Source of the DNA: Prevotella sp. | GTDB taxonomy: Bacteria > Bacteroidota > Bacteroidia > Bacteroidales > Bacteroidaceae | Reading direction: 5' to 3' | Assembly (NCBI GenBank): GCA_017645645.1 | Contig: JAGCOB010000009.1 | Span: forward strand, 53,898-117,897 | DNA length: 64,000 nt | In this document: positions 1-64,000 of the stretch, piece after piece | Layout: every line of letters begins with the position of its first letter | Position numbering within the stretch: position 1 is the first letter of the stretch | Made by a program: the position numbers and the translations under genes | The notes under the pieces: model-generated | Told to the model about the DNA's origin: nothing | Database searches by the model: none | Seen by the model: the letters and a program-made list of their open reading frames with translations, nothing else

Positions 1-1751
1 TCGCCCTTCATCCTATAGGCCACATGGCCCAGATAGAACAGGGCGTTGTTGGGAATGTTGTCGTTGAGGTTGGCTTTCCACGGCGTATTGTAGAAGGCGC
101 TAGTGCCGATGCTCGTCAGTCCGTCGCCGCCACTGACCGTCGCCAGATTGGTACAATTCTGGAAGACACCACCATAAAGGGTCGTCACGCTGGCGGGGAT
201 GTTGATGGTCGTCAAGGCAGCGCATCCATAGAAGGCATCGCCATAAATAGCCGTCAGCTGCGGTGTGCCGGCGAAGGTAACCGTCGCCAGACTGGTGCAA
301 CCATTGAAGGCATTGGTTCCGATGATTGTCACGCCGTCCCCGATGACGAGGGTGTTAATGTCCGGCTTAAAGCCTGCCCAAGGCTGGTTGTATGAGCTGT
401 AATTCTTCATAGCCCCTGTGCCGCCGATGGTCAGCTTATCGTAACGGCCGTCGTCGTCGGTGTCCGTCACCTCCCAAGTAACCTCTGATTCGTGGCCGGA
501 TGTGCCGCACGTGCCGCTAACCTGAATAAATGTCGCATTGACGGTGACGTTGCTGGCGGGCATGGTGAAAGAATAGACGCCGCTGGCCTCGGTGACGGTG
601 ACGGTCTCGGCGGGATTCGTACCGTCCTTCGTCACGCTATAGCCTGCGAAGGCGTAGCCGTCGGGGATAGTACCCGTGCCGCTCAGCGTCACCGTCTCGC
701 CCTGTGCCACAATCGGCGCATAGCTCGTGGCGGTGATGCCCTCGTTGCAGGTGATGTTGTAGCCGCGCTGCAGTTTTGAGTTGTATGAATACCAGTGACC
801 TGAATAAGTACTATACGCGGCAGTCGGCACGACGATGACAAGGTCGTCGCGGCACTCAAAAAACGCATCATTGCCTAATTGCGTGATCTCTGTGGAATTT
901 GACCCACTACGCAGCACATACATCTTTTGCAGGGCAGAGTTGGCAAAAGCATAGTCTCCGATGCGCTCAACGCTGGCGGGGATGACAATGCTGGTGATTT
1001 TGCTGTCTTGGAAGCAGTATTCATATATCTGCGTGGTGGCGGCATCAAGGTTGACACTGGTGCCATCGCCAACGAACCGATAGGCCACATGGCCCACGCT
1101 GGTCAGTCCGTCGGGCAGGTTGTTTTCCCAAGCTGTTCCATCGAAGGCGGAAGAATCAACGTATGTCACGCCGCTGGCGCCGCTGACGGTGGTCAGGTTG
1201 GTACATTCGAAGAAGACTGCGTTGCCAATGGTTGTCACGCTGCTGGCGATGGTGACGCTGGTCAGCGCAGTGAATTGATAGAAAGCATTACCACCAATGC
1301 GCGTCACGCCATCGCCGATGTTGGCGGTAGTGATAACATCCTTAAAGGCCGCCCACGGCTGGTGGCTACTGCCGTAATTCTTCATAGCCCCCGTGCCGCT
1401 GATGGTCAGCGTGTAAGCAGGAGCGTCGCCTGTCACCTCCCAGGTAACCTCTGATTCGTGGTAGTAATCGCCGCAGTAGCCGTATTTTCCGCATCTGGTG
1501 CAGACGTTATTCTCAACCGAGTGACCCAGGGCGGGAGTTGCTTCTCCAAGCCATACACAGTGACAATAATCGCATTCATACTGATAGTAACCGCCTTGAG
1601 TACAAGTAGCAGTGTTAGTTATCGTATACGCAGAGGATCCGCATTCCTGACATTTTTCTGCCCACGCCGTCTGGGCGGTCATCATGAACAACAGCATAAA
1701 CAGCGTTGTCGCTGTTTTGGTTAAGATTGGTATAAGCCTTGTTTTCATCAT
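1..1751 (-). CDS. BspA-like leucine-rich-repeat surface protein, 3' end off the window
   Basis: The frame stays open from an ATG at 1751 to the left edge (about 583 codons seen), so the C-terminus is missing. The N-terminus has a signal peptide (MMKTRL, a hydrophobic stretch, then TAWA). A Cys-rich segment with CxxC pairs (KCQECG, CDYC, CTRCG) follows. Then come two homologous modules: each begins HESEVTWEV, continues to GTGAMKNY, and leads into LRR_5 repeats of the IGDGVTxIGxNAF and IPASVTT type. A bacterial-repeat segment (GYSVTKDGTNP to TMPASNVTVNATF) separates the modules. BspA-family proteins are secreted adhesins or binding proteins of oral and gut Bacteroidota; the ligand here is unknown. 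No promoter was found directly upstream. It lies 26 bp after the small lipoprotein ORF, so read-through from that side is possible. Confidence 0.85.
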   Translation of the reverse strand, partial: MMKTRLIPILTKTATTLFMLLFMMTAQTAWAEKCQECGSSAYTITNTATCTQGGYYQYECDYCHCVWLGEATPALGHSVENNVCTRCGKYGYCGDYYHESEVTWEVTGDAPAYTLTISGTGAMKNYGSSHQPWAAFKDVITTANIGDGVTRIGGNAFYQFTALTSVTIASSVTTIGNAVFFECTNLTTVSGASGVTYVDSSAFDGTAWENNLPDGLTSVGHVAYRFVGDGTSVNLDAATTQIYEYCFQDSKITSIVIPASVERIGDYAFANSALQKMYVLRSGSNSTEITQLGNDAFFECRDDLVIVVPTAAYSTYSGHWYSYNSKLQRGYNITCNEGITATSYAPIVAQGETVTLSGTGTIPDGYAFAGYSVTKDGTNPAETVTVTEASGVYSFTMPASNVTVNATFIQVSGTCGTSGHESEVTWEVTDTDDDGRYDKLTIGGTGAMKNYSSYNQPWAGFKPDINTLVIGDGVTIIGTNAFNGCTSLATVTFAGTPQLTAIYGDAFYGCAALTTINIPASVTTLYGGVFQNCTNLATVSGGDGLTSIGTSAFYNTPWKANLNDNIPNNALFYLGHVAYRMKG

Positions 1752-1777
1752 TTCGTTAGGGTTGTATTAACACAGGT

Positions 1778-1957
1778 TTATGCAGGTGACCCAGTAAATG
1801 CACTATCAACCTTTGTATCAACAGGTTTATAAGTATCGGGTTTATAAAGCGATTTTTTTAGACTATCCTTAATTAAAACCTCTGCTTTCTGTTCTGGGGA
1901 TTGACTACATGCTGCCAATACAATCAGAACAAGTATCAAATACAAGACTTTCTTCAT
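1778..1957 (-). CDS. Small lipoprotein, probably truncated family member
   Basis: A 59-residue ORF begins MKKVLYLILVLIVLAAC, a lipoprotein signal with lipobox LAAC. The mature part runs AEVLIKDSLKKSLYKPDTYKPVDTKVDSAF. I recognise this from longer Bacteroidota lipoproteins in which the segment around DTYxPVxTKVDSAF is followed by many more residues. Here the frame ends a few residues later (FTGSPA, stop), so it looks like a truncated copy. It begins 16 bp after the DUF262 gene stop and ends 26 bp before the BspA gene start. The mature function of the family is not known to me. It could also be a genuine short form. Confidence 0.6.
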   Translation of the reverse strand: MKKVLYLILVLIVLAACSQSPEQKAEVLIKDSLKKSLYKPDTYKPVDTKVDSAFTGSPA

Positions 1958-1973
1958 ACCATGATGTTTTTAA

Positions 1974-3992
1974 CTAATTAGACAATTCGGTTATACGACA
2001 CTCCCCAAATACTTTTAATAAAATAGCCAATCTTTCTTTCTTCATTTCATTTATGTTTGATGCATCAGAGTATTTGGTAAAATCACTTTCTGAAATACCT
2101 GTATATTTGGAAATGGATTGACGTAAGAAACTATCATCAACTTGTGCCAATGTTTTATCCTTCTTCTGAATATTATCTGCTTTGGGTAATAACTGTAAAT
2201 TGAAAAGTGCATCTTTATACTTTGCTGGCACCATAGAATTTTTCTCTAATTTTGCCTGTGGAATAATGTGGTCCACCTCAGACGTTTCTTCTAATGGACT
2301 TTCTGGATTTTTCTTTTGCAACGCATACTGATAACATAATAACGGCGTCAAATGTTTTATATCAAGCGGTTGACCATTATATGTTCCTTCACATGCTTCC
2401 TCTATTAATGCTTTCCATGACTTTTCATCCATAGGAGCAACGCGTTCATGCCAATTCTTTATATGATTTGCCATCTTTGAATCACCTGAACCTTTCCATG
2501 ATCCAATACAATACTCAAAAATGAGTCTGTCAAATAGCAATTTTGCGTCTCTAATAAATGTATTGTATTCTGCTGATGAAACACGTGGACTTCCTTTCTC
2601 ATGCCAATCGTATATCAATATGGTAATATATTCAAGAGTAGGAGCAGCCCCCAATAATTTATATAAAGACTTATTCCAACTTCGCAAATATTTGAAGAAT
2701 TCTGTTTTTAGTAATATCTCACATATTGTATTGATGTCATCCACCAATTCATCTATGCTTTGTCCCCACTTGATTTCTTTATTACGTTCAAGTTCATTCA
2801 CTACAATTGCAGACATTCCCTTATTGAAATAAGAACTTATTAACTTGAAACCAAGTGTAATTTGTGTCATATCAATTTCTTGAGAAGATTTCTTTTCTAG
2901 GTAATCTTCAAATATCAAGTGTTTATCTTTAATTCTAGATATTAAAGTTGCACCATAATCCCAACGAACTACACAATTATCTGTAGGAGTTTCAACCTCC
3001 AAACGAGTATATAGGTCGTTCACTAGATCAAGCATCTTTCCATCACCAATTACAACCTTTTCATTCCAGAAAGGTTTGGCGGACAATAATTCTTCTGCTT
3101 TTAATTGGGTTCCTCCACTATTAATACGAGAGAATATATTCTGTGCATCAAGTGGAGTTACATTCTTTAAAAGAATAACACCTATTCTTGCATCAGATAT
3201 TATTTGTTCTGATTTCGCAATGACTTTAACAATATGTTCTATATCATCCCAGGATTTATCAACCTCTTTCTTTAAATCTTGCTCCTTGTCTTCTTTGATT
3301 GCTCCTTTATCATCCATATATTGGATGAAATTATCTTTGTTAGGATTGCCAACCTTATTTTTGTATTCAAGAAGGAACTGCCTTAGTTCTTCTGGAATAA
3401 TCTTAAAACCTTCTCGTTTGGGTGCATAGGGAGGTCTTTCTATATATTTATTAATTTGATTAAAAATGCGCACCCACTTACCTTCATTGTTCTTTTTTTG
3501 ATGTACCATCAATATAATATCCAATAAAGTCTTTAATCCTTCACGTTGACGTAATTTATTGATGTCCTCATCATCATTTATCTCAGGTATTGGTTCAGCT
3601 ACTATATCTTCTGCTATATCTTCTCTTGTTTCTTCATCATCTTCTTCTTGCTGCAAATATGCATCTATCTTCTCCCAAAATAACTGTTTTACCTCAACAT
3701 CATCTTGGTTGTTCTTAAATTTGATATATTTTCTCGCCCAATCATATACTAAATCTGGATTTGCTCGAAGGTCTTTTAATGCAGACCTTCTTTGACGTCC
3801 ATCAAGTAACCATGAAGTATGTCCTTCATCATTAATAATAACTACCCCCACAGGATATTCTTGAAAGATACTAATTGCCAGTTCAAAATTTTGTTTTGCA
3901 TTCCATGTAGATTTACGTTGGAAGCGCGGCAGTTTAATTTTACTATCTGTAACAAATTCTGAAATTGATCGAGTTTCAATATTATAGCTCAT
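1974..3992 (-). CDS. DUF262/HNH protein, GmrSD-like putative restriction or defence nuclease
   Basis: 672 aa. The N-terminus is a DUF262 (GmrS-like, ParB-fold) domain with LDGRQRR at residues 63-69, matching the DGQQR-type nucleotide-binding motif of the family. An acidic linker follows near residues 115-145 (EEDDEE, DDED). The C-terminus has an HNH/DUF1524-like centre with VDHIIPQ (D574, H575) and downstream Asn residues in FNLQLLP and ADNIQ. GmrSD proteins are type IV restriction enzymes that cut modified phage DNA using an NTP; the modification specificity here cannot be read. The gene is visibly richer in A+T than its neighbours and stands next to a repeat-filled gene-free kilobase, which suggests acquisition. 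A -7 element (TATCTTTG on the minus strand, 4020-4027) lies just upstream; the -33 match is weak. Confidence 0.8.
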   Translation of the reverse strand: MSYNIETRSISEFVTDSKIKLPRFQRKSTWNAKQNFELAISIFQEYPVGVVIINDEGHTSWLLDGRQRRSALKDLRANPDLVYDWARKYIKFKNNQDDVEVKQLFWEKIDAYLQQEEDDEETREDIAEDIVAEPIPEINDDEDINKLRQREGLKTLLDIILMVHQKKNNEGKWVRIFNQINKYIERPPYAPKREGFKIIPEELRQFLLEYKNKVGNPNKDNFIQYMDDKGAIKEDKEQDLKKEVDKSWDDIEHIVKVIAKSEQIISDARIGVILLKNVTPLDAQNIFSRINSGGTQLKAEELLSAKPFWNEKVVIGDGKMLDLVNDLYTRLEVETPTDNCVVRWDYGATLISRIKDKHLIFEDYLEKKSSQEIDMTQITLGFKLISSYFNKGMSAIVVNELERNKEIKWGQSIDELVDDINTICEILLKTEFFKYLRSWNKSLYKLLGAAPTLEYITILIYDWHEKGSPRVSSAEYNTFIRDAKLLFDRLIFEYCIGSWKGSGDSKMANHIKNWHERVAPMDEKSWKALIEEACEGTYNGQPLDIKHLTPLLCYQYALQKKNPESPLEETSEVDHIIPQAKLEKNSMVPAKYKDALFNLQLLPKADNIQKKDKTLAQVDDSFLRQSISKYTGISESDFTKYSDASNINEMKKERLAILLKVFGECRITELSN

Positions 3993-4019
3993 ATGCAGTA
4001 GTTTTAGATTTCAATATTG

Positions 4020-4027
4020 CAAAGATA
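4020..4027 (-). promoter_or_regulatory. -7 promoter element of the DUF262 gene
   Basis: TATCTTTG fits the Bacteroidota -7 consensus TAnnTTTG, 27 bp before the ATG at 3992. No good TTTG lies 19-21 bp further upstream, so the promoter is only partly supported. Confidence 0.5.
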
Positions 4028-4267
4028 CAAAAAGTTTGCGAGATTATACATTCTAAAAGTGGAAAAACTATTATACTTTATGAATTTTACGATATTGAGG
4101 GATCTAAACTATCCAAATTCGATCTAAACTGATCTAAAAACTTTTGCACTCTCTTCTTGATCTCCTTTACTTTTGCGAAATAATCCTGCTTTTCTTACAA
4201 AAAAAGATAAAGGATAATTAGAGGACCTTAATGTGGCAAAGTGGCAATGGGACAAATGGGCGGACTC

Positions 4268-4302
4268 ACATGCCGACTGACCTTGACTCATGTACCGACT
4301 GA
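4268..4302 (+). repeat. 35-bp direct repeat, left copy
   Basis: It matches 4982-5016 at 32 of 35 positions and starts ACATGCCGACTGACC in both places. The two copies bracket about 680 bp that contain all the other repeats of this gap, as would the ends of an inserted or duplicated segment. Confidence 0.8.
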
Positions 4303-4304
4303 CT

Positions 4305-4428
4305 ATTCAACAAAAACAAGGGTTAAGAGAGAATGATTCAACTTCTGCCAGGGATAAGAATTAAGGTACCTAATAAATATTCAACCTATGGCAGGGTTTA
4401 GTTAAAAACCATTCAACTTTTTCTAGGG
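4305..4428 (+). repeat. Four interspersed ATTCAAC-N7-AGGG units
   Basis: Units start at 4305, 4336, 4379 and 4411. In each, ATTCAAC is followed by seven variable bases and AGGG. The start-to-start distances are 31, 43 and 32 bp. The fixed spacing with variable middle suggests a protein-binding dyad or degenerate repeat, not a coding relic. Confidence 0.7.
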
Positions 4429-4442
4429 TAGTATAGATAAAC

Positions 4443-4474
4443 GGTCACACGGTCACAACTGTGACCATGTGACC
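4443..4474. repeat. 32-bp palindrome, copy 1
   Basis: Arms of 15 bp (GGTCACACGGTCACA and TGTGACCATGTGACC) flank a 2-bp centre and have one mismatch. Each arm itself holds two GGTCACA half-sites. The copy at 4564-4595 is almost exactly its reverse complement. Confidence 0.85.
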
Positions 4475-4562
4475 AATTCGTTTCGTTGATAGCAACTGCT
4501 TATTTATAAATATCTGTATTTCAAGATATTATATCATCATCCCACCACACCTTCCTCCTCTG

Positions 4563-4596
4563 CGGTCACATGGTCACAGCTGTGACCGTGTGACCG
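4563..4596. repeat. 32-34-bp palindrome, copy 2 (inverted relative to copy 1)
   Basis: Arms GGTCACATGGTCACA and TGTGACCGTGTGACC flank a GC centre, with a further C/G pair outside. Compared with the reverse complement of copy 1, only one central base differs. The two copies are therefore an inverted pair about 88 bp apart. Confidence 0.85.
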
Positions 4597-4612
4597 TTCA
4601 AAGTTTGTGAAG

Positions 4613-4766
4613 TTTGGAGGCTCCATTCACACCGTTTGGAGGCTCCATTCACACCGTTTGGAGGCTCCAAACACTTAGTTAGGCGGCACCTATCGATGCG
4701 TTAGGAGCCGGGTATCCATGCGTTAGGCGGCACCTATCGGGGAGACACATGCCGCCTATCGGAGAT
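4613..4766 (+). repeat. Seven-unit tandem array with 22-bp period
   Basis: Units begin at 4613, 4635, 4657, 4679, 4701, 4723 and 4745. The first three share TTTGGAGGCTCCA. Units four and six share TTAGGCGGCACCTATCG. Unit five is a variant, and the last reads as an inverted unit (TGCCGCCTATCGG). Each unit has a palindromic core such as TAGG-CGGCA-CCTA. The same sequence family recurs inside the U32 peptidase gene at 21927-22006. Confidence 0.85.
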
Positions 4767-4818
4767 AAGTATGCCTTTTATGCTTCGTTCCGATACCTGT
4801 TATGGGGGTAAAGGAATA

Positions 4819-4840
4819 CCTCCTATGGGGGTATAGGAGG
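4819..4840. repeat. Inverted repeat with 8-bp arms
   Basis: CCTCCTAT and ATAGGAGG are perfect arms around GGGGGT. A degenerate neighbour (TATGGGGGTAAAGGAATA) lies just to the left. There is no T tract, so it is unlikely to be an intrinsic terminator. Confidence 0.6.
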
Positions 4841-4981
4841 CATTAGAATGAAGTGTAGGAGATATCCGAACAAGTGTTAGAAGGCATCCCCATGTTTTCG
4901 CCATGTAATTTTAAAGTTGAAAGTTATGACAGATGACAGTTAATTGAAATGAAGTGACCCAAAAAGTTGGACTGTTAAATA

Positions 4982-5016
4982 AACATGCCGACTGACCCTG
5001 ACTCAGGTACCGATTG
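4982..5016 (+). repeat. 35-bp direct repeat, right copy
   Basis: Partner of 4268-4302, with three mismatches. It lies just before the stop of the small membrane protein encoded at 5031-5186. Confidence 0.8.
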
Positions 5017-5030
5017 AATGATGCTGTGTT

Positions 5031-5186
5031 CTACTTTCTAAATTTCTGGATCAAATCCTTTACTTTGACTATGACGAGTATGGCAGCCGCAATGATAAAC
5101 AGCGGCACATAACTTGCCAAGTCGTTCGTGATGAACTGGTTGACTCCCTGAACGATTCCTCTAAAAAGGGTTTGTATGAACTCCAT
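5031..5186 (-). CDS. Small single-pass membrane protein, 51 aa
   Basis: It begins MEFIQTLFRGIVQGVNQF and has one transmembrane helix (YVPLFIIAAAILVIVKV) near the C-terminus, followed by a basic tail (KDLIQKFRK). The ATG at 5186 is preferred over an upstream in-frame start, because GGAGGA sits a few bases before it and the upstream reading would overlap the end of the VanW gene. The gene starts 2 bp after the VanW stop, so the two are likely translated together. Function is unknown. A membrane anchor or partner for the VanW protein is a guess from position only. Confidence 0.6.
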   Translation of the reverse strand: MEFIQTLFRGIVQGVNQFITNDLASYVPLFIIAAAILVIVKVKDLIQKFRK

Positions 5187-5188
5187 GA

Positions 5189-6016
5189 TTATTCTTCCTC
5201 CCTGATCTCCATTGTCGGCGGACACTCATACATCACTTTGGCATGATTGGTGCGGATGAGTTGAGAGTCAACACACTGACCTGTGGTAACATCGATGGTG
5301 TCACGATAGACCTCACCATTACGATAGACGATGCCTTTCTCGCGGGAGAAATACTCATTCTCGGCATGGATATGGAAAGTATGCGCCTGCGCCTCCTTCG
5401 CTCGCAACTCACCACACAAATACTCGTCATCCACCTTGAGGCAGAGCTGGTATGTGTTTGAAGTATTGTTCTTGAAACGATAGTCGATGTAGTTATAGGA
5501 GATGCTGGTGCCTGTTCCGAAAGGAATCTGACGACCAAAGTCAGGGAAGAGGTCTAAGCCGTCGTGATGATGATGCTCTGTAATCGTCAGTTCACTATGC
5601 AGCACCATCCAGTGAATGAGGTTGGACAACTGGCACATGCCGCCTCCGATACCCTGGGACGGTTGTCCTTTCGCTATCGTGAGTCCCTCTTTGTAACCCT
5701 TCCGCTTGGTGGTTCGTCCTATGAGTTGCCAGACAGAAAAGGTCTCACCAGGGTGAATCAGCAGTCCATCGATGTGTTTCACTGCCAACGCAAGATTGGT
5801 GGCTTTATTCTCCTGTAGTTGCATATTGACATTTCCCAACCTTCGTCGAATCAGAGAATTATGACGATAGACGAGGACAGGCAGTTGTTCCTTAGTGCGT
5901 TGGGTAGCAAAAGGAACTCGCTGAACGAGGTCCTGCATACGACGCTTCAGAATCTCTTTCTCCATCGACAGGCGATAGGTGAAGGGACATAACTCACAAA
6001 ATAATTTCCGGCTCAT
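5189..6016 (-). CDS. VanW family protein
   Basis: 275 aa. The VanW-like core spans about residues 55-190. It includes HPGETFSVWQLIG, the glycine-rich GIGGGMCQLSNLIHW segment and a histidine cluster (TEHHHHDGLDLFPDFG). VanW proteins occur in some vancomycin-resistance clusters but more widely as proteins of unknown biochemical role; VanW is not one of the core resistance enzymes. No clear signal peptide is seen, and the N-terminus has Cys residues (FCELC). It has its own -7 element (6049-6056) and is followed by a 51-residue membrane protein. No van genes are nearby, so resistance should not be inferred. Confidence 0.8.
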   Translation of the reverse strand: MSRKLFCELCPFTYRLSMEKEILKRRMQDLVQRVPFATQRTKEQLPVLVYRHNSLIRRRLGNVNMQLQENKATNLALAVKHIDGLLIHPGETFSVWQLIGRTTKRKGYKEGLTIAKGQPSQGIGGGMCQLSNLIHWMVLHSELTITEHHHHDGLDLFPDFGRQIPFGTGTSISYNYIDYRFKNNTSNTYQLCLKVDDEYLCGELRAKEAQAHTFHIHAENEYFSREKGIVYRNGEVYRDTIDVTTGQCVDSQLIRTNHAKVMYECPPTMEIREEE

Positions 6017-6048
6017 GGCTTCTATAACAACTTGTTCCTTTTTGTCCG

Positions 6049-6056
6049 CAAAGGTA
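6049..6056 (-). promoter_or_regulatory. -7 promoter element of the VanW gene
   Basis: TACCTTTG on the minus strand, 33 bp before the ATG at 6016. It directly abuts the T tract of the upstream terminator, so the transcript starts just after termination of the preceding operon. Confidence 0.6.
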
Positions 6057-6100
6057 CAAAAAAATCCTGTGAATCGTCATGACTCACAGGATTCTTTTTA
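6056..6100 (-). terminator. Intrinsic terminator after the gyrA/TPR-like operon
   Basis: Perfect 10-bp arms AATCCTGTGA (6063-6072) and TCACAGGATT (6084-6093) are followed on the minus strand by a run of T. The plus-strand side also ends in a T-rich stretch. Confidence 0.85.
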
Positions 6101-6115
6101 TGATAATGAATATTA

Positions 6116-7327
6116 TTAGTGACTGTCAGCCTCGGCTGCCTTGGTCTCAGGAGCATCAGCACCATAGAGTCCGTAGTATGCCTGATAGCGGTTGTAGCCC
6201 CAGTTAGCCTGAGCCTTACCAGGATCAAGTTGCTTAGCCTTGTCAAGAGCTTGGATAGCTTCACGGTAGAGTTCCTTACGCTTGGCGGCATCCTCAGAAG
6301 CACCAGCCATCACACTCAGACAGGTTCCGAGGTAAGTCTGGATAACAGGATTCTCAGGACTTGCCACAGCAGCCTTGCGGAGCCATGTGGCACCTTCCTC
6401 GGCATTGTTCTCGGCAATCGCCATCATACCCTTGTTGGCAAGAGCAGCGAAGCTGTTAGGATACTTGGCGAGGTGGTTGTCAAGCAGAGCTGTCTGGGCA
6501 GCCTTGTCCTTCAAACCGTCATACATAGAGAACAGCTTGTCGAGGATGACATCGTTCTCAGGATCGTTGGCATAGAGTCCCTTCAACTGATCGATAAACT
6601 GCAGGGAGTCCGCCTTGCTCTTCAAGTTGCTGCCTGCGGCAAAAATCTTGAAGTTCAAAGCATCTTTCTTCTGCTCAGGATCCTGCATGGCGATATCGAA
6701 ATACTTATTGGCACGATCCAAGTCCTTAGCATCAAAGGCATAGCGTCCAGTGTAATAAGCCACCTGTCCGATATATCCCTTCTCTGCCTCGTGATTCTGT
6801 GAAGCAAATAAAGGATCAGTTGCAGAATCGAGGAAAGCACCCCAGTACTTCAGGACAGCAGCGCTATTACCCTTCTGAGCCTCATCCTGTCCGATGTTCA
6901 CCAAATGGGCACGAATGGACCACAGACGCTGGGCATTCTTCTCAGCAAACTGCGGCTTCACCTTACCCTTGGCATTGGGAAGCTGGTCGTACTTGTTGCA
7001 CTCAATAGCGGCATCGATAGCATTGCAGATAGCGTCAGCCAGTCCGAGGGTGTCAACAGGCGATACCTTACCAGTACCCAATTGAGCAGCAGCCTGGTTC
7101 TCAGCCATTGTACCCGTCTCCTTGCTCACCTTATCCATGGCAAGGTCTACCAGTTTATTGTATGCAGCGGCACGCTCCTCATCATTGGCAAGTTGAGCAG
7201 TCTTAATCATCTGTGCTGCCTCGGCATAGGTCTTTGCCTTCTTGATTGCCTTCAAGGCGTCACTGTCACCGGCAAAGGCTGTAGCACTTGCTATCAGTGC
7301 CAATGCCATCATCATTACTTTTTTCAT
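6116..7327 (-). CDS. Exported TPR-like repeat protein of unknown function
   Basis: 403 aa with a clear signal peptide (MKKVMMMALALIASATAFA). The mature protein is alpha-helical. It shows TPR-like pairs: YYTGRYAFDAKDLDRANKYFDIAMQ near the middle, then ALANKGMMAIAENNAEEGATWLRKA and a final EAIQALDKAKQLDPGKAQANWGYNRYQAYYG. TPR proteins act as protein-protein scaffolds; a periplasmic or outer-membrane role is inferred. It starts 28 bp after the gyrA stop without a recognisable promoter of its own, so it is probably cotranscribed with gyrA, and a strong terminator follows. I do not recognise a named family. Confidence 0.75.
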   Translation of the reverse strand: MKKVMMMALALIASATAFAGDSDALKAIKKAKTYAEAAQMIKTAQLANDEERAAAYNKLVDLAMDKVSKETGTMAENQAAAQLGTGKVSPVDTLGLADAICNAIDAAIECNKYDQLPNAKGKVKPQFAEKNAQRLWSIRAHLVNIGQDEAQKGNSAAVLKYWGAFLDSATDPLFASQNHEAEKGYIGQVAYYTGRYAFDAKDLDRANKYFDIAMQDPEQKKDALNFKIFAAGSNLKSKADSLQFIDQLKGLYANDPENDVILDKLFSMYDGLKDKAAQTALLDNHLAKYPNSFAALANKGMMAIAENNAEEGATWLRKAAVASPENPVIQTYLGTCLSVMAGASEDAAKRKELYREAIQALDKAKQLDPGKAQANWGYNRYQAYYGLYGADAPETKAAEADSH

Positions 7328-7355
7328 AAGCTTTTAATATTGGTTAAACGTTTTA

Positions 7356-9881
7356 TTATTCTTGATTCTCGGAGCTCTCGGAGTTCTCTGAGTTCTCGGA
7401 TTCTTCGGAGTATTCGACATCCTCGTCCTGACTGCTCATCACCTTGCAGACGCTGGCAATGACATCATTCTTCTTCGTGAGGTTGATGAGGCGGACACCA
7501 TGGGTAGCACGTCCCATAACACGGACATCAGCCACCTTCAGACGAATGAGGATACCACTCTTATTGATAATCATAAGGTCATTCTCATCCGTTACCACCT
7601 TAATGGCCACCAGACGACCGGTCTTCTCCGTGATAGCAAGGGTCTTCACACCCTTTGTACCACGCGCTGTCTTACGATAGTCCTCCACCTCAGAACGCTT
7701 ACCATAGCCGTTCTCTGAGACGACCATGATAGTCTCCTGTTGCGGATCGTTCACGCAGACCATACCGATGACCTCATCGTCACCACCATCAATACGCATA
7801 CCGATAACACCAGTTGACACACGTCCCATCGTACGTACCTGATCCTCATTGAAGCGGACGGCACGACCGTTACGGTTAGCAAGCAGCAGTTCATTCTTGC
7901 CGTTGGTCAGACGGACACCTACCACCTTGTCGCCCTCGTTGATATTGATGGCTATCACACCATTGTTACGCGGACGGCTGTATGCCTCCAGACAGGTCTT
8001 CTTGATGATACCGTTCTTGGTAGCGAAGACTACATAGTGAGAGTTAATAAACTCGGTATCATTGAAGTTCTTGATGCGCAACACGGCATTGATAGCGTCA
8101 TCAGGATCGATGTTCAGCATGTTCTGGATAGCACGACCCTTCGAGTTCTTGTCACCCTCTGGTATCTCATAGCACTTCTGCCAGTAACAGCGACCCTTCT
8201 GGGTGAAGAAGAGCAGTGTGTTATGCATCGTGGCAGGATAGATATACTCCGTGAAGTCGTTGTCACGATGACGTGCAGCCTTGGCACCAACGCCTCCCCT
8301 GCCCTGCTCATGGAACTCATCGAGCTTAGTGCGTTTGATATAGCCCATGTGCGAGATGGTGATGACCACAGGATCATCGGGATAGAAGTCCTCGGCATTG
8401 AATTCATGGTCGAAGGGGATAATCTCCGTACGACGCTCATCACCGTATTTCTCCTTCACCTCCTGAAGTTCATCCTTCATCACCTGCTTGCAACGCTCGG
8501 GATTATCGAGAATCTCCTGCAAGTCGGCAATGAGTTTCTGCAGGTCGTCATACTCCTGATGAAGCTGGTCGACACGCAGACCTGTCAGTTGTGCGAGACG
8601 CATATCGACGATAGCCTTCGACTGGAGTTCATCAAGGTTGAAGCGCTCCTCCAAGTTACGCTGGGCATCACTAGGCGTCTTACTATTCCTGATAATGTGT
8701 ACGACCTCGTCAATGTTATTAACGGCAATGATCAAACCCTCCAGGATATGGGCACGCTCCTGAGCCTTGCGCAAATCATATTTCGTACGACGGATGGTCA
8801 CGTCATGACGATGCTCCACGAAATACTTCACACATTCCTTGAGGTTCAGCAGACGGGGACGTCCCTTTACCAAAGCGATGTTATTCACTGAGAATGAGCT
8901 CTGTAGAGCCGTCATCTTAAACAACTTATTCAGCAGCACGTTGGCATTGCAGTCACGTTTGCAGTCGACCACGATACGCATACCCTGACGACCAGACTCA
9001 TCGTTGACATTAGCCACGCCTTCAATCTTATGCTCGTTGGCAAGGTCGGCGATATATTTCACCAAGTCTGCCTTGTTGACACCATAGGGAATCTCCGTCA
9101 CCACAATCTTGTCATGCGTATCCCCACTCTCAATCTCTGCCTTGGCACGCATCACGATACGACCACGACCGGTCTCATAGGCATCCTTCACACCCTGCAA
9201 GCCATAGATATAGGCTCCCGTGGGGAAGTCTGGACCCGGGATATACTGCATCAATCCGTCTGTATCGATATCGGGATTGTCAATATAGGCACAGCAGCCG
9301 TCAATGACCTCACTGAGATTGTGCGTCGGCATATTCGTCGCCATACCCACGGCAATACCGTTACCGCCATTGACCAGCAGGTTGGGAATCTTGGTAGGCA
9401 TGACTGTCGGCTCTACGAGCGAGTCGTCGAAGTTGTTCATCATATCGACAGTCTCCTTCTCCAGGTCGTCCATGATATGCTCACCCATCTTTGAGAGGCG
9501 GCACTCCGTATAACGCATGGCGGCAGGAGAGTCACCGTCTATCGATCCGAAGTTACCCTGTCCGTCCACCAAGGTGTAACGCAGGTTCCAGTCCTGTGCC
9601 ATACGCACCAGTGCTCCATAGACGGAGCCGTCACCATGAGGGTGGTACTTACCAAGCACCTCACCGACGACGCGGGCACATTTCTTATACGGCTGGGTAG
9701 ATACATTGTTAATATTCAACATACCATAGAGGATGCGGCGATGTACGGGCTTGAAGCCATCACGCACATCAGGCAGCGCACGAGCCACGATGACCGACAT
9801 AGAGTAGTCGATGTAGGAGGATTTCATCTCCTCCTCGATGTTGATTTTGATAATTCTGTCGTTGTCAAATGTCTGATCCAT
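7356..9881 (-). CDS. gyrA: DNA gyrase subunit A
   Basis: 841 aa. The enzyme cuts and religates DNA in the GyrA2B2 complex to introduce negative supercoils. The winged-helix/tower core carries the catalytic Tyr124 (AAMRYTE), equivalent to E. coli Tyr122. The C-terminal beta-pinwheel has a GyrA-box variant QGRGGVG, which supports gyrase over topoisomerase IV. In the quinolone-binding region the sequence is HGDGSVYG (residues 82-89): Gly85 and Gly89 stand where E. coli has Ser83 and Asp87. The C-terminus is an acidic Ser/Glu/Asn tail ([13 protein letters not shown]) encoded by a short degenerate repeat at 7362-7415. The -7 element lies about 130 bp upstream, giving a long leader with its own repeats. 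Confidence 0.97.
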
Positions 9882-9896
9882 TATTATATTTTACTA

Positions 9897-9950
9897 TTTA
9901 ACTATTTTACAATTTGACTATTTACGATTTGACTATTTACGATTTTGCAA
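9897..9950. repeat. AT-rich direct repeats in the gyrA leader
   Basis: GACTATTTACGATTT occurs twice in tandem at about 9917-9946, preceded by degenerate ACTATTT/ACAATTT units. The same wording (ACTATTTGACGATTTACTATT) reappears between rpmI and infC near 60837-60857, so it is a dispersed intergenic repeat. Confidence 0.65.
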
Positions 9951-10012
9951 ATTTTGCGTTTAAGGCACTTTTCAGTCCCTCTGACGCGTTTTGCCACTTT
10001 TCCAATGGCGTA

Positions 10013-10020
10013 CAAAGGTA
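10013..10020 (-). promoter_or_regulatory. -7 promoter element of gyrA
   Basis: TACCTTTG on the minus strand. The -33 match (TTCG) at 10040-10043 is imperfect. The predicted leader before the gyrA ATG is about 125 bases. Confidence 0.55.
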
Positions 10021-10105
10021 CACTTTTTTTTCGACACAACGAAACATTTAACGTTATTTTTATGTTGCGCTGACAATCATTCATAATTAGAGGTACAGTC
10101 ATCTT

Positions 10106-10122
10106 TTGGCACGATGTTTGCA
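10106..10122 (+). promoter_or_regulatory. Sigma-54-type promoter of clpC
   Basis: TTGGCACG, four bases, TTGCA matches the -24/-12 sigma-54 consensus exactly. GG at 10108-10109 and GC at 10120-10121 have the required spacing. The predicted start of transcription is near 10133, only about three bases before the ATG at 10136. No good TTTG/TAnnTTTG pair of the housekeeping type overlaps it. Confidence 0.65.
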
Positions 10123-10135
10123 GGTAGGTATATGT

Positions 10136-12655
10136 ATGACAAGTCAATTTTCACCAAAGGTGTCTGAGATCCTCGCCTATTCCCGCGAGGAAGCCGCACG
10201 ACTCGCCAGTCGGAGCGTGGGACCTGAGCATCTGCTGCTAGGTATCATGCGCATGAAGGACGGGCCTGTGAATGACGTGTTCCGCCGACTGGACATCAAC
10301 CTCTTGTCAGTGAAGACGGACCTGGAGTCAAGAGTGCGTGAAGACGAAATCGGACAACCTATCAATACCAATGAACTGGTACTGAACGAGAAAGCCAGCA
10401 ATATCCTGAAACTGGCGGTGCTGGAAGCACGTATCCAGCGCACCACCCGTGTGGACGAACAGCACCTGCTGCTCGCCATCCTGCACGACCAGGTGGACAA
10501 TGGAGCAAAACATGTATTGGAAATGAACAATATGAACTACGAAGATACACTGACTCTGCTGAGTGTCAAGAACGGTATCGGACTCCCCGAAGAGGATTAC
10601 GAGGAGGAAGAGACCAACAGTCAGCAGACGACAAATAACAGACAAAGCAGTACGACAACGTCGACACAGACGAAGCAGAAGTCAAAGACTCCTGTGCTCG
10701 ACAATTTCTCGACAGACCTGACACAACAGGCACTGGATAATAAACTCGACCCTGTCGTGGGACGGGAACGTGAAATCCAGCGCGTCGTGGAGATTCTCGG
10801 CAGAAGAAAGAAGAACAATCCGATCCTGATTGGAGAACCGGGTGTGGGAAAGAGTGCCATCGTGGAGGGACTCGCTCAGATGATCGCACACAGGCAATGC
10901 TCTCCCATGCTCTTCGGCAAACGCCTCGTGACACTCGACCTGACGGGTGTGGTGGCTGGCACGAAATACCGTGGACAGTTCGAAGAGCGTATCCGCCAAC
11001 TCATCAAGGAACTGGAACAGAATCCTGACATCATCGTCTTCATCGATGAGATACACACCCTGATCGGCGCCGGCTCTACTCCCGGGTCAATGGATGCCGC
11101 CAATATCCTGAAACCCGCTCTCGCCAGAGGCACCATACAATGCATCGGTGCCACGACACTTGACGAGTACCGCAACTCCATCGAGAAGGATGGAGCCTTG
11201 GAACGTCGTTTCCAGAAAGTACTCATCGAACCGACCAACGCGGAAGAGACATTGCAGATCCTGCATAACATCAAGGATCGCTACGAACAGCACCATCACG
11301 TCAGCTACACGGACGATGCCCTGGCGGCATGTGTCAAATTGACAGACCGCTATATCTGTGACCGTCAGCAACCCGACAAGGCCATCGACGCCATGGACGA
11401 GGTGGGCTCTCGCGTACATCTTCATAATGTCAACGTACCGCCTGAAATAACCACCATGGAACAGGAACTGAAAGAAGTCGTTGAGAAGAAGCAACTCGCC
11501 GTCAAGAACCAGGACTTCGAACTGGCTGCCGGCTTCCGTGACCGTCAGACAGTGATGGAGAGCCAGTTGGCGGAGATGAACCGCAAATGGCAGGAAGGGG
11601 ATATCGACGACAAACAGACGGTAACGGAAAAAGAGGTACAGGATGTAGTGTCAATGATGACCGGTGTTCCCGTACAGCGCATGGCACAGGAGGAAGGTAT
11701 CCGACTGAAGGGGATGGCACAGGAGCTCAAACAACATGTCATCGCTCAGGACAAGGCGATCGAGAAGATGGTACGTGCCATCCAGCGCAACCGTGTAGGA
11801 CTGAAAGACCCCAATCACCCCATCGGTGCCTTTATGTTCCTCGGTCCTACCGGTGTCGGCAAGACCTATCTCGCCAAGAAACTTGCCGAGTTCATGTTCG
11901 GCAGCAGCGATGCCCTCATCCGCGTGGACATGAGCGAATATACCGAGTCATTCAATGTGTCCAGACTGATCGGTGCACCTCCGGGATACGTCGGCTATGA
12001 GGAAGGCGGACAACTGACGGAACGTGTACGCCGCCATCCCTACTCCATTGTGTTACTCGACGAGATCGAGAAGGCACACGGCAACGTCTTCAACCTGCTA
12101 CTACAGGTACTCGACGAAGGACGACTGACGGATGGTAACGGACGCTTCGTGGATTTCCGCAATACCGTCATCATCATGACCTCCAATGCCGGAACCCGTC
12201 AACTGAAGGAATTTGGCAGAGGCGTAGGTTTCACGCGTGCTGGCAGTAATGGACTCATGCTTGACGAACAAGATAAGGAACATGCACGCAGCATTGTGCA
12301 GAAAGCGCTCTCCAAACAGTTCTCACCGGAATTCCTGAACCGTCTGGACGAGATCATCACCTTCGACCAGCTCGACTTGGATGCCATCAAACAGATTATT
12401 GACGTGGAACTGGTTGGACTCTACAAGCGTATCGGAGACATGGGATACACCATCGACCTGAGCGATGCCGCCAAACAATTTGTTGCCGAGAAAGGCTATG
12501 ACGTACAGTTCGGTGCACGTCCCCTGAAACGAGCCATCCAGACATATATCGAAGACGGCATATCGGAACTCATCGTCAACGGTGACCTGAAGAACGGTGA
12601 TACCATCCATATTAATAAGGTGGAGAATAAGGACGAACTCGATTTCTCTCATTAA
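10136..12655 (+). CDS. clpC: ATP-dependent Clp protease ATP-binding subunit, ClpC type
   Basis: 839 aa from the ATG at 10136. AAA+ unfoldase that feeds substrates to ClpP. Domains in order: N-domain with two repeats (SPKVSEILAYSREEA, GPEHLLLG); Ser/Thr/Gln-rich linker; first AAA module with Walker A GEPGVGKS and Walker B VFIDE; a UVR-like middle segment (VEKKQLAVKNQDFELAAGFRD) typical of ClpC and shorter than the ClpB coiled coil; second AAA module with GPTGVGKT and LLDEIEKAH. A GVGF tripeptide-type loop, as used for ClpP docking, precedes SPEFLNRLDEI. An upstream TTG would add ten residues but lies inside the promoter, so the ATG is preferred. A strong terminator follows. Confidence 0.93.
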   Translation: MTSQFSPKVSEILAYSREEAARLASRSVGPEHLLLGIMRMKDGPVNDVFRRLDINLLSVKTDLESRVREDEIGQPINTNELVLNEKASNILKLAVLEARIQRTTRVDEQHLLLAILHDQVDNGAKHVLEMNNMNYEDTLTLLSVKNGIGLPEEDYEEEETNSQQTTNNRQSSTTTSTQTKQKSKTPVLDNFSTDLTQQALDNKLDPVVGREREIQRVVEILGRRKKNNPILIGEPGVGKSAIVEGLAQMIAHRQCSPMLFGKRLVTLDLTGVVAGTKYRGQFEERIRQLIKELEQNPDIIVFIDEIHTLIGAGSTPGSMDAANILKPALARGTIQCIGATTLDEYRNSIEKDGALERRFQKVLIEPTNAEETLQILHNIKDRYEQHHHVSYTDDALAACVKLTDRYICDRQQPDKAIDAMDEVGSRVHLHNVNVPPEITTMEQELKEVVEKKQLAVKNQDFELAAGFRDRQTVMESQLAEMNRKWQEGDIDDKQTVTEKEVQDVVSMMTGVPVQRMAQEEGIRLKGMAQELKQHVIAQDKAIEKMVRAIQRNRVGLKDPNHPIGAFMFLGPTGVGKTYLAKKLAEFMFGSSDALIRVDMSEYTESFNVSRLIGAPPGYVGYEEGGQLTERVRRHPYSIVLLDEIEKAHGNVFNLLLQVLDEGRLTDGNGRFVDFRNTVIIMTSNAGTRQLKEFGRGVGFTRAGSNGLMLDEQDKEHARSIVQKALSKQFSPEFLNRLDEIITFDQLDLDAIKQIIDVELVGLYKRIGDMGYTIDLSDAAKQFVAEKGYDVQFGARPLKRAIQTYIEDGISELIVNGDLKNGDTIHINKVENKDELDFSH

Positions 12656-12674
12656 AGACAATAACAAGAATGAC

Positions 12675-12716
12675 ACTGCCTGTCCTCCGAAAAGAGTGAC
12701 AGGCAGTTTTGTTTTC
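12675..12716 (+). terminator. Intrinsic terminator after clpC
   Basis: Arms ACTGCCTGTC (12675-12684) and GACAGGCAGT (12698-12707) are perfect and are followed by TTTTGTTTT. Confidence 0.9.
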
Positions 12717-12812
12717 GCACACATATACCATACATATTCTTGTCATTTTTCGATTGATTTGCATCAATTAGTGACAAAAAGAAACTTTTTCTTTATTTTT
12801 TTTGATAAAATG

Positions 12813-12843
12813 TTTGGTAATTCAATTTTTTAGTGTAATTTTG
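12813..12843 (+). promoter_or_regulatory. Promoter of gdhA
   Basis: TTTG at 12813-12816, a 19-bp spacer and TAATTTTG at 12836-12843 match the Bacteroidota -33/-7 consensus. The predicted leader is roughly 60 bases long. Upstream, 12717-12812 is AT-rich and holds no gene. Confidence 0.8.
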
Positions 12844-12907
12844 CATCCGAATTCAAACAAGCAACTTTATTTCAATAGTATAATAACCAAAAAAGGAAAA
12901 AAAGATT

Positions 12908-14245
12908 ATGAATGCAGCACAAGTTGTTGAGAATCTGAAGCAGCGCTTCCCCAATGAGCCGGAGTACATCCAGGCAGTAAGTCAAGTTCTTCCTACCATC
13001 GAAGAAGAGTACAACAAGCACCCCGAGTTTGAGAAGGCCAACCTCATCGAGCGCCTTTGCATCCCCGATCGTGTTTGTGAGTTCCGCATCACATGGGTAG
13101 ACGACCAGGGTAAGGTACAGACCAATATGGGTTACCGTATCCAGCACAACAATGCCATTGGCCCGTACAAAGGTGGTCTTCGCTATCACAAGAGTGTAAA
13201 CCTCGGTATCCTGAAGTTCCTCGCTTTCGAGCAGACTTTCAAGAACTCACTGACAACCCTGCCTATGGGTGGTGCCAAGGGTGGTTCTGACTTCTCTCCC
13301 CGTGGTAAGAGCGACGCTGAGGTGATGCGTTTCTGCCAGGCATTCATGAATGAGTTATATCGTGTCATCGGTCCTGATGAGGACGTTCCCGCAGGTGACA
13401 TCGGTGTCGGCGGCCGTGAGGTAGGTTACCTCTTCGGACAGTACAAGAAGCTGACCCACCAGTTCCAGGGTGTGCTCACAGGTAAGGGTATCCCCTTCGG
13501 CGGTTCTCTGATCCGTCCAGAGGCTACTGGTTATGGTTGTGTTTACTTCCTGACCTCTATGCTGAAAACCCGTAATATTGACATCAAGGGTAAGAAGGTG
13601 CTGATCTCCGGTTCTGGTAACGTTGCCCAGTATGCTACTGAGAAGTGCATCCAGCTCGGTGCCATTCCTATGACCCTCTCTGACTCTGACGGTTATATCT
13701 ACGATCCGGATGGTATCACCCAGAAGAAGCTCGAGTACGTCAAGGAGCTGAAGAACGTTGAGCGTGGACGTATCAAGGAGTATGCAGAGGAATATCCTAA
13801 CGCTGTCTATCACGCAGGTGAGCGTCCTTGGCACGAGAAGGCTGACATCGCACTGCCTTGCGCTACCCAGAACGAGATCAACGGTGAGCAGGCTCAGGCT
13901 CTCGTAGACAATGGTGTCATCGCCGTTGCTGAGGGTGCCAACATGCCTTCACTGCCCGAGGCTATCAAGATCTTCCAGGATGCCAAGATCCTCTATGCTC
14001 CTGGTAAGGCTTCCAACGCCGGTGGTGTATCGGTATCTGGTCTGGAGATGTCACAGAACTCCGAGCGTCTGTCATGGACTGCCAAGGAGGTTGACGACTA
14101 CCTGAAGCGTATCATGAACGACATTCACGAGAACTGCGTGAAGTACGGTACACAGGCTGACGGTTACATCAACTACGTGAAGGGTGCCAACGTGGCTGGC
14201 TTCATGAAGGTGGCAAGTGCCATGATGAGCCAGGGTATTGTATAA
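12908..14245 (+). CDS. gdhA: NADP-type glutamate dehydrogenase
   Basis: 445 aa, the usual length of hexameric GDH. It catalyses reversible amination of 2-oxoglutarate to glutamate and is a main ammonia-assimilation enzyme in gut Bacteroidota. The dimerisation domain leads to the active-site segment LPMGGAKGGSDF with its catalytic lysine, then GPDEDVPAGDIGVGGREVGY. The Rossmann motif is SGSGNVAQYATEK. SNAGGVSVSGLEMSQN near the C-terminus is typical of the family. NADP preference is inferred from overall similarity to the bacterial anabolic type. It has its own promoter and stands alone. Confidence 0.95.
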   Translation: MNAAQVVENLKQRFPNEPEYIQAVSQVLPTIEEEYNKHPEFEKANLIERLCIPDRVCEFRITWVDDQGKVQTNMGYRIQHNNAIGPYKGGLRYHKSVNLGILKFLAFEQTFKNSLTTLPMGGAKGGSDFSPRGKSDAEVMRFCQAFMNELYRVIGPDEDVPAGDIGVGGREVGYLFGQYKKLTHQFQGVLTGKGIPFGGSLIRPEATGYGCVYFLTSMLKTRNIDIKGKKVLISGSGNVAQYATEKCIQLGAIPMTLSDSDGYIYDPDGITQKKLEYVKELKNVERGRIKEYAEEYPNAVYHAGERPWHEKADIALPCATQNEINGEQAQALVDNGVIAVAEGANMPSLPEAIKIFQDAKILYAPGKASNAGGVSVSGLEMSQNSERLSWTAKEVDDYLKRIMNDIHENCVKYGTQADGYINYVKGANVAGFMKVASAMMSQGIV

Positions 14246-14274
14246 TACACAAATCTTCCTACATAATACCTCAA

Positions 14275-14310
14275 AATAAGCGGGACAACCAAATGGCTGC
14301 CCCGCTTATT
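14275..14310 (+). terminator. Hairpin after gdhA, weak terminator candidate
   Basis: Arms AATAAGCGGG (14275-14284) and CCCGCTTATT (14301-14310) are perfect, but the following bases (GTACTCC) are not a T tract. It may act as a 3' stabilising structure instead. Confidence 0.5.
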
Positions 14311-14388
14311 GTACTCCTAGGTTTACTCACACTGTTGTCTGACATCCCCTGCCATCTTTAATGATAACAGGACTTCTTATATATCATC

Positions 14389-15087
14389 TTACTCCTCGTC
14401 CGGAGCAATCAGTTTGTATCCCTTGCCGTGGATATTGATGATCTCGATCTGCTCGTCGTCCTTCAGGTGCTTGCGCAACTTGGTGATATACACATCCATC
14501 GAACGGGCATTGAAGTAGTTGTCGTCTATCCAGATGGTCTTCAAGGCGAAGTCACGCTGCAGGATCTCATTGGCGTGAGAGCACAATAGTGCCAGCAACT
14601 CATTCTCCTTCGTCGTCAGCTTCGTCTGCTTGTCGCCAATCACCAGCAACTGCTTCTGGGTATCGAAGGTGAAGCGTCCGATATGATATACGGAGCTCTC
14701 CTTGTTCTTCTTACCACGTACGCGGCGCAGGATAGCCTCTACACGGAACACCAGCTCCTCCATCGAGAAGGGCTTGGTGATATAGTCGTCCGCACCGATC
14801 TTAAAGCCTTCGAGGATGTCCTCCTTCAATGTCTTTGCCGTGAGGAAGATGATAGGTATCTCCGCATTGGCACTGCGGATTTCCTGAGCCAGTGTGAAGC
14901 CGTCTTTCTTCGGCATCATCACGTCGAGTACACAGATGTCAAACTTTGTCTTCAGGAATGCCTTATAGCCAGCCTCGCCATCAGGGCAGAGTTCTGCCAT
15001 ATAGCCTTTGGCTGCCAGATACTCACGCAACAGCATTCCGAGGTTCTCATCGTCTTCGCAAAGAAGAATTTTCAGTTTTTCGTCCAT
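14389..15087 (-). CDS. rprY: OmpR-family response regulator, RprY-like
   Basis: 232 aa. Receiver domain with acidic pocket E11-D12-D13, phospho-acceptor Asp55 in CVLDVMMPKKDG, Thr83 and Lys105 (YITKPF). The C-terminal winged helix ends with a recognition segment NARSMDVYITKLRKHLKDD and wing IINIHGKGYKL. It works with the kinase encoded just upstream (40-bp gap). The name RprY follows from resemblance to the Bacteroides RprX/RprY pair and is tentative; targets cannot be read from the sequence. The hairpin after gdhA lies beyond its stop and might serve both convergent genes. Confidence 0.88.
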   Translation of the reverse strand: MDEKLKILLCEDDENLGMLLREYLAAKGYMAELCPDGEAGYKAFLKTKFDICVLDVMMPKKDGFTLAQEIRSANAEIPIIFLTAKTLKEDILEGFKIGADDYITKPFSMEELVFRVEAILRRVRGKKNKESSVYHIGRFTFDTQKQLLVIGDKQTKLTTKENELLALLCSHANEILQRDFALKTIWIDDNYFNARSMDVYITKLRKHLKDDEQIEIINIHGKGYKLIAPDEE

Positions 15088-15126
15088 AATTCTATTTGTT
15101 TAAGTGTTAATATTATATTTTGTATC

Positions 15127-16683
15127 TTAGTCCTCTTTCATAATCGGTAAAGAGATGGTAAACTTCGTTCCCTTGCCCAGGTCACTCTCACACTTGATCT
15201 CACCCTGATGGAGGTCGATGACCTTCTTGACGTAGGCAAGTCCGAGACCAAAGCCTTTCACGTCGTGTTTGTTGCCCGTATGTACGCGGTAGAACTTATC
15301 GAAGATCTTCTTGATATTCTCTTTCTTGATGCCTTGTCCCGTATCCCGGATACTCAGCAGCAGGCGGTCATGGTCATTCCACGTACGGATGTAGATGTCG
15401 AGGGGTTCCTCCGGCTTGCGGTATTTCACGGCATTGTCCATCAGGTTGGTGATGGCATTTTGGAAATGTACCTCATCAACATACATGGATGAGTCGACAG
15501 CCTCTATCTCGGTATATATCTTACCACCCGTATGCTCCACGCGCAGCGTGAACGTCGAGGCGATATTCTCCACCATCTCGTTGAGGTCGAGTTCCTTCTT
15601 CTTAAAGACCACGCTCTTCTTATCGAACATCGACATCTGGAGCACTTTCTCCACGAGGAAGCGCAGGCGTTTTGACTCATCGGATATCACACCGCCGAGG
15701 TGCTTCGTCATCTGCTCGCTCTTCGTCACGCTGTCGTCATTCATCATCTGTGCCGCCAGCGAGATAGAGGCTATCGGTGTCTTCAACTCATGCGTCATGT
15801 TGTTGATGAAGTCGTTCTTGATCTCCGTATAGCGCTTCTGGCGGAAAATCAGGACGATGGTGAAGATAAACGTGATCAGCAGTACCAGCGTGAATACCAG
15901 TGAGGGAATCACAAACTGTACAGAAGAGAAGATATAACTGCTCATCTCCGGGAAGTGAATCTTCACCACACCTTTCTTCGACCCCGGGTCGTTTTGGAAT
16001 AAATACTGCGTATAACTATACTCCTTACCCTCGTCGGTATAGTCAGAACAACGGTACACCTCGCGGCCGTCGGCTGTCTCCACTCGGAAATGATAGGGGA
16101 TATTGATACCGTTGTTCATCAGTTCGACACGGATGTCCCGGTCCAGCAGGCGGAAGTTGACACGTTCCTTCAGGGGCTTTTCGCTGGCTGTATAAAGGAT
16201 GTTATACACCACCTCGTCAAGCAGTGCCTTCTGGTAGACATAGCGGTTACGCACAATCTCCTGCATCGACTTGGCAGCCTCGGAGAGCGAGCTCTTGTCC
16301 TTGCGCAGGATCATCGCCTTAGGCACGGAGGCAGGCTTCATCTCAAAGGTCTTCAACTGGAAAGAGGAATACACCGTACCGTCGTCGGCGGCAACGGCAA
16401 ACTGGTGCGACTGGCGGATACTGCCGTCAAGGCCGTCGACCATCACGGAATCCTGACTGAAAGCACGACGCTCCGTCGCATTCACGTCCTTCTCCAGATA
16501 GCGCTTCGTCTCGTTCAGTTCCAGGTTGTGGGAAGCTTGGTAGAGACTGCGGTACACACTCTCGTCAAACTGTTCCTTCTTCATCTTCACCATCTCCTCG
16601 ACATAAGAGAACTGAAGATAAAGCAGACCCAGGAAGGCGAGTCCCATGACGATGGCTATGGTCCAAATAGTAGACTTCTTCAT
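15127..16683 (-). CDS. rprX: Membrane sensor histidine kinase, RprX-like
   Basis: 518 aa. One transmembrane helix at residues 5-25, a periplasmic sensor domain of about 230 residues, and a second helix (VIPSLVFTLVLLITFIFTIVLIF) before the cytoplasmic part. HisKA has the H-box NNMTHELKTPIAS. The HATPase domain has the N-box NAITNLMDNAVKYRK, G1 IRDTGQGI and G2 GFGLGLAYVKK. All catalytic motifs are intact, so it should autophosphorylate and pass phosphate to the adjacent regulator. Its -7 element lies between the arms of a 17-bp inverted repeat whose near arm includes the start codon, and the transcript would have almost no leader. Confidence 0.9.
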   Translation of the reverse strand: MKKSTIWTIAIVMGLAFLGLLYLQFSYVEEMVKMKKEQFDESVYRSLYQASHNLELNETKRYLEKDVNATERRAFSQDSVMVDGLDGSIRQSHQFAVAADDGTVYSSFQLKTFEMKPASVPKAMILRKDKSSLSEAAKSMQEIVRNRYVYQKALLDEVVYNILYTASEKPLKERVNFRLLDRDIRVELMNNGINIPYHFRVETADGREVYRCSDYTDEGKEYSYTQYLFQNDPGSKKGVVKIHFPEMSSYIFSSVQFVIPSLVFTLVLLITFIFTIVLIFRQKRYTEIKNDFINNMTHELKTPIASISLAAQMMNDDSVTKSEQMTKHLGGVISDESKRLRFLVEKVLQMSMFDKKSVVFKKKELDLNEMVENIASTFTLRVEHTGGKIYTEIEAVDSSMYVDEVHFQNAITNLMDNAVKYRKPEEPLDIYIRTWNDHDRLLLSIRDTGQGIKKENIKKIFDKFYRVHTGNKHDVKGFGLGLAYVKKVIDLHQGEIKCESDLGKGTKFTISLPIMKED

Positions 16684-16725
16684 ATCGGAAGCAAAGATAC
16701 TGCTTTTACCGATATGAAGAAGTCT
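16672..16725. promoter_or_regulatory. 17-bp inverted repeat flanking the histidine kinase promoter
   Basis: AGACTTCTTCATATCGG (16672-16688) and its exact reverse complement (16709-16725) flank a 20-bp centre. The centre contains TATCTTTG (minus strand, 16692-16699), a consensus -7 element. The proximal arm covers the start codon and first codons of the kinase; the distal arm covers the -33 region. Shorter AAGCA/TGCTT arms lie inside. This has the layout of an operator or of an RNA/DNA hairpin. Confidence 0.75.
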
Positions 16726-16796
16726 TTTAGTTAATTATTTCCGTTAATTTTAACGTTATTAACAATAATGGCTGAGTTTAGTTTTATATTCTGCTC

Positions 16797-19193
16797 TTAG
16801 AAATGGAAGTTCACATCTACTCCCAACTGGAAAGGATTACCATACTGTACATAGAATTTCTCGCGTCCTGTCGCCTTGCTGGTGAAGGCAAAAGTCTGGT
16901 AATCAGCATTTCCGATATTGCGTGTCCATAGGTTGACTTTACAAAAGCCGAAGTCCGCACAGACATGAGCACCAAACAGCACATAGCCGTCGCGCCTGTT
17001 CTGGTTTGCCTCATCCCAGTAAAGTCTGCCCTGTCCGTTCATGTTCACCCCGAAGGTGATGCTACGGAAATCGTTACGACCACTGTCAAGACGATAGTCG
17101 ACTATAGCGGAATAGGTATGGGCGGGAACAAAGGGGACCTTGTTGTCCTTATAGCTGATCATCTCATCACTGCCAGCCTTGACAGCAGTCTCGTACTCCT
17201 TGAAGGCGGCATGGGTATAACCATAGCTGGCATTCCACGTCAGACGGTCGTTCAACAGACTGCCTCGCAGGGAAGCCTCCAAACCACAACTGAAGCTCTT
17301 ACCTGCATTGACCATACGGCGACCGAACCCGTATTCCGCCGTGAAGACGGACAGTTGTTGGTTACGGATCTGCATATAGAAAGCGGAGAGGTCTGCCTGC
17401 AGAGCTTGTCCGAAGAGGTTCAGATGAGTACCCACTTCATAGTTCCAGCTCTCCTCGGGCTTGAACTTTACGCCCTCCAACAAGGCGGCATATTCCTCAT
17501 CAGTATGCTCAACGACCTTGTTGACATCCTGATGCGACTGCATCGCCTCCATCATCACACCCTGGAGATTCTTCTGCACGTCATTCTGGATGATATCACC
17601 AAACATCTGCACATTAAAGCCACCCGCGCGATAGCCTTTGGTGACAGTGGCGTAGATATTACTTCCGTTATTGAACTTATAAGTCAGTCCTACCTTCGGC
17701 AACAGCTGGTTGAAGGTCGCTTTCTCCTCACGGTCGTACAGGGAGAGGACTGTGGCATTGGCGGCGGAACCCATGATATTGAAATTCAACTTAGAGTCGC
17801 CACTGGTCACATAATGGATCTTGGAATGCGTGATGTCATAACGCAGACCGAGTGTCGCTGTCAGGTGATCTGTAATGTCGATATTCGACTCGTGGAAGAT
17901 ACCGAGGTTTGCCTGTGGCGTATGGAAATTACATGGTACGAAGAGGGTCATACCGACCTGTACGCCTCCGGCACGCTCGATGGCGGCGGCAGCGGCAGCC
18001 TCTCCCATACGGGCAGCCATGGAGTTAAATATCTGCTGGTAGATCATCCCGCCAATCTGCTTGCTCATCATCTCACTGAAGGCAGTTCCGAAAGTGTTGG
18101 GAGCCACTGTCTTCAACCACTGGTAAGAGCCAAAGACACCCGTTGTCCAGTGCCAGATGCTTTTGTTGTTGCTCTTGACGGAGAACTCCTGTGTCAGTAC
18201 ATTACTCAACTGGAACTGGTCGACCACGATAAAGTCGATATCGGAATAGTCGTTGTCCATCAACAAGTTGTCACGCAGGAACTGCCATGACGTATTCGAA
18301 TGGAGGTCGAATCCCCTACCCTTATACTTGATGCCCAGTCCAATATTCAGCATGTTACGCTTATACATACTCTGTGTGTCCTGGTTGGGTGCGATCATCT
18401 CACCTGTCGTCGCATCTAGGGAGTAGTAAGGATAGGCTTTCTGTCTCACATACTGATAATCAGCGATGAAGTCGAAAGACAGACGCTGTGTGGGACGATA
18501 CATCAGACGCAGGCGTCCACCAGCCTCATTCATATCATCAGCACGCTCATCCGTCAGCGTGTTCCTATAGAAGCCATTGGTACCATCGTAGAAGGCTGCT
18601 GCGGAGAAAGCCAGTTTGTCGCTGAGTTTCTGATAATGTGCCACTTCCACATTACGATAGAAATGAGAGCCAATACCCAGGCTGACATCCGTACCCTGAT
18701 AACTGAACGGGTTACGTGTATACATACGGACCATACCACCCTCTGTATTCAGTCCATACAGGGTACCCTGGGGACCACGCAAGATATCCACGCGGTCCAT
18801 CTGATACAGATGACTGTTAAACGCCGTCTTGTTCATCAGGGGCATGTCGTCAACATAGAAACCCATAGAGGGACTGTTCACACGGGAGCCGATACCACGC
18901 ACATAGATGGATGACGTGAAACGGGAGCCGTAGTTAGGCATCACGAAAGAAGGCACGAAGTCAGACACCTCACGAATATCATAAGTACCTAACGAGAACA
19001 GATTATCTCCTGAAAACACCGTCGAGCTCAGAGGTTGCTGACGCAGACGGTAGAACTCCTTCGCCTGTGACACCACGACGACTTCGTCAAGGTCATAGAC
19101 ACGGGAAGAGTCGGCAAGCGTAGTCTCTGTCACTGCCGCCATCGGTAGTACTGACCACATCATCAATACCGATACTAAATTTCTTTTCTTCAT
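16797..19193 (-). CDS. TonB-dependent outer-membrane receptor, coupled to hemG
   Basis: 798 aa. Signal peptide (MKKRNLVSVLMMWSVLPMAAV), a TonB-box-like segment (YDLDEVVVVSQ), the plug domain with SSIYVRGIGSR, FYVDDMPL and DILRGPQGTLYG, and a 22-strand-type barrel ending in an aromatic residue (GVDVNFHF). These receptors import iron complexes, porphyrins, cobalamin or glycans. Its ATG overlaps the hemG stop by one base (TAATG), so the two are translationally coupled. Import of a porphyrin or haem precursor is inferred from this coupling. No SusD partner is adjacent. Confidence 0.85.
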   Translation of the reverse strand: MKKRNLVSVLMMWSVLPMAAVTETTLADSSRVYDLDEVVVVSQAKEFYRLRQQPLSSTVFSGDNLFSLGTYDIREVSDFVPSFVMPNYGSRFTSSIYVRGIGSRVNSPSMGFYVDDMPLMNKTAFNSHLYQMDRVDILRGPQGTLYGLNTEGGMVRMYTRNPFSYQGTDVSLGIGSHFYRNVEVAHYQKLSDKLAFSAAAFYDGTNGFYRNTLTDERADDMNEAGGRLRLMYRPTQRLSFDFIADYQYVRQKAYPYYSLDATTGEMIAPNQDTQSMYKRNMLNIGLGIKYKGRGFDLHSNTSWQFLRDNLLMDNDYSDIDFIVVDQFQLSNVLTQEFSVKSNNKSIWHWTTGVFGSYQWLKTVAPNTFGTAFSEMMSKQIGGMIYQQIFNSMAARMGEAAAAAAIERAGGVQVGMTLFVPCNFHTPQANLGIFHESNIDITDHLTATLGLRYDITHSKIHYVTSGDSKLNFNIMGSAANATVLSLYDREEKATFNQLLPKVGLTYKFNNGSNIYATVTKGYRAGGFNVQMFGDIIQNDVQKNLQGVMMEAMQSHQDVNKVVEHTDEEYAALLEGVKFKPEESWNYEVGTHLNLFGQALQADLSAFYMQIRNQQLSVFTAEYGFGRRMVNAGKSFSCGLEASLRGSLLNDRLTWNASYGYTHAAFKEYETAVKAGSDEMISYKDNKVPFVPAHTYSAIVDYRLDSGRNDFRSITFGVNMNGQGRLYWDEANQNRRDGYVLFGAHVCADFGFCKVNLWTRNIGNADYQTFAFTSKATGREKFYVQYGNPFQLGVDVNFHF

Positions 19194-20605
19194 TATTTTT
19201 GATTCTTTATTGTGTGTATAATTTCCTTTGCGATATGCGTCGCCTGTGTGATGCGGTGTGCCATTCCGATACCGTCACGCAGGTTGCCGGCAACGAAAAG
19301 ACCCTGATACTGCCGCTCAATACTCTCGACCGCCTCCAGACGCATGCCGGTGGTTACGTCATACTGCGGTATCGCCTTGCGATGACGGGATATATGGATA
19401 AAATCCGGAACAGCCTCGGCAGGGAATCCCAGCATCGTATGAAGCTCCTCGGTCACCAGTGTCTCTATCTCCTCATCACTCAGATCAAGAATCTCCGGAT
19501 GCTTGATACCACCGATGAAGAAAGAGAACAACGCTCCCCCTTCGGGGGCACGCTGTGTAAAACAAGCCGACGGGAAGAGGATGCCGAGGACACGCCGGTG
19601 CTCTATGGTAGGCACCAGTCCGCCAAAGGCGATATAGTCACCACCAAAGGTGTCGGGCATACCGACATTGACTTCCATGACAGGAGCATAGGTAAGACTG
19701 GTGATGGCTGTCAAGCGCTGCTCATCAATGAAAGGCAGCAAAGCTGACAGGTTATAGGCGCCACATGTGGTGACCACATACTGGCTATAGATGACGCAAG
19801 AACCTTCCCGGGTCTGGTATGTCGTCCTCCATCCGTTGTCCACCGGCTCCACCCTTACCATTGAGGCACCCAGTGAGATATGCTCCATCCCGATGGTCTC
19901 CGCCTCAGCCGTGGGGATATGACTCAGTCCGCCACGGGCAGAGAACACCTTCTTGGTGGCAAGACGGTCACGCTCCGACTTAGGCTCCTTCATCTTGGCG
20001 ATGGCGCCACGGATGAAACTTCCATAGTCTTGCTCCAACCGGTATAGCTTCGGAAGGGCATAACGGGTGACCAGGGTATCGGGGTTACCGGCATAGACAC
20101 CAGAGATGAAGGGATCCACGGCATAGTCCACGAAAGAACGTCCCAACCGGCGACGCGCCAAAGAGCCCACGCTCTCGTCAGGATCTGTCCCTCTCTTACG
20201 CCAAGGCTCTCCAAGGATACGCAACTTGTCTGTCCAACGGAACAACGGGGTCGTCAAACCACCTATCGGACTGGCGGGCAAGTCATGGAAGCGATCCCCT
20301 TTCCATATCAACCGACGTTTCGACGAGTCCGGGGCTGTCTCTAACACACAGGAGCCCCCTGAGGTGATAGCCAAGTCACTCATCAACTCAGCCACCTCAG
20401 GTGTGGAGACGGAACCGGTCGTAGGTCCCGTCTCATAGATATATTTATTAATGTGGTTGGTCTGTATCTGTCCCCCAATACGTGTGTCCTGCTCGACGAC
20501 ATGGACAGGCACCTGACTCCTGCTCAACCAATAAGCAGTCGTCAGCCCCGTCAGCCCGGCGCCAATGACAACAACTTGAGTATCTATAGATGTTACCTCT
20601 TGCAC
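19193..20605 (-). CDS. hemG: Protoporphyrinogen oxidase, HemY/HemG flavoprotein type
   Basis: 470 aa. FAD enzyme that oxidises protoporphyrinogen IX to protoporphyrin IX. The N-terminal dinucleotide motif is VVIGAGLTGLTTAYWL, followed by VVEQDTRIGGQIQT. The C-terminal flavin-contact motif is GLFVAGNLRDGIGMAHRI. Length and motifs fit the oxygen-dependent (HemY-like) family, found also in anaerobic Bacteroidota with incomplete haem pathways. It starts 71 bp after the zinc-ribbon lipoprotein stop and ends overlapping the TonB receptor start. No other haem biosynthesis gene is present in this window. Confidence 0.88.
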   Translation of the reverse strand: MQEVTSIDTQVVVIGAGLTGLTTAYWLSRSQVPVHVVEQDTRIGGQIQTNHINKYIYETGPTTGSVSTPEVAELMSDLAITSGGSCVLETAPDSSKRRLIWKGDRFHDLPASPIGGLTTPLFRWTDKLRILGEPWRKRGTDPDESVGSLARRRLGRSFVDYAVDPFISGVYAGNPDTLVTRYALPKLYRLEQDYGSFIRGAIAKMKEPKSERDRLATKKVFSARGGLSHIPTAEAETIGMEHISLGASMVRVEPVDNGWRTTYQTREGSCVIYSQYVVTTCGAYNLSALLPFIDEQRLTAITSLTYAPVMEVNVGMPDTFGGDYIAFGGLVPTIEHRRVLGILFPSACFTQRAPEGGALFSFFIGGIKHPEILDLSDEEIETLVTEELHTMLGFPAEAVPDFIHISRHRKAIPQYDVTTGMRLEAVESIERQYQGLFVAGNLRDGIGMAHRITQATHIAKEIIHTIKNQK

Positions 20606-20676
20606 TTTCTCTCTTTTTCAGGGTGCAAAGGTACAGCTTTCCGTTATTCTGTGCAATCCTTATTTGTAGGGATTTT

Positions 20677-21657
20677 TCAGGTGTTGACCGTTCCGCAGTG
20701 CGGGCAACGTCCTTTTTCACTCAGGAGAGCCCCACATTTCCCACAGGTGAAACGGCATCTGGCGAAATGTGTGTAACGATAGAGGGCATAGATGAAATAG
20801 GCGATCAGCAACAGGTAGCCTATATAATACAAGGTGGAGACGCTGAACACCACATAGTCGACGGCACACACGCCCGCCAGTCCACCCAGGTAGAGTACGG
20901 CATCTGCCCCCGACAGGTGGCGGAAGACATCATCCAAGGCAGCCACTGCCACGATGATAATCGCCCATACCGAAGCCACGAAGAGACCCAAATGGAATGG
21001 CAGGGCAAAGGGATTCAGCGAGGGATGGTAGTAGAAATGCCGCCATGTCTCTGCACCGAACATCTGGATAGAGGCATAGAGTGTCGCCGATGCCGCAACC
21101 AGCAGACATAACAACGTAGGATAGAATGAATCGATATCGTTGAAATGTACGATATAGGCAGCATGACGGTTCAGGCGGTAGAGTCCATAGGCGACGACGA
21201 CGATGACGAGGAAGGCGAGGAATACCAACAAATGGGTATCCGAGAAGAGGTCGATGAACTGTGAGATAGGGTCATCCGGTGACACCCCCTCCAGCATCTC
21301 ACTCTCCCTGATCCACCCCTGCGTCATCTGGTCGCGAGCCACCTTCACCCATACCGAGTCGATGGAGTCTGTAGGAATCGTCTGGATGTCAGCCACCACC
21401 AGACGCTCACCCTCCTCGACATAGAGGGTATCGAAAGCCATCTCACCGGGCTGGTCGGACAAAGGAAGACTATTTGCATTCACCACGAAGTTGTAATTCT
21501 GGGTATAGTGATGCGTGGTGAAGAAGGAGATGGAATCCAACTGCTTCTCCGTCAGGTCCCATGCGTCAGGGGTCAGCGGTCCGTGATTGTAACAAGCCGT
21601 CAACAGGAACACCCATAAGGTGATGAATAGATGTTTTCTAATCTGTCGCATACACAT
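20677..21657 (-). CDS. Multi-pass membrane lipoprotein with C-terminal zinc ribbon
   Basis: 326 aa. Lipobox LTAC near residue 22, an N-terminal extracytoplasmic domain of about 120 residues, then about five transmembrane segments (for example LLVFLAFLVIVVVAYGLY, LFVASVWAIIIVAVAAL and IGYLLLIAYFIYALY). It ends in a zinc ribbon CGKCG...CPHCG. The extracytoplasmic part includes a possible SH3-like stretch (DSVWVKVARDQMTQGWI). The start overlaps the U32 peptidase stop by 20 bp. I do not recognise the family. The zinc-ribbon ending recalls the signalling cluster upstream in the same run. Confidence 0.7.
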   Translation of the reverse strand: MCMRQIRKHLFITLWVFLLTACYNHGPLTPDAWDLTEKQLDSISFFTTHHYTQNYNFVVNANSLPLSDQPGEMAFDTLYVEEGERLVVADIQTIPTDSIDSVWVKVARDQMTQGWIRESEMLEGVSPDDPISQFIDLFSDTHLLVFLAFLVIVVVAYGLYRLNRHAAYIVHFNDIDSFYPTLLCLLVAASATLYASIQMFGAETWRHFYYHPSLNPFALPFHLGLFVASVWAIIIVAVAALDDVFRHLSGADAVLYLGGLAGVCAVDYVVFSVSTLYYIGYLLLIAYFIYALYRYTHFARCRFTCGKCGALLSEKGRCPHCGTVNT

Positions 21658-23500
21658 TCATTTGACAATTCCTACAATCAAAGTCCAGGCGGAAGCGTCT
21701 GCCGTCTCCCAGGCGCAGATAAAGCGGCTCGCGCCATTGAGGTTTCTTACCACCATGTTTCACACAGGCACCGAGGGCATAGCGCAGACAATGACGGCAC
21801 TGCATCAAGGGACCGTTTTTCTGATGACTTAGCTCGAAGGCAGGGGTGGCATCTGTCAGTCCTTGCTCCGCATAGAACGCACGTGCTAAACGGTTGGAAA
21901 TATTCAGTTCGTAGCTATCCCTGAGATAGGCGGCACCTATCGACCCGATAGGCGGCACCTTTCGACCCGTTAGGCGGCACCTATCGACCCGATAGGCGGC
22001 ACCTTTCTCCGGCATTTGTAACTCCTTGACTATCAAGCGTCTCAGATCAGCCAAAAAACTACTTGGAATAAAATAGTTGAAATCGTCGGGGAACTCTACC
22101 CTACTACACTCATAAGGGGTACCGCCCAGTTTGGAAAGCAGTCGAATGATATTCTCCCGTTGCGGTTTCTCCGCCTGCTGGTGTTCACAGACGATACTGA
22201 CTTTCGTATCACCAACCCTTAAAGAGTAACCGTCATCCGTCACATCCAAATGCATCACCACAGGTATCTTCCGTTCACTGCTCTTACGTGACAACAACCG
22301 CTCAAACTCCTGGTCATTATTCCTGTAAAGTGCCATCCCTGCATGCAGGTGCTGCGGCATCTGCTGGGGATAGAGACGGTTACCCTCTGCACGATTGACA
22401 CGGAACCCCTCCAACTCACGGTCTTGATTGATAAAGCACAGACCGTCACCATTGGCAAAGGATGCCGTCCCTGCCACATTGAACGAGTCACGTCGCATCT
22501 CCTTGACAGAGCCCACATACTCCCCCATCGCCTTCGGAGTATCCGGCGAAAAGATGTCGGGTTGTCTTCCATGCAGGAAATAGGTGGTGAACCCACGGTT
22601 GAACGTCTTGTTCAGATTGGGTGTAAACGAATAGGTACAATGTCCCTGGGAGGCACGACAGTACTGACCGGCATGTCTGGCGATAAAAGCATCAAGCCGC
22701 TGGCTGTATGCCGCCACGACATTCTTCACATAGGAGACGTCCTTCAACCGTCCTTCTATCTTAAACGAGGTGGCACCAGCCTGTATCAATTCCTCCAGAT
22801 GGTCGCTCTGGTTCATGTCCTTCAACGACAAGAGATGTCGCTGATGCACTATCTCACGACCGTCGGCATCCAACAGGTCAAACTTCATCCGACAGAACTG
22901 AGCACAGGCACCACGGTTGGCAGAACGTCCAAAACAATATTCCGAGGCATAGCAAATGCCACTGTAACTGACACACAAAGCACCATGCACGAAAACCTCC
23001 AATTCGACATCGGGCACTTCTCGATGGATAGCCGCTATCTCGTCAACAGACAGTTCACGTGCCAGGACGACACGCTGGAAACCAAGTTCCGACAACCATT
23101 TCACTTTCTCCACCGTACGGTTGTCAGTCTGTGTAGAGGCATGCAATATAGGAAAAGAGTAATCATCATTTCTCATTCCTAATTTCTCATTTCTCATTTT
23201 AACAAGCCCCATGTCCTGTACCAGGATGGCATCTACCCCAACCTCTGCCAGTTGATGAATCAACTGTTCGGTGGCTTCCAGCTCGTCATCGTAGATAATG
23301 GTATTCACCGTGACATATACCTTTACGCCATAAGGACGGGCATAGTCACAGAGTTGACGGATATCCTCGACACTGTTGCCTGCAGCAGCACGAGCACCAA
23401 ACCGCTGAGCACCTATATAGACAGCATCAGCGCCATGGTCGACTGCCGCCATTCCGCAGGCAAGGTCTTTGGCTGGTGCAAGCAGTTCGAGAGGTATCAT
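21638..23500 (-). CDS. U32 family peptidase / hydroxylation-type protein with two repeat-derived insertions
   Basis: 620 aa. The N-terminus PLELLAPAKDLACGMAAVDHGADAVYIG and the Cys-containing signature VELEVFVHGALCVSYSGICYASEYCFGRSANRGACAQ are classic U32 features. U32 proteins include collagenase-like proteases and enzymes of rRNA or ubiquinone hydroxylation, so the exact reaction is open. Cysteines near the C-terminus (CRHCLRYALGAC, CRNCQM) may bind metal. Two segments look inserted: KMRNEKLGMRNDD (DNA 23164-23203) and a 22-residue stretch encoded by three 22-bp repeats (21927-21992). Both keep the frame. The start overlaps the metA stop by 4 bp (ATGA). Confidence 0.85.
   Translation of the reverse strand: MIPLELLAPAKDLACGMAAVDHGADAVYIGAQRFGARAAAGNSVEDIRQLCDYARPYGVKVYVTVNTIIYDDELEATEQLIHQLAEVGVDAILVQDMGLVKMRNEKLGMRNDDYSFPILHASTQTDNRTVEKVKWLSELGFQRVVLARELSVDEIAAIHREVPDVELEVFVHGALCVSYSGICYASEYCFGRSANRGACAQFCRMKFDLLDADGREIVHQRHLLSLKDMNQSDHLEELIQAGATSFKIEGRLKDVSYVKNVVAAYSQRLDAFIARHAGQYCRASQGHCTYSFTPNLNKTFNRGFTTYFLHGRQPDIFSPDTPKAMGEYVGSVKEMRRDSFNVAGTASFANGDGLCFINQDRELEGFRVNRAEGNRLYPQQMPQHLHAGMALYRNNDQEFERLLSRKSSERKIPVVMHLDVTDDGYSLRVGDTKVSIVCEHQQAEKPQRENIIRLLSKLGGTPYECSRVEFPDDFNYFIPSSFLADLRRLIVKELQMPEKGAAYRVDRCRLTGRKVPPIGSIGAAYLRDSYELNISNRLARAFYAEQGLTDATPAFELSHQKNGPLMQCRHCLRYALGACVKHGGKKPQWREPLYLRLGDGRRFRLDFDCRNCQMNVYATD
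21927..22006. repeat. 22-bp tandem repeat inside the U32 peptidase gene
   Basis: About 3.6 units with period 22 bp, each starting TAGGCGGCACCT and continuing A/T-TCGACCCG. Units begin at 21927, 21949, 21971 and 21993. Three units equal 66 bp, so the insertion is exactly 22 codons although each unit is read in a different frame. Same family as 4679-4766. Confidence 0.9.
23164..23203. repeat. Dispersed AATGAGAAAT repeat inside the U32 peptidase gene
   Basis: On the coding strand it is a series of ATGAGAAAT / TTAGGAATGAGAAATGATG units, translated as MRNEKLGMRNDD. The flanking protein (QDMGLV and FPILHASTQ) is normally joined by a short loop in U32 proteins, which suggests an insertion. Similar wording is a common intergenic repeat in Bacteroidota, from general knowledge. 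Confidence 0.65.
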
Positions 23501-24414
23501 TCAATCTTATTGATATCGTAAGGCGTCTCCTGGTAGACGTAATAGTTAATCCAGTTATTGTAGAGCAGGTTGGCATGGGCACGCCATGTCACCACCGGTC
23601 CCTTGGCAGGGTCATCATCCCGGTAGTAGTTCCTCGGCATATCCACGTCATCCCGGATATCCTTGTCACGCTTATACTCATTATCCAAAGTGTTAGGCGC
23701 ATACTCCAGATGTCCCGTGATAAAGAACTCACGACCGTTACGTGCCATCACCATACTCACACCACAGTCGGGCGACTCAGCTATCAGCGTCAGATCGGGA
23801 TGGGCGATGATATCCTCGCGATGCAGTTCCGTATGACGACTGTGCGGCATCTGGAATACATCATCGAAACCACGGAAGATAGGCATCTGCGGTTCCAAGG
23901 GTACCTGCGGGAAGATTCCGAACATCTTCTTCTCCAACGGATACTTGGGGATGCCGTAATGATAGTACAGTCCTGCCTGGGCTGCCCAACATATATATAA
24001 GGTACTCGTGACGTGCGTACGCGCCCACGCGAAGATATCCCTCATCTCGTCCCAGTAGGTCACCTCCTCGAAATCGAGGGTCTCCACCGGGGCTCCCGTG
24101 ATGATCATCCCGTCGTATTTCTCTTTACGCATCTGCTCGAAATCGCGGTAGAACATCATCATGTGTTCTATCGGTGTGTTCTTGGGCGTGTGACTGCGCA
24201 GTTTCATGAAACTGATCTCCAACTGCAACGGCGTATTGGAAAGCAGACGTATCAAGTCGGTCTCCGTCGTGATCTTCAACGGCATGAGGTTAAGGATGAC
24301 TATCTTCAACGGACGGATATCCTGCATATGGGCACGGGAATCGTCCATCACGAAGATGTTCTCCTGCTTCAGCAGGTCGATGGCAGGCAGTCTGTCAGGT
24401 AATCTTAATGGCAT
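23497..24414 (-). CDS. metA: Homoserine O-acyltransferase, predicted acetyl-specific
   Basis: 305 aa, normal length for MetA. It activates homoserine for methionine synthesis. The catalytic set is intact: Cys142 (YICWAAQA), His235 and Glu237 (ITGHLEYAP). Glu111 in TGAPVETLDFEEV matches the residue that gives acetyl-CoA preference in Bacillus MetA, where the E. coli succinyl enzyme has Gly111. The product should therefore be O-acetylhomoserine, despite the usual succinyltransferase annotation. It starts 9 bp after the PP2C stop and overlaps the U32 gene by 4 bp, so it is probably transcribed from the kinase-cluster promoter. No methionine riboswitch is visible upstream. Confidence 0.92.
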   Translation of the reverse strand: MPLRLPDRLPAIDLLKQENIFVMDDSRAHMQDIRPLKIVILNLMPLKITTETDLIRLLSNTPLQLEISFMKLRSHTPKNTPIEHMMMFYRDFEQMRKEKYDGMIITGAPVETLDFEEVTYWDEMRDIFAWARTHVTSTLYICWAAQAGLYYHYGIPKYPLEKKMFGIFPQVPLEPQMPIFRGFDDVFQMPHSRHTELHREDIIAHPDLTLIAESPDCGVSMVMARNGREFFITGHLEYAPNTLDNEYKRDKDIRDDVDMPRNYYRDDDPAKGPVVTWRAHANLLYNNWINYYVYQETPYDINKIE

Positions 24415-24423
24415 AGTATCAAT

Positions 24424-25170
24424 TTACATCACAGAAAAGACACAAGCGGAGACATTATCATAGCCCCCGGCCTCAATAGCAGCCTCACAAAGGCGGTTAG
24501 ACGATGCGTTCTCCCGCAGTAACTGTTCTATCTTTCCATCAGGAACCATATCGCTCAGTCCGTCTGAACAAAGGAGATAGGTATCACCCGGAAGGAGATC
24601 ATCGGTGAACTCAAAGAGATCCAGATAGGGTGACTTACAACCGCCTCCGATACAATTGGTAATGATATTAGAGTGACGTTTCTCACCCTTGATAGTATTC
24701 AACGAATGGTCTGTCGACATCTGAGACAGTTTCCCGTTACGGAAACGATATAACCGACTGTCGCCACAGTTCATCCAGTAATATCTCTCACCATAGAAGA
24801 CAATAGCGACAAGTGTCGTTCCCATCTCAGACATATCGGGATTGGCATGACCTTTGGAAGCCATCACCTGATTGACAGAGGCGAGCCACTCCACCATCAT
24901 CTCATTAAACTCTCCTATGGAAAGACCTTTCGGCAGGTCATTGACAAAATAATGCAGATTAGCCAACACATCGGAACTGGCAACCTCACCCGCATTATGA
25001 CCGCCCATCCCGTCTGCCACGGCAATCACAAAACGGTCATTATTCTCTGTCATAAACTCTGTCTGATATGCTTCGCCACGAATATACTTATCATAGGCAA
25101 GCACCATATCTTCATTATTACTCCTTACACATCCCACACGGCTGGCCGCCGTTAAGACAATTCTACTCAT
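24424..25170 (-). CDS. PP2C-type Ser/Thr protein phosphatase
   Basis: 248 aa, a compact PPM domain. Metal-binding motifs are all present: RSNNED near residue 20, VADGMGGHNAGE near 53, GTTLVA, MNCGDSRLYRF, STDHS, LLCSDGLSDMV and the terminal GYDNVSACV. It removes phosphate from Ser/Thr in a Mn/Mg-dependent reaction. No membrane segment, so it is cytoplasmic. It belongs to the set with the kinase, FHA protein and AAA ATPase upstream and most likely reverses the kinase. Confidence 0.92.
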   Translation of the reverse strand: MSRIVLTAASRVGCVRSNNEDMVLAYDKYIRGEAYQTEFMTENNDRFVIAVADGMGGHNAGEVASSDVLANLHYFVNDLPKGLSIGEFNEMMVEWLASVNQVMASKGHANPDMSEMGTTLVAIVFYGERYYWMNCGDSRLYRFRNGKLSQMSTDHSLNTIKGEKRHSNIITNCIGGGCKSPYLDLFEFTDDLLPGDTYLLCSDGLSDMVPDGKIEQLLRENASSNRLCEAAIEAGGYDNVSACVFSVM

Positions 25171-25212
25171 ACTGACTTTACTCCTCTAAAAAACAATCTT
25201 TGTCTCAGTTTA

Positions 25213-25779
25213 TCAGTTTACACTCACTTGCAAATTGATATTTGCAAGTGCGACAATATCACCACTCTTGATGGACATCGGGATATCGGGGAGGACGTCA
25301 CGGTCATTGAGTTTCGTCCCATTGGACGAGTGTTTGTCAATGATACACCAGCCTGTATCCGGCTTATAAATCAACTGGGCATGGACACTCGACACATACA
25401 TATTCCCATCAAACAACTGCTGATAGGGTCCTTGCTTACGACCGATGATGGCACCGTTAATACCCACAATGCGGATATTCAGCGATGGGTTATACAATGT
25501 CAGTGTGGGAATACCCTTGATCTGCACATCGGCAGTCATCGGACCCTGGTTACGCTCCCTTGCCGTGGCAAATGTCTGACTGATATCCGCAGCGGTCACA
25601 TGGGAACTCTGCTGACTCTGCTGTTCATCGGGACCTGCCATCATACTGCCACAATACGTGCAGCGACGACCCGTCCCCACACGACCGCAACTGGTACAGT
25701 ATTGCAGTTCCTGTCCACACTGGTCACAGAAATGTGACTGTTCCTCTATCTCTTCTTTACAACTTGGACATATTATCAT
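25213..25779 (-). CDS. FHA-domain protein with N-terminal zinc ribbons
   Basis: 188 aa. Two tandem zinc ribbons at the N-terminus (CPSCKEEI...CDQCG and CTSCG...CTYCG). A Gln/Ser linker follows. The C-terminal FHA domain has the canonical IIGR, SSVHAQL and SSNGTKLND motifs for phosphothreonine peptide recognition. It should read the output of the adjacent kinase. The ATG overlaps the AAA gene stop by 4 bp, which implies coupled translation and a fixed ratio of the two proteins. Confidence 0.9.
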   Translation of the reverse strand: MIICPSCKEEIEEQSHFCDQCGQELQYCTSCGRVGTGRRCTYCGSMMAGPDEQQSQQSSHVTAADISQTFATARERNQGPMTADVQIKGIPTLTLYNPSLNIRIVGINGAIIGRKQGPYQQLFDGNMYVSSVHAQLIYKPDTGWCIIDKHSSNGTKLNDRDVLPDIPMSIKSGDIVALANINLQVSVN

Positions 25780-28700
25780 AACTCATCCTTTATATCTTCC
25801 GGCATAATCATCTGATAAGTCTCCTGAGTCACCTCCTGCGGAGACATTCCACTAACGCGGACAGACAATTGCTGGATAGTCTCATCAAGCATGTTACGCA
25901 TCTCACGGGCATTACCGAACGAATCGCTCTTGCTGACAACCTTGCGGCAGATCAGATCCATCAACTTGAACTCAGCGGCAGGCGACAACGTGTAGTTGTC
26001 CTTCGAAGCCATCTTCTTATAGATGGCAAGCAACTCGTCTTCGTTATAGTCCTCAATATGCATCTTATGGGTAAAGCGGCTGGCAAGCCCCGGGTTGACA
26101 TTCATGAACTCCTCCATCTCTTTCTGATAGCCTGCGGCGATGACCACGAACTTGCCACGGTCGTCCTCCATACGCTTCATCAACGTGTCAATAGCCTCCT
26201 TGCCATACTGGTCATTCTCGGAGGACAGGGTATATGCCTCGTCAATGAACAGGATACCGCCCATCGCCTTGTCACAGATATTATTGACAATCTTCGGAGT
26301 CTCACCCATATACTTACCTACCAGTGTCGCACGACTGGCCTCTATCACACGACTCGTCGGCAGAATCTCCATACTCTGCAGAATCTCACCCATCTTACGG
26401 GCAATAGAGGTCTTACCAGTACCGGGATTACCCGTCAGCACGAAGTTCATCGCCATCTGCTGTACCTTACCGGCACCCATGGCGGCACGCTGCTTCATGA
26501 ACATGCTCTGTACGGCAAGGCGACGGATCATGTTCTTAACGGAACGCATACCGATAAACTCGTCGAGTTCGTTGAGGACCTCGTCCAACGGACGAACCTT
26601 CTCGCTCTGAGGAACGGCAAGGTCTGCCTCGGTAATACGGTACATATCCTCGTCCTTGAAGTCGGGATTATTCACCTCCGCCATCAGGCGCTGACTCTGT
26701 TTCTCGACAGCGGCATCGAAGATACGACGTGCATCACGGGCATTACCGAAGTTCTTGTCACGACGGAGATACAACTGTTCGAACTGGCGATGCACGGCCT
26801 CACGGGTATTGTCATCCACCGTGAAGTTCTTGCCTTTGGCAAGGTTGACGAATATCTGCGTCAACTCATCCGGTGTGTAGTCGTCGAAATGGATGGTCTG
26901 CGTGAAACGACTCTTCAGTCCCGGGTTAGAGTCAATGAAGTCATGCATCTGGTCAGTATAGCCTGCCACGATACAGATGAACTTACCACGATCGTCCTCC
27001 AGTCGCTTCAACAGGGTATCTATCGCTTCACCGCCGAAGGAGTCGTTATCTCCCGACTTCAGCGTGTAGGCCTCGTCGATGAACAACACGCCACCCATCG
27101 CAGAGTCAATCAACTGGTTGGTCTTGATAGCGGTCTGACCGGAATAACCGGAAACCAGTTTACTTCTGTCTGCCTCCACCAATTGTCCCCTGGAGAGGAT
27201 GCCTAGGCTACGGAACACATCCGCCATGATACGGGCGACTGTCGTCTTACCCGTACCAGGATTACCAGTAAACACATAATGCTTGCCCTGGAAGGTATTG
27301 TTCTGACCACGGCGTATCTGCAGGTTGAGGAAGGCGGCAAGATTGGAAATCTCCTGCTTGACAGCGGCGAGACCGACCATGCCGTTCAGTTTCTGCAGGC
27401 AGTCTGTATAATCGACTGTCTTCGGTGCCTCGTACGGGATATCCTCCTGCGTGATGGTCATCAACTCCTCATTAGACAAAGTGGAGATATCACCATGCTG
27501 CATGCGCTCCGCCTGCTTGGCACATATCTTGTCGAACAACTGACGCATGGTACGTCCGTTAGCGAAGTCCTTGTCACGGGAATCATACAACTCCGTGATC
27601 ATCTTACGGGTCAACTCCTCTGCTTCCGGTGCGAAGATATATTTCTTCGACTTGGCAAAGACCTGCATAATCTGATATAACTCATCAGGATTATAGTCTT
27701 CGATATTCAGGAAATAACTGAAACGGCTGCGCACACCCGGGTTGATACGGAACAGGTTCTCCATCTCAGTACGGTAACCGGCAGCGATGACGACGAACTT
27801 ACCACGGTCGTCCTCCATGCGCTTCATCAACTGCTCCAGAGCCTGGGCACCCTGATTGTCACGGTCGCCGCCCTGACTGACCGGAGCCAGCGTGTAAGCC
27901 TCATCCACGAAGAGGATGCCACCCATCGCCTTGTCACACAGACGGTCAACAACCTTCGGTGTCTCACCCTGATAGGGACTCACCATCTTCGCACGGTCAC
28001 ACTCTACGACATGACCGCTGTCGAGATAGCCGATTGCCTCCAGGATCTCACCCAGTTTACGGGCTATCGTCGTCTTACCAGTACCGGGATTACCCGTCAG
28101 CACGATATGGATACCTGCCTTCTGCTGCTCACCAAGTCCACGCTGGGCACGCTGCACACTATTCTGGACACTATAGGCAATCTCACGAACCGCCTTCTTC
28201 ACGGCATCCATTCCAATATACTGGTTGAGGTCACTGAGGATATCATCCAGTGTACGCTCCTCTGGCACATAACCACGGATATCACTTTCCTCTATCATGG
28301 TGGCATCGGCACCACGACTGATAAACGAGGTGAAGATATCCTCGGCTGTCTTTACCGCCAGATGACGATAGCCAAACGTGTCATCCTTGATCTTCACCTG
28401 ATACTGGAAGAAGCGCTCCAACTTACGTTCTGCCTCTGGGGTATAAGCGGAGATACCGTACTTGATCCGCAACTCCTGTTTACATACCTCACACAATTCA
28501 GTATAACCTGGAGTCGGCAAACGGAAGATATACTTGAAACGGTTCTGTGCTGCCGGGTTATTGACAAGGAAGTCGTCCAAGCCCTTTGGAAGACCGGAGA
28601 TAATCACAATAGGATTATCGTTCCACTTATCCATCTCGACAAAGAGCTTGTCAAGGGGGTTGACCTGATTGGAATACCTGTCAGGCAATAATTTCTGTAC

Positions 28701-29093
28701 GTTATCGAAGAAAAGGATGCCATCCTTCGCTTTCTTGATATTATCTTCCCATTTATCGACAAAACGCTGATAGTCGACTGCATCAACCATCGTCAACTTG
28801 GGCTTCTCTATAATCTTGTGCTGATAGAAGTAATCTTTTATAATTTCAGCAAGGGCAGTCTTACCGGTACCTGTCTCACCTATGATAATCGCATTCACAC
28901 TCAGGCGTACTTTCATGACATCCTTGCGCGAATGTAAATAGGTATAGGTATCAACTACCGTCTTGAGCTGCTTCTTGACATCATCAAGACCTACCAACTG
29001 GTCGAGCACGTTCTGTGAGATAAGGGGTTTACCACACCACTTACAGAACTTCGCTATCGAACGGTTTTCTTTATGACAATGCTCACATACCAT
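25776..29093 (-). CDS. Giant CbbX/SpoVK-type AAA ATPase with four AAA modules
   Basis: 1105 aa. An N-terminal zinc ribbon (CEHCHKEN...CKWCG) is followed by four AAA modules. Walker A motifs lie at residues 72-79 (GETGTGKT), 333-341 (GNPGTGKTT), 610-617 and 887-894. Modules 2-4 are CbbX-like with Walker B FVDEAYTL or FIDEAYTL and pore-type segments such as SPYQGE, SGYSGQ and GKYMGE. Module 1 has FFDN (D130, N131) where the hydrolytic Glu is expected, so it may bind but not hydrolyse ATP. CbbX-like AAA proteins remodel client proteins as hexamers. No protease or membrane domain is present. It starts 1 bp after the kinase stop. Confidence 0.9.
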   Translation of the reverse strand: MVCEHCHKENRSIAKFCKWCGKPLISQNVLDQLVGLDDVKKQLKTVVDTYTYLHSRKDVMKVRLSVNAIIIGETGTGKTALAEIIKDYFYQHKIIEKPKLTMVDAVDYQRFVDKWEDNIKKAKDGILFFDNVQKLLPDRYSNQVNPLDKLFVEMDKWNDNPIVIISGLPKGLDDFLVNNPAAQNRFKYIFRLPTPGYTELCEVCKQELRIKYGISAYTPEAERKLERFFQYQVKIKDDTFGYRHLAVKTAEDIFTSFISRGADATMIEESDIRGYVPEERTLDDILSDLNQYIGMDAVKKAVREIAYSVQNSVQRAQRGLGEQQKAGIHIVLTGNPGTGKTTIARKLGEILEAIGYLDSGHVVECDRAKMVSPYQGETPKVVDRLCDKAMGGILFVDEAYTLAPVSQGGDRDNQGAQALEQLMKRMEDDRGKFVVIAAGYRTEMENLFRINPGVRSRFSYFLNIEDYNPDELYQIMQVFAKSKKYIFAPEAEELTRKMITELYDSRDKDFANGRTMRQLFDKICAKQAERMQHGDISTLSNEELMTITQEDIPYEAPKTVDYTDCLQKLNGMVGLAAVKQEISNLAAFLNLQIRRGQNNTFQGKHYVFTGNPGTGKTTVARIMADVFRSLGILSRGQLVEADRSKLVSGYSGQTAIKTNQLIDSAMGGVLFIDEAYTLKSGDNDSFGGEAIDTLLKRLEDDRGKFICIVAGYTDQMHDFIDSNPGLKSRFTQTIHFDDYTPDELTQIFVNLAKGKNFTVDDNTREAVHRQFEQLYLRRDKNFGNARDARRIFDAAVEKQSQRLMAEVNNPDFKDEDMYRITEADLAVPQSEKVRPLDEVLNELDEFIGMRSVKNMIRRLAVQSMFMKQRAAMGAGKVQQMAMNFVLTGNPGTGKTSIARKMGEILQSMEILPTSRVIEASRATLVGKYMGETPKIVNNICDKAMGGILFIDEAYTLSSENDQYGKEAIDTLMKRMEDDRGKFVVIAAGYQKEMEEFMNVNPGLASRFTHKMHIEDYNEDELLAIYKKMASKDNYTLSPAAEFKLMDLICRKVVSKSDSFGNAREMRNMLDETIQQLSVRVSGMSPQEVTQETYQMIMPEDIKDEL

Positions 29094-29094
29094 A

Positions 29095-32043
29095 CTATTC
29101 CACGTCCTTTTGTATTTGTTTGACTACTGCCGACGGACTCAATCTCCAGTCATTCGCATTGGGATTACCCACATTCAACAACTTCGGGCTGAATATAATC
29201 ATTTCCAGTAATAAGATTCCTACCAAGGCAGACCATAAGATATAATGCAGGACGGACTCTCCACTCAGTGAGCGGACCTGGTTGGTCACATCATCCAGCA
29301 AACCGAAATTAGAACCCTTAAACTTGAATTTCTTCTCTTTGAAAGTATAATATAACGGTTCTATCAACGTAGACTTGATATCGTCTTCTCTCAGTCCGGT
29401 CTCTAACAGGTTCTCACTATCTGCATCAGAACGGAAATCAGTGAAATGACAAATCACCATATAGATAGCCGTGAGGATAAGAACGGTTGGAACAAACATT
29501 CCAGGAGCCGTTCCGTTGACATATCTCAGGATCATCACAGGTATATAGGAAGACAAGACACCTAATAGTCCCCAAAGGCATGAGAACACAAAACCATATC
29601 CCTTAAAAAAGGCACGTGTACCTATTATTATTGCAGACATTCCTCCGAGAGGCAACACAATTGAAAGTCCCTCATGCCATAGGAGATACTCACGGCCACT
29701 GATACCGAAAAGCAACAGGAGCAATGCCCATACACCACATAACGAGTAGAATACGATTCGCCATGTCTTCTCTTTGCTCTTTGCCCTGTAGTACATCCGT
29801 CGCACCTCCGCATATTTCTCAGAGGTCTCCTGTTTTGCCATACCGAAACGTTTGAAATGGATCTGGTTGGGATCTATCTCACCTAATTTCAATATCCAGT
29901 TCTCCAAACAATGCTCATAGGAATATTGCTCACTGAAGTCTTTCTCCGGGTCCTCATGGAAGAAGATAGACAGCCACTGGCTAAGGGCACCCTTTTTCAT
30001 TTCCTTGACCATCTCCTCCTGATGGCCGATTTTGTCGACAGTAAGTCCGTCAACCAACTCCAGCCCGTCATCTAACAGATAAGCGGGACGGGCACCAAGA
30101 ATACGACAGAAGCGATAGGCTGCCGTCCGTAAGTCATAGGCACCCAGACGCTCCGTATTCTCCTCACTCTTCATATCGAAACAAGCACGAGCCTGATTCA
30201 ACTGCTCTACCCATCCGTGCAACTGCGCAAAATAGGCAAAGCGACCGTTAGGATCAGAGAACTCCGTAATACGCTGATTAAACTCCTTTTCCGGAAGATG
30301 CTGCCAATCCTTCATCTGTTGACTCAACAATACACCTACACGGTAAGGTGTATCTGCATCACGTAAATCATAGGCAGCTTCACGGTCTAAATTATACAAT
30401 ATCTTATATCCCAAGGAACGAGACGGTTTCTGTCCCTGCGTCATGATACGCAGCGACTCACATGCCATCCTGTCCTCATGACTGTACATCCATGACAACA
30501 ACCTGCCGTCACTCAGAGAAAGCCATGCGTCGTCAGAGCATTCCTCATAGCCAAAGGAATGGATGATTTCCCGTAAGGAAGACGAAGCATATTGAGGCAG
30601 GAAGGGGATTTCCTTATCTATCTCATACGCCATACGCAGGATGGCAACACGGCTGTCAAAGTTCTTCTCGGAGAAATAACCGCGAAGTCTGTTGACATCC
30701 GCTTTAGAATGAGACTCCAGATAGAGATAGAGATTATCGTTAGGATTCCTCAGGGCAATGGCATACTCGTCCTGATAACTGAGAAGTGAGATTCCCACAC
30801 TATGCAAATCGTCACAAAGGTTACCATGCAGGTCCTTGTAAGGATAGGTAGGCTCCATCACATACACTGCAGCCATCAATCCCGCATGCTGATCAACTGG
30901 ATAGCGGTTGACGACAATATCCTTCACTGCGGAACTGAGTTTCACGTTTCCACATTGTTCCAACCAACCGGCAATCCTACCATTATACAGATAACTGATT
31001 GCCAAACGCTCATTGTCAAGCAGCAGAGGTATCAGTTCGTGGACATTGTCTGCAACAAGATTCTTCTCGGGGTCGACAATGAAACTACGATACTTCAGGA
31101 TCGGTGACGAGATATCCACCTCGACATCCTCGCCAAGGAACCAACGCTCCACCTGCTCATACTTCCAACGATTCTGGGGGTTAACAGCTGTCAGACCCTG
31201 AATCAGCATCTTGACACGGTCAGGAAGTTCATTGATGCGGGGCAGACGACCCTCATTCTTCTTACGCATCATGACACGCTCGTTCTGGCTCAACGGGTTC
31301 TCACCCAGCCACAGCGTCATCAAGGTAATACCCAATGAGTAGAAATCGACAGACGGAGTAATCTCCACCTCACCGTCAATTACGTCATTATACATCTCAG
31401 GAGCCGCAAAGACCGGAGTACGTGCCTGAGTGGTCCTATGCAAGCGTTCATCATTGTCCATCACACTGGAGATACCAAAATCGCCCAGCACAATCTCCTG
31501 GTGTTTCTCATCACGGAAGAAGAAGTTGCCGGGCTTGATATCCTTGTGGATAATATTGCTGTTATGGCAATAGGCAAGGGCGGCAGCAGCCTGTAAGGTG
31601 ATACGGCGGAACTGGTTAAAGTCGCCATCCAAGTCATAATCTTTTAACGTTCCTCCCCGCAAATACTCCATCAACTCATAGTCACGACTCTTACCATCCA
31701 CATAAGTCTTGCCATAGTCGAAAATCTTGACGATTGTCTCCATGCCAAAACTCTGTATGATACGCAACAACGTCTTCTTGATAGTGAAATTCGGATAATA
31801 GATTTTCAGTACCATCTGTTTCCGGTCACATTCCACCAGAAACACCTGCGCCTCACCGGAATTATCGCTGAGGCACTTAATACAATGGTACACTTTTCCT
31901 TTTATCAGAAAATCATTAGCGGAACTCGACTTAGCCGGCTCCACAGCCCCTGGGCGGAAGGTCCTGTCACCAGAGGCACCACCTTGGGGAGTCACTCTAA
32001 TTGTCGAATTATTATCCCTTAATGTATTTATGGCTTGATCCAT
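29095..32043 (-). CDS. Membrane Ser/Thr protein kinase
   Basis: 982 aa. The Hanks-type kinase domain spans about residues 48-310, with Lys80 (VLKIYYP), HKDIKPGN at 166-173 (HKD replaces the usual HRD), DFG at 188-190 and an APEMY P+1 loop. A long helical region of unknown fold follows to about residue 780. Five hydrophobic segments near the C-terminus (WRIVFYSLCGVWALLLLLFG through LHYILWSALVGILLLEMIIF) anchor it in the membrane, with kinase and central region inside the cell. The ATG overlaps the zinc-ribbon gene stop by one base. It is likely the input element of the cluster; the signal is unknown. Confidence 0.88.
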   Translation of the reverse strand: MDQAINTLRDNNSTIRVTPQGGASGDRTFRPGAVEPAKSSSANDFLIKGKVYHCIKCLSDNSGEAQVFLVECDRKQMVLKIYYPNFTIKKTLLRIIQSFGMETIVKIFDYGKTYVDGKSRDYELMEYLRGGTLKDYDLDGDFNQFRRITLQAAAALAYCHNSNIIHKDIKPGNFFFRDEKHQEIVLGDFGISSVMDNDERLHRTTQARTPVFAAPEMYNDVIDGEVEITPSVDFYSLGITLMTLWLGENPLSQNERVMMRKKNEGRLPRINELPDRVKMLIQGLTAVNPQNRWKYEQVERWFLGEDVEVDISSPILKYRSFIVDPEKNLVADNVHELIPLLLDNERLAISYLYNGRIAGWLEQCGNVKLSSAVKDIVVNRYPVDQHAGLMAAVYVMEPTYPYKDLHGNLCDDLHSVGISLLSYQDEYAIALRNPNDNLYLYLESHSKADVNRLRGYFSEKNFDSRVAILRMAYEIDKEIPFLPQYASSSLREIIHSFGYEECSDDAWLSLSDGRLLSWMYSHEDRMACESLRIMTQGQKPSRSLGYKILYNLDREAAYDLRDADTPYRVGVLLSQQMKDWQHLPEKEFNQRITEFSDPNGRFAYFAQLHGWVEQLNQARACFDMKSEENTERLGAYDLRTAAYRFCRILGARPAYLLDDGLELVDGLTVDKIGHQEEMVKEMKKGALSQWLSIFFHEDPEKDFSEQYSYEHCLENWILKLGEIDPNQIHFKRFGMAKQETSEKYAEVRRMYYRAKSKEKTWRIVFYSLCGVWALLLLLFGISGREYLLWHEGLSIVLPLGGMSAIIIGTRAFFKGYGFVFSCLWGLLGVLSSYIPVMILRYVNGTAPGMFVPTVLILTAIYMVICHFTDFRSDADSENLLETGLREDDIKSTLIEPLYYTFKEKKFKFKGSNFGLLDDVTNQVRSLSGESVLHYILWSALVGILLLEMIIFSPKLLNVGNPNANDWRLSPSAVVKQIQKDVE

Positions 32044-32993
32044 TATTTGTCGTCTTTAATTTCTGCCGTACTATTCTTTCCTAAAACAACCCATTTACCG
32101 CCTAGGTGAGGCTTTGCGCAACCACAAGGACTACTATGAAGAGCATGCTTGAAATTACATACCCAGGCAAGACGCACTCCCATCGGCTTACTTGCCATAG
32201 CATAATTACGGGCTTGCACAGGAGAGGATGTCGGGGGAACAGCCAGTTTGTCAAGAATAGCGGAAAGCCTCTTGATCTTCTCCGTCTTCTGCTCTTCCAG
32301 CTCTTCCTTCGTCATACGTTTCGTCTCCACTTTGGGAATTACCGGATTCTCTACACCTGCATCTTTTGCCAGTAGTGACAGCATACGCTCACGTAATTTC
32401 ATATTCATCTGCTCACGGACGATATCTCGCTCGGAATTGTAAGGCAACGAACTCTCCAGACGAGAATACTCCTGGACAACATCCATCAGTTCCTGATAGT
32501 CTGGATTCTTCTGCAGTTCCTTCATCAGCTCCTTTGCCTCTGCCGTCAAGGCAGTACCACATTGTTTACAGAATGCGAAGTCATTCATCGCATGACAGGT
32601 AGGACATACCAGTCCGCCACGAGGACTTCCACATTCAGGACAATAGGCCTCATTGCCCGTTAACTTTGCTCCGCAATAGGAACAGACATCCTTGCGGATA
32701 TAATGATGGCACACCTCACAAAAGTCGGCATCAGGATCTATTTCCGAAGAACAATAAGGACAGGTCGCCTTACTGATAGGCTGGCCGCACTGGGCACAAA
32801 ACATCGCCTCGGGATCATTGATGGCACCACAGAAAGGACATGCCTTTCCACCTGCCTGCTGTTGCTGCTGCTGTTGTTGCATCTCAGGCTGCAACGCCTC
32901 TTTCTCCCGTATAAGTTCCTTTTCGCGAACGAATTGTTGAGGACGTATGGTCCTCTGTGTTCTCTCAGTATTTACAGAATTATCACTTGTCAT
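32043..32993 (-). CDS. Multi-zinc-ribbon protein, first gene of the kinase cluster
   Basis: 316 aa. A basic N-terminus and an eight-residue Gln run precede about five zinc-ribbon half-pairs (CPFCG...CAQCG, CPYCS...CEVCH, CSYCG...CPECG, CPTCH...CKQCG). A helical segment follows (KELMKELQKNPDYQEL onward), and the C-terminus has further cysteines (CGCAKPHLGGKW). No enzyme motif is seen. Zinc ribbons also head the FHA and AAA proteins of this cluster, so they probably mediate assembly among its members. It has a well-formed promoter (33020-33052). Confidence 0.8.
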   Translation of the reverse strand: MTSDNSVNTERTQRTIRPQQFVREKELIREKEALQPEMQQQQQQQQAGGKACPFCGAINDPEAMFCAQCGQPISKATCPYCSSEIDPDADFCEVCHHYIRKDVCSYCGAKLTGNEAYCPECGSPRGGLVCPTCHAMNDFAFCKQCGTALTAEAKELMKELQKNPDYQELMDVVQEYSRLESSLPYNSERDIVREQMNMKLRERMLSLLAKDAGVENPVIPKVETKRMTKEELEEQKTEKIKRLSAILDKLAVPPTSSPVQARNYAMASKPMGVRLAWVCNFKHALHSSPCGCAKPHLGGKWVVLGKNSTAEIKDDK

Positions 32994-33019
32994 TTTTTAG
33001 GATAGTGCTAAGTTAGTTG

Positions 33020-33052
33020 CAAAGATAAACAAAATTTTTTAATCAAAACAAA
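33020..33052 (-). promoter_or_regulatory. Promoter of the kinase-cluster operon
   Basis: On the minus strand TTTG (33052-33049), a 21-bp spacer and TATCTTTG (33027-33020) fit the Bacteroidota consensus. It is the only clear promoter upstream of the ten closely packed genes down to 16797. Confidence 0.75.
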
Positions 33053-33087
33053 AAACCGCCGTAAATTTTATTTACGACGGCATTTTT
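33051..33087 (-). terminator. Bidirectional-looking terminator after pepO
   Basis: The stem GCCGTCGTAAA / TTTACGGCGG has a TAAAA loop, and a T tract follows on the minus strand. The plus-strand side also ends in TTTTTT. Its T tract overlaps the -33 region of the kinase-cluster promoter. Confidence 0.85.
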
Positions 33088-33105
33088 TCCTGTTTTTGCA
33101 CTATT

Positions 33106-35145
33106 TTACCACAACGACAGACGCTTTTCCTTAGGAATAAACATCTTATCGCCCTCCTTTATGCCGAATGCATCATACCACATATCAACATGAGGCAAGG
33201 CTCCATTGACACGCCAACAGCCCAGTGAGTGGGGGTCGCTCTTGGTACGGTTACGGATTTCTGCCTCCGTGATATTAGCAGCCCACACCCCGGCATAGGC
33301 AAGGAAGAAACGCTGATCTGCCGTCAATCCGTCAATGACTGGTAATGGTGTGGCCTTGGTAGCATTTTTATATGCATACCAGGCGACTTGCAAGCCACCA
33401 TGGTCAGCGAGATTCTCACCCAATGTCAAGCGACCATTCGCATTCAAGTCGGGCAGTACTTTAATGGCAGAGAAGAAATCAGCATACTTATCCGTACGCT
33501 CTGTAAAGTTTTTTCCATCCATTTCCGTCCACCAGTCATGCATATTTCCATCCTTGTCGTAACGGCGTCCCTGATCATCAAAACCATGCGTCATCTCATG
33601 TCCGATCACTACACCGATGGCACCATAGTTGAAGGCATCGTCAGCATTCGGGTCAAAGAACGGAACCTGCAGAATTCCGGCAGGGAAGCATATCTCATTA
33701 GTAGTGGGATTATAATAGGCGTTTACGGTTTGGGGGGTCATATACCATTCATCCCTGTCAACAGGTTTTCCAGCAGTATGGTCGATACGCCATTTATTCC
33801 AGAAACGATTACATTCCTGCATATTCTCATAGTAAGATTTTTTCGCGTCAATCTTTAAGTCCGACATATCCGTCCACTTATCAGGATAGCCGATCTTCAC
33901 ATAGAATGTATTCAACTTCAATAGGGCATTCACCTTCGTGGAGTCGTCCATCCACTCCTGGGCAGCGATACGCTCACCTAGGGCAATACGAAGATTCTCC
34001 ACCAGCGTCTTCATACGTTCCTTAGAAGAAGCTGGGAAATATTTCTCCACATAAATCTTACCCAAAGCCTCACCCATCACACCTTGCACCTGATTGGTGG
34101 CACGCCGCCACAAGGGGTGGTCCTCCTTCCTGCCAGATATTACCTTACCGAAGAAATCAAAGTTTTCAGCACGCACCTCATCATTCAGGTAGCCTGCAGC
34201 GGAGGTGATAACCCCCCACTCCATATAGTCACGGTACTCATCAGGGGTAATCTTGGCAAACAACTGGTCAGCACCTGCCATGAAATCCGGCTGACCAACC
34301 ACCATCTCCTGGATATACTGGCTGGCGATACCCTTGGCATTCATCTGTTTCTCCAACTGGAAATGGGGGTATTTGGCATCAAACTCCTGAAGTGTCATCT
34401 TGTTATAGTTGGCAATGGGGTCACGCAACTCGGTACGTGACTTAGATACCTTGGCAAGGGCCAGTTCCACCTTGAAGACATTTTTCATCTTCTTCTCTGC
34501 AACAGTCTTCTTGAAACCGAAGAGTTGGAACATACGGACGATGTGCGACTTATAACTCTCACGGATCTTGGTGGTAGCCTCATCCGTCTCCAGGTAATAG
34601 TCTTTCTGCCCAAGGGCCAGTCCGCCCTGACCAACACTCAAGATGTTCTGGGAAGCATTTTTCTCGTCGGCACCCATATAGGCATGGAAGAACTCTGCGT
34701 CACCATAGGGCATCATCTCCAACTGGATGTCAAAAAGCTGGGTAACAGTCTTTGCCTTCTCCATCTTGTTAATCATCTCCATGGCAGGAGCCAGTCCGTC
34801 GCTTTCACGGCGTGCTGAGTCCATAGCAAGTTTATACAGGTCACTCAGTTTCTGCTCCACACTGCCCTGCGGATAGGTTTTCTCCTGCAATTCCTTCAGG
34901 ATTCCGTTGATACGCTTATTATTATCCTCTGCCAGACGGTCGAAACTGCCATAGCGCGAATAGGCGGCAGGCAGCGGATTCTTTTTCATCCATCCGCCAC
35001 AGGCATACTCATAGAAATCCTCTCCCGGCTTTACCTGCTGGTTGAGATCCGTCATGTCGATTCCCGACTTCAGTGCCGGCTGCGCCATAGACGCAACAGA
35101 CATCGATGATAATACCATCATCATGAATACTCCTTTAATTTTCAT
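33106..35145 (-). CDS. pepO: M13 family zinc endopeptidase (neprilysin/PepO type)
   Basis: 679 aa with an N-terminal signal peptide (MKIKGVFMMMVLSSMSVASMA). Motifs of the M13 catalytic domain are intact: NPTTNEICFPAGILQ, the zinc site VIGHEMTHGFDDQG, GENLADHGG carrying the third zinc ligand, and a C-terminal SDPHSLGCWRVNG. It cleaves small peptides in the periplasm or at the cell surface. It starts 3 bp after the ABC-F stop, so it is cotranscribed with that gene, and a strong terminator follows. Confidence 0.93.
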   Translation of the reverse strand: MKIKGVFMMMVLSSMSVASMAQPALKSGIDMTDLNQQVKPGEDFYEYACGGWMKKNPLPAAYSRYGSFDRLAEDNNKRINGILKELQEKTYPQGSVEQKLSDLYKLAMDSARRESDGLAPAMEMINKMEKAKTVTQLFDIQLEMMPYGDAEFFHAYMGADEKNASQNILSVGQGGLALGQKDYYLETDEATTKIRESYKSHIVRMFQLFGFKKTVAEKKMKNVFKVELALAKVSKSRTELRDPIANYNKMTLQEFDAKYPHFQLEKQMNAKGIASQYIQEMVVGQPDFMAGADQLFAKITPDEYRDYMEWGVITSAAGYLNDEVRAENFDFFGKVISGRKEDHPLWRRATNQVQGVMGEALGKIYVEKYFPASSKERMKTLVENLRIALGERIAAQEWMDDSTKVNALLKLNTFYVKIGYPDKWTDMSDLKIDAKKSYYENMQECNRFWNKWRIDHTAGKPVDRDEWYMTPQTVNAYYNPTTNEICFPAGILQVPFFDPNADDAFNYGAIGVVIGHEMTHGFDDQGRRYDKDGNMHDWWTEMDGKNFTERTDKYADFFSAIKVLPDLNANGRLTLGENLADHGGLQVAWYAYKNATKATPLPVIDGLTADQRFFLAYAGVWAANITEAEIRNRTKSDPHSLGCWRVNGALPHVDMWYDAFGIKEGDKMFIPKEKRLSLW

Positions 35146-35148
35146 AAG

Positions 35149-37068
35149 TTATATTGATGTTAATTGTTCATACTCCTCAGAAAGCCTCTCCCAGCGCTCC
35201 ACTTCTTCATCAAGGGCTTTCTTGACCGTAGTGTATTCCGTCACGAACTCCATATTGGAGGCATTCACAGGATCCATCAGTAACCCGTCGAGTTCTTTCA
35301 GTCGACGTTCCATATCACTGATCTTACGCTCTGACTCCTCTACGGCACGCTCCGCCTTACGGAGTCTCTTCTGCTGTTCCTTATGCTCGGCATAGTTGTT
35401 GTTGCTCGGAGTACTCTGAGAACTCTGAGTACTCCGAGTACTCTGAAGCTCGCTCAGCTCATTAATTTGTCTCGACTGCAGGAAGTCATAGATACCACCC
35501 AAATGCTCCCTTACCTTACCGCCTCCGAACTCATAGACCTTTGTCACCAGACCGTCTAAGAACTCACGGTCATGACTGACGATGATGGCAGTACCGTCGA
35601 AAGCCTTGATAGCTTCTTTGAGTACATCCTTGGACGGCATGTCAAGGTGATTAGTCGGCTCGTCGAGTATCAACAGGTTGACAGGTTCCAGCAACAGACG
35701 GATCATGGCAAGACGACTCCGTTCACCGCCACTCAACACTTTCACCTTCTTGTCGGAAGCCTCTCCACCAAACATAAAGGCGCCTAATATATCTTTGATT
35801 CTCAGACGAATATCTCCTTTCGCTACATTATCTATTGTCTGAAAAACGGTCAAGGATTCATCCAATAACTGTGCCTGGTTCTGTGCGAAATAACCAATCT
35901 GGATGTTATGCCCGATCTTCAGATTTCCGTCAAAAGGAATCTCGTTCATGATACATTTTACAAGGGTCGACTTACCTTCACCGTTCTTACCGACAAAAGC
36001 AACCTTCTCCCCTCGCTTGATGGTCATGTTCACCTGTGCAAACACCGTATGTTCGCCATAGTCTTTCCGTACCTCCTCGCAGATCACGGGATAGTCACCG
36101 CTACGGAGACAGGGCGGGAACTTTAGGTGCATGGCAGCATTGTCGACCTCGTCTACCTCAATAGGTACGATCTTTTCCAACTGTTTGATTTTCTGTTGCA
36201 CCTGTACTGCCTTGGTTGCCTTATAACGGAAGCGTTCGATGAAGTCCTTCATGTCTGCTACTTCCTTTTGCTGGTTCTCGTAGGCACGTATCTGTTGTTC
36301 ACGACGTTCCTTGCGAAGCACGACATACTCGTCATACTTCACCTTATAATCGATAATTCTTCCGCAGGATATCTCCAGCGTTCTGTTCGACACATTATTG
36401 ATAAACGCACGGTCATGACTGACCAACACCACTGCCTTGGCACTCTGCGCCAGGAACTGTTCCAGCCACTGTATCGACTCGATGTCTAGATGGTTGGTAG
36501 GCTCGTCAAGCAACAACACGTCAGGTTTCTGCAACAGGATCTTCGCCAGTTCGATACGCATACGCCACCCACCGGAGAACTCACTGGTAGGGCGTTCGAA
36601 ATCCGTACGCAGGAATCCCAGTCCCATCAGGGTACGCTCTAGTTCCGCCTCACAATTCTCCGCCCCCATCATCATATAGCGGTCATGTTCTTGGGTGAAG
36701 CGTTCCACCAAGGCGAGATAGTCGGCACTCTCATAATCCGTACGGTCGGCAAGCTCCTGGTTCATGCGGTCGATACGCTCTTTGAGCTCATGGACATGCG
36801 AAAAAGCCTTCTGGGCTTCTTCCCGTACCGTTGTATCGTCCTGCAATACCATCACCTGTGGCAGGTAACCAATCGTGGTGTCGTTAGGTATACTCACCAC
36901 CCCACTGGTGGGCTGCTGCATACCACATAGTATCTTCAACAGCGTAGACTTCCCTGCCCCGTTCTTTCCCACCAAGGCAATACGGTCGCGGTCGTTCACC
37001 ACGAAACTCGCATCGGTGAACAATGGTCTGGCACTGAATTCCACACTAAGTCCTTCTACAGAAACCAT
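35149..37068 (-). CDS. ABC-F family ATPase
   Basis: 639 aa from MVSVEGLSVEF. Two ABC modules with Walker A GKNGAGKS and GKNGEGKS, signatures FSGGWRMR and LSGGERSR, and Walker B LLLDEPTNHLD and LILDEPTNHLD, joined by the charged linker typical of ABC-F. There is no membrane domain. ABC-F proteins act on the ribosome as translation factors or antibiotic-protection factors; which one applies here is not clear. An ATG at 37119 would give a longer protein but lies at the -33 element, so the start at 37068 is chosen. A repeat at 35404-35447 encodes a Ser/Thr/Gln stretch before the C-terminal coiled coil. Confidence 0.9.
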   Translation of the reverse strand: MVSVEGLSVEFSARPLFTDASFVVNDRDRIALVGKNGAGKSTLLKILCGMQQPTSGVVSIPNDTTIGYLPQVMVLQDDTTVREEAQKAFSHVHELKERIDRMNQELADRTDYESADYLALVERFTQEHDRYMMMGAENCEAELERTLMGLGFLRTDFERPTSEFSGGWRMRIELAKILLQKPDVLLLDEPTNHLDIESIQWLEQFLAQSAKAVVLVSHDRAFINNVSNRTLEISCGRIIDYKVKYDEYVVLRKERREQQIRAYENQQKEVADMKDFIERFRYKATKAVQVQQKIKQLEKIVPIEVDEVDNAAMHLKFPPCLRSGDYPVICEEVRKDYGEHTVFAQVNMTIKRGEKVAFVGKNGEGKSTLVKCIMNEIPFDGNLKIGHNIQIGYFAQNQAQLLDESLTVFQTIDNVAKGDIRLRIKDILGAFMFGGEASDKKVKVLSGGERSRLAMIRLLLEPVNLLILDEPTNHLDMPSKDVLKEAIKAFDGTAIIVSHDREFLDGLVTKVYEFGGGKVREHLGGIYDFLQSRQINELSELQSTRSTQSSQSTPSNNNYAEHKEQQKRLRKAERAVEESERKISDMERRLKELDGLLMDPVNASNMEFVTEYTTVKKALDEEVERWERLSEEYEQLTSI

Positions 37069-37089
37069 CTCTTTCTTTATAATGAATTG

Positions 37090-37120
37090 CAAAGGTAGCA
37101 CATTTCCACATGAATGCAAA
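37090..37120 (-). promoter_or_regulatory. Promoter of the ABC-F/pepO operon
   Basis: On the minus strand TTTG (37120-37117), a 19-bp spacer and TACCTTTG (37097-37090). This fixes the ABC-F start at 37068, because the alternative upstream ATG is not in the transcript. Confidence 0.8.
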
Positions 37121-37160
37121 ATAAATTCATATTTATTTAATCGTTCTCAAATATTCTTCG

Positions 37161-37168
37161 TACTTTTG
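37161..37168 (+). promoter_or_regulatory. -7 element of tex, implying a leaderless transcript
   Basis: TACTTTTG ends 7 bp before the ATG at 37176, so transcription would begin at or next to the start codon. No Shine-Dalgarno sequence is present. The -33 region is AT-rich and only loosely matches. Confidence 0.55.
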
Positions 37169-37175
37169 TGGCGTT

Positions 37176-39347
37176 ATGGAGCAGATTAAGATTTTCACAC
37201 AACTGATATCCAGCGAACTCCACCTGCCTGAGCATGGAGTGGAGAACACGCTGAAGTTACTGGACGAGGGATGTACCATCCCGTTTATCTCCCGTTACCG
37301 CAAGGAACGTACCGGTGGACTGGACGAGGTGCAAATTACATCCATCAGTGACCGCCTGGAACGTCTACAGGAGATTGCCAAGCGAAAGGAGACGGTTGTC
37401 AAGACGATTACTGAGGCAGGGAAGATGACTGCCGAGTTGCAGAAACGCATCGATGACTGTTGGGAGGCAACGACACTGGAAGACATCTATCTACCTTATA
37501 AGCCCAAACGGCGCACCCGTGCCCAAGTGGCTCGTGAACAGGGACTGGAGCCACTGGCCGCCTTGTTGATGCTACAACGGGAACCGCATCCCGAACAAGC
37601 CGCCAGACGTTTCGTCGTAGGCGATGTCCCCGATGTCACCTCTGCATTGAAGGGTGCCCAGGACATCATCGCCGAACAAGTCAGCGAGGAGGAACGCTCC
37701 CGCAACCAAGTACGTGCCGCCTTCCACCGTGAGGCATTCATCGTCTCGAAAGTCGTCAAGGCAAAGAAAGATACGGATGAGGCAGCGAAATATGCTGACT
37801 ATTTCGACTGGGAAGAGCCTTTGAGACGCTGTTCCTCCCACCGGTTGCTCGCCATGCGCCGTGGTGAGAACGAAGGTATCCTGCGGGTCAGTATTACGAT
37901 TGACGATGAGGAGGCTGTCAACAGACTGCAACGCCACTATGTGCATGGCAACGGTGCATGTCAACGACTCGTTGCCGAAGCAGTGGAGGACGGTTATAAG
38001 CGTCTGCTATACCCCTCTATTGAGACGGAATTTGCCAATATCAGCAAGGAGAAAGCCGATGAGGAAGCGATTAACGTCTTCACAGAGAACCTGCGCCAAC
38101 TGCTGCTAGGTGCTCCTTTAGGACAGAAAAGGGTCATGGGTATCGACCCTGGCTTCCGCACAGGATGTAAGGTCGTGTGTCTGGACGCACAGGGCAATCT
38201 GCTGCATCACGAGGCAATCTTCCCCCATCCGCCTGTCAATCACCGCATGCAGGCTACCGTCCATGTCCAGCAGATGATAACAGACTATCATATTGAGGCA
38301 ATAGCCATCGGCAACGGTACGGCAAGCCGGGAGACGAAGGAGTTCGTGGAAGATTGCATTCAATCACTCCCTTCACTTTTGGGAGAGGGGTCGGGGGTGA
38401 GGCTTTTCGTTGTCAGCGAGGATGGTGCCTCCGTCTACTCCGCTTCCAAGGTTGCCCGTGAGGAGTTTCCCGATGAGGATGTCACAGTACGCGGTGCCGT
38501 CAGCATCGGCAGACGACTGATGGATCCTTTGGCGGAACTGGTGAAGATTGACCCGAAGAGTATCGGTGTGGGACAATACCAACATGATGTGGACCAGGCA
38601 AAGCTCAAGCACTCCCTCGACCAGACGGTGGAGAGTTGTGTGAACTTAGTGGGTGTCAACCTCAATACGGCATCACAACACTTGCTGATGTACGTCAGCG
38701 GTTTAGGTCCGACACTGGCGAAGAATATCGTGGACTACCGCAAAGAGAACGGAGCGTTCACCAGTCGTGCGCAACTGAAGAAGGTACCTCGTCTCGGTCC
38801 TGCTGCCTTTCAGCAATGTGCGGGTTTCCTGCGCATCCCTCAGGCGAAGACCCCCCTTGACAACAGTGCCGTCCACCCTGAGAGCTACGGTATCGTCGAG
38901 TTGATGGCTAAAGACCAGCACTGCACCGTCATTGACCTTATCAATGACAAGGAGAAGCGTGACGCAATTGACATCAGGCACTATGTGACGACAGAGACAG
39001 GGCTCCCCACCCTCACTGATATCATGAGAGAATTGGAGAAGCCTGGTCGTGACCCTCGGGAACAGATAGAGGAGTTTGAGTTCGACCCGAATATCCAGAC
39101 CGTCGAGGACCTGCAGGAAGGGATGGAACTGCCTGGCATCGTGACGAATATCACCAACTTCGGTGCCTTCGTGGATATCGGTGTCCATCAGGACGGACTG
39201 GTACACATCTCCCAACTTTCCGACAAGTATGTCAGTGACCCGACGAAAGTGGTACGTCTCCACCAGCATGTGAGAGTAAGGGTCATCGGCATAGACCTCC
39301 GCCGTAACCGCATCTCACTCAGTATGAAGGGAATGGGCAACAAATAG
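37176..39347 (+). CDS. tex: Tex-family RNA-binding transcription accessory protein
   Basis: 723 aa. Domains in order: Tex N-terminal helical domain (ISRYRKERTGGLDEVQI), YqgF/RNase H-like domain (MGIDPGFRTGCKVVCLD), helix-hairpin-helix region (LNTASQHLLMYVSGLGPTLAKNIV) and a C-terminal S1 domain (GIVTNITNFGAFVDIGVHQDGLVHISQLSD). Tex binds RNA and affects transcription and stress responses. Between GNGTASRETKEFVEDC and VVSEDGASVYSASKVAREEFPDE there is an extra segment LPSLLGEGSGVRLF (38363-38405) that looks like an in-frame repeat insertion. Divergently transcribed from the ABC-F gene. Confidence 0.95.
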   Translation: MEQIKIFTQLISSELHLPEHGVENTLKLLDEGCTIPFISRYRKERTGGLDEVQITSISDRLERLQEIAKRKETVVKTITEAGKMTAELQKRIDDCWEATTLEDIYLPYKPKRRTRAQVAREQGLEPLAALLMLQREPHPEQAARRFVVGDVPDVTSALKGAQDIIAEQVSEEERSRNQVRAAFHREAFIVSKVVKAKKDTDEAAKYADYFDWEEPLRRCSSHRLLAMRRGENEGILRVSITIDDEEAVNRLQRHYVHGNGACQRLVAEAVEDGYKRLLYPSIETEFANISKEKADEEAINVFTENLRQLLLGAPLGQKRVMGIDPGFRTGCKVVCLDAQGNLLHHEAIFPHPPVNHRMQATVHVQQMITDYHIEAIAIGNGTASRETKEFVEDCIQSLPSLLGEGSGVRLFVVSEDGASVYSASKVAREEFPDEDVTVRGAVSIGRRLMDPLAELVKIDPKSIGVGQYQHDVDQAKLKHSLDQTVESCVNLVGVNLNTASQHLLMYVSGLGPTLAKNIVDYRKENGAFTSRAQLKKVPRLGPAAFQQCAGFLRIPQAKTPLDNSAVHPESYGIVELMAKDQHCTVIDLINDKEKRDAIDIRHYVTTETGLPTLTDIMRELEKPGRDPREQIEEFEFDPNIQTVEDLQEGMELPGIVTNITNFGAFVDIGVHQDGLVHISQLSDKYVSDPTKVVRLHQHVRVRVIGIDLRRNRISLSMKGMGNK
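38363..38405. repeat. GC-rich repeat insertion inside tex
   Basis: Contains CTCCC and GGGAG arms around TTCACTTTT, with outer TCACTCCC and GGGGGTGA. It is translated as LPSLLGEGSGVR. This kind of G-rich element occurs as an intergenic repeat in Bacteroidota, from general knowledge. Here it keeps the reading frame. Confidence 0.6.
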
Positions 39348-39390
39348 CGATATACCAAACATTAGGTAGATGGAATAACCGAAAAGCGGT

Positions 39391-39422
39391 ATTGTACACC
39401 TCCTATATTCACCTTACCTTTG
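39391..39422 (+). promoter_or_regulatory. Promoter of the luxR/PLP-enzyme operon
   Basis: ATTG (39391-39394), a 20-bp spacer and TACCTTTG (39415-39422). The leader is about 20 bases before the ATG at 39450. Confidence 0.7.
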
Positions 39423-39449
39423 CACCGACAAACTAAATGAGACAATAGT

Positions 39450-40094
39450 ATGGTGAATTTTATCTTGGCAGACAATCAGGAGCTTACTGCTTTCGCCCTG
39501 AGGACCCTTATCCGAGAACTTGAGAGTGCGACCATCCATGTTGCTGTCAACAAGGATCAGCTAATCAGTCAGTTACAGAAAGAGGAAAAGAGCATCGTCG
39601 TGCTCGACTATACCTTATATGATATTCAGGACGAGGAACAACTTCTCGTTATTATCGAGCGTTTCCCACTTACTCAATGGATCATGGTGAGCGATGATCT
39701 GACCATTCAGGTCATGCGCAAACTGGTTTATACCGTACGTAATGTGAGTATCGTATTCAAAGACTCCCCTTTCAAATTGTTCCGCCATGCCATTGATTAT
39801 GCCACACGCGGCGATCGTTACCTCTGCCAGCGTGCCGCTGAGGTACTGTTCTGTCAACAGGCTGACGAAGAACAACGTCCGAAGGTACTGACGGAAACGG
39901 AGATCGAGATCCTGCGTGGTGTGGCACAGGGGAAGACGACCAAGGAGATTGCCTATGAGCGCTATTCCAGTATCCACACCGTAAACACCCATAAAAAGAA
40001 CATATTCAGGAAACTACAGGTGAATACTGCTCACGAAGCTATTAAATATGCTTTCCGCGCCGGACTGGTAGACCCTTCTGAATTCTATATTTAA
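39450..40094 (+). CDS. NarL/LuxR-type response regulator
   Basis: 214 aa. A receiver-like domain comes first: Asp53 or so lies in VVLDYTLYD, preceded by an acidic-pocket remnant ADNQE. The C-terminal LuxR HTH runs from LTETEIEILRGVAQGKTTKEIA to SSIHTVNTHKKNIFRKL. No sensor kinase is adjacent, so it may be an orphan or a non-phosphorylated regulator. It lies 6 bp before the next start codon, in one operon with two sulfur-amino-acid enzymes. It may control them, but binding sites cannot be assigned. Confidence 0.85.
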   Translation: MVNFILADNQELTAFALRTLIRELESATIHVAVNKDQLISQLQKEEKSIVVLDYTLYDIQDEEQLLVIIERFPLTQWIMVSDDLTIQVMRKLVYTVRNVSIVFKDSPFKLFRHAIDYATRGDRYLCQRAAEVLFCQQADEEQRPKVLTETEIEILRGVAQGKTTKEIAYERYSSIHTVNTHKKNIFRKLQVNTAHEAIKYAFRAGLVDPSEFYI

Positions 40095-40100
40095 ATGATT

Positions 40101-41282
40101 ATGAAGAAACAGACTATTGCTATTGACACACCCTATGTACGTCCCGATGCCTATGGCTCGCTGGCCGTACCCATATATAATAATGTTGCGTTTGAATTTG
40201 ATGATGCCGCGGAGATGGCAGATGCCTTCTGCAATCGCATCAAAGCTCCCGACTATGCCAGAGTGGAGAATCCTACCGTGACCAACCTGGAACAGCGTGT
40301 ACGGTTGCTGACGAATGCTGCTCATGTGACTGCCTTTAACTCTGGCATGGCGGCTATCAGCAACACGCTCCTTGCCGTTGCCTCACAGGGCAAGAATATC
40401 GTGACCTCACATCATCTCTTTGGTAATACACTTGCCTTAGTATCCAACACCCTATTGCGTTTTGGTGTGAAACCTCGGTTACGAGACTTGACCGACCTGC
40501 AAACTGTAGAGGACGCTATTGACGAGCATACTTGTTGTGTGTTCCTGGAGATTGTCACTAATCCGCAATTGGAGGTCGCCGACCTTCACGCTATTGCGGA
40601 GATCGCCCATCAGAAAGGTGTTCCTCTGATCGTCGACTCGACTGTGATTCCCTTCACAGAGACACATCTGAAGGAGCTGGGTGTGGATGTTGAGGTAGTG
40701 TCAAGTACCAAATACCTCTCCGGGGGTGGTACGTCATTGGGTGGATTAGTCATCGATTATGGTACCTTCCCTCTGATTAACCAACGCATCAAATACGAGC
40801 TGCTATTTAATCTCGGTGCCTATATGACATCACAGGCAGCTTATCTTCAGACCTTAGGACTGGAAACCCTGGATGTACGCTATCAGCGGCAGGCTGCCAA
40901 CGCCCTCCAGTTGGCTGAAGGGTTGAGGGAACTGGGTATGATACAGAATGTCAATTACATTGGATTGAAAGATAACCCCTATTATCAACTTGCCCAACGC
41001 CAGTTCGGCAAGACGGCAGGGGCAATGCTGACTATCGATCTGGCAAGCAAGGAAACGTGCTTCCGGTTCCTCAACCGCCTGAGACTCATCCATCGTGCCA
41101 CCAATCTCTTCGACAACCGTACGTTGGCTATTCATCCGGCAAGCACGATTTTCGGTCTCTTCCCCGAACAACAGCTAGAAAAGATGAATGTACGACAGAC
41201 CACGATCCGTCTGTCGGTAGGACTGGAGGCTGTAGAAGATTTATTGGAAGACTTACAACAAGCTTTAGAAGATGACTTATAG
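40101..41282 (+). CDS. PLP enzyme of Cys/Met metabolism (MetB/MetY/MGL family)
   Basis: 393 aa from MKKQTIAIDTPYVRP; an ATG two codons earlier is equally possible. The PLP lysine lies in VVSSTKYLSGGGTSLGG. PLP-phosphate contacts come from FNSGMAAIS. Where most family members have LYGGT or LYGCT with an active-site Tyr, this one has HHLFGNT with Phe, so the specificity may differ. Candidate reactions are O-acetylhomoserine sulfhydrylation or cystathionine/methionine gamma-cleavage; the MetA in this window predicts O-acetylhomoserine as an available substrate. The stop overlaps the next start by 11 bp. Confidence 0.85.
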   Translation: MKKQTIAIDTPYVRPDAYGSLAVPIYNNVAFEFDDAAEMADAFCNRIKAPDYARVENPTVTNLEQRVRLLTNAAHVTAFNSGMAAISNTLLAVASQGKNIVTSHHLFGNTLALVSNTLLRFGVKPRLRDLTDLQTVEDAIDEHTCCVFLEIVTNPQLEVADLHAIAEIAHQKGVPLIVDSTVIPFTETHLKELGVDVEVVSSTKYLSGGGTSLGGLVIDYGTFPLINQRIKYELLFNLGAYMTSQAAYLQTLGLETLDVRYQRQAANALQLAEGLRELGMIQNVNYIGLKDNPYYQLAQRQFGKTAGAMLTIDLASKETCFRFLNRLRLIHRATNLFDNRTLAIHPASTIFGLFPEQQLEKMNVRQTTIRLSVGLEAVEDLLEDLQQALEDDL

Positions 41283-42441
41283 TTTTGACAAAATCATAGA
41301 CCGCAGAGGCAGTAACGACCTGAAACACAGCGTTCTTCAGGAGCGTTACGGACGGGATGACCTGTTACCGTTATGGGTTGCCGACATGGATTTCGAGACA
41401 CCACCGTTCATCACAGAGGCATTACGCCAACGACTCGACCACTCTTTATTCGGCTATACCGTAGTCCCTGAAGAACTTTGGTCCACCATTATCCAATGGG
41501 TTCGTGACCATCACCAATGGGAGGTACGACGGGAGTGGCTGACCTATATCCCAGGTATCGTAAAAGGAATTGGCATGGCAGTCAACGTCTTCTCACAAGA
41601 AGGTGATAAAGTCATCATCCAACCACCTGTCTATCACCCATTCCGACTCACCCCACAGGGAAATAAACGAGAAGTTGTCTATAACCCATTAAAACAACTG
41701 TCTGATGGTTATTACGAGATGGATTTCGACCAATTGGAACAAGTAACTGATGAGCATTGCAAATTGTTGATACTGAGCAATCCGCATAATCCCGCTGGTA
41801 TCTGCTGGAAGCAAGAAACACTACAACGTCTTGCCCACTTCTGTCATGAGCATCACATCCTCGTCTTATCCGATGAGATACATAGTGACATGGCACTCTT
41901 TGATCATCGTCATGTACCTTTTGCCACCGTCAGCGAGGAGGCTGCACAGTGCAGTATCACCTTTGGTGCCCCTTCTAAAACCTTTAATATCGCAGGAATC
42001 GTCAGCAGTTATGCCATCGTTCCTAATGACAGCATACGCAGGCGTTTCTATACGTGGTTAGAGGCTAACGAGTTCAACGATCCTCCATTGTTCTCACCCA
42101 TCGCCACCATCGCCGCTTATCAACAGGGCGAGACTTGGCTCAAGGAGATGCTTGACTACGTGGAAGGGAACATCCGATTCTTGGAAGACTTCTTCCAGCA
42201 ACATCTTCCCAAAATAAAACCCCTTCGTCCACAAGCCTCTTTCCTTGTATGGCTCGATTGCCGCGGATTGGGATTTACTCACGAACAACTCATTGACCTC
42301 TTTGTCAACAAAGCACACCTAGCACTAAATGATGGTGAGATGTTCGGGGCAGGTGGCGAGGGTTTTATGCGTATGAATGTCGGTACTCCCAGAAGTGTTC
42401 TTCTTCAGGCTTTATTACAACTGAAAGAAGCAACATCTTGA
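41272..42441 (+). CDS. MalY/PatB-type aminotransferase-fold C-S lyase
   Basis: 389 aa. Fold-type I PLP enzyme with an N-terminus typical of PatB (NDLKHSVLQERYGRDDLLPLWVADMDFETPP), HIHSD-type motif LSDEIHSDMALFDH and PLP lysine in FGAPSKTFNIAGI. Members cleave cystathionine to homocysteine, pyruvate and ammonia, or act as cysteine desulfhydrases. Together with the preceding gene it can complete a transsulfuration route to homocysteine. Its 3' end overlaps the convergent tcdA gene by 37 bp. Confidence 0.88.
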   Translation: MTYSFDKIIDRRGSNDLKHSVLQERYGRDDLLPLWVADMDFETPPFITEALRQRLDHSLFGYTVVPEELWSTIIQWVRDHHQWEVRREWLTYIPGIVKGIGMAVNVFSQEGDKVIIQPPVYHPFRLTPQGNKREVVYNPLKQLSDGYYEMDFDQLEQVTDEHCKLLILSNPHNPAGICWKQETLQRLAHFCHEHHILVLSDEIHSDMALFDHRHVPFATVSEEAAQCSITFGAPSKTFNIAGIVSSYAIVPNDSIRRRFYTWLEANEFNDPPLFSPIATIAAYQQGETWLKEMLDYVEGNIRFLEDFFQQHLPKIKPLRPQASFLVWLDCRGLGFTHEQLIDLFVNKAHLALNDGEMFGAGGEGFMRMNVGTPRSVLLQALLQLKEATS

Positions 42442-43112
42442 ATGACCAGTCCTGCAAGGGTCATCCCAAAGATTGCAGTAATATGTACAAGGGAGCCCTT
42501 GATTTGGAGTTGAGAGTTAAAGACCTCATCACTGAAGACACACTGGAACTTGTGCCTGGGAAATCGTTTCTCTTTCTTGAAGCGGTTTCTCAATGCACGC
42601 GCCAGAGGGTCTCCTTTCACCTTCCAAAACTCCGCTACTTGTATCTTTGTAGGATCGAGTTTCAATGCCGCACCCATTGATGAGAAGAACTTTGCCTTTG
42701 TCTGACAGGCTAGTTCTATCAATAATGCCTTATCTTTCAACGAGTCAATGGCATCGATGATATAGTCATAGGTCTCAAGATGAAACGCTGCAGCCGTCTC
42801 TTCCGTGAATGTCTTCTGAAGGGCGGTGATCTCCGCATCAGGATTGATGGCAAGCAACCGCTCTTTCAATGCCGCCACTTTCACCTGTCCCACTGTCTTG
42901 GTGGTCGCCATTAGTTGCCGGTTGACATTGGTCACATCCACACTGTCGAAGTCCACGATAGTCAAATGTTTTAGTCCTGTGCGTACCAATGCCTCAGCAC
43001 ACCAAGAGCCCACACCCCCTACACCAAAGATGATGACACGCTGTTCGAGGAGACGCTCCATACCGTCTGCACCCAACAACGCCTCAGCACGTTGAAAGAT
43101 TGGTTTTGTCAT
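42405..43112 (-). CDS. tcdA: tRNA threonylcarbamoyladenosine dehydratase
   Basis: 235 aa. E1-like ThiF-fold enzyme that forms the cyclic ct6A derivative at tRNA position 37 using ATP. The nucleotide motif is IFGVGGVGSWCAEALVRTG, followed by VDFDSVDVTNVNRQ and a conserved DAIDSLKDKALL. The length is a little below that of E. coli TcdA. It follows the RHS-like lipoprotein by 26 bp on the same strand. Confidence 0.9.
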   Translation of the reverse strand: MTKPIFQRAEALLGADGMERLLEQRVIIFGVGGVGSWCAEALVRTGLKHLTIVDFDSVDVTNVNRQLMATTKTVGQVKVAALKERLLAINPDAEITALQKTFTEETAAAFHLETYDYIIDAIDSLKDKALLIELACQTKAKFFSSMGAALKLDPTKIQVAEFWKVKGDPLARALRNRFKKEKRFPRHKFQCVFSDEVFNSQLQIKGSLVHITAIFGMTLAGLVIQDVASFSCNKA

Positions 43113-43138
43113 AAAGAGCAGACCCTCGTCTCCGTTTA

Positions 43139-43930
43139 TTAATAATAGGTGATTATTCTTTCCTGGATATAGTATTCCTTACTATAGTCCTTTGGAGGAT
43201 TCTCATTACCCTCGTATTCCTCCGTCGTTTGCATAATATCGAAATACATCTCGCGTGCCGTCCAGTTTCCTTGTTCATCAAACTTCGTATATCGGTAACG
43301 GATGTCTGTCTTATAGATATCGGCACAAGCTAGTCCATCGATATGCACGCTGCTGGGATATAGCTTCCCGTCTTGATAAGTGAGACCGTAGCTCTCACCT
43401 TCCTCCCATCCACCCCATTCAATCGTGGTGATACGACCCTCTTTGTCGTAAGAGAACTCGTAGCTATATCCTTCCCAGTGATTCTCATTTTCCCGGTTAG
43501 TATAACTGATCACACGTCCATCCTTGTCACGGTTCATCTGTGATGCCTTGGAGCGTCCCTTGATAAACTTCCCGTCAGCATCATAGACATAAGGGTTCGC
43601 ATAAGGATCAAGCGTCACGCGTCCTTTCTCGTCGAAAGTGGCGAGACTGTCTGTCCTGTTAGAGATGATTCCCTTGACCAGCTTGTCGCCCTCAAGGTTA
43701 GCCATGTAGGTTGTTGTCACTACCTTTGCCACACATCCGTAAAGACCAAAGGACCTGGCGTCTGTGGTGTTATAATCCAATTCAGCTTTCTTCTCCTCTA
43801 CGATAGTCACTGTACTATCAGCAGGCTCTTCTGCACCAGTCGGCTTGTTGCCTTGTTTACATGAGCTCATTGTCAATGTGATGACAAAGACAATGGCTAT
43901 ACCACATAGGATATGTATATACTCTTTCAC
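43139..43930 (-). CDS. Lipoprotein with RHS/YD-like beta repeats
   Basis: 263 aa. Signal peptide with lipobox MSSC near residue 24. The mature part has repeated short beta-strand units of the form YDADGKFIKG, RDKDGRVISYTN, YDKEGRITTIEW and FDEQGNWTAREMYFD, like the YD-type repeats of RHS proteins and of many Bacteroidota lipoproteins. Likely attached to the inner leaflet of the outer membrane or exposed at the surface. Function unknown. It sits 2 bp after the end of the broken pfkA. Confidence 0.7.
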   Translation of the reverse strand: MKEYIHILCGIAIVFVITLTMSSCKQGNKPTGAEEPADSTVTIVEEKKAELDYNTTDARSFGLYGCVAKVVTTTYMANLEGDKLVKGIISNRTDSLATFDEKGRVTLDPYANPYVYDADGKFIKGRSKASQMNRDKDGRVISYTNRENENHWEGYSYEFSYDKEGRITTIEWGGWEEGESYGLTYQDGKLYPSSVHIDGLACADIYKTDIRYRYTKFDEQGNWTAREMYFDIMQTTEEYEGNENPPKDYSKEYYIQERIITYY

Positions 43931-43932
43931 CC

Positions 43933-44474
43933 TTAAATACTCAATTCATCAAGCACATTGATAAGACGCTTGTCAAAGCGTTTGTCTGTACGGATACATT
44001 CCGTGAAAGGCACATAGACAATCTCATTCATACGGTAGCCCACCATAACATTACGCTGTCCTTGTTTGATCGCCTCAATGGCTCCTACGCCCATACAATT
44101 AGCCAGAATACGGTCGCGGGCTGAGGGGCTTCCTCCACGTTGCAAGTGTCCTAGGATAGAGACACGTACATCGAATTCAGGGAACTCGTGCTTTACACGG
44201 TCTGCGTAGTAAAGGGCACCACATTTGGGACTCTCAGAGACGATGACGATACATGACTTCTTTGGATAGTACCGCCTTTGGTGATGATACCACTGACATT
44301 CTCTGTAGTGAAATCTTTGACCTCACCCTTGATAAGACCGTCAAAGCCTCGATAGATACCTTTAATGTTAAAACAATTATAAATACCAGATCGTGTCACG
44401 GCGCGAATGGCTGCATTCATACCAGGGGCATCACCTCCTGATGTCAGAATTCCAATAGTCTTAATCTTACCCAT
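43933..44474 (-). pseudogene. pfkA: 6-phosphofructokinase remnant with internal deletion and frameshift
   Basis: The 5' part reads [26 protein letters not shown] to GIITKGGTI, clearly the N-terminus of ATP-type PfkA. At about 44262-44266 it jumps, one frame off, into [21 protein letters not shown], then [21 protein letters not shown] and the normal C-terminus. About 140 residues are missing, including the GGDGS and active-site PGTIDND region. The 5' part alone ends at 44193 and the 3' part has no proper start, so no active enzyme can be made. The promoter (44503-44534) is intact. Another phosphofructokinase is presumably elsewhere in the genome. An assembly collapse is an alternative. Confidence 0.85.
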
Positions 44475-44502
44475 AGTCGTAAAAGTTTAATTGGTTATGT
44501 TG

Positions 44503-44534
44503 CAAAATTACATAGAATTTAGCAAACTACCAAT
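44503..44534 (-). promoter_or_regulatory. Promoter of the broken pfkA operon
   Basis: On the minus strand ATTG (44534-44531), a 20-bp spacer and TAATTTTG (44510-44503). It probably still drives the downstream lipoprotein gene and tcdA. Confidence 0.7.
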
Positions 44535-44643
44535 TTTTTTATCCCTTCTTCACTTAACATTTCATGTTTACAAGCATTCTCCATAACGATCAAATCATCT
44601 GTCATACCAAACTTATGGTATATGAAAATGCCATTTAAAGGGT

Positions 44644-44675
44644 ATTGCGAGAGTGTAGATTTCACCGTACCTTTG
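44644..44675 (+). promoter_or_regulatory. Promoter of the cysteine-leader operon
   Basis: ATTG (44644-44647), a 20-bp spacer and TACCTTTG (44668-44675). The transcript should start near 44682, about 40 bases before the leader peptide ATG. Between this promoter and the pfkA promoter I see only a small hairpin (ATACCA/TGGTAT near 44610-44630). Confidence 0.75.
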
Positions 44676-44722
44676 CAGTGTCAAAAAGACATAGTAACAA
44701 ACAAATAAAAAACGTAAGAGTT

Positions 44723-44893
44723 ATGAAAACAATGATGATGAAACGAATGTGTTGCTGTTGTTGTAGCAGCATGCGCATGATGAGAAATGACAAGGAGGGA
44801 AGAGACCAACACATTATTAATATATATAAAGAACGACAAAAACATGAGAAAATCAGTATTCACCATAGCATTGCTCTTAGGGCTGCAAGCTAG
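44723..44893 (+). CDS. Cysteine-run leader peptide (56 codons)
   Basis: It starts MKTMMMKRMCCCCCSSMRMM: five successive Cys codons (44750-44764) and eight Met in the first 20 residues. The tail is hydrophilic and runs past the start of the next gene (44844), so translation of the two is physically linked. Peptides with runs of one amino acid upstream of an operon are the hallmark of ribosome-mediated attenuation. I do not see a classic terminator hairpin with a T tract between 44765 and 44843, so control may work through coupling or Rho instead. Annotated as a regulatory ORF; not expected to have a stand-alone function. Confidence 0.7.
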   Translation: MKTMMMKRMCCCCCSSMRMMRNDKEGRDQHIINIYKERQKHEKISIHHSIALRAAS

Positions 44894-45737
44894 TCAGACA
44901 GTAGGAGCACAGAACGAGCAGGTAACCCTTCGCGTACAGAATGCCGTACGACCATTAGTAGAGAAATGGGTTACCGAGTATACTAAAACCAACCATGACG
45001 CCACTTTCCAAATCGTTTCAGGGAAAGCAACCAACACAGAACATCAGATATCATTTGTGACAGAGCAGGATGCTGACGCTGTATTTTTTGCACGTTATGC
45101 TGTGCTGCCCGTCACCGTAAAGGAATCAGAGGCTTTTCAATTATTGAGCAACAAGCGTCTGAATGCCAAGAAGCTGAAGAGTCTCTTCTTCGTGAAGGAT
45201 GAGTTTGACGATGACACGAAAGAGAACAAAGTAGAGAAATCGCTTCATATCTACACAGGTAATAGCCAGCAGTCTGCCTCCCGTGCCTGGGCAGACAATT
45301 TTAAGCAGGAGACGAGTAATTATAAAGGTAAGAAGATCTCTGGGGATGATAGTTTTTTGAATACAGCAATCAGTCGTGACCCGTTAGGTATTGCCATCAA
45401 CTCTCTTTCCAATATTTTCGACTTACAGAGTCGCCAATTACGCAGCAACCTTTCCATCATCCCCCTCGACATCGATAAGCATGGAGAGCAGGTATTGGAT
45501 GAGGCACGTCTGGACGACATCATCCTCTTGTTGGAGCAGCAGCAGTTTGCCGAGATCCCAACGGGTAAGGTCGGTGTGGACTATGACCATCGCAACGCCA
45601 GTCAGAACGCTTTTGTTCGTTGGATATTAACAGATGGCAACAAATACATTCACGAGTACGGTTTGTTGCAGCTTCCCCAGAAGGAACTGACCGCACAGTT
45701 GCATCGTACCGAACAGCAAGAGTTAGCACAGAAATAA
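44844..45737 (+). CDS. Exported solute-binding-like protein (PBP type II fold)
   Basis: 297 aa with signal peptide MRKSVFTIALLLGLQASQTVGA. The mature sequence opens with TLRVQNAVRPLVEKWVTEYTKTNHDATFQIVSG, the pattern of PstS/sulfate-binding-like periplasmic proteins, and has the two-lobed arrangement of that fold. Ligand unknown. No ABC permease or ATPase is nearby, so it probably captures or presents a ligand to the SusC/SusD system or takes part in sensing. The start at 44844 is chosen because the signal peptide begins there. First structural gene after the Cys-run leader. Confidence 0.7.
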   Translation: MRKSVFTIALLLGLQASQTVGAQNEQVTLRVQNAVRPLVEKWVTEYTKTNHDATFQIVSGKATNTEHQISFVTEQDADAVFFARYAVLPVTVKESEAFQLLSNKRLNAKKLKSLFFVKDEFDDDTKENKVEKSLHIYTGNSQQSASRAWADNFKQETSNYKGKKISGDDSFLNTAISRDPLGIAINSLSNIFDLQSRQLRSNLSIIPLDIDKHGEQVLDEARLDDIILLLEQQQFAEIPTGKVGVDYDHRNASQNAFVRWILTDGNKYIHEYGLLQLPQKELTAQLHRTEQQELAQK

Positions 45738-45757
45738 TAAGGTAAAAAGATTTTGTT

Positions 45758-48700
45758 ATGAAAAAGAGAGTAGTACTATTTTTAATAGTGCTGGCTACGG
45801 TCTTGCCGTCTGCCGCACAGACAATTATCACAGGACGCATTGTGGATGCCCGTACAGGAGAGGCGTTGATTGGTGCATCTGTTGTCCCCAAGTCAAGTAA
45901 GGAGTTAGGTGCCGTTACCGATATTGATGGTAACTTCAAACTGGTAACCAACGTAGAGTTGCCCCTCACGCTGAGTGTACAGTATGTAGGCTATCGTCCG
46001 CAGGAGGTGGATGTCTATGATGCCTCCGAACCCGTCGATATCCAGTTGAGCGACAATGCCAGTCGTCTGAACGAAGTCGTCGTGATTGGCTACGGTGAAC
46101 AGAAGCGTCTGGAACTGACGAGTTCCATCTCCAGTGTTGGTGGTGATATCTTACGCCAGCAGAACAACTCGGTAGAGAGTGCCCTGCAGGGTGCGGTAGC
46201 AGGTCTTAACGTCACCCAGACCAGTGGTCAGCCAGGTGCGGCAAGCATCATCCGCATCCGTGGTGGTAACTCCATCACCGGTGGTAACGAACCCCTATAC
46301 GTCATTGATGGTTTTATCGTCTATAACGATCCTGCTGCCACCCGTACCGGTGCCAAGACGAGTGATGCCACACTTGACCCACTTGCCTTCCTGAATCCTG
46401 CCGACATCGAGAGCATCGAGGTCCTGAAGGATGTTTCAGCAACAGCTATTTACGGTACACGTGGTGCCAATGGTGTGATTATCATCACGACGAAGAAAGG
46501 TTCACATGGACGTAACAACATTACCTACGGAGCCAGTTTCGGATGGAGCTCTATTGCCAAGAAACTGAACTACATGAATGCACAGCAATGGGTAGACATC
46601 TGGCACGAGCTCTACCAGAACGGTGAACTGGGTTACGACCTCGACAACCCCACCGCCAGCTACGACTGGCAGAGCGAGGCGTTACGCACCGGTTTCCAGC
46701 AGGAACATCAGATTTCCGCCGTTGGTGGTGACGAGATTTCGCGTTATAGCGTCAGCGGTAACTTCAAAAGTCAGGACGGTATTGTCAAGGGTACGGGTCT
46801 AAAGCGCTATGCTGGTCGTGTCAACTACGAGCGTAACATCTTCAAGACACTCTTGGTCGGTGTGAATGCCAACATCGCTTACAACAAGATTACCGGTGTA
46901 TCAGACAACAGCGGTAACATGTTCCAGCCCAGTCCTTGGTTTGCTGCCATCTCTCACACACCATATACTCCTATTTATAATGCTGACGGTTCGTACAACT
47001 ACGATCCCACTCCTACCAGCATTGATATCTATAACGGAAAGGTTGGCAACCCCATCAGCGACCTGGAGAATACCAAGGCTGAGACGGAGAACACCCGTAC
47101 TATCGGTACCCTTTTCGCAGAGTGGACCGTCATCCCACAGTTGAAGTTGAAGGCAAGTCTGGGTGCCGATCTCTCGAACACCAACCAGAACTATTATGCG
47201 CCCTCATACACTACCAGTGGTCTCGCCAACAGCGGTTATGCTTCTGTTGGTCGTACGAAGACTCATACATGGCAGACTGAATATACTGCCACATACAGTA
47301 ATGTATTCAAAGGCAAGCATTCTGTCAACGCTTTGTTGGGTTATACCGCCCAGCGTACTGACCGTAGCAGTGTTGCCACAACAGCCTATGGATTCAGCAA
47401 CGATGCTACAGGCTACGATAACTTAGGTGCTGCCGCCACTACCCTGCCCTCCGTCAGCAGCCATTATGTTTCTACCCTCCAGTCGTGGATTGGTCGTGTA
47501 AACTACAGCTATGACTCACGTTATAATGCCTCACTCACACTGCGTGCCGACGGTTCGAGCCGTTTTGCCAAAGACCATCGTTGGGGATGGTTTCCCTCAC
47601 TGGGTCTCTCATGGAACATCGACCGTGAAAAGTGGCTCCATCTGGGCAAGAGCGTCGACTTCATCCAGTTGCGTGCCTCAGTAGGTACGGTGGGTAACCA
47701 GGAGATCGGTGACTACCAGTTTGCCGCCAACGTCGTGCCTCGCACCGTGATTATCAACAACCAGAAGGCTACCAGCTACATTATCGAGAACAAGTCGAAC
47801 CCTGATCTGAAGTGGGAGACAACCACCTCTTATAATATAGGACTGAGCACAGGTTTCTTCCAGAACCGACTGACCGTTACCCTCGATGCTTACTACAAGA
47901 AAACCAAGGACCTGTTGCTGGACGTTCCCGTGGAGCAGGTGACCGGTTTCTCCACTGTACTGCGTAACGTGGGCTCTGTCACCAACAAGGGTGTGGAGTT
48001 GGAGATCGGTGGTGTGCTGATTGACAAAAAGAACTGGCACTGGAATGTGAATGCGAATATCGCCCATAACAAGAACGAGGTGACCAGTCTGGGTAATTCC
48101 GAGTATTTCATTCCCGACTTTAACTCAGTAGGTACCCTTCAGTATATCAACCCATTGATCGTGAAGGTGGGCGAGCCTCTTGGTACATTCTACGGTTACA
48201 GGTTTAAAGGCATCATCCAGTCGGACGAGGACCTCAGCAAGTTGCCAGCACAGACCAATTCAACGGTTGAGCCAGGTAACCCCAAGTTCGAGGATGTCAA
48301 CGGCGACGGCGTTGTCAACGAACAGGACCGTGTGGTACTCGGCAATATACAGCCTAAGTTCACCTATGGCTTCAATACCAAGGTGGCTTATAAGAACTGG
48401 GACCTCTTCGTCAGCATCAGCGGTAGCTATGGCAACAAACTGTTCAACGCCCTTGCCTGCCGACTGGATCGCGGTAACGGTTACTACTATAACCCATTGG
48501 CAGAAGTTGCTGACCGTTGGACACCGACGAATCCCAGCAACACGATACAGAAGGCGACCAGTGCCACCTCTATCTATGCTGACGACCGTTTCGTGGAGAA
48601 TGCCAGCTACCTGAAGTTCCGTAATATTCAGTTGGGTTATACCCTGCCCGTTCCACAAATTACAAAGGATGCCAAGTTGCGCCTCTATGTATCGTTGCAG

Positions 48701-48850
48701 AACTTCTTCACCATCACAAACTACAACGGTTACGACCCAGAGGCAAACCGTAATGGTATCGACGAGACGAGTGCCCTCTATCAGGGAATTGACTATGGTG
48801 CCTATCCTATGGCTAAAACGGTATTATTCGGATTTAATATCACATTGTAA
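45758..48850 (+). CDS. SusC/RagA-type TonB-linked outer-membrane transporter
   Basis: 1030 aa. Signal peptide ending LPSAAQ, then a carboxypeptidase-regulatory-like domain (ITGRIVDARTGEALIGASV to DIQLSD), TonB box VVVIGYGEQKR, plug with LQGAVAGLNVTQTSG and the RagA signature IEVLKDVSATAIYGTRGANGVIIITTKKG, and a large barrel ending in VLFGFNITL. It forms the lid-and-barrel pair with the SusD protein encoded next. The substrate cannot be read, but the surrounding enzymes are not glycan-active, so a sulfur compound or peptide-like molecule is inferred. Confidence 0.95.
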   Translation: MKKRVVLFLIVLATVLPSAAQTIITGRIVDARTGEALIGASVVPKSSKELGAVTDIDGNFKLVTNVELPLTLSVQYVGYRPQEVDVYDASEPVDIQLSDNASRLNEVVVIGYGEQKRLELTSSISSVGGDILRQQNNSVESALQGAVAGLNVTQTSGQPGAASIIRIRGGNSITGGNEPLYVIDGFIVYNDPAATRTGAKTSDATLDPLAFLNPADIESIEVLKDVSATAIYGTRGANGVIIITTKKGSHGRNNITYGASFGWSSIAKKLNYMNAQQWVDIWHELYQNGELGYDLDNPTASYDWQSEALRTGFQQEHQISAVGGDEISRYSVSGNFKSQDGIVKGTGLKRYAGRVNYERNIFKTLLVGVNANIAYNKITGVSDNSGNMFQPSPWFAAISHTPYTPIYNADGSYNYDPTPTSIDIYNGKVGNPISDLENTKAETENTRTIGTLFAEWTVIPQLKLKASLGADLSNTNQNYYAPSYTTSGLANSGYASVGRTKTHTWQTEYTATYSNVFKGKHSVNALLGYTAQRTDRSSVATTAYGFSNDATGYDNLGAAATTLPSVSSHYVSTLQSWIGRVNYSYDSRYNASLTLRADGSSRFAKDHRWGWFPSLGLSWNIDREKWLHLGKSVDFIQLRASVGTVGNQEIGDYQFAANVVPRTVIINNQKATSYIIENKSNPDLKWETTTSYNIGLSTGFFQNRLTVTLDAYYKKTKDLLLDVPVEQVTGFSTVLRNVGSVTNKGVELEIGGVLIDKKNWHWNVNANIAHNKNEVTSLGNSEYFIPDFNSVGTLQYINPLIVKVGEPLGTFYGYRFKGIIQSDEDLSKLPAQTNSTVEPGNPKFEDVNGDGVVNEQDRVVLGNIQPKFTYGFNTKVAYKNWDLFVSISGSYGNKLFNALACRLDRGNGYYYNPLAEVADRWTPTNPSNTIQKATSATSIYADDRFVENASYLKFRNIQLGYTLPVPQITKDAKLRLYVSLQNFFTITNYNGYDPEANRNGIDETSALYQGIDYGAYPMAKTVLFGFNITL

Positions 48851-48890
48851 CGAAATACCAAAATCTCGAAATAACGAAATAACGATAATT
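48851..48890 (+). repeat. CGAAAT repeats between susC and susD
   Basis: Degenerate CGAAATA units (CGAAATACC, CGAAATAACGAAATAACG) fill the gap. The same units recur at 50475-50520 after susD. They resemble a dispersed intergenic repeat of Bacteroidota. Confidence 0.6.
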
Positions 48891-50474
48891 ATGAAAAAGA
48901 ATCTATTATATATCGCAGCCAGTCTGCTGCTTGCAAGCTGCGCAGACCTTGACCAGAGCTCTATCAGCTCTATCGACAAAGATAATTTCTATCAGAGCAA
49001 GGAAGATATCGAGACCGCCATCAATGGTATCTACCAGGAGTTTACGGTGGACGGATTCTATGGCATGTTCAACAACCAGAGTGTCTATATCAACGACCTG
49101 CAGACCGACTATGTGAAGGCTGGTGCACAGACCAACTCCGCTCACATCCGTGAGCTCAGTAACTTTGCCATTCAGCCCACCAACCTCTTCGTCAGCTATG
49201 CCTGGGAAGAGCACTATACCGCCATCAACCGCGCCAATGTGGTGATAGACAAAGTATCTGAGGCATCGTTCCTCGACGAACAGTCGAAACAGAACTACAT
49301 CAACGAGGCTCGTTTCCTGCGTGGTTTTATGTACTTCAACCTAGTACGCTATTTTGGAGGAGTTCCCATCGTACTGCACGACGGTGAGGGCGAGGGTGCT
49401 CCCCGCAACTCGACTGACGAGGTCTATCATCAGATTGTTGAGGACTTCACCGCTGCTGAGAGCCTGCCTGCCAACTATACCACGTTAGACAGTAAGGCGA
49501 ATAGTCTGGCTGCATCGGCAATTCTCTCGAAGGTTTACCTGACTTGGGCACAGACACTGACTGAGGAAGGAAGAGCCAACCAAGCCCAATTCTATCAGAA
49601 GGCTATCCAGTATGCCGACAAGATCATCAACTCCCAGAAATACCGTCTACTCGACAAGTTTATCGACAACTGGTCGGTTGACAAGAAGAACGGTCCAGAA
49701 CATATCTTCTCCATCGAGCACGACCGTACTATCAACGGTAACGTGTCAGGACACTGCACCTTTGCCACCAACTGGGATAATGCCGAGCCCGTGCTCCTGG
49801 CTACCAGCGACAAGTACTACGAGCAGACCGACCCTCGTGACCAGCGTCGTGACGGTTCATGGGCAAAGAAACTCTATAACCCCAACACGGGAGAGGACTT
49901 TGTATTTACCATCCCCCGCTTCCGTAAGTACATCGATTCGCTGAACTATGCCAACACGGCATCTCCAGGTAACTCCGCAGGTCAGTCGATCAACACGACC
50001 ATCATCCGCTATGCAGAGATCCTGCTCATCAAGGCTGAGGCTGAGAATGAGTTGAACGGTCCTACGACAGCAGCCTATGATGCCATCAACCAAGTACGCC
50101 GCCGAGCTTACTGGAGTCCCTACGAGGACACACAGTTCACGCCCTCTGACGGTTCTGCCCTCAACCTTTCCGGCTTGACAAAGGAACAGTTCCGTGAGAA
50201 GCTCCGTGAGGAGCGTCGTCTGGAGTTCATACTTGAGGGACAGCGGTGGTTCGACCTTATCCGTTGGCATATCCTGGTGAAATATGTGAAGGAGAATACG
50301 CCTACCGATGCCGAGACATTAGGTACCAAAACCACCAAGATACAGAATGTATCGAAGAAGAACTACCTGTTGCCATTGCCTCTGGAGCAGCTGATCCTGA
50401 ATCCGAATCTGGAGCAGAACTGGGGTTACAGCGGAGAGACAGGAGACGGCCCCTATGGACCAGAATATGAGTAA
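48891..50474 (+). CDS. SusD/RagB-type surface lipoprotein
   Basis: 527 aa from MKKNLLYIAASLLLASC (lipobox LASC); earlier in-frame starts lie within susC and are rejected. The N-terminal SusD region has INGIYQEFTVDGFYGMFNN and TPR-like helices (RFLRGFMYFNLVRYFGGVPIV). The C-terminal RagB/SusD signature is REERRLEFILEGQRWFDLIRWHI, and the protein ends LPLPLEQLILNPNLEQNWGY. It binds substrate at the cell surface as the lid of the SusC partner. Confidence 0.95.
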   Translation: MKKNLLYIAASLLLASCADLDQSSISSIDKDNFYQSKEDIETAINGIYQEFTVDGFYGMFNNQSVYINDLQTDYVKAGAQTNSAHIRELSNFAIQPTNLFVSYAWEEHYTAINRANVVIDKVSEASFLDEQSKQNYINEARFLRGFMYFNLVRYFGGVPIVLHDGEGEGAPRNSTDEVYHQIVEDFTAAESLPANYTTLDSKANSLAASAILSKVYLTWAQTLTEEGRANQAQFYQKAIQYADKIINSQKYRLLDKFIDNWSVDKKNGPEHIFSIEHDRTINGNVSGHCTFATNWDNAEPVLLATSDKYYEQTDPRDQRRDGSWAKKLYNPNTGEDFVFTIPRFRKYIDSLNYANTASPGNSAGQSINTTIIRYAEILLIKAEAENELNGPTTAAYDAINQVRRRAYWSPYEDTQFTPSDGSALNLSGLTKEQFREKLREERRLEFILEGQRWFDLIRWHILVKYVKENTPTDAETLGTKTTKIQNVSKKNYLLPLPLEQLILNPNLEQNWGYSGETGDGPYGPEYE

Positions 50475-50533
50475 CGAAACATCGAAATCTCGAAATACCG
50501 AAACATCGAAACAACAAAAAACAATAAAAAACA

Positions 50534-51577
50534 ATGAAAAAGAATTTATTTAGAACAGTTGCAGTGGCACTTCTCGTTGCCGCAGGTTTTCAATCAGTTG
50601 ACGCACAGTCACAAGTAGCAAACAATCGTCGTGAGCGCATCCTTCAGGTGCTTGACCAGAGTCGCCCTAACGAGTATATTCCAGCAGGCTTCTTTCTTCA
50701 TTTTGAGAACAAGCTGGGACGCAAGGCAGTACAGGATCATAAGGACTTCTATCGTGCCACCAACATGGACTTCGTGAAGGTGTTCTACGAGATCAGTGTC
50801 CCACAGATTGACATTAAGAGTGGTAAAGACTGGGAGAAGGTGCCCGTTTATGATGAGGCATTCTTCGCTCCTCAGGTGGCAGTCATCGAAGACCTTGCCC
50901 GTGAGTTCGGCAAAGAGGCATTCATCCTGCCTACTGTTTACTCTCCCCTTGCCCTTGCTCACCAGACCTTAGGTCGTGGCAAGGACCTGAAGAAACTGGC
51001 AGAGGAGAATCCCGTGGCTTTCGGTAAGGCTATCAAGAACCTCTCCCTCTCTATCGAGAACTACTTGCGTTCTGCTCGCAAGCATGGTGCTGACGGCTTC
51101 TATGTGTCCAGTCAGGGTGGTGACGGCAACTCCCTCTCTACTAAGATATGGAACGAGCAGGTACGTCAGTGGGACAAGCATGTCTCTGAGGTAGCTAACG
51201 AGATCGGTGAGATCAATATCCTGCATATCTGCGACTACGGTACACCGTTCAAGAATGCCGAGGCACTGTATGCCTTTGCCGACTATCCCGCCAGCATCAT
51301 CAACGTACCCTTGAATTTCTCTGACGGCTCTACCCTCAACTTGAAGGAGGCACAGAAGCGTTTCGGTCGTCCTATTTTCGGTGGTCTGGAGCGTCTGGGT
51401 GTCATTGCCACAGGATCTATTGAACAGGCGAAGGCTGCTGTCGACGAGGTGTTGGAGAATGCCTCTCCCAACTTCATTCTGGGTGCCGACTGCACCGTGC
51501 CTGGTGACACTGACTGGGAGAAGCTGCGTGCCGTCATTGACTACGCACACACCTGGAGACAGACTCATAAGAAGTAA
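50534..51577 (+). CDS. Exported UroD-family protein, first copy
   Basis: 347 aa. A signal peptide (MKKNLFRTVAVALLVAAG, cleavage near VDAQ) precedes a uroporphyrinogen-decarboxylase-fold domain. The zinc-methyltransferase pattern of MtaA/MetE-like members is present: HIC in NILHICDYG and a later Cys in LGADCTVPGDTDWEKLR. Cytoplasmic relatives decarboxylate porphyrins or transfer methyl groups to thiols; export is unusual. Absence of the typical UroD N-terminal RQAGRY motif argues against porphyrin decarboxylation. Paralogous to the next gene, with an identical stretch AVIDYAHTWRQTHKK at the end. Confidence 0.8.
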   Translation: MKKNLFRTVAVALLVAAGFQSVDAQSQVANNRRERILQVLDQSRPNEYIPAGFFLHFENKLGRKAVQDHKDFYRATNMDFVKVFYEISVPQIDIKSGKDWEKVPVYDEAFFAPQVAVIEDLAREFGKEAFILPTVYSPLALAHQTLGRGKDLKKLAEENPVAFGKAIKNLSLSIENYLRSARKHGADGFYVSSQGGDGNSLSTKIWNEQVRQWDKHVSEVANEIGEINILHICDYGTPFKNAEALYAFADYPASIINVPLNFSDGSTLNLKEAQKRFGRPIFGGLERLGVIATGSIEQAKAAVDEVLENASPNFILGADCTVPGDTDWEKLRAVIDYAHTWRQTHKK

Positions 51578-51601
51578 TTGACCATTTTAATTTTAAGTAA
51601 T

Positions 51602-52615
51602 ATGGAGGGAAAAATTATAAAATTGTTGTTACTCTCAGCAATTACACTGACAGCTTGTTCCGTACAACAGGAAGAGCAGGTGACGAACAAGCGTGACCTG
51701 ATAGAGCAGGTGCTTGACCTGTCAAAAGCACCAGACGTAATACCAGCAGCCTTTTTCCACCATTTCCCCGATAAATTCGGACCAAAGGCAATAGAGGAGC
51801 ACATCGCCTTCTTCAAAGCCACTGGTAACGACATATTGAAAGTGCAGTACGAGACTCTGCCTCCGCAATGGGAAATCAAAACCGCCAAGGATTTCGAGAA
51901 GGTTGTGGAATTACCTACTGAGTATTTTGAGGATCAACTGCAGGTCATTGAAGCATTGGCAAAGCAATACAAGGATTCGGCTCTAATCATTCCGACGGTT
52001 TATTCTCCGTTACTGATTCTCCATCAGGCTGCCGGTGGACCGGCAGTTGACGAAGTCATCAAACAGAATCCAGCCGCTGCGGAACCTGCTTTTGAAAAGC
52101 TGGCAAAGAGTATTGCCAACTATATCCGCGCAGCTCGCGAACGTGGTGCTGATGGATTCTATGTCTCCTCGCATGGTGGTAATATAGAGTTCTTCGGTCA
52201 GGATTCTGAAGTATGGACGAAGTATCTTCGCAAGTGGGATAAATACATTTCTGAAATTGCCGATTCTGTAGCTCCTCTGAACATTCTGCATATTTGCGGA
52301 GGCGAGTATAAGGACCTCGATGCATGGGCAGACTATCCTGGCACCATCATCAACCTTCCAGAGTTTGACGTGAAGAAGCTTCGCCACGCTCAGGAGGTAT
52401 TCAAGCGTCCCATCCTCGGAGGACTCGATCATCGTGGAGTACTCATCAACGGAACACTCGAAGAGCTATTGGCTCATGTCGATACCATACTTACAGAAGG
52501 ACCTCAGAATCTGATTCTCGGTGCCAACTGCACAGTACCCGATTCTACATCCAGCGAGCGTCTGCGTGCCGTCATCGACTACGCACACACCTGGCGACAG
52601 ACACATAAAAAATAA
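51602..52615 (+). CDS. UroD-family lipoprotein, second copy
   Basis: 337 aa from MEGKIIKLLLLSAITLTAC, a lipoprotein signal with lipobox LTAC; an ATG eight codons upstream is less likely. The domain is the same as in the preceding gene, with NILHICGGEY and LGANCTVPDSTSSERLR as the probable zinc ligands H-x-C and Cys. So one copy is soluble in the periplasm and one is lipid-anchored. Divergence between the copies is substantial except in the core motifs and the C-terminus. They may form a heterodimer, which is inference. Confidence 0.8.
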   Translation: MEGKIIKLLLLSAITLTACSVQQEEQVTNKRDLIEQVLDLSKAPDVIPAAFFHHFPDKFGPKAIEEHIAFFKATGNDILKVQYETLPPQWEIKTAKDFEKVVELPTEYFEDQLQVIEALAKQYKDSALIIPTVYSPLLILHQAAGGPAVDEVIKQNPAAAEPAFEKLAKSIANYIRAARERGADGFYVSSHGGNIEFFGQDSEVWTKYLRKWDKYISEIADSVAPLNILHICGGEYKDLDAWADYPGTIINLPEFDVKKLRHAQEVFKRPILGGLDHRGVLINGTLEELLAHVDTILTEGPQNLILGANCTVPDSTSSERLRAVIDYAHTWRQTHKK

Positions 52616-52635
52616 AAGAACTAGAATGTCGGTCT

Positions 52636-53493
52636 ATGAACAGGAGAGAATTTCTTGAGAATACAGCCAAAGCAATAATTCCTACCACAGGAATATTGCT
52701 TGCGGCTTCTCACCCAACCTTGGCAAAGGCTCTGGAGCAAGTAGACCTCGACGACCAGCCAGCCCCTCATCAGGATAAGACACCATTCAAGTTCGAAGGC
52801 TTCAATGAGCGTGTACAGGCTTATATCGTAGCTCGTTATTACGTCAGACTGACAGACACCTACGGCAAGCAAGGTCTCGATACTTTCCTGCTGGCAACAC
52901 GAACCTACGCTGAACAGCGTGGACATCGTATGGCACAACGTGCGCTAGCCGACGGACAGGAATTAAACTATGTGACGTATTACAAATATGGAGAATGGGT
53001 TCCGTCGGAAGAAATCAAGAAACGTGGCGAGGCTCTTCAGAGTGAGCCTATTAAGGATATCTCCTATCAAGCAACCAAGATTACACGCTGCCCCTGGGCC
53101 ATACAGTTCCGCGAGATGGGATTGTCTAAGGCTGGACTGGCTTACTGCAAGGATTTGGATGCCTCTATCTATCGTGGATTCAATCCTGCTATCGCCTATG
53201 AGACTCGCCAAACGCTCAACGATCACGATTATTGTGTACAATGTGCTCCTGGCACCAGAGTACCCGACGAAGCACTGACTTGCCCTAAATACAAAAAAGG
53301 ACTACGTTCCTTTGAATATCATTGTGCTCATACGTACTGGACTTTTCGTCAGGTCATCTCGTCGGTATTCGGCAATAACGGTGTTACTATCGCAAAAGGT
53401 GTCTTGAGTGATGTTGAACAGGATCTGGGTAAAAAGTTTGTCACAACACTAAAGAAATACAAGAAGACCGACTTCAACGTCGCCAATATTTAA
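52636..53493 (+). CDS. Tat-exported L-2-amino-thiazoline-4-carboxylate hydrolase-like protein
   Basis: 285 aa. It begins MNRREFLENTAKAIIPTTG, a twin-arginine signal (RREFL), then a hydrophobic segment. The central part matches my memory of the ATC hydrolase family: ITRCPWAIQFREMGL, AYCKDLDASIYRGFNP, and RQTLNDHDYCVQC, with C152, C171, D173 and C200 likely essential. In Pseudomonas, ATC hydrolase opens the thiazoline ring to N-carbamoyl-L-cysteine. Tat export suggests a folded or cofactor-containing protein. The family call needs a profile search. Position before an amidohydrolase supports a two-step cysteine-releasing route. Confidence 0.62.
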   Translation: MNRREFLENTAKAIIPTTGILLAASHPTLAKALEQVDLDDQPAPHQDKTPFKFEGFNERVQAYIVARYYVRLTDTYGKQGLDTFLLATRTYAEQRGHRMAQRALADGQELNYVTYYKYGEWVPSEEIKKRGEALQSEPIKDISYQATKITRCPWAIQFREMGLSKAGLAYCKDLDASIYRGFNPAIAYETRQTLNDHDYCVQCAPGTRVPDEALTCPKYKKGLRSFEYHCAHTYWTFRQVISSVFGNNGVTIAKGVLSDVEQDLGKKFVTTLKKYKKTDFNVANI

Positions 53494-53508
53494 AACTTCA
53501 TCGAATAA

Positions 53509-54972
53509 ATGAAAAAGACTGTGTTAATTATGCTGCTAGCAGGGTTGGCACTTAACATCCAGGCAGCAAAAAAGGAAAAAAGCAATAATAAGGCAAAGGT
53601 AGCCATTGACTATCTGGACCGTCATTTCCAGACTTATGATAAGCTTCAGAAAACCATCTGGGCTGATCCAGAACTTGGGTTCCTCGAGACCAACAGCAGT
53701 GGACTATTGAAACAGCACCTACGTGAAAATGGGTTTACCATTGAAGAAGGCGTGGCAGGTATGCCTACTTCTTTCATAGCAACTTATGGCAGCGGAAGTC
53801 CAGTCATTGGTCTATTGGCAGAATTCGACGCACTGCCAGGTCTGTCACAGGACACTGTCCCTTATCGCAAACCTGTGAAGGAAGGTGCACCAGGGCATGG
53901 CTGTGGACATAACACTTTCGGTGTGGGCTCTACTGCGGCTGCAGTGTCACTTAGTAAGTGGTTAGCTACCAACAAACATAGTGGTACCATCAAAGTATAT
54001 GGCACACCTGCCGAAGAAGGTGGTGCCGGTAAGGTTTATCTGGTACGCGAAGGTCTCTTCACGGGTGTCGATGTCGTACTCGACTGGCATCCATCTAGCG
54101 TCAATGCGGTTTCTACCAATGGTGGTACTGCCATGGTGATGGTTGACTATAAGTTCTATGGGAAACCAGCCCACGCAGCAGGTAATCCCTGGAAGGGTCG
54201 TTCTGCACTCGACGCAGTAGAATCGTTCGATTATATGGTGAATCTTCTTCGAGAGCACATTCCCACATCCAGCCGTATCCATTACGTGATTCCTGATGGT
54301 GGTTTTGCACCAAATGTCGTACCCGAGTACGCCCGTGTATCTTATTATATCCGTAGTCCTAAACGAGATATTCTTAACACACTCACGGAGTGGATTGATT
54401 CTGCCGCTGTTGGTGCCGCCAAAGGCACACAGACTCGTGTAGAGAAGGAAATCATCGCCGGTACCTACGAGCGTCTGCACAACAAGACTCTTTCAAAAGT
54501 GATTCAGAGGAATCTGGAGATTGTCGGTGGTGTGAAGTACGATGCACGCGAACGCCAGTATGCTTTAGATCTCATTCGTGCCACAGGCAATCCCGATTCA
54601 CTGGTCAATGAGGCTGCCAAGGTACAGCCACTAGCAGAGTTCCCCGAAGAAGGAAGTGGCGGTTCGAGCGATGTTGGCGATGTATCGTGGGTTGTTCCCC
54701 TTGCCAGTTTTGGCGCAGCCACATTTGTTCCCGGCAGCCCGGGTCACAGTTGGCAGAATGTGGCAGCTGACGGTACCACCATCGGTACCAAGGGATTGCT
54801 CAATGCCAGTCGCGTATTCGCACTCACAGCTGTAGATTTGTTTACAGATGCCAAACTGCTTCAAACTGTTAAGGACGAGTTCAAGCAGGTGGTTGGCAGT
54901 GACTTTAAGTATGTGCCCTTATTAGGCGACAGGAAGCCAGCACTCGACTATCGCGTCACAAAGAAGGATTAG
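53509..54972 (+). CDS. Exported M20-family amidohydrolase
   Basis: 487 aa with signal peptide MKKTVLIMLLAGLALNIQA. Metallohydrolase motifs: LLAEFDALPG, the metal ligands in GHGCGHNTFG, YGTPAEEGGAGK with the catalytic Glu pair, and a dimerisation domain containing GKPAHAAGNPWKGRSALDAVE. This is the AbgB/HipO-like M20D branch, which splits N-acyl or peptide bonds of amino-acid conjugates. In the ATC pathway the second enzyme is an N-carbamoyl-cysteine amidohydrolase also of the M20 superfamily, so a matching role here is plausible but not proven. Confidence 0.85.
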   Translation: MKKTVLIMLLAGLALNIQAAKKEKSNNKAKVAIDYLDRHFQTYDKLQKTIWADPELGFLETNSSGLLKQHLRENGFTIEEGVAGMPTSFIATYGSGSPVIGLLAEFDALPGLSQDTVPYRKPVKEGAPGHGCGHNTFGVGSTAAAVSLSKWLATNKHSGTIKVYGTPAEEGGAGKVYLVREGLFTGVDVVLDWHPSSVNAVSTNGGTAMVMVDYKFYGKPAHAAGNPWKGRSALDAVESFDYMVNLLREHIPTSSRIHYVIPDGGFAPNVVPEYARVSYYIRSPKRDILNTLTEWIDSAAVGAAKGTQTRVEKEIIAGTYERLHNKTLSKVIQRNLEIVGGVKYDARERQYALDLIRATGNPDSLVNEAAKVQPLAEFPEEGSGGSSDVGDVSWVVPLASFGAATFVPGSPGHSWQNVAADGTTIGTKGLLNASRVFALTAVDLFTDAKLLQTVKDEFKQVVGSDFKYVPLLGDRKPALDYRVTKKD

Positions 54973-54998
54973 CAGTAATATAATAAAAAGAGGTAAGG

Positions 54999-55898
54999 AT
55001 GAAAAAAACGAAATGGATATCAGTAATATTTTGGGGATTGTTGTTCTCTGCATGCAACAGCAGTGATGAGGCAGTACCTATTAACATACCATCTGAGGAT
55101 GATGACGTGTGCTGCTCCCAAGACGATGAAAAAAACATCAGCCAGATCCTTGCCGGGTTTAAAGAGGTGACAGGATTGTCAAGACAAAGCACAGGAGACT
55201 ATACTGTAAAGGTCTATGCACGGACATCCAATCTGCAGGTAGGTCATAACGACCTTTACTTTACTGTGGAGAAGACCGAGAGCGGACGTCACGTGAAAGA
55301 CTTTACAGTTAGCGACCTGTCACCTTTGATGGACATGGGGACAATGAAACACAGTACTCCTATCGCCAATAAGTTCGACCAGATAGAGAACTATCCCATC
55401 TATCATACGTGGGTGGCACCTCTGATGGCAGGCGAATGGACGCTGTCATTCAACTATCGCATCAAGGACCTTACGGGCACATTCACCGGAGGAACGATTA
55501 CGATAGACGCTATACCCAGCGAACAGGTATGGATCAAATCCTTTAAATGGAACGACGTGACTTACTTCCTCACCCTCGCCCATCCACAGGATTTGAAGAC
55601 TGGAGTCAACACCTTGAGTGCTTACATCTCGAAGAAAGGCGATGACGGCACCCTACCCTATCTCCCTGCATCGGAGACCTTCACGATTGACATCTACCCC
55701 ACGATGCCCGATATGGGTAACCATACCTCTCCCAACAACGAGCCTCTCACCCGAAAGGAGGACGGCAGTTATCAGGGACTGCTGAACCTCACGATGACGG
55801 GTGTCTGGGACATTCATCTGAATGTGAAGGATGCTACGGGTAACACGGTGGCTGGTGGTGAGGAACTAAGCGATCTTTATTGGACGATTTCCATTTGA
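54999..55898 (+). CDS. Lipoprotein with two YtkA/FixH-like domains
   Basis: 299 aa. Lipobox FSAC near residue 19, followed by an acidic spacer with CCS. Two beta-sandwich domains carry the YtkA/FixH pattern: LSPLMDMGTMKHSTPI ... MAGEWTLSFNY and PTMPDMGNHTSPNNEP ... MTGVWDIHLNV. In other bacteria the Met/His-rich MPDMG segment is linked to copper or other soft-metal handling. It lies 26 bp after the amidohydrolase and 29 bp before a receptor with copper-receptor motifs, so a shared metal role is likely. Confidence 0.72.
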   Translation: MKKTKWISVIFWGLLFSACNSSDEAVPINIPSEDDDVCCSQDDEKNISQILAGFKEVTGLSRQSTGDYTVKVYARTSNLQVGHNDLYFTVEKTESGRHVKDFTVSDLSPLMDMGTMKHSTPIANKFDQIENYPIYHTWVAPLMAGEWTLSFNYRIKDLTGTFTGGTITIDAIPSEQVWIKSFKWNDVTYFLTLAHPQDLKTGVNTLSAYISKKGDDGTLPYLPASETFTIDIYPTMPDMGNHTSPNNEPLTRKEDGSYQGLLNLTMTGVWDIHLNVKDATGNTVAGGEELSDLYWTISI

Positions 55899-55927
55899 GG
55901 CATTAGGTCTCTATATTTCAGGTACAG

Positions 55928-57895
55928 ATGATTTCGTTAATTGTTTCTCTCGGAATGTTATGTTCCCAGGACACCGTTCACAAGGAGACGACCATCGACG
56001 AGGTGGTCGTCTCCTCAACTGTGGGCTCCGGGAAAAAGACTGTCAGCAAAGGACGAGTAGCCAGTATCGATGAGCATCTGTCCAAACTGTCGAGAGTCGA
56101 GATGGTGCGTCGAGGCAACTATGCCTGGGAACCTGTTGTCAACAACATGGCAACTGAGCGTGTCTCAACGACTATTGACGGCATGAAAATATTCTATGCT
56201 TGTACGGACAAGATGGATCCCGTGACATCCTATGTGGAGAGCAGTAACCTACAGCGTATCAGTCTGAACTCAGGACTGGACGGCAACCCGCAGGCTACGG
56301 GCAACATCGGAGGCAGCATAGACCTGAAATTACGTCGTGTGGGTTTTGATGCAAAACCTTCAGAGTATAATGCCTCTGCGGGTTACGAATCAAATGGCAA
56401 CGTACAAGTGTATGGGGCTGATGCCGCCTTCTCTACCCATCGTTTCTATACCAACTTCGGTGTGTTCTACCGACATGCGGATAATTACAAAGCGGGAGGG
56501 CACCAGAGCGTTGACTTCTCACAGTTCCAGAAGACCAATGCCTTTACCAATATCGGATGGCAACCTGCCGACGACCATATCATAGAAGCAACACTCATCT
56601 ACGACATCGCAAGGGATATCGGTTATCCGGCTTTAGCGATGGACGTAAAGAAAGCCGAGGGTATCATTGTCTCACTGGCTTATCGGCGGGAACATCTGAG
56701 CCGGTTGTTACATCGCTGGGAAACGAAGATGTATTATAATCATATCACCCATAATATGGATGACACCAAGCGTCCCGATGTACAGATTCACATGGACATG
56801 CCTGGCAAAAGTCAGACGACAGGTCTCTACAGTCTGCTGCAGGGCGTAAAGGGTAAGCATTATTTCCAGTTGAACTACGATGCCTACTACAACAAGCTGT
56901 TTGCTGATATGACGATGTATCCTGACGGTGGACAACCCATGTATATGCTCACATGGCCTGACGTGGGAACCTTCAATACAGGTCTGGCACTGACGGACGA
57001 TATCACGTTTGCCCCTCATCACCACATCCGCCTGTCGGCAAAGGGTGCGTGGCAGCACCAGCAAATCAACAGCGACGAGGGTTATCAGGCTCTGAGCATC
57101 TACTTCCCTGGGATGGACAAGGGCAACTCCAGCCTCATCGGTCGTCTGGCATTCAGCTATGCCTACGAACACAGCGGTTGGAGAATAGCCGTCGGCACAG
57201 GTTACGGCACACGAGCCCCAACGGTTACGGAGAGCTATGGTTATTTCCTGAATAACACCTTCGACCAGTACGACTATATCGGCAACCCCTACCTGAAGAA
57301 CGAAAAAGCGATAGAGGTTAATGCCTCTGTGGAATGGAGAAGCGACAAGTTGGCGTTCAAGGCTGAGACAAACACGTTTTTCTTTCAGGACTATATCATC
57401 GGACGACCTGACACACGTCTCTCACCCATGACCATCGGAGCTGCCGGCGTGAAGGTCTATCAGAACCTGAAGAATGCCCAGATCGTCAATGCCTCACTGA
57501 CAGCCGATTGCCAACTGGTCAGTTGGCTGCAATGGGAAAACCACCTTTCCTACAGTTACGGACAGGAGAGTACCGGTGCCCGCTTGCCACTGATCGCTCC
57601 ATTGTCGTACTTAGGTAATCTACGTTTCCGCTGGCACCATCTTGAGGCTGAGGGTGGTGTGCGCATGGCAGCCCGCAACAGTCATTGCGGAAATGAATAC
57701 GGAGAGACACCCACAGCAGGCTATGCTGTCTGGCACTTGAACTTGGGGGGACATTTCCAATGGGGTAAGTTGGGGACGGACATACACTTAGGCGTGGAGA
57801 ACCTGTTCGACCGCTACTATTCCACCTACTCCGACTGGAACCATATTCCCCAGAAGGGACGTAACTTCTATGTGAATGTATCCTTCCAACTATAA
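55928..57895 (+). CDS. TonB-dependent receptor with copper-receptor motifs (OprC/NosA-like)
   Basis: 655 aa with a short signal sequence (MISLIVSLGMLCS), TonB-box-like TIDEVVVSS, plug and barrel ending in YVNVSFQL. The plug contains IDGMKIFYACTDKMDPVT: C92 and M96 make the CxxxM motif known from the copper receptor OprC. A HxM motif occurs at H275-M277, at nearly the same distance as in OprC. A second candidate is HMDM at 288-291. It therefore probably imports copper or a copper complex. It is the last gene of the cysteine-leader run. Confidence 0.82.
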   Translation: MISLIVSLGMLCSQDTVHKETTIDEVVVSSTVGSGKKTVSKGRVASIDEHLSKLSRVEMVRRGNYAWEPVVNNMATERVSTTIDGMKIFYACTDKMDPVTSYVESSNLQRISLNSGLDGNPQATGNIGGSIDLKLRRVGFDAKPSEYNASAGYESNGNVQVYGADAAFSTHRFYTNFGVFYRHADNYKAGGHQSVDFSQFQKTNAFTNIGWQPADDHIIEATLIYDIARDIGYPALAMDVKKAEGIIVSLAYRREHLSRLLHRWETKMYYNHITHNMDDTKRPDVQIHMDMPGKSQTTGLYSLLQGVKGKHYFQLNYDAYYNKLFADMTMYPDGGQPMYMLTWPDVGTFNTGLALTDDITFAPHHHIRLSAKGAWQHQQINSDEGYQALSIYFPGMDKGNSSLIGRLAFSYAYEHSGWRIAVGTGYGTRAPTVTESYGYFLNNTFDQYDYIGNPYLKNEKAIEVNASVEWRSDKLAFKAETNTFFFQDYIIGRPDTRLSPMTIGAAGVKVYQNLKNAQIVNASLTADCQLVSWLQWENHLSYSYGQESTGARLPLIAPLSYLGNLRFRWHHLEAEGGVRMAARNSHCGNEYGETPTAGYAVWHLNLGGHFQWGKLGTDIHLGVENLFDRYYSTYSDWNHIPQKGRNFYVNVSFQL

Positions 57896-57952
57896 TACCA
57901 TGTGATAGCAAAATACCACAGAGTTGGTATTTCCGTATCATCATTTTCTTTA

Positions 57953-57960
57953 TACCTTTG
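57953..57960 (+). promoter_or_regulatory. -7 element of the symporter gene
   Basis: TACCTTTG, with an imperfect TTTC 19 bp upstream. The leader is about 14 bases before the ATG at 57980. This separates the symporter from the cysteine-leader operon. Confidence 0.55.
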
Positions 57961-57979
57961 CAGTCAAAACAATAAAGCA

Positions 57980-59182
57980 ATGAAAAAAACAATATTATGG
58001 ATAGGAGCACTCGTATTGGGTGCGATAATAGGACTGTTGGGATTGAATTGGCTCAACGGTCTGATGGATTTCTTAGCGACAGTCTATACACGACTGTTCC
58101 AGTTGTTGGCAGTACCGACCATCGTACTGGCGGTGATAACCACCTTTGCCACCTTCGGCTCCAAGGGGTCAGGTCGCATCTTCGGACGAACTGTCATCTA
58201 CACGCTGTTGACAACTGTTGCGGCAGCCGTAGTGGGAGCCTTGCTCTATGTGACAGTTGCCCCGAGTAACCTACCCGTCGATGTTATCAGTCTGGGCGAC
58301 AGTGCTATCGCTGAAGCCCCTCAACAGTCGTACTACACTCACATCCTCAGTGTGATACCCAACAACATTGTCAAACCGATTCTCGAAGGCAACGTTCTAT
58401 CACTACTGTTACTGGCTTTTGTGGTTGGCATCGGACTGTCAAAACTGCCAGATTCAGAGAATAAAGCTGTTGTGGTCAAGGGACTGCTGGGGTTGCAGGA
58501 CCTGCTCTTCCTGCTCATTCGGGGACTCATCTGGACACTCCCATTGGGCATCGTGGCGTTCTCTGCTCAACTGTCAGAACAGATCAGTGCAGGCATGGTG
58601 GCTGACTCGATAGGTAAGTACGTGATTGTGGTGCTGGGCGGCAACGTGCTCCAGTTCTTCGTTGTCCTACCATTGTTCCTGTTGGCGCGTAAACTGAACC
58701 CGATCCGTGTGTTGAGTCGTATGATGCCTGCGGTATTGATGGCTCTCTTCACCAAGAGTAGTGCAGCCACCTTACCCGTCACCATGGAGACAGCAGAGCA
58801 ACGGTTAGGAGTCAAGAGCAATATCGCACGTTTCGTACTACCTATCTGTACCACTATCAATATGAACGGCTGTGCCGCTTTTATCCTCGTCACCTCACTC
58901 TTTGTGATGCAGAATGGGGGTACACCACTCACATGGTCAACTGTCCTGTTATGGATTCTGATATCTGTGGTATCGGCAATAGGTAACGCAGGAGTACCGA
59001 TGGGGTGCTACTTCCTGACACTCTCCCTGATGTCAGGCATCAATGCCCCCGTTGCCGTCCTCGGTATCATCCTCCCCATCTATACCATTATCGACATGGT
59101 GGAGACGGCAGTCAATGTATGGAGTGACTCTTGTGTCTGTGCGATGACCGACCACGACCTTACGGACAGAAACGAAGGGTGA
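57980..59182 (+). CDS. Dicarboxylate/amino acid:cation symporter (DAACS family)
   Basis: 400 aa, eight transmembrane helices plus two re-entrant hairpins expected. Family motifs: TKSSAATLPVTME in hairpin 1, CTTINMNGCAAF in place of the usual TINMDGTA, and the final helix ILPIYTIIDMVETAVNVWSDS. At the position of the arginine that binds the acidic side chain in glutamate transporters (DMxRT) this protein has Glu (DMVET). A neutral or basic amino acid is therefore more likely than a dicarboxylate. The start at 57980 is set by the promoter; an upstream in-frame ATG would lie before it. It overlaps the convergent gene by 23 bp. Confidence 0.88.
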   Translation: MKKTILWIGALVLGAIIGLLGLNWLNGLMDFLATVYTRLFQLLAVPTIVLAVITTFATFGSKGSGRIFGRTVIYTLLTTVAAAVVGALLYVTVAPSNLPVDVISLGDSAIAEAPQQSYYTHILSVIPNNIVKPILEGNVLSLLLLAFVVGIGLSKLPDSENKAVVVKGLLGLQDLLFLLIRGLIWTLPLGIVAFSAQLSEQISAGMVADSIGKYVIVVLGGNVLQFFVVLPLFLLARKLNPIRVLSRMMPAVLMALFTKSSAATLPVTMETAEQRLGVKSNIARFVLPICTTINMNGCAAFILVTSLFVMQNGGTPLTWSTVLLWILISVVSAIGNAGVPMGCYFLTLSLMSGINAPVAVLGIILPIYTIIDMVETAVNVWSDSCVCAMTDHDLTDRNEG

Positions 59183-60113
59183 CGCCCTCCCCTCTTACTT
59201 CCAGTTCTGCCATGCTGCCTACCAGCATAGGGAAGTTATGCATGTGACGGTGACCTACTGGGAAGTCGTAGCATACGGGGATATGATATTTCCGCAGGTA
59301 CTCATGGAACATATAGTTCATGTCTGGAAAAGTGTTGGGCACCTTCTTATAACTGGTAAACTGTCCGATGATAACCCCCTTGACATGTGACATCAAGCCG
59401 CGTACCTCTATGTTATGCAACATACGGTCGACTTTCGTCATCCCCTCCCCTGTGTCCTCAACAAAAAGGATGATCCCCGGGAGTCGCAGAGGGTCATAGT
59501 CGGATCCTGCAAGACCATGCAGCACGGACATATTACCTCCTACGAGAACGCCCCTCGCTTTTCCAGACTGGTTCAATGGATGAGCATCGACATGGTATTC
59601 TGGCAGGTCGCCAGTCATCATCCGTCGTAACGACTGACTGACGGTATCATTCCCCTCATAGGTGTTGATGGCATGACACATCGAACCGTGAATACCCATG
59701 TTGCCCGCACAGACCTCCGCAGAGAGCAAGGCGGTGATGTCGCTGAAGCCGATGAGCAGTTTGGGATAACGCCGAAAGACCTTAGGAGACAACTCACACA
59801 ACAGGTGGACGGCACCATCACCGCCACGGGAGCACATGATAGCCTTCACACTCGGTGTCGTCAAAGCCCACAACAGGTCTGCCTTACGTTCCTCTATCGT
59901 CCCGGCGAAACCACGATAGTCGTTCAGGGCATGCCGTCCTACAACAGTATGGAAGCCCCATCGCTCCAATGTCCGGACACCTCCGTTGATAGTGGCAGTA
60001 TCTGTAGCACTCGATGGGGAGATGATGGCGATGGTGTCGCCCTCATGTAAGAACTGAGCCGATGCGGACAACAGCAGCATCGTCAGTAGCCCTGTCACAT
60101 AGAAACGTTTCAT
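59160..60113 (-). CDS. LD-carboxypeptidase (peptidase S66), exported
   Basis: 317 aa with signal peptide MKRFYVTGLLTMLLLSASA. Core motifs of S66: IAIISPSS, CSRGGDGA (usually SRGGYG), IGFSDITALL with nucleophile Ser124, and ILFVEDTGE with a catalytic Glu. A His near the C-terminus (FPVGHRHMHNFP) completes the triad. The family removes the terminal D-Ala from murein tetrapeptides in recycling. A signal peptide places this one in the periplasm, unlike cytoplasmic LdcA of E. coli. Confidence 0.88.
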   Translation of the reverse strand: MKRFYVTGLLTMLLLSASAQFLHEGDTIAIISPSSATDTATINGGVRTLERWGFHTVVGRHALNDYRGFAGTIEERKADLLWALTTPSVKAIMCSRGGDGAVHLLCELSPKVFRRYPKLLIGFSDITALLSAEVCAGNMGIHGSMCHAINTYEGNDTVSQSLRRMMTGDLPEYHVDAHPLNQSGKARGVLVGGNMSVLHGLAGSDYDPLRLPGIILFVEDTGEGMTKVDRMLHNIEVRGLMSHVKGVIIGQFTSYKKVPNTFPDMNYMFHEYLRKYHIPVCYDFPVGHRHMHNFPMLVGSMAELEVRGEGVTLRFCP

Positions 60114-60127
60114 GATGCCAAAGGTAA

Positions 60128-60158
60128 TAAAAAAAATCGCAACTCCAAAGAGTCACGA
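60128..60158 (-). terminator. Intrinsic terminator after rplT
   Basis: On the minus strand TCGTGACTC, loop TTTG, GAGTTGCGA, then a run of T. Two of nine stem pairs are G-U. It closes the infC-rpmI-rplT operon and sits just before the LD-carboxypeptidase start. Confidence 0.8.
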
Positions 60159-60185
60159 CTTTTTTCTTTCATTCCATGCGGAGAT

Positions 60186-60530
60186 TTACTTCACCTTATC
60201 CACGATAGCCTTGAAAGCCTCAGGGTTGTTCATGGCGAGGTCGGCGAGCACCTTACGGTTGATCTCGATACCAGCCTTGGCAAGTTTACCCATCAGGACT
60301 GAGTAGCTCATACCCTCCAAGCGGGCTGCGGCGTTGATACGCTGAATCCACAGGGCACGGAAGTTACGTTTCTTGTTCTTACGGTCGCGATAAGCGTAGG
60401 TAAGACCCTTCTCCCAAGTGTTCTTGGCTACTGTCCAAACATTCTTGCGGGCACCAAAGTAACCGCGAGTGAGTTTCAGAATTCTTTTACGTTTTGCTCT
60501 TGATGCAACGTGATTTACTGATCTTGGCAT
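60186..60530 (-). CDS. rplT: 50S ribosomal protein L20
   Basis: 114 aa, normal length. The N-terminus [26 protein letters not shown] and the [12 protein letters not shown] segment are diagnostic. It is needed for early 50S assembly and, in many bacteria, represses its own operon. Third gene of infC-rpmI-rplT. Confidence 0.98.
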
Positions 60531-60567
60531 AGTTTCTTCTTACTTTAAATGTTTGACAATAGGTGAA

Positions 60568-60765
60568 TTAACGCAGAGACAACAGGTCACGAACCTGCTT
60601 CATGTTTGATACGTCAACGATTGTTGAACCTACCAAGTTACGCTTTTGCTTCTTGGTTTTCTTCGTCAGAATGTGACTGTGGTAAGCATGATGTCTCTTG
60701 ATCTTACCTGTACCGGTGAACGAGAATCTTTTCTTCGCTCCGGAATTTGTCTTTACTTTTGGCAT
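60568..60765 (-). CDS. rpmI: 50S ribosomal protein L35
   Basis: 65 aa. [36 protein letters not shown] is the family signature, and the protein is complete. It lies 37 bp upstream of rplT and about 100 bp downstream of infC. The gap to infC carries AT-rich ACTATTT repeats. Confidence 0.98.
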
Positions 60766-60864
60766 TGTTTTAAAATTTAAATTGTTATTAATAATCGGCG
60801 ACTACGCATATACCGGGCGCGACGCCTATTTCATTTACTATTTGACGATTTACTATTTTTTTAT

Positions 60865-61554
60865 TTATTCGTCTTCTGTCTCCGTGAGCTTCTTCAGCGC
60901 ATCGGCACTGATCTTCGCATTGGCGAACAAGCCTCCGTTCGACGGTGTCTGCTCTTCTTGTAACTTTGCAGTTTCTCTCGCTTCAGCAACAGATGCCTCT
61001 CGGTCACGAGCCTGCTGACTCTTCTTGGCGACACCGGCTTTCTTAGGAGCCAGATAGAGGAACATCTTCTTACCCTCCAACGACGGCATCGACTCTACCT
61101 TACCGTATTCCTCCAAGTCATTGGCGAAACGCAACAACAGCACCTCACCCTGCTCTTTGAAGAGAATGGAACGTCCACGGAAGAAAACGTATGCACGTAC
61201 CTTGTTGCCCTCTTCGAGGAACTCCTTGGCATGCTTCAGCTTGAACTGATAGTCGTGCTCATCGGTCTGGGGTCCGAAACGAATCTCCTTCACCTCCACC
61301 TTCACCTGCTTCGCCTTCATCTCCTTCTGGCGCTTCTTCTGCTGGTAGAGGAACTTCGAATAGTCTATTAGACGACATACGGGGGGATTGGCATTCGGCG
61401 AAATCTCCACGAGGTCAACCCCCTGGTCACGCGCCATATCCAATGCCTCACGGGTAGGAACAACGGTACTGCCACCATCGCCTACAATACGTACCTCACG
61501 AACACGAATCTGCTCGTTAATGCGGTACTGATTCTTCATGTTGTCATTCTTCAT
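60865..61554 (-). CDS. infC: Translation initiation factor IF-3 with C-terminal extension
   Basis: 229 aa; the IF-3 core ends near residue 180. N-domain [19 protein letters not shown], linker [19 protein letters not shown] and C-domain [26 protein letters not shown] are intact. The extra C-terminal 45 residues are charged and Gln/Glu/Ala-rich, a feature common in Bacteroidota IF-3. The apparent start is ATG, not the AUU of E. coli; a later Met ([10 protein letters not shown]) is also possible. A consensus promoter precedes it. Confidence 0.97.
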
Positions 61555-61592
61555 CGACTATCTTTCTCGATTCTATTTTCTCAAATTGGGTG

Positions 61593-61624
61593 CAAAAGTA
61601 CAAAAAAACAAGCAAACAACCAAA
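61593..61624 (-). promoter_or_regulatory. Promoter of infC-rpmI-rplT
   Basis: On the minus strand TTTG (61624-61621), a 20-bp spacer and TACTTTTG (61600-61593). The leader is about 35 bases. Confidence 0.75.
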
Positions 61625-61680
61625 TTTTATTTGATTTTTTTGAGATGCAACCGAACTTCTATATCCACACTTTGATGTAA

Positions 61681-63363
61681 TCAAGCTGATGCAATGAGTA
61701 GCCTGCCTTTACCTGCAAGAGGGGCTTCGATGCGCAGGCTACGTGCACGGAGGAGAATTTCCATGCCAATCTCACCGTAAGGCAGGTGACAATAAGTGCT
61801 CTCTGGCACCAGTATTCTACCACCCTCACACAATTTACTTAATAACATAAAGACCTGTTGAGAAAAGCTCTCTGCATCGGCAAAGGTCTCTGGACGACTG
61901 AGATCTACAATGACGTTGTTGTAACAGTCGTATGCTGAAGACAGACCTTCACTATTGACAACAACAGCACCTGGAGCCTCTGTCTCGGTGTCACTGAATA
62001 CCAATGTACTACCGTGGCAGTCAACTTCCTTCATAAGTTCCTTAATCGGAATGCGTGAGACTTGGGCAGACTTCTCTGACTTAATCTGGTTGAACAGCAT
62101 CTCGGGAAATTTCATCTCCAGCATATGCAGGAAGGCACAGTCCTCCTTCACTTGGCGTTCATCGTCATGAACCAAATAGACAACGCCGCCTGTCGTCTCC
62201 AAGTCACGTGTACGGGTCAGGAACGGGTCACGCCCCAGCCGATCGAACACACTATAACAGTAACTGGGCAACTGGCGCACCAGTTGCAGAACGGGAGCCG
62301 ACTCCAGCGTGACATCGTTTGGCAGGATAAACAATTTGATGACACCCTTGCGCATCGGACGATATGGTTTCAAGCGTTCCTGCTCGAACTTGACGGGATC
62401 GAGGTAAGAGTCGAGGGCTGAGTCCGTTTCATGCTGGCCAAAGATCTTCTCCAGAAACTGTCGTGTCAGACCAGCACCCATAGGACGGCAGTTAACTTCA
62501 ATGAGTACAGGTCCCTTCTCGTCAACCATATACTCACCATGTACGGGACCGTATTGGATACCGATAGCGTCCAGCACGTCATAGGCATAGCGCACAATGG
62601 CAGATTCGCCCACGTCCAAATGGGTCATCGTCTCACCGTAGTTGTAGATATTACTGCCGTTCATTTGCAGCTTGTCATAGAAGCACATCGACACCAAACG
62701 GTGCTTGCCGGCACATGATACGGTATTGACAATATACTCCTTTCCGATGATGCGCTCCTGCATGAGGATGTCGCCCACGTTCTCGTCACTCGCAGACAGA
62801 GCCAGTTCCGTACGCACGGCAGCCATCAACTCGTCAAGCCCGTTGCAGAGATGTAAGCCCTGCGTAGCAGCACCACGTACACGCTTGATAACGGTGTGCG
62901 GGGTACCAAGTTCCTTGTAGAAAGCCTCCGCTTCAGCCTCACTACGGACAATACGTCCACGGATATAGCGTATGCCGTAGTCGGCGAGAGCCTGTTGCAT
63001 CTCGTTCTTTCGCGTCATCTTACCAATAATGGACCACGGGTTACTGGGGAGTCCGAGGTCAGAACCCAGACGGGTGGCCAGTTCGACACCGAACTCACTG
63101 CCTGCCACAACGACCACAGGATTGTATTTCCGTACCTCTTCCAGAATAACGTTATAATCCTTATTGGCTCTGATACAGGGTGTTCCTTCGGGAAGTCGCT
63201 GACGAGCCATCTCCTGAGCCTCCAGAATCGGGATACGATCTTCATCGGTTCCAGGATACATGGCCTCTACCACTACAGGCTGATAGCCCCGTGCTATTGC
63301 ATCCTCCACGTAATTAAATCCCGTGGAGAGGATCTCAACTATGACAATATGCTTTTTCATCAT
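61681..63363 (-). CDS. ATP-grasp ligase fused to a methyltransferase-like C-terminal fragment
   Basis: 560 aa. The first 400 or so residues form an ATP-grasp enzyme of the amino-acid/dipeptide ligase type: N-terminal Rossmann-like HIVIVEILSTGFNYVEDAIARGY, the lysine-containing HTVIKRVRGAATQG, and the metal-binding VHGEYMVDEKGPVLIEVNCRPMG. The last 90 residues (YDCYNNVIVDLSRPETFADAESF to LRIEAPLAGKGRLLIAS) look like the end of a class I methyltransferase or an associated domain, without a complete SAM-binding motif. It probably joins an amino acid to a carboxylate or another amino acid; the product is unknown. The frame is open and not overlapped. Confidence 0.75.
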   Translation of the reverse strand: MMKKHIVIVEILSTGFNYVEDAIARGYQPVVVEAMYPGTDEDRIPILEAQEMARQRLPEGTPCIRANKDYNVILEEVRKYNPVVVVAGSEFGVELATRLGSDLGLPSNPWSIIGKMTRKNEMQQALADYGIRYIRGRIVRSEAEAEAFYKELGTPHTVIKRVRGAATQGLHLCNGLDELMAAVRTELALSASDENVGDILMQERIIGKEYIVNTVSCAGKHRLVSMCFYDKLQMNGSNIYNYGETMTHLDVGESAIVRYAYDVLDAIGIQYGPVHGEYMVDEKGPVLIEVNCRPMGAGLTRQFLEKIFGQHETDSALDSYLDPVKFEQERLKPYRPMRKGVIKLFILPNDVTLESAPVLQLVRQLPSYCYSVFDRLGRDPFLTRTRDLETTGGVVYLVHDDERQVKEDCAFLHMLEMKFPEMLFNQIKSEKSAQVSRIPIKELMKEVDCHGSTLVFSDTETEAPGAVVVNSEGLSSAYDCYNNVIVDLSRPETFADAESFSQQVFMLLSKLCEGGRILVPESTYCHLPYGEIGMEILLRARSLRIEAPLAGKGRLLIASA

Positions 63364-63382
63364 CTACAATTAATACTTTCTA

Positions 63383-64000
63383 TTAGAATATAAATCCGCT
63401 CCTCCGCAAGACACTCATGACTTCACGTGCATCCTGTATTCCGCCTTTCATGATGATGTTTACCATACCTACGATATCCGTCACGTTTACGTCACCGTCC
63501 TGGTTGACATCGGCAGCGTACTTGTTGAAGTCATCTGACGGCTTGACCATGATATAGTTCACCGTTGCCACGATGTCCGTCACATTCACGACACCATCAC
63601 CATTGGCATCGCCTAGGATGTAGGCAGGTTTATTCTTCTTGATGATTACCTCTTGAGCCGGGTTACCATTTTTATCCTCCAAACGTTTGTCGGCAGTATC
63701 ATACACACCTCCCTCTGGTGTTTCGATGTAACAATCCGTTAGCGTCACAGACTTCCAACCACGAATAGGACTCCAGCCCTCTACCGTTACATCGGAGTTG
63801 GTGATGCTTAATGAATTTCCATCATTATGGCTATATAATGTTTTTTTAACCGATATAGCAGAATTGACAATGCTCAAATTATTGCCCGTGCACCATAGAT
63901 TTCCGACAATATTTACGTTTGCCTCTGAAAATGTCAAATCAGCAGCCTCCTGATAGACGGCATTATTATTCGCTGTTGTGATTAACGTCAGTTGTGATGA
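63383..64000 (-). CDS. C-terminal part of a secreted protein with dockerin repeats, 5' end off the window
   Basis: The frame is open to the right edge, so the N-terminus lies outside. The visible part is a run of beta-strand repeats (NLSIVNSAISV, SLSITNSDVTVEGW, VTLTDCYIETPEGG) as in right-handed beta-helix or adhesin-like proteins. Two dockerin type I calcium repeats follow: GDANGDGVVNVTDIVATVNYIM and ADVNQDGDVNVTDIVGMVN. The end (VLRRSGFIF) has no type IX secretion signal. A TTG at 63937 is an apparent start only. The two Asp-rich loops keep all expected calcium ligands. Confidence 0.8.
   Translation of the reverse strand, partial: SSQLTLITTANNNAVYQEAADLTFSEANVNIVGNLWCTGNNLSIVNSAISVKKTLYSHNDGNSLSITNSDVTVEGWSPIRGWKSVTLTDCYIETPEGGVYDTADKRLEDKNGNPAQEVIIKKNKPAYILGDANGDGVVNVTDIVATVNYIMVKPSDDFNKYAADVNQDGDVNVTDIVGMVNIIMKGGIQDAREVMSVLRRSGFIF

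Follow-up and report, generated by a model that had tools for sequence, protein, structure and literature searches.

The locus described here is probably an operon that scavenges organic sulfur at times of cysteine or methionine shortage and is controlled at two levels; as judged from its sequence, we give this reading a probability of roughly 0.7. Gene order, the leader, the operator, regulon membership and the motifs were read directly from the data. They support two proposals of the first-pass annotation, that the products are located in the cell envelope and that they acquire sulfur. They also support its proposal of induction at a shortage of sulfur amino acids, for which a Met/Cys leader and an operator common to cysteine and other sulfur genes argue, with the direction of control as we infer it.

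Organization of the locus

The open reading frames and profile searches of the window (the whole stretch of 64,000 nucleotides that was analysed) gave one run on the forward strand, in which a leader ORF with a Cys run is followed by nine genes for exported proteins (Table 1). The ORFs and profile matches thus confirmed the leader with five Cys codons and the nine same-strand genes of the first-pass annotation, and its exported products were seen again by eye: type I signal sequences in BP, SusC, URO-D1, M20 and the receptor, lipoboxes in SusD, URO-D2 and YtkA, and a twin-arginine motif (NRREFL) in the ATC-like protein. The tenth member of the gene set is an SDF symporter, the start of which was revised from 57902 to 57980. 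Rfam gave no matches in the window at gathering thresholds, and no tRNA genes were found there. The Met-richness of the leader, its overlap with BP, the palindrome at 44604–44621 and the symporter with its own palindrome were absent from the earlier annotation.

Table 1. Features of the operon and the adjoining symporter gene, with positions in the window.
Feature	Position	Strand	Evidence
Operator palindrome ATACCA-N6-TGGTAT, candidate activator site	44604..44621	.	conserved site
-7 promoter box TACCTTTG	44668..44675	+	sequence; box also present in other loci
Leader ORF of 56 aa with five Cys codons, rich in Met and Cys	44723..44893	+	
BP, exported type-2 periplasmic-binding-protein-like	44844..45737	+	predicted structure, Foldseek
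SusC/RagA TonB-dependent transporter	45758..48850	+	TIGR04056 883 bits, over cut-off
SusD/RagB lipoprotein	48888..50474	+	PF07980, PF14322 over cut-off
URO-D1, exported URO-D family protein, HxC + third Cys	50534..51577	+	PF01208 over cut-off; alignments
URO-D2, URO-D family lipoprotein, HxC + third Cys	51602..52615	+	PF01208 over cut-off
ATC-hydrolase family protein, Tat-like signal, optional module	52636..53493	+	PF14196 52.1 bits vs gathering score 28.1
Exported M20D amidohydrolase, HmrA/Xaa-Arg-dipeptidase-like, optional module	53509..54972	+	TIGR01891 over cut-off
YtkA-domain lipoprotein, optional module	54999..55898	+	PF13115 over cut-off
OprC-like TonB-dependent receptor, CxxxM + HxM, optional module	55928..57895	+	OprC 6fok alignment
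Second operator palindrome, exact, 5' of symporter gene	57914..57929	.	
SDF/SLC1-family symporter	57980..59182	+	PF00375 over cut-off; own -7 box 57953-57960

Leader ORF

The leader starts with the ATG at 44723 (beginning MKTMMMKRMCCCCCSSMRMMRND...), has its stop codon at 44891–44893 and overlaps the BP gene of the window by 50 nt, out of frame. A Met/Cys-rich leader in the same frame relative to BP and running into the BP gene was present in 45 of the 49 upstream regions, with the stop at +50, +65 or nearby relative to BP; the four regions lacking it in this frame were L061, L067, L090 and L098. Met made up 18.9% and Cys 9.6% of the residues of these 45 leaders (2.4 and 1.9% in nucleotide shuffles), a composition biased upward because the most Cys/Met-rich ATG ORF was chosen from each region. 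With the same bias in the choice of ORF, the leader matches the amino-acid leader attenuators in being a short 5' ORF with an excess of the amino acids to which it would respond. The differences at codon positions 1, 2 and 3 numbered 2439, 2587 and 3374, a modest bias among 355 non-independent pairs. Frame +1 of the leader region also included 7.4% Cys, but 328 stops. The hairpin value at the leader Cys codons was 0.81 against 0.60 in the control and higher in 40 of the 45, only a moderate excess, and inspection by eye showed no terminator near the leader. The overlap of the two ORFs suggests a translational mode of leader control.

The first-pass annotation had seen a cysteine-run leader. The five Cys codons and the Cys enrichment hold, but Met is enriched as well and many loci have leaders lacking a run of at least four Cys; judged by its predicted translation, the ORF is a leader for the sulfur amino acids Met and Cys, beyond the cysteine run alone. 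The 15-nt Cys-run pattern occurs in five places in the window's own genome, the four others being two opposite long ORFs, one that is poly-Gln on the other strand, and one at C3:663. That any Cys run marks a leader was ruled out, as three of these four are antisense to other frames.

Polycysteine leader sORFs of mycobacteria were reportedly treated by Canestrari et al. in 2020. The review PMC9031893 describes the mycobacterial sORF as lying upstream of an operon, with contiguous Cys codons and a reported response to cysteine supply. The Prevotella leader likewise is short, lies upstream of an operon and has contiguous Cys codons, but it occurs in an unrelated phylum, contains Met besides Cys, stands behind an operator and shares a stretch, mostly of 50 or 65 nt, with the first gene in another frame. 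Nor is it leaderless, because it begins about 40 nt past the predicted start point.

Operator and regulon

The palindrome TACCA-N6-TGGTA was present within one mismatch in 50 of the 51 loci having at least 420 nt upstream. In 45 of the 50 loci its centre and the -7 box are 53–55 nt apart, with 55 nt in the window, where we take the box to be of the Bacteroidota TAnnTTTG type. Between operator and BP, the 43 loci with a leader that were measured had 216–322 nt, and L061, L090 and L098, which have no Met/Cys-rich leader, had 89–111 nt. The second palindrome (57914) is 31 nt from the -7 box of the symporter gene.

By gene class, the site preceded BP in 49 of 51 cases, CysK in 10 of 10 and DsrE in 4 of 5, while in the control classes its frequency was 14 of 287 for singleton genes and 1 of 54 for SusC. 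Most flanking genes had no site of their own (PatB 0/9, SrpI 0/6, CyD 0/3, JAMM 0/13, LuxR 1/5), and the mixed ThiF-type class c0 had one in 12 of 31. The pattern matched 62 times in 11 genomes against 40 times for the reversed pattern, full palindromes being counted twice; genome-wide it is not strikingly frequent, and the argument for it is built on where it lies and which class of gene it precedes. From a longer list, 17 pattern-site regions were read, mainly full palindromes and recurring sequences, with about a dozen further sites outside this sample. In ten of the 17 the site stands before sulfur genes (OAH sulfhydrylase–cysK, cysK, or LuxR–MetB/OAHS), and the other seven were not sulfur regions, the pattern lying inside coding frames or ahead of unrelated genes (L204, L205, L208, L209, L210, L213 and L214). 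All 11 sites read at sulfur genes were 54 nt from the -7 box. TIGR01326, TIGR01139 and TIGR04350 matched over their cut-offs in the sulfur-gene regions. An exact palindrome at 10366 of the window was taken as chance, lying inside an open frame of 854 codons with no -7 box behind it.

The operon of a LuxR-type regulator and sulfur enzymes carries the same upstream site, and near this group in the window's own genome SrpI was found over the cut-off. A family 2A encapsulin with a cysteine desulfurase is described in PMC8049743. As in that system, SrpI (PF19307) and a desulfurase-type class-V aminotransferase occur in some loci, either within the regulon group or next to the operon, but in the Prevotella loci they are neighbours outside the operon itself.

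Occurrence in other genomes

The order leader–BP–SusC–SusD–URO-D(s)–SDF was found again in other genomes, mostly of Prevotella, so that the conserved linkage by which the first-pass annotation proposed to check its claim was borne out for BP–SusC–SusD–URO-D–SDF. URO-D served as the search marker because the ATC-like protein was too rare, occurring in 1 of 40 genomes (the window's own) and, across the order, in 2 of 393 (again the own genome, and one weak match). SusC, SusD and URO-D ORFs occurred together, forming the core, in 56 of the 77 URO-D loci; the remaining 21 were short contigs or distant URO-Ds. SDF was present in 43 and BP in 49 of the 56 core loci, and the flanks of 35 included a sulfur-linked gene (31 without the JAMM-only and LuxR-only loci). 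The counts across loci are not independent, because many loci are close relatives. The gene set occurs mainly in rumen Prevotella. Loci L053, L073, L090 and L117 carry strain names, not MAG titles, L090 being without a leader. No description of such an operon was found in the open-licence papers searched.

Exported URO-D proteins

URO-D1 and URO-D2 are 47% identical, and both have the His and the two Cys residues (His231, Cys233 and Cys320 in URO-D1). The HxC motif was kept in all 97 matches over 750 nt, and the third position was Cys in 65 and Asp in 26 of them, the remaining six being assigned to neither. In an alignment that covers the HxC part, the motif falls on the LHIC of MtaA (4ay7). 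The H-x-C...C motif of MtaA/CmuA presumably holds the zinc ligands, and the MtaA-like HxC suggests that the URO-Ds are exported zinc-thiol proteins. With the MtaA/CmuA model TIGR01463 they scored 32 and 56 bits, under the cut-off of 235. The URO-Ds align with these members of the URO-D superfamily at the LHIC segment and have a third Cys or Asp further on, but they are exported, score below the model cut-offs and have no corrinoid protein seen in their operon. Some distant URO-Ds adjoin or are fused to sugar-type genes, as read by eye.

A bolder and rather unlikely extension is that the exported URO-Ds would form a new extracytoplasmic, corrinoid-free class of zinc-thiol enzymes for S-alkyl or S-metal dealkylation or transfer. 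With them a Bacteroidota cell would remove sulfur from Cu(I)-thiolates or thioethers while these are still outside the cytoplasm, under a leader that gauges Met and Cys supply jointly and acts through ribosome occlusion of the overlapping start.

Hydrolase pair

The first-pass annotation had suggested a pathway with an ATC-hydrolase-like protein and an M20 amidohydrolase: a thiazoline would be imported, its ring opened by the ATC hydrolase and cysteine released by an N-carbamoylase. The PF14196 score of the ATC-like protein, above the gathering score, puts it in the ATC hydrolase family. Its gene was found in four other loci by sequence and in L096 by Pfam, and in all six cases seen, the window, L096 and one Dysgonamonadaceae locus included, it was directly followed by M20. 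A route from DL-ATC through N-carbamoyl-cysteine to cysteine is described for Pseudomonas in PMC10821248. Against this, sequence search found neither gene in most loci, which makes the pair a rare accessory and not the core function, and the structural model of the ATC-like protein, built from five sequences, was poor (pLDDT 61). The closest PDB entries to the M20 protein were HmrA and Xaa-Arg dipeptidase (3ram, E 4e-50). It belongs to the TIGR01891 subfamily and is HmrA-like, not of the hydantoinase/carbamoylase-type M20 expected of an N-carbamoyl-cysteine amidohydrolase; no carbamoylase model matched it over the cut-off, the sole carbamyl-type model listed being ErtE with 18 bits against 520. 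With an M20 protein of this kind, the ATC family name is all that would carry the step from N-carbamoyl-cysteine to cysteine. The thiazoline pathway is distinctly unlikely, and a thiazoline metallophore as the substrate was not directly supported.

Putative copper module

The receptor aligned with OprC of Pseudomonas aeruginosa (6fok, E 4e-23), with C92-TDK-M96 and H275-N-M277 in the ligand columns; the CxxxM and HxM residues of OprC are, we assume, its copper ligands. Both motifs, which mark the OprC/NosA copper receptors, were invariant in the ten sequences aligned, the window and nine of the 15 other matches (the rest were partial or near-identical). In contrast to OprC, the receptor is an accessory within a sulfur operon and stays below the cut-off of TIGR01778 (133.9 against 472.45 bits). 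YtkA or the receptor occurred in only 11 of the 56 core loci. A TBDR, in many cases accompanied by an HMA-domain gene, lay near 12 core loci, and 23 of the 56 had one or the other. Of the copper role in the first-pass annotation, the conservation of all four OprC ligands stands, but copper is optional and outside the core.

We consider it very unlikely that copper acquisition is the main function, with the Met/Cys leader sensing copper as a nascent peptide and the receptor, YtkA and thiol proteins handling Cu(I)-thiol complexes. Besides the four ligands and the nearby receptors, such a function has a precedent of translational copper control in CutF (PMC9973294). However, 36 of the 45 leaders belong to loci without YtkA or the receptor in the DNA examined (some loci are cut by contig ends), the operator marks sulfur genes and precedes just 2 of 16 YtkA genes, and by eye the leader, unlike the exported CutF, shows no signal peptide.

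Binding protein, SusC/SusD and symporter

BP matched no Pfam or NCBIfam model. In Foldseek its predicted structure (pLDDT 84) came closest to phosphate-binding proteins of the PstS type, with an E of 1e-10 and a TM near 0.6, and ModA stood lower in the list; the modelled fold is like that of PstS/ModA oxyanion binders and gives no pointer to a thiol. PDB sequence searches with BP, URO-D2 and the ATC-like protein gave no useful matches. At its specificity position the symporter has Glu, like SstT and unlike E. coli TcyP with its Arg, and this weakens the case for cystine transport.

With its adjacent SusC and SusD genes the locus has the form of a SusCD nutrient-uptake locus. As in the PUL and RagAB loci of Bacteroidota, a SusC/RagA and SusD/RagB pair stands in one gene run with exported processing proteins; unlike them, it has the sulfur operator, the Met/Cys leader, the exported URO-Ds and an SLC1-type symporter as the last step. 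A locus for peptide or glycan utilisation that merely carries a sulfur operator, its URO-Ds acting on non-sulfur sugars or cofactors, would account for the SusC/SusD pair as in glycan loci, for distant URO-Ds that, as read by eye, are fused with a glycosidase-like protein in L049 and adjoin an ABC transporter of sugar type in L122, and for the M28 peptidase–URO-D fusion in L123, but it is highly improbable given that Pfam found no glycoside hydrolase among the operon genes of the window (the extra ORFs of other loci were profiled in part), the sulfur-linked flanks, the Met/Cys leader, and the SDF gene with its frequency in the core loci and its own operator copy in the window.

Proposed mechanism and significance

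In the mechanism proposed for the sulfur-scavenging operon, we infer in which direction each control acts, and likewise the zinc, the steps of transport and the class of substrate. The palindrome about 54 nt 5' of the -7 box would be bound by an activator, which may be the LuxR-type protein of the same regulon. This activator would switch on the operon along with the genes for OAH sulfhydrylase and cysteine synthase and the LuxR/PatB/DsrE/TusA/encapsulin group. The leader reads through the start codon of BP: with sulfur amino acids plentiful, its ribosomes would sweep over this start and lower its use, and with sulfur amino acids scarce, they would stall upstream and leave it free. SusC/SusD would then import a sulfur compound through the outer membrane, the exported URO-Ds, one to three in number, would hold or activate its thiol or thioether at a zinc site, and the optional ATC-like and M20 hydrolases may release a small amino acid. 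A neutral amino acid, either cysteine or an S-substituted form of it, would enter the cytoplasm through the SDF symporter, and PatB and CysK would take the sulfur there.

If this is true, the locus would be a SusCD system that serves sulfur and not carbon, and its operator would define a cysteine regulon in these bacteria. The leader may sense two sulfur amino acids together, and the operon would give the exported URO-D proteins their first physiological setting.

Gene content and distribution of the locus

The ORFs and family assignments of the first-pass annotation, which had proposed a sulfur/copper acquisition locus under a Cys-run leader peptide, were borne out by ORF calling and profile searches. 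The leader is followed in order by genes for an exported binding-protein-like product (BP), SusC, SusD, two URO-D family proteins, an ATC-hydrolase family protein, an M20 amidohydrolase, a YtkA lipoprotein and an OprC-like receptor, and all nine proteins from BP to the receptor carry export signals as judged by eye. The interval first drawn (44644..57895) ended one gene too early, leaving out the SDF symporter. No ABC transporter gene was found in the operon of the window.

Coordinates of the leader and of the genes delimited in the window
Feature	Position	Remarks
Leader ORF	44723-44893	first element of the gene run
BP	44844-45737	
SDF symporter	57980-59182	start corrected from 57902; part of the set; own operator copy and own -7 box

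At 44193-44474 the window has a 6-phosphofructokinase-like ORF of just 93 aa, whose counterpart in the nearest relative L053 has 325 aa; 435 nt are missing from the region in comparison with L053, either through a deletion or as an assembly artefact.

Matches to the first URO-D protein were present in 28 of 249 genomes of the same genus, weak and distant matches included, and in 8 of the 107 better genomes. A scan of genome contigs confirmed 103 stretches, and the best 80 of these gave 77 named loci (L handles), chiefly of Prevotella/Prevotellaceae with some Tannerellaceae and Dysgonamonadaceae; these counts contain near-duplicates (e.g. L057/L058, L115/L116), and some genomes (G handles) are apparently identical with L-handle loci, e.g. 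G559 and L053, to judge by length and position of the contig. SusC, SusD and URO-D ORFs occurred together in 56 of the 77 loci (core loci), the other 21 being cut contigs or distant URO-Ds. The gene order leader, BP, SusC, SusD, URO-D (one to three copies) and SDF is strongly conserved, with ATC–M20 and YtkA–receptor as optional cassettes. BP was present in 49 core loci, SDF in 43 and YtkA or the receptor in 11; tblastn over all 77 loci found YtkA or the receptor in 17. The ATC-like and M20 genes adjoin in six of six cases, including Dysgonamonadaceae L096, where the former was seen by Pfam alone, and equally distant ATC-like genes may be missed.

At least one sulfur-linked gene (PatB, MetB/OAHS, CysK, SrpI, desulfurase-type, DsrE, JAMM or LuxR, classed by single-linkage clusters with one representative per cluster profiled) lies in the flanking DNA covered at 35 of the 56 core loci, or 31 without JAMM-only and LuxR-only loci. 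A TonB-dependent receptor lies near 12 core loci (L061, L063, L075, L082, L088, L112 and others), in six alongside an HMA-domain protein, a possible second metal link. Extra genes, acyl-transferase/amidase-like (PF03417, below cut-off), ATP-grasp-like (below cut-off) and esterase-like, lie between URO-D/M20 and SDF in L084:13317-14678 and L079:11050-13091.

Operator and regulon

The palindrome TACCA-N6-TGGTA (operator) was found with at most one mismatch in 50 of the 51 loci having 420 nt upstream. Its centre lies 53–55 nt from the -7 box in 45 of these 50 (55 nt in the window); the copy at the SDF gene of the window is only 31 nt away from the box, nearer by some two helical turns.

The pattern was searched in 11 genomes and 17 regions were read. 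In ten it stands ahead of sulfur genes, namely OAH sulfhydrylase–cysK, cysK, or a LuxR regulator gene with that of a MetB/OAHS-type enzyme behind it; at all 11 sites in these regions the -7 box is 54 nt away. In genome G429 LuxR–MetB/OAHS is followed by PatB, CysK, DsrE-like, TusA-like and encapsulin genes, and also in the window's own genome an SrpI encapsulin lies close to the LuxR/sulfur-enzyme group. Profiles in the sulfur-gene regions exceeded the cut-off for OAHS, CysK and PatB, and stayed below it for DsrE2-like and TusA-like. The remaining seven regions had the pattern in coding frames or ahead of an unrelated gene. Genome-wide the pattern was not much commoner than its reverse (62 versus 40 matches in the 11 genomes), and the case therefore rests on position.

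Counted by gene class, the operator was present at BP (49/51), CysK (10/10), DsrE (4/5), ThiF-type (12/31), MetB/OAHS (3/10), SDF (9/50), YtkA (2/16) and LuxR (1/5), and absent at PatB (0/9), SrpI (0/6) and JAMM (0/13); among singleton genes, the control, it occurred at 14 of 287. Genes without their own operator may be inner genes of operons. The ThiF/TcdA-type genes, often with the operator, form a mixed cluster (c0; L054, L075, L088, L117 and others). A LuxR-type response-regulator-like protein (L206:2562-3203 and L203:2720-3364 (G000:C29), regions fetched around operator-pattern sites) has the operator upstream of its own gene and is a candidate regulator.

Leader ORF

Of 49 upstream regions (the window and 48 loci), 45 have their best Cys/Met-rich ORF in a single, shared frame with respect to BP. 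Its stop was at +65 from the BP start in 23 leaders, +50 in 17, +71 in two, and +56 and +20 in one each; in one the frame was open up to the end of the stretch. Ahead of the BP start Met made up 18.9% and Cys 9.6% of residues, versus 2.4 and 1.9% in shuffles, a composition biased by picking the ORF on Cys/Met content; frame and stop position were not picked. Frame +1 had 7.4% Cys, yet 328 stops. The third-position excess was modest (2439/2587/3374 differences at codon positions 1/2/3). For the stalling mechanism proposed below, the support from RNA structure is moderate only (0.81 versus 0.60 in the control). The window shares its run of five Cys with its closest relatives; many loci instead show patterns such as MKRMCNMRMREYCCC.

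No Cys/Met-rich leader ORF was found in L090 and L098; L061 has an ORF without Met/Cys enrichment ending before BP, and L067 a Cys-rich ORF with its stop before BP. The operator lies 89–111 nt from BP in L061, L090 and L098 and 216–322 nt from it in 43 loci with a leader for which the distance was measured. The shorter spacing looks as though the leader had been inserted into the 5' UTR elsewhere.

Proteins of the operon

Modelled from 35 sequences (pLDDT 84), BP comes out as a type-2 periplasmic binding protein, with PstS-type best Foldseek matches and ModA lower down. The HxC motif was kept in all 97 URO-D matches longer than 750 nt, the third residue being Cys in 65, Asp in 26 and without assignment in six; it aligned with that of MtaA (4ay7), whose HxC...C residues are presumably zinc ligands. 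URO-D domains also occur in an 862-aa M28 peptidase fusion with a signal-like N-terminal stretch (L123:8405-10990, uncultured Bacteroides) and in a 1046-codon frame joined to a glycosidase-like protein, GH92-like by eye (L049:7352-10489).

Most of the receptor sequence could be aligned with OprC, and C92, M96, H275 and M277, at columns which we take to be the OprC ligands, were invariant in the 10 sequences aligned (the window and 9 of 15 other matches). The M20 protein is HmrA/Xaa-Arg-dipeptidase-like. In the SDF symporter a small neutral amino acid is favoured as the predicted substrate, because it has Glu as in SstT and not Arg as in TcyP.

Relation to known systems and proposed mechanism

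Known relatives exist for every single element: SusCD loci for SusC/SusD, OprC for the receptor, MtaA for the URO-D proteins, mycobacterial polycysteine leaders for the leader ORF (PMC9031893), and a sulfur-starvation encapsulin with cysteine desulfurase for SrpI (PMC8049743). Literature searches limited to open-licence papers turned up no description of the gene combination, of a Met and Cys leader overlapping its gene or of the sulfur operator.

In the most likely mechanism, sulfur shortage would activate the operator, and ribosomes on the leader would slow down at its Met and Cys codons. The leader runs across the BP start in another frame; to judge from the anatomy, initiation at BP should therefore be hindered when the leader is translated to its end and relieved when ribosomes stall. 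The envelope proteins would then take in a sulfur compound, open it and pass it on, and its amino-acid part would enter the cell via the SDF symporter. With the neighbours PatB, M20 and the M28–URO-D fusion of L123, the substrates that fit best are cysteine-containing peptides or S-substituted cysteines.
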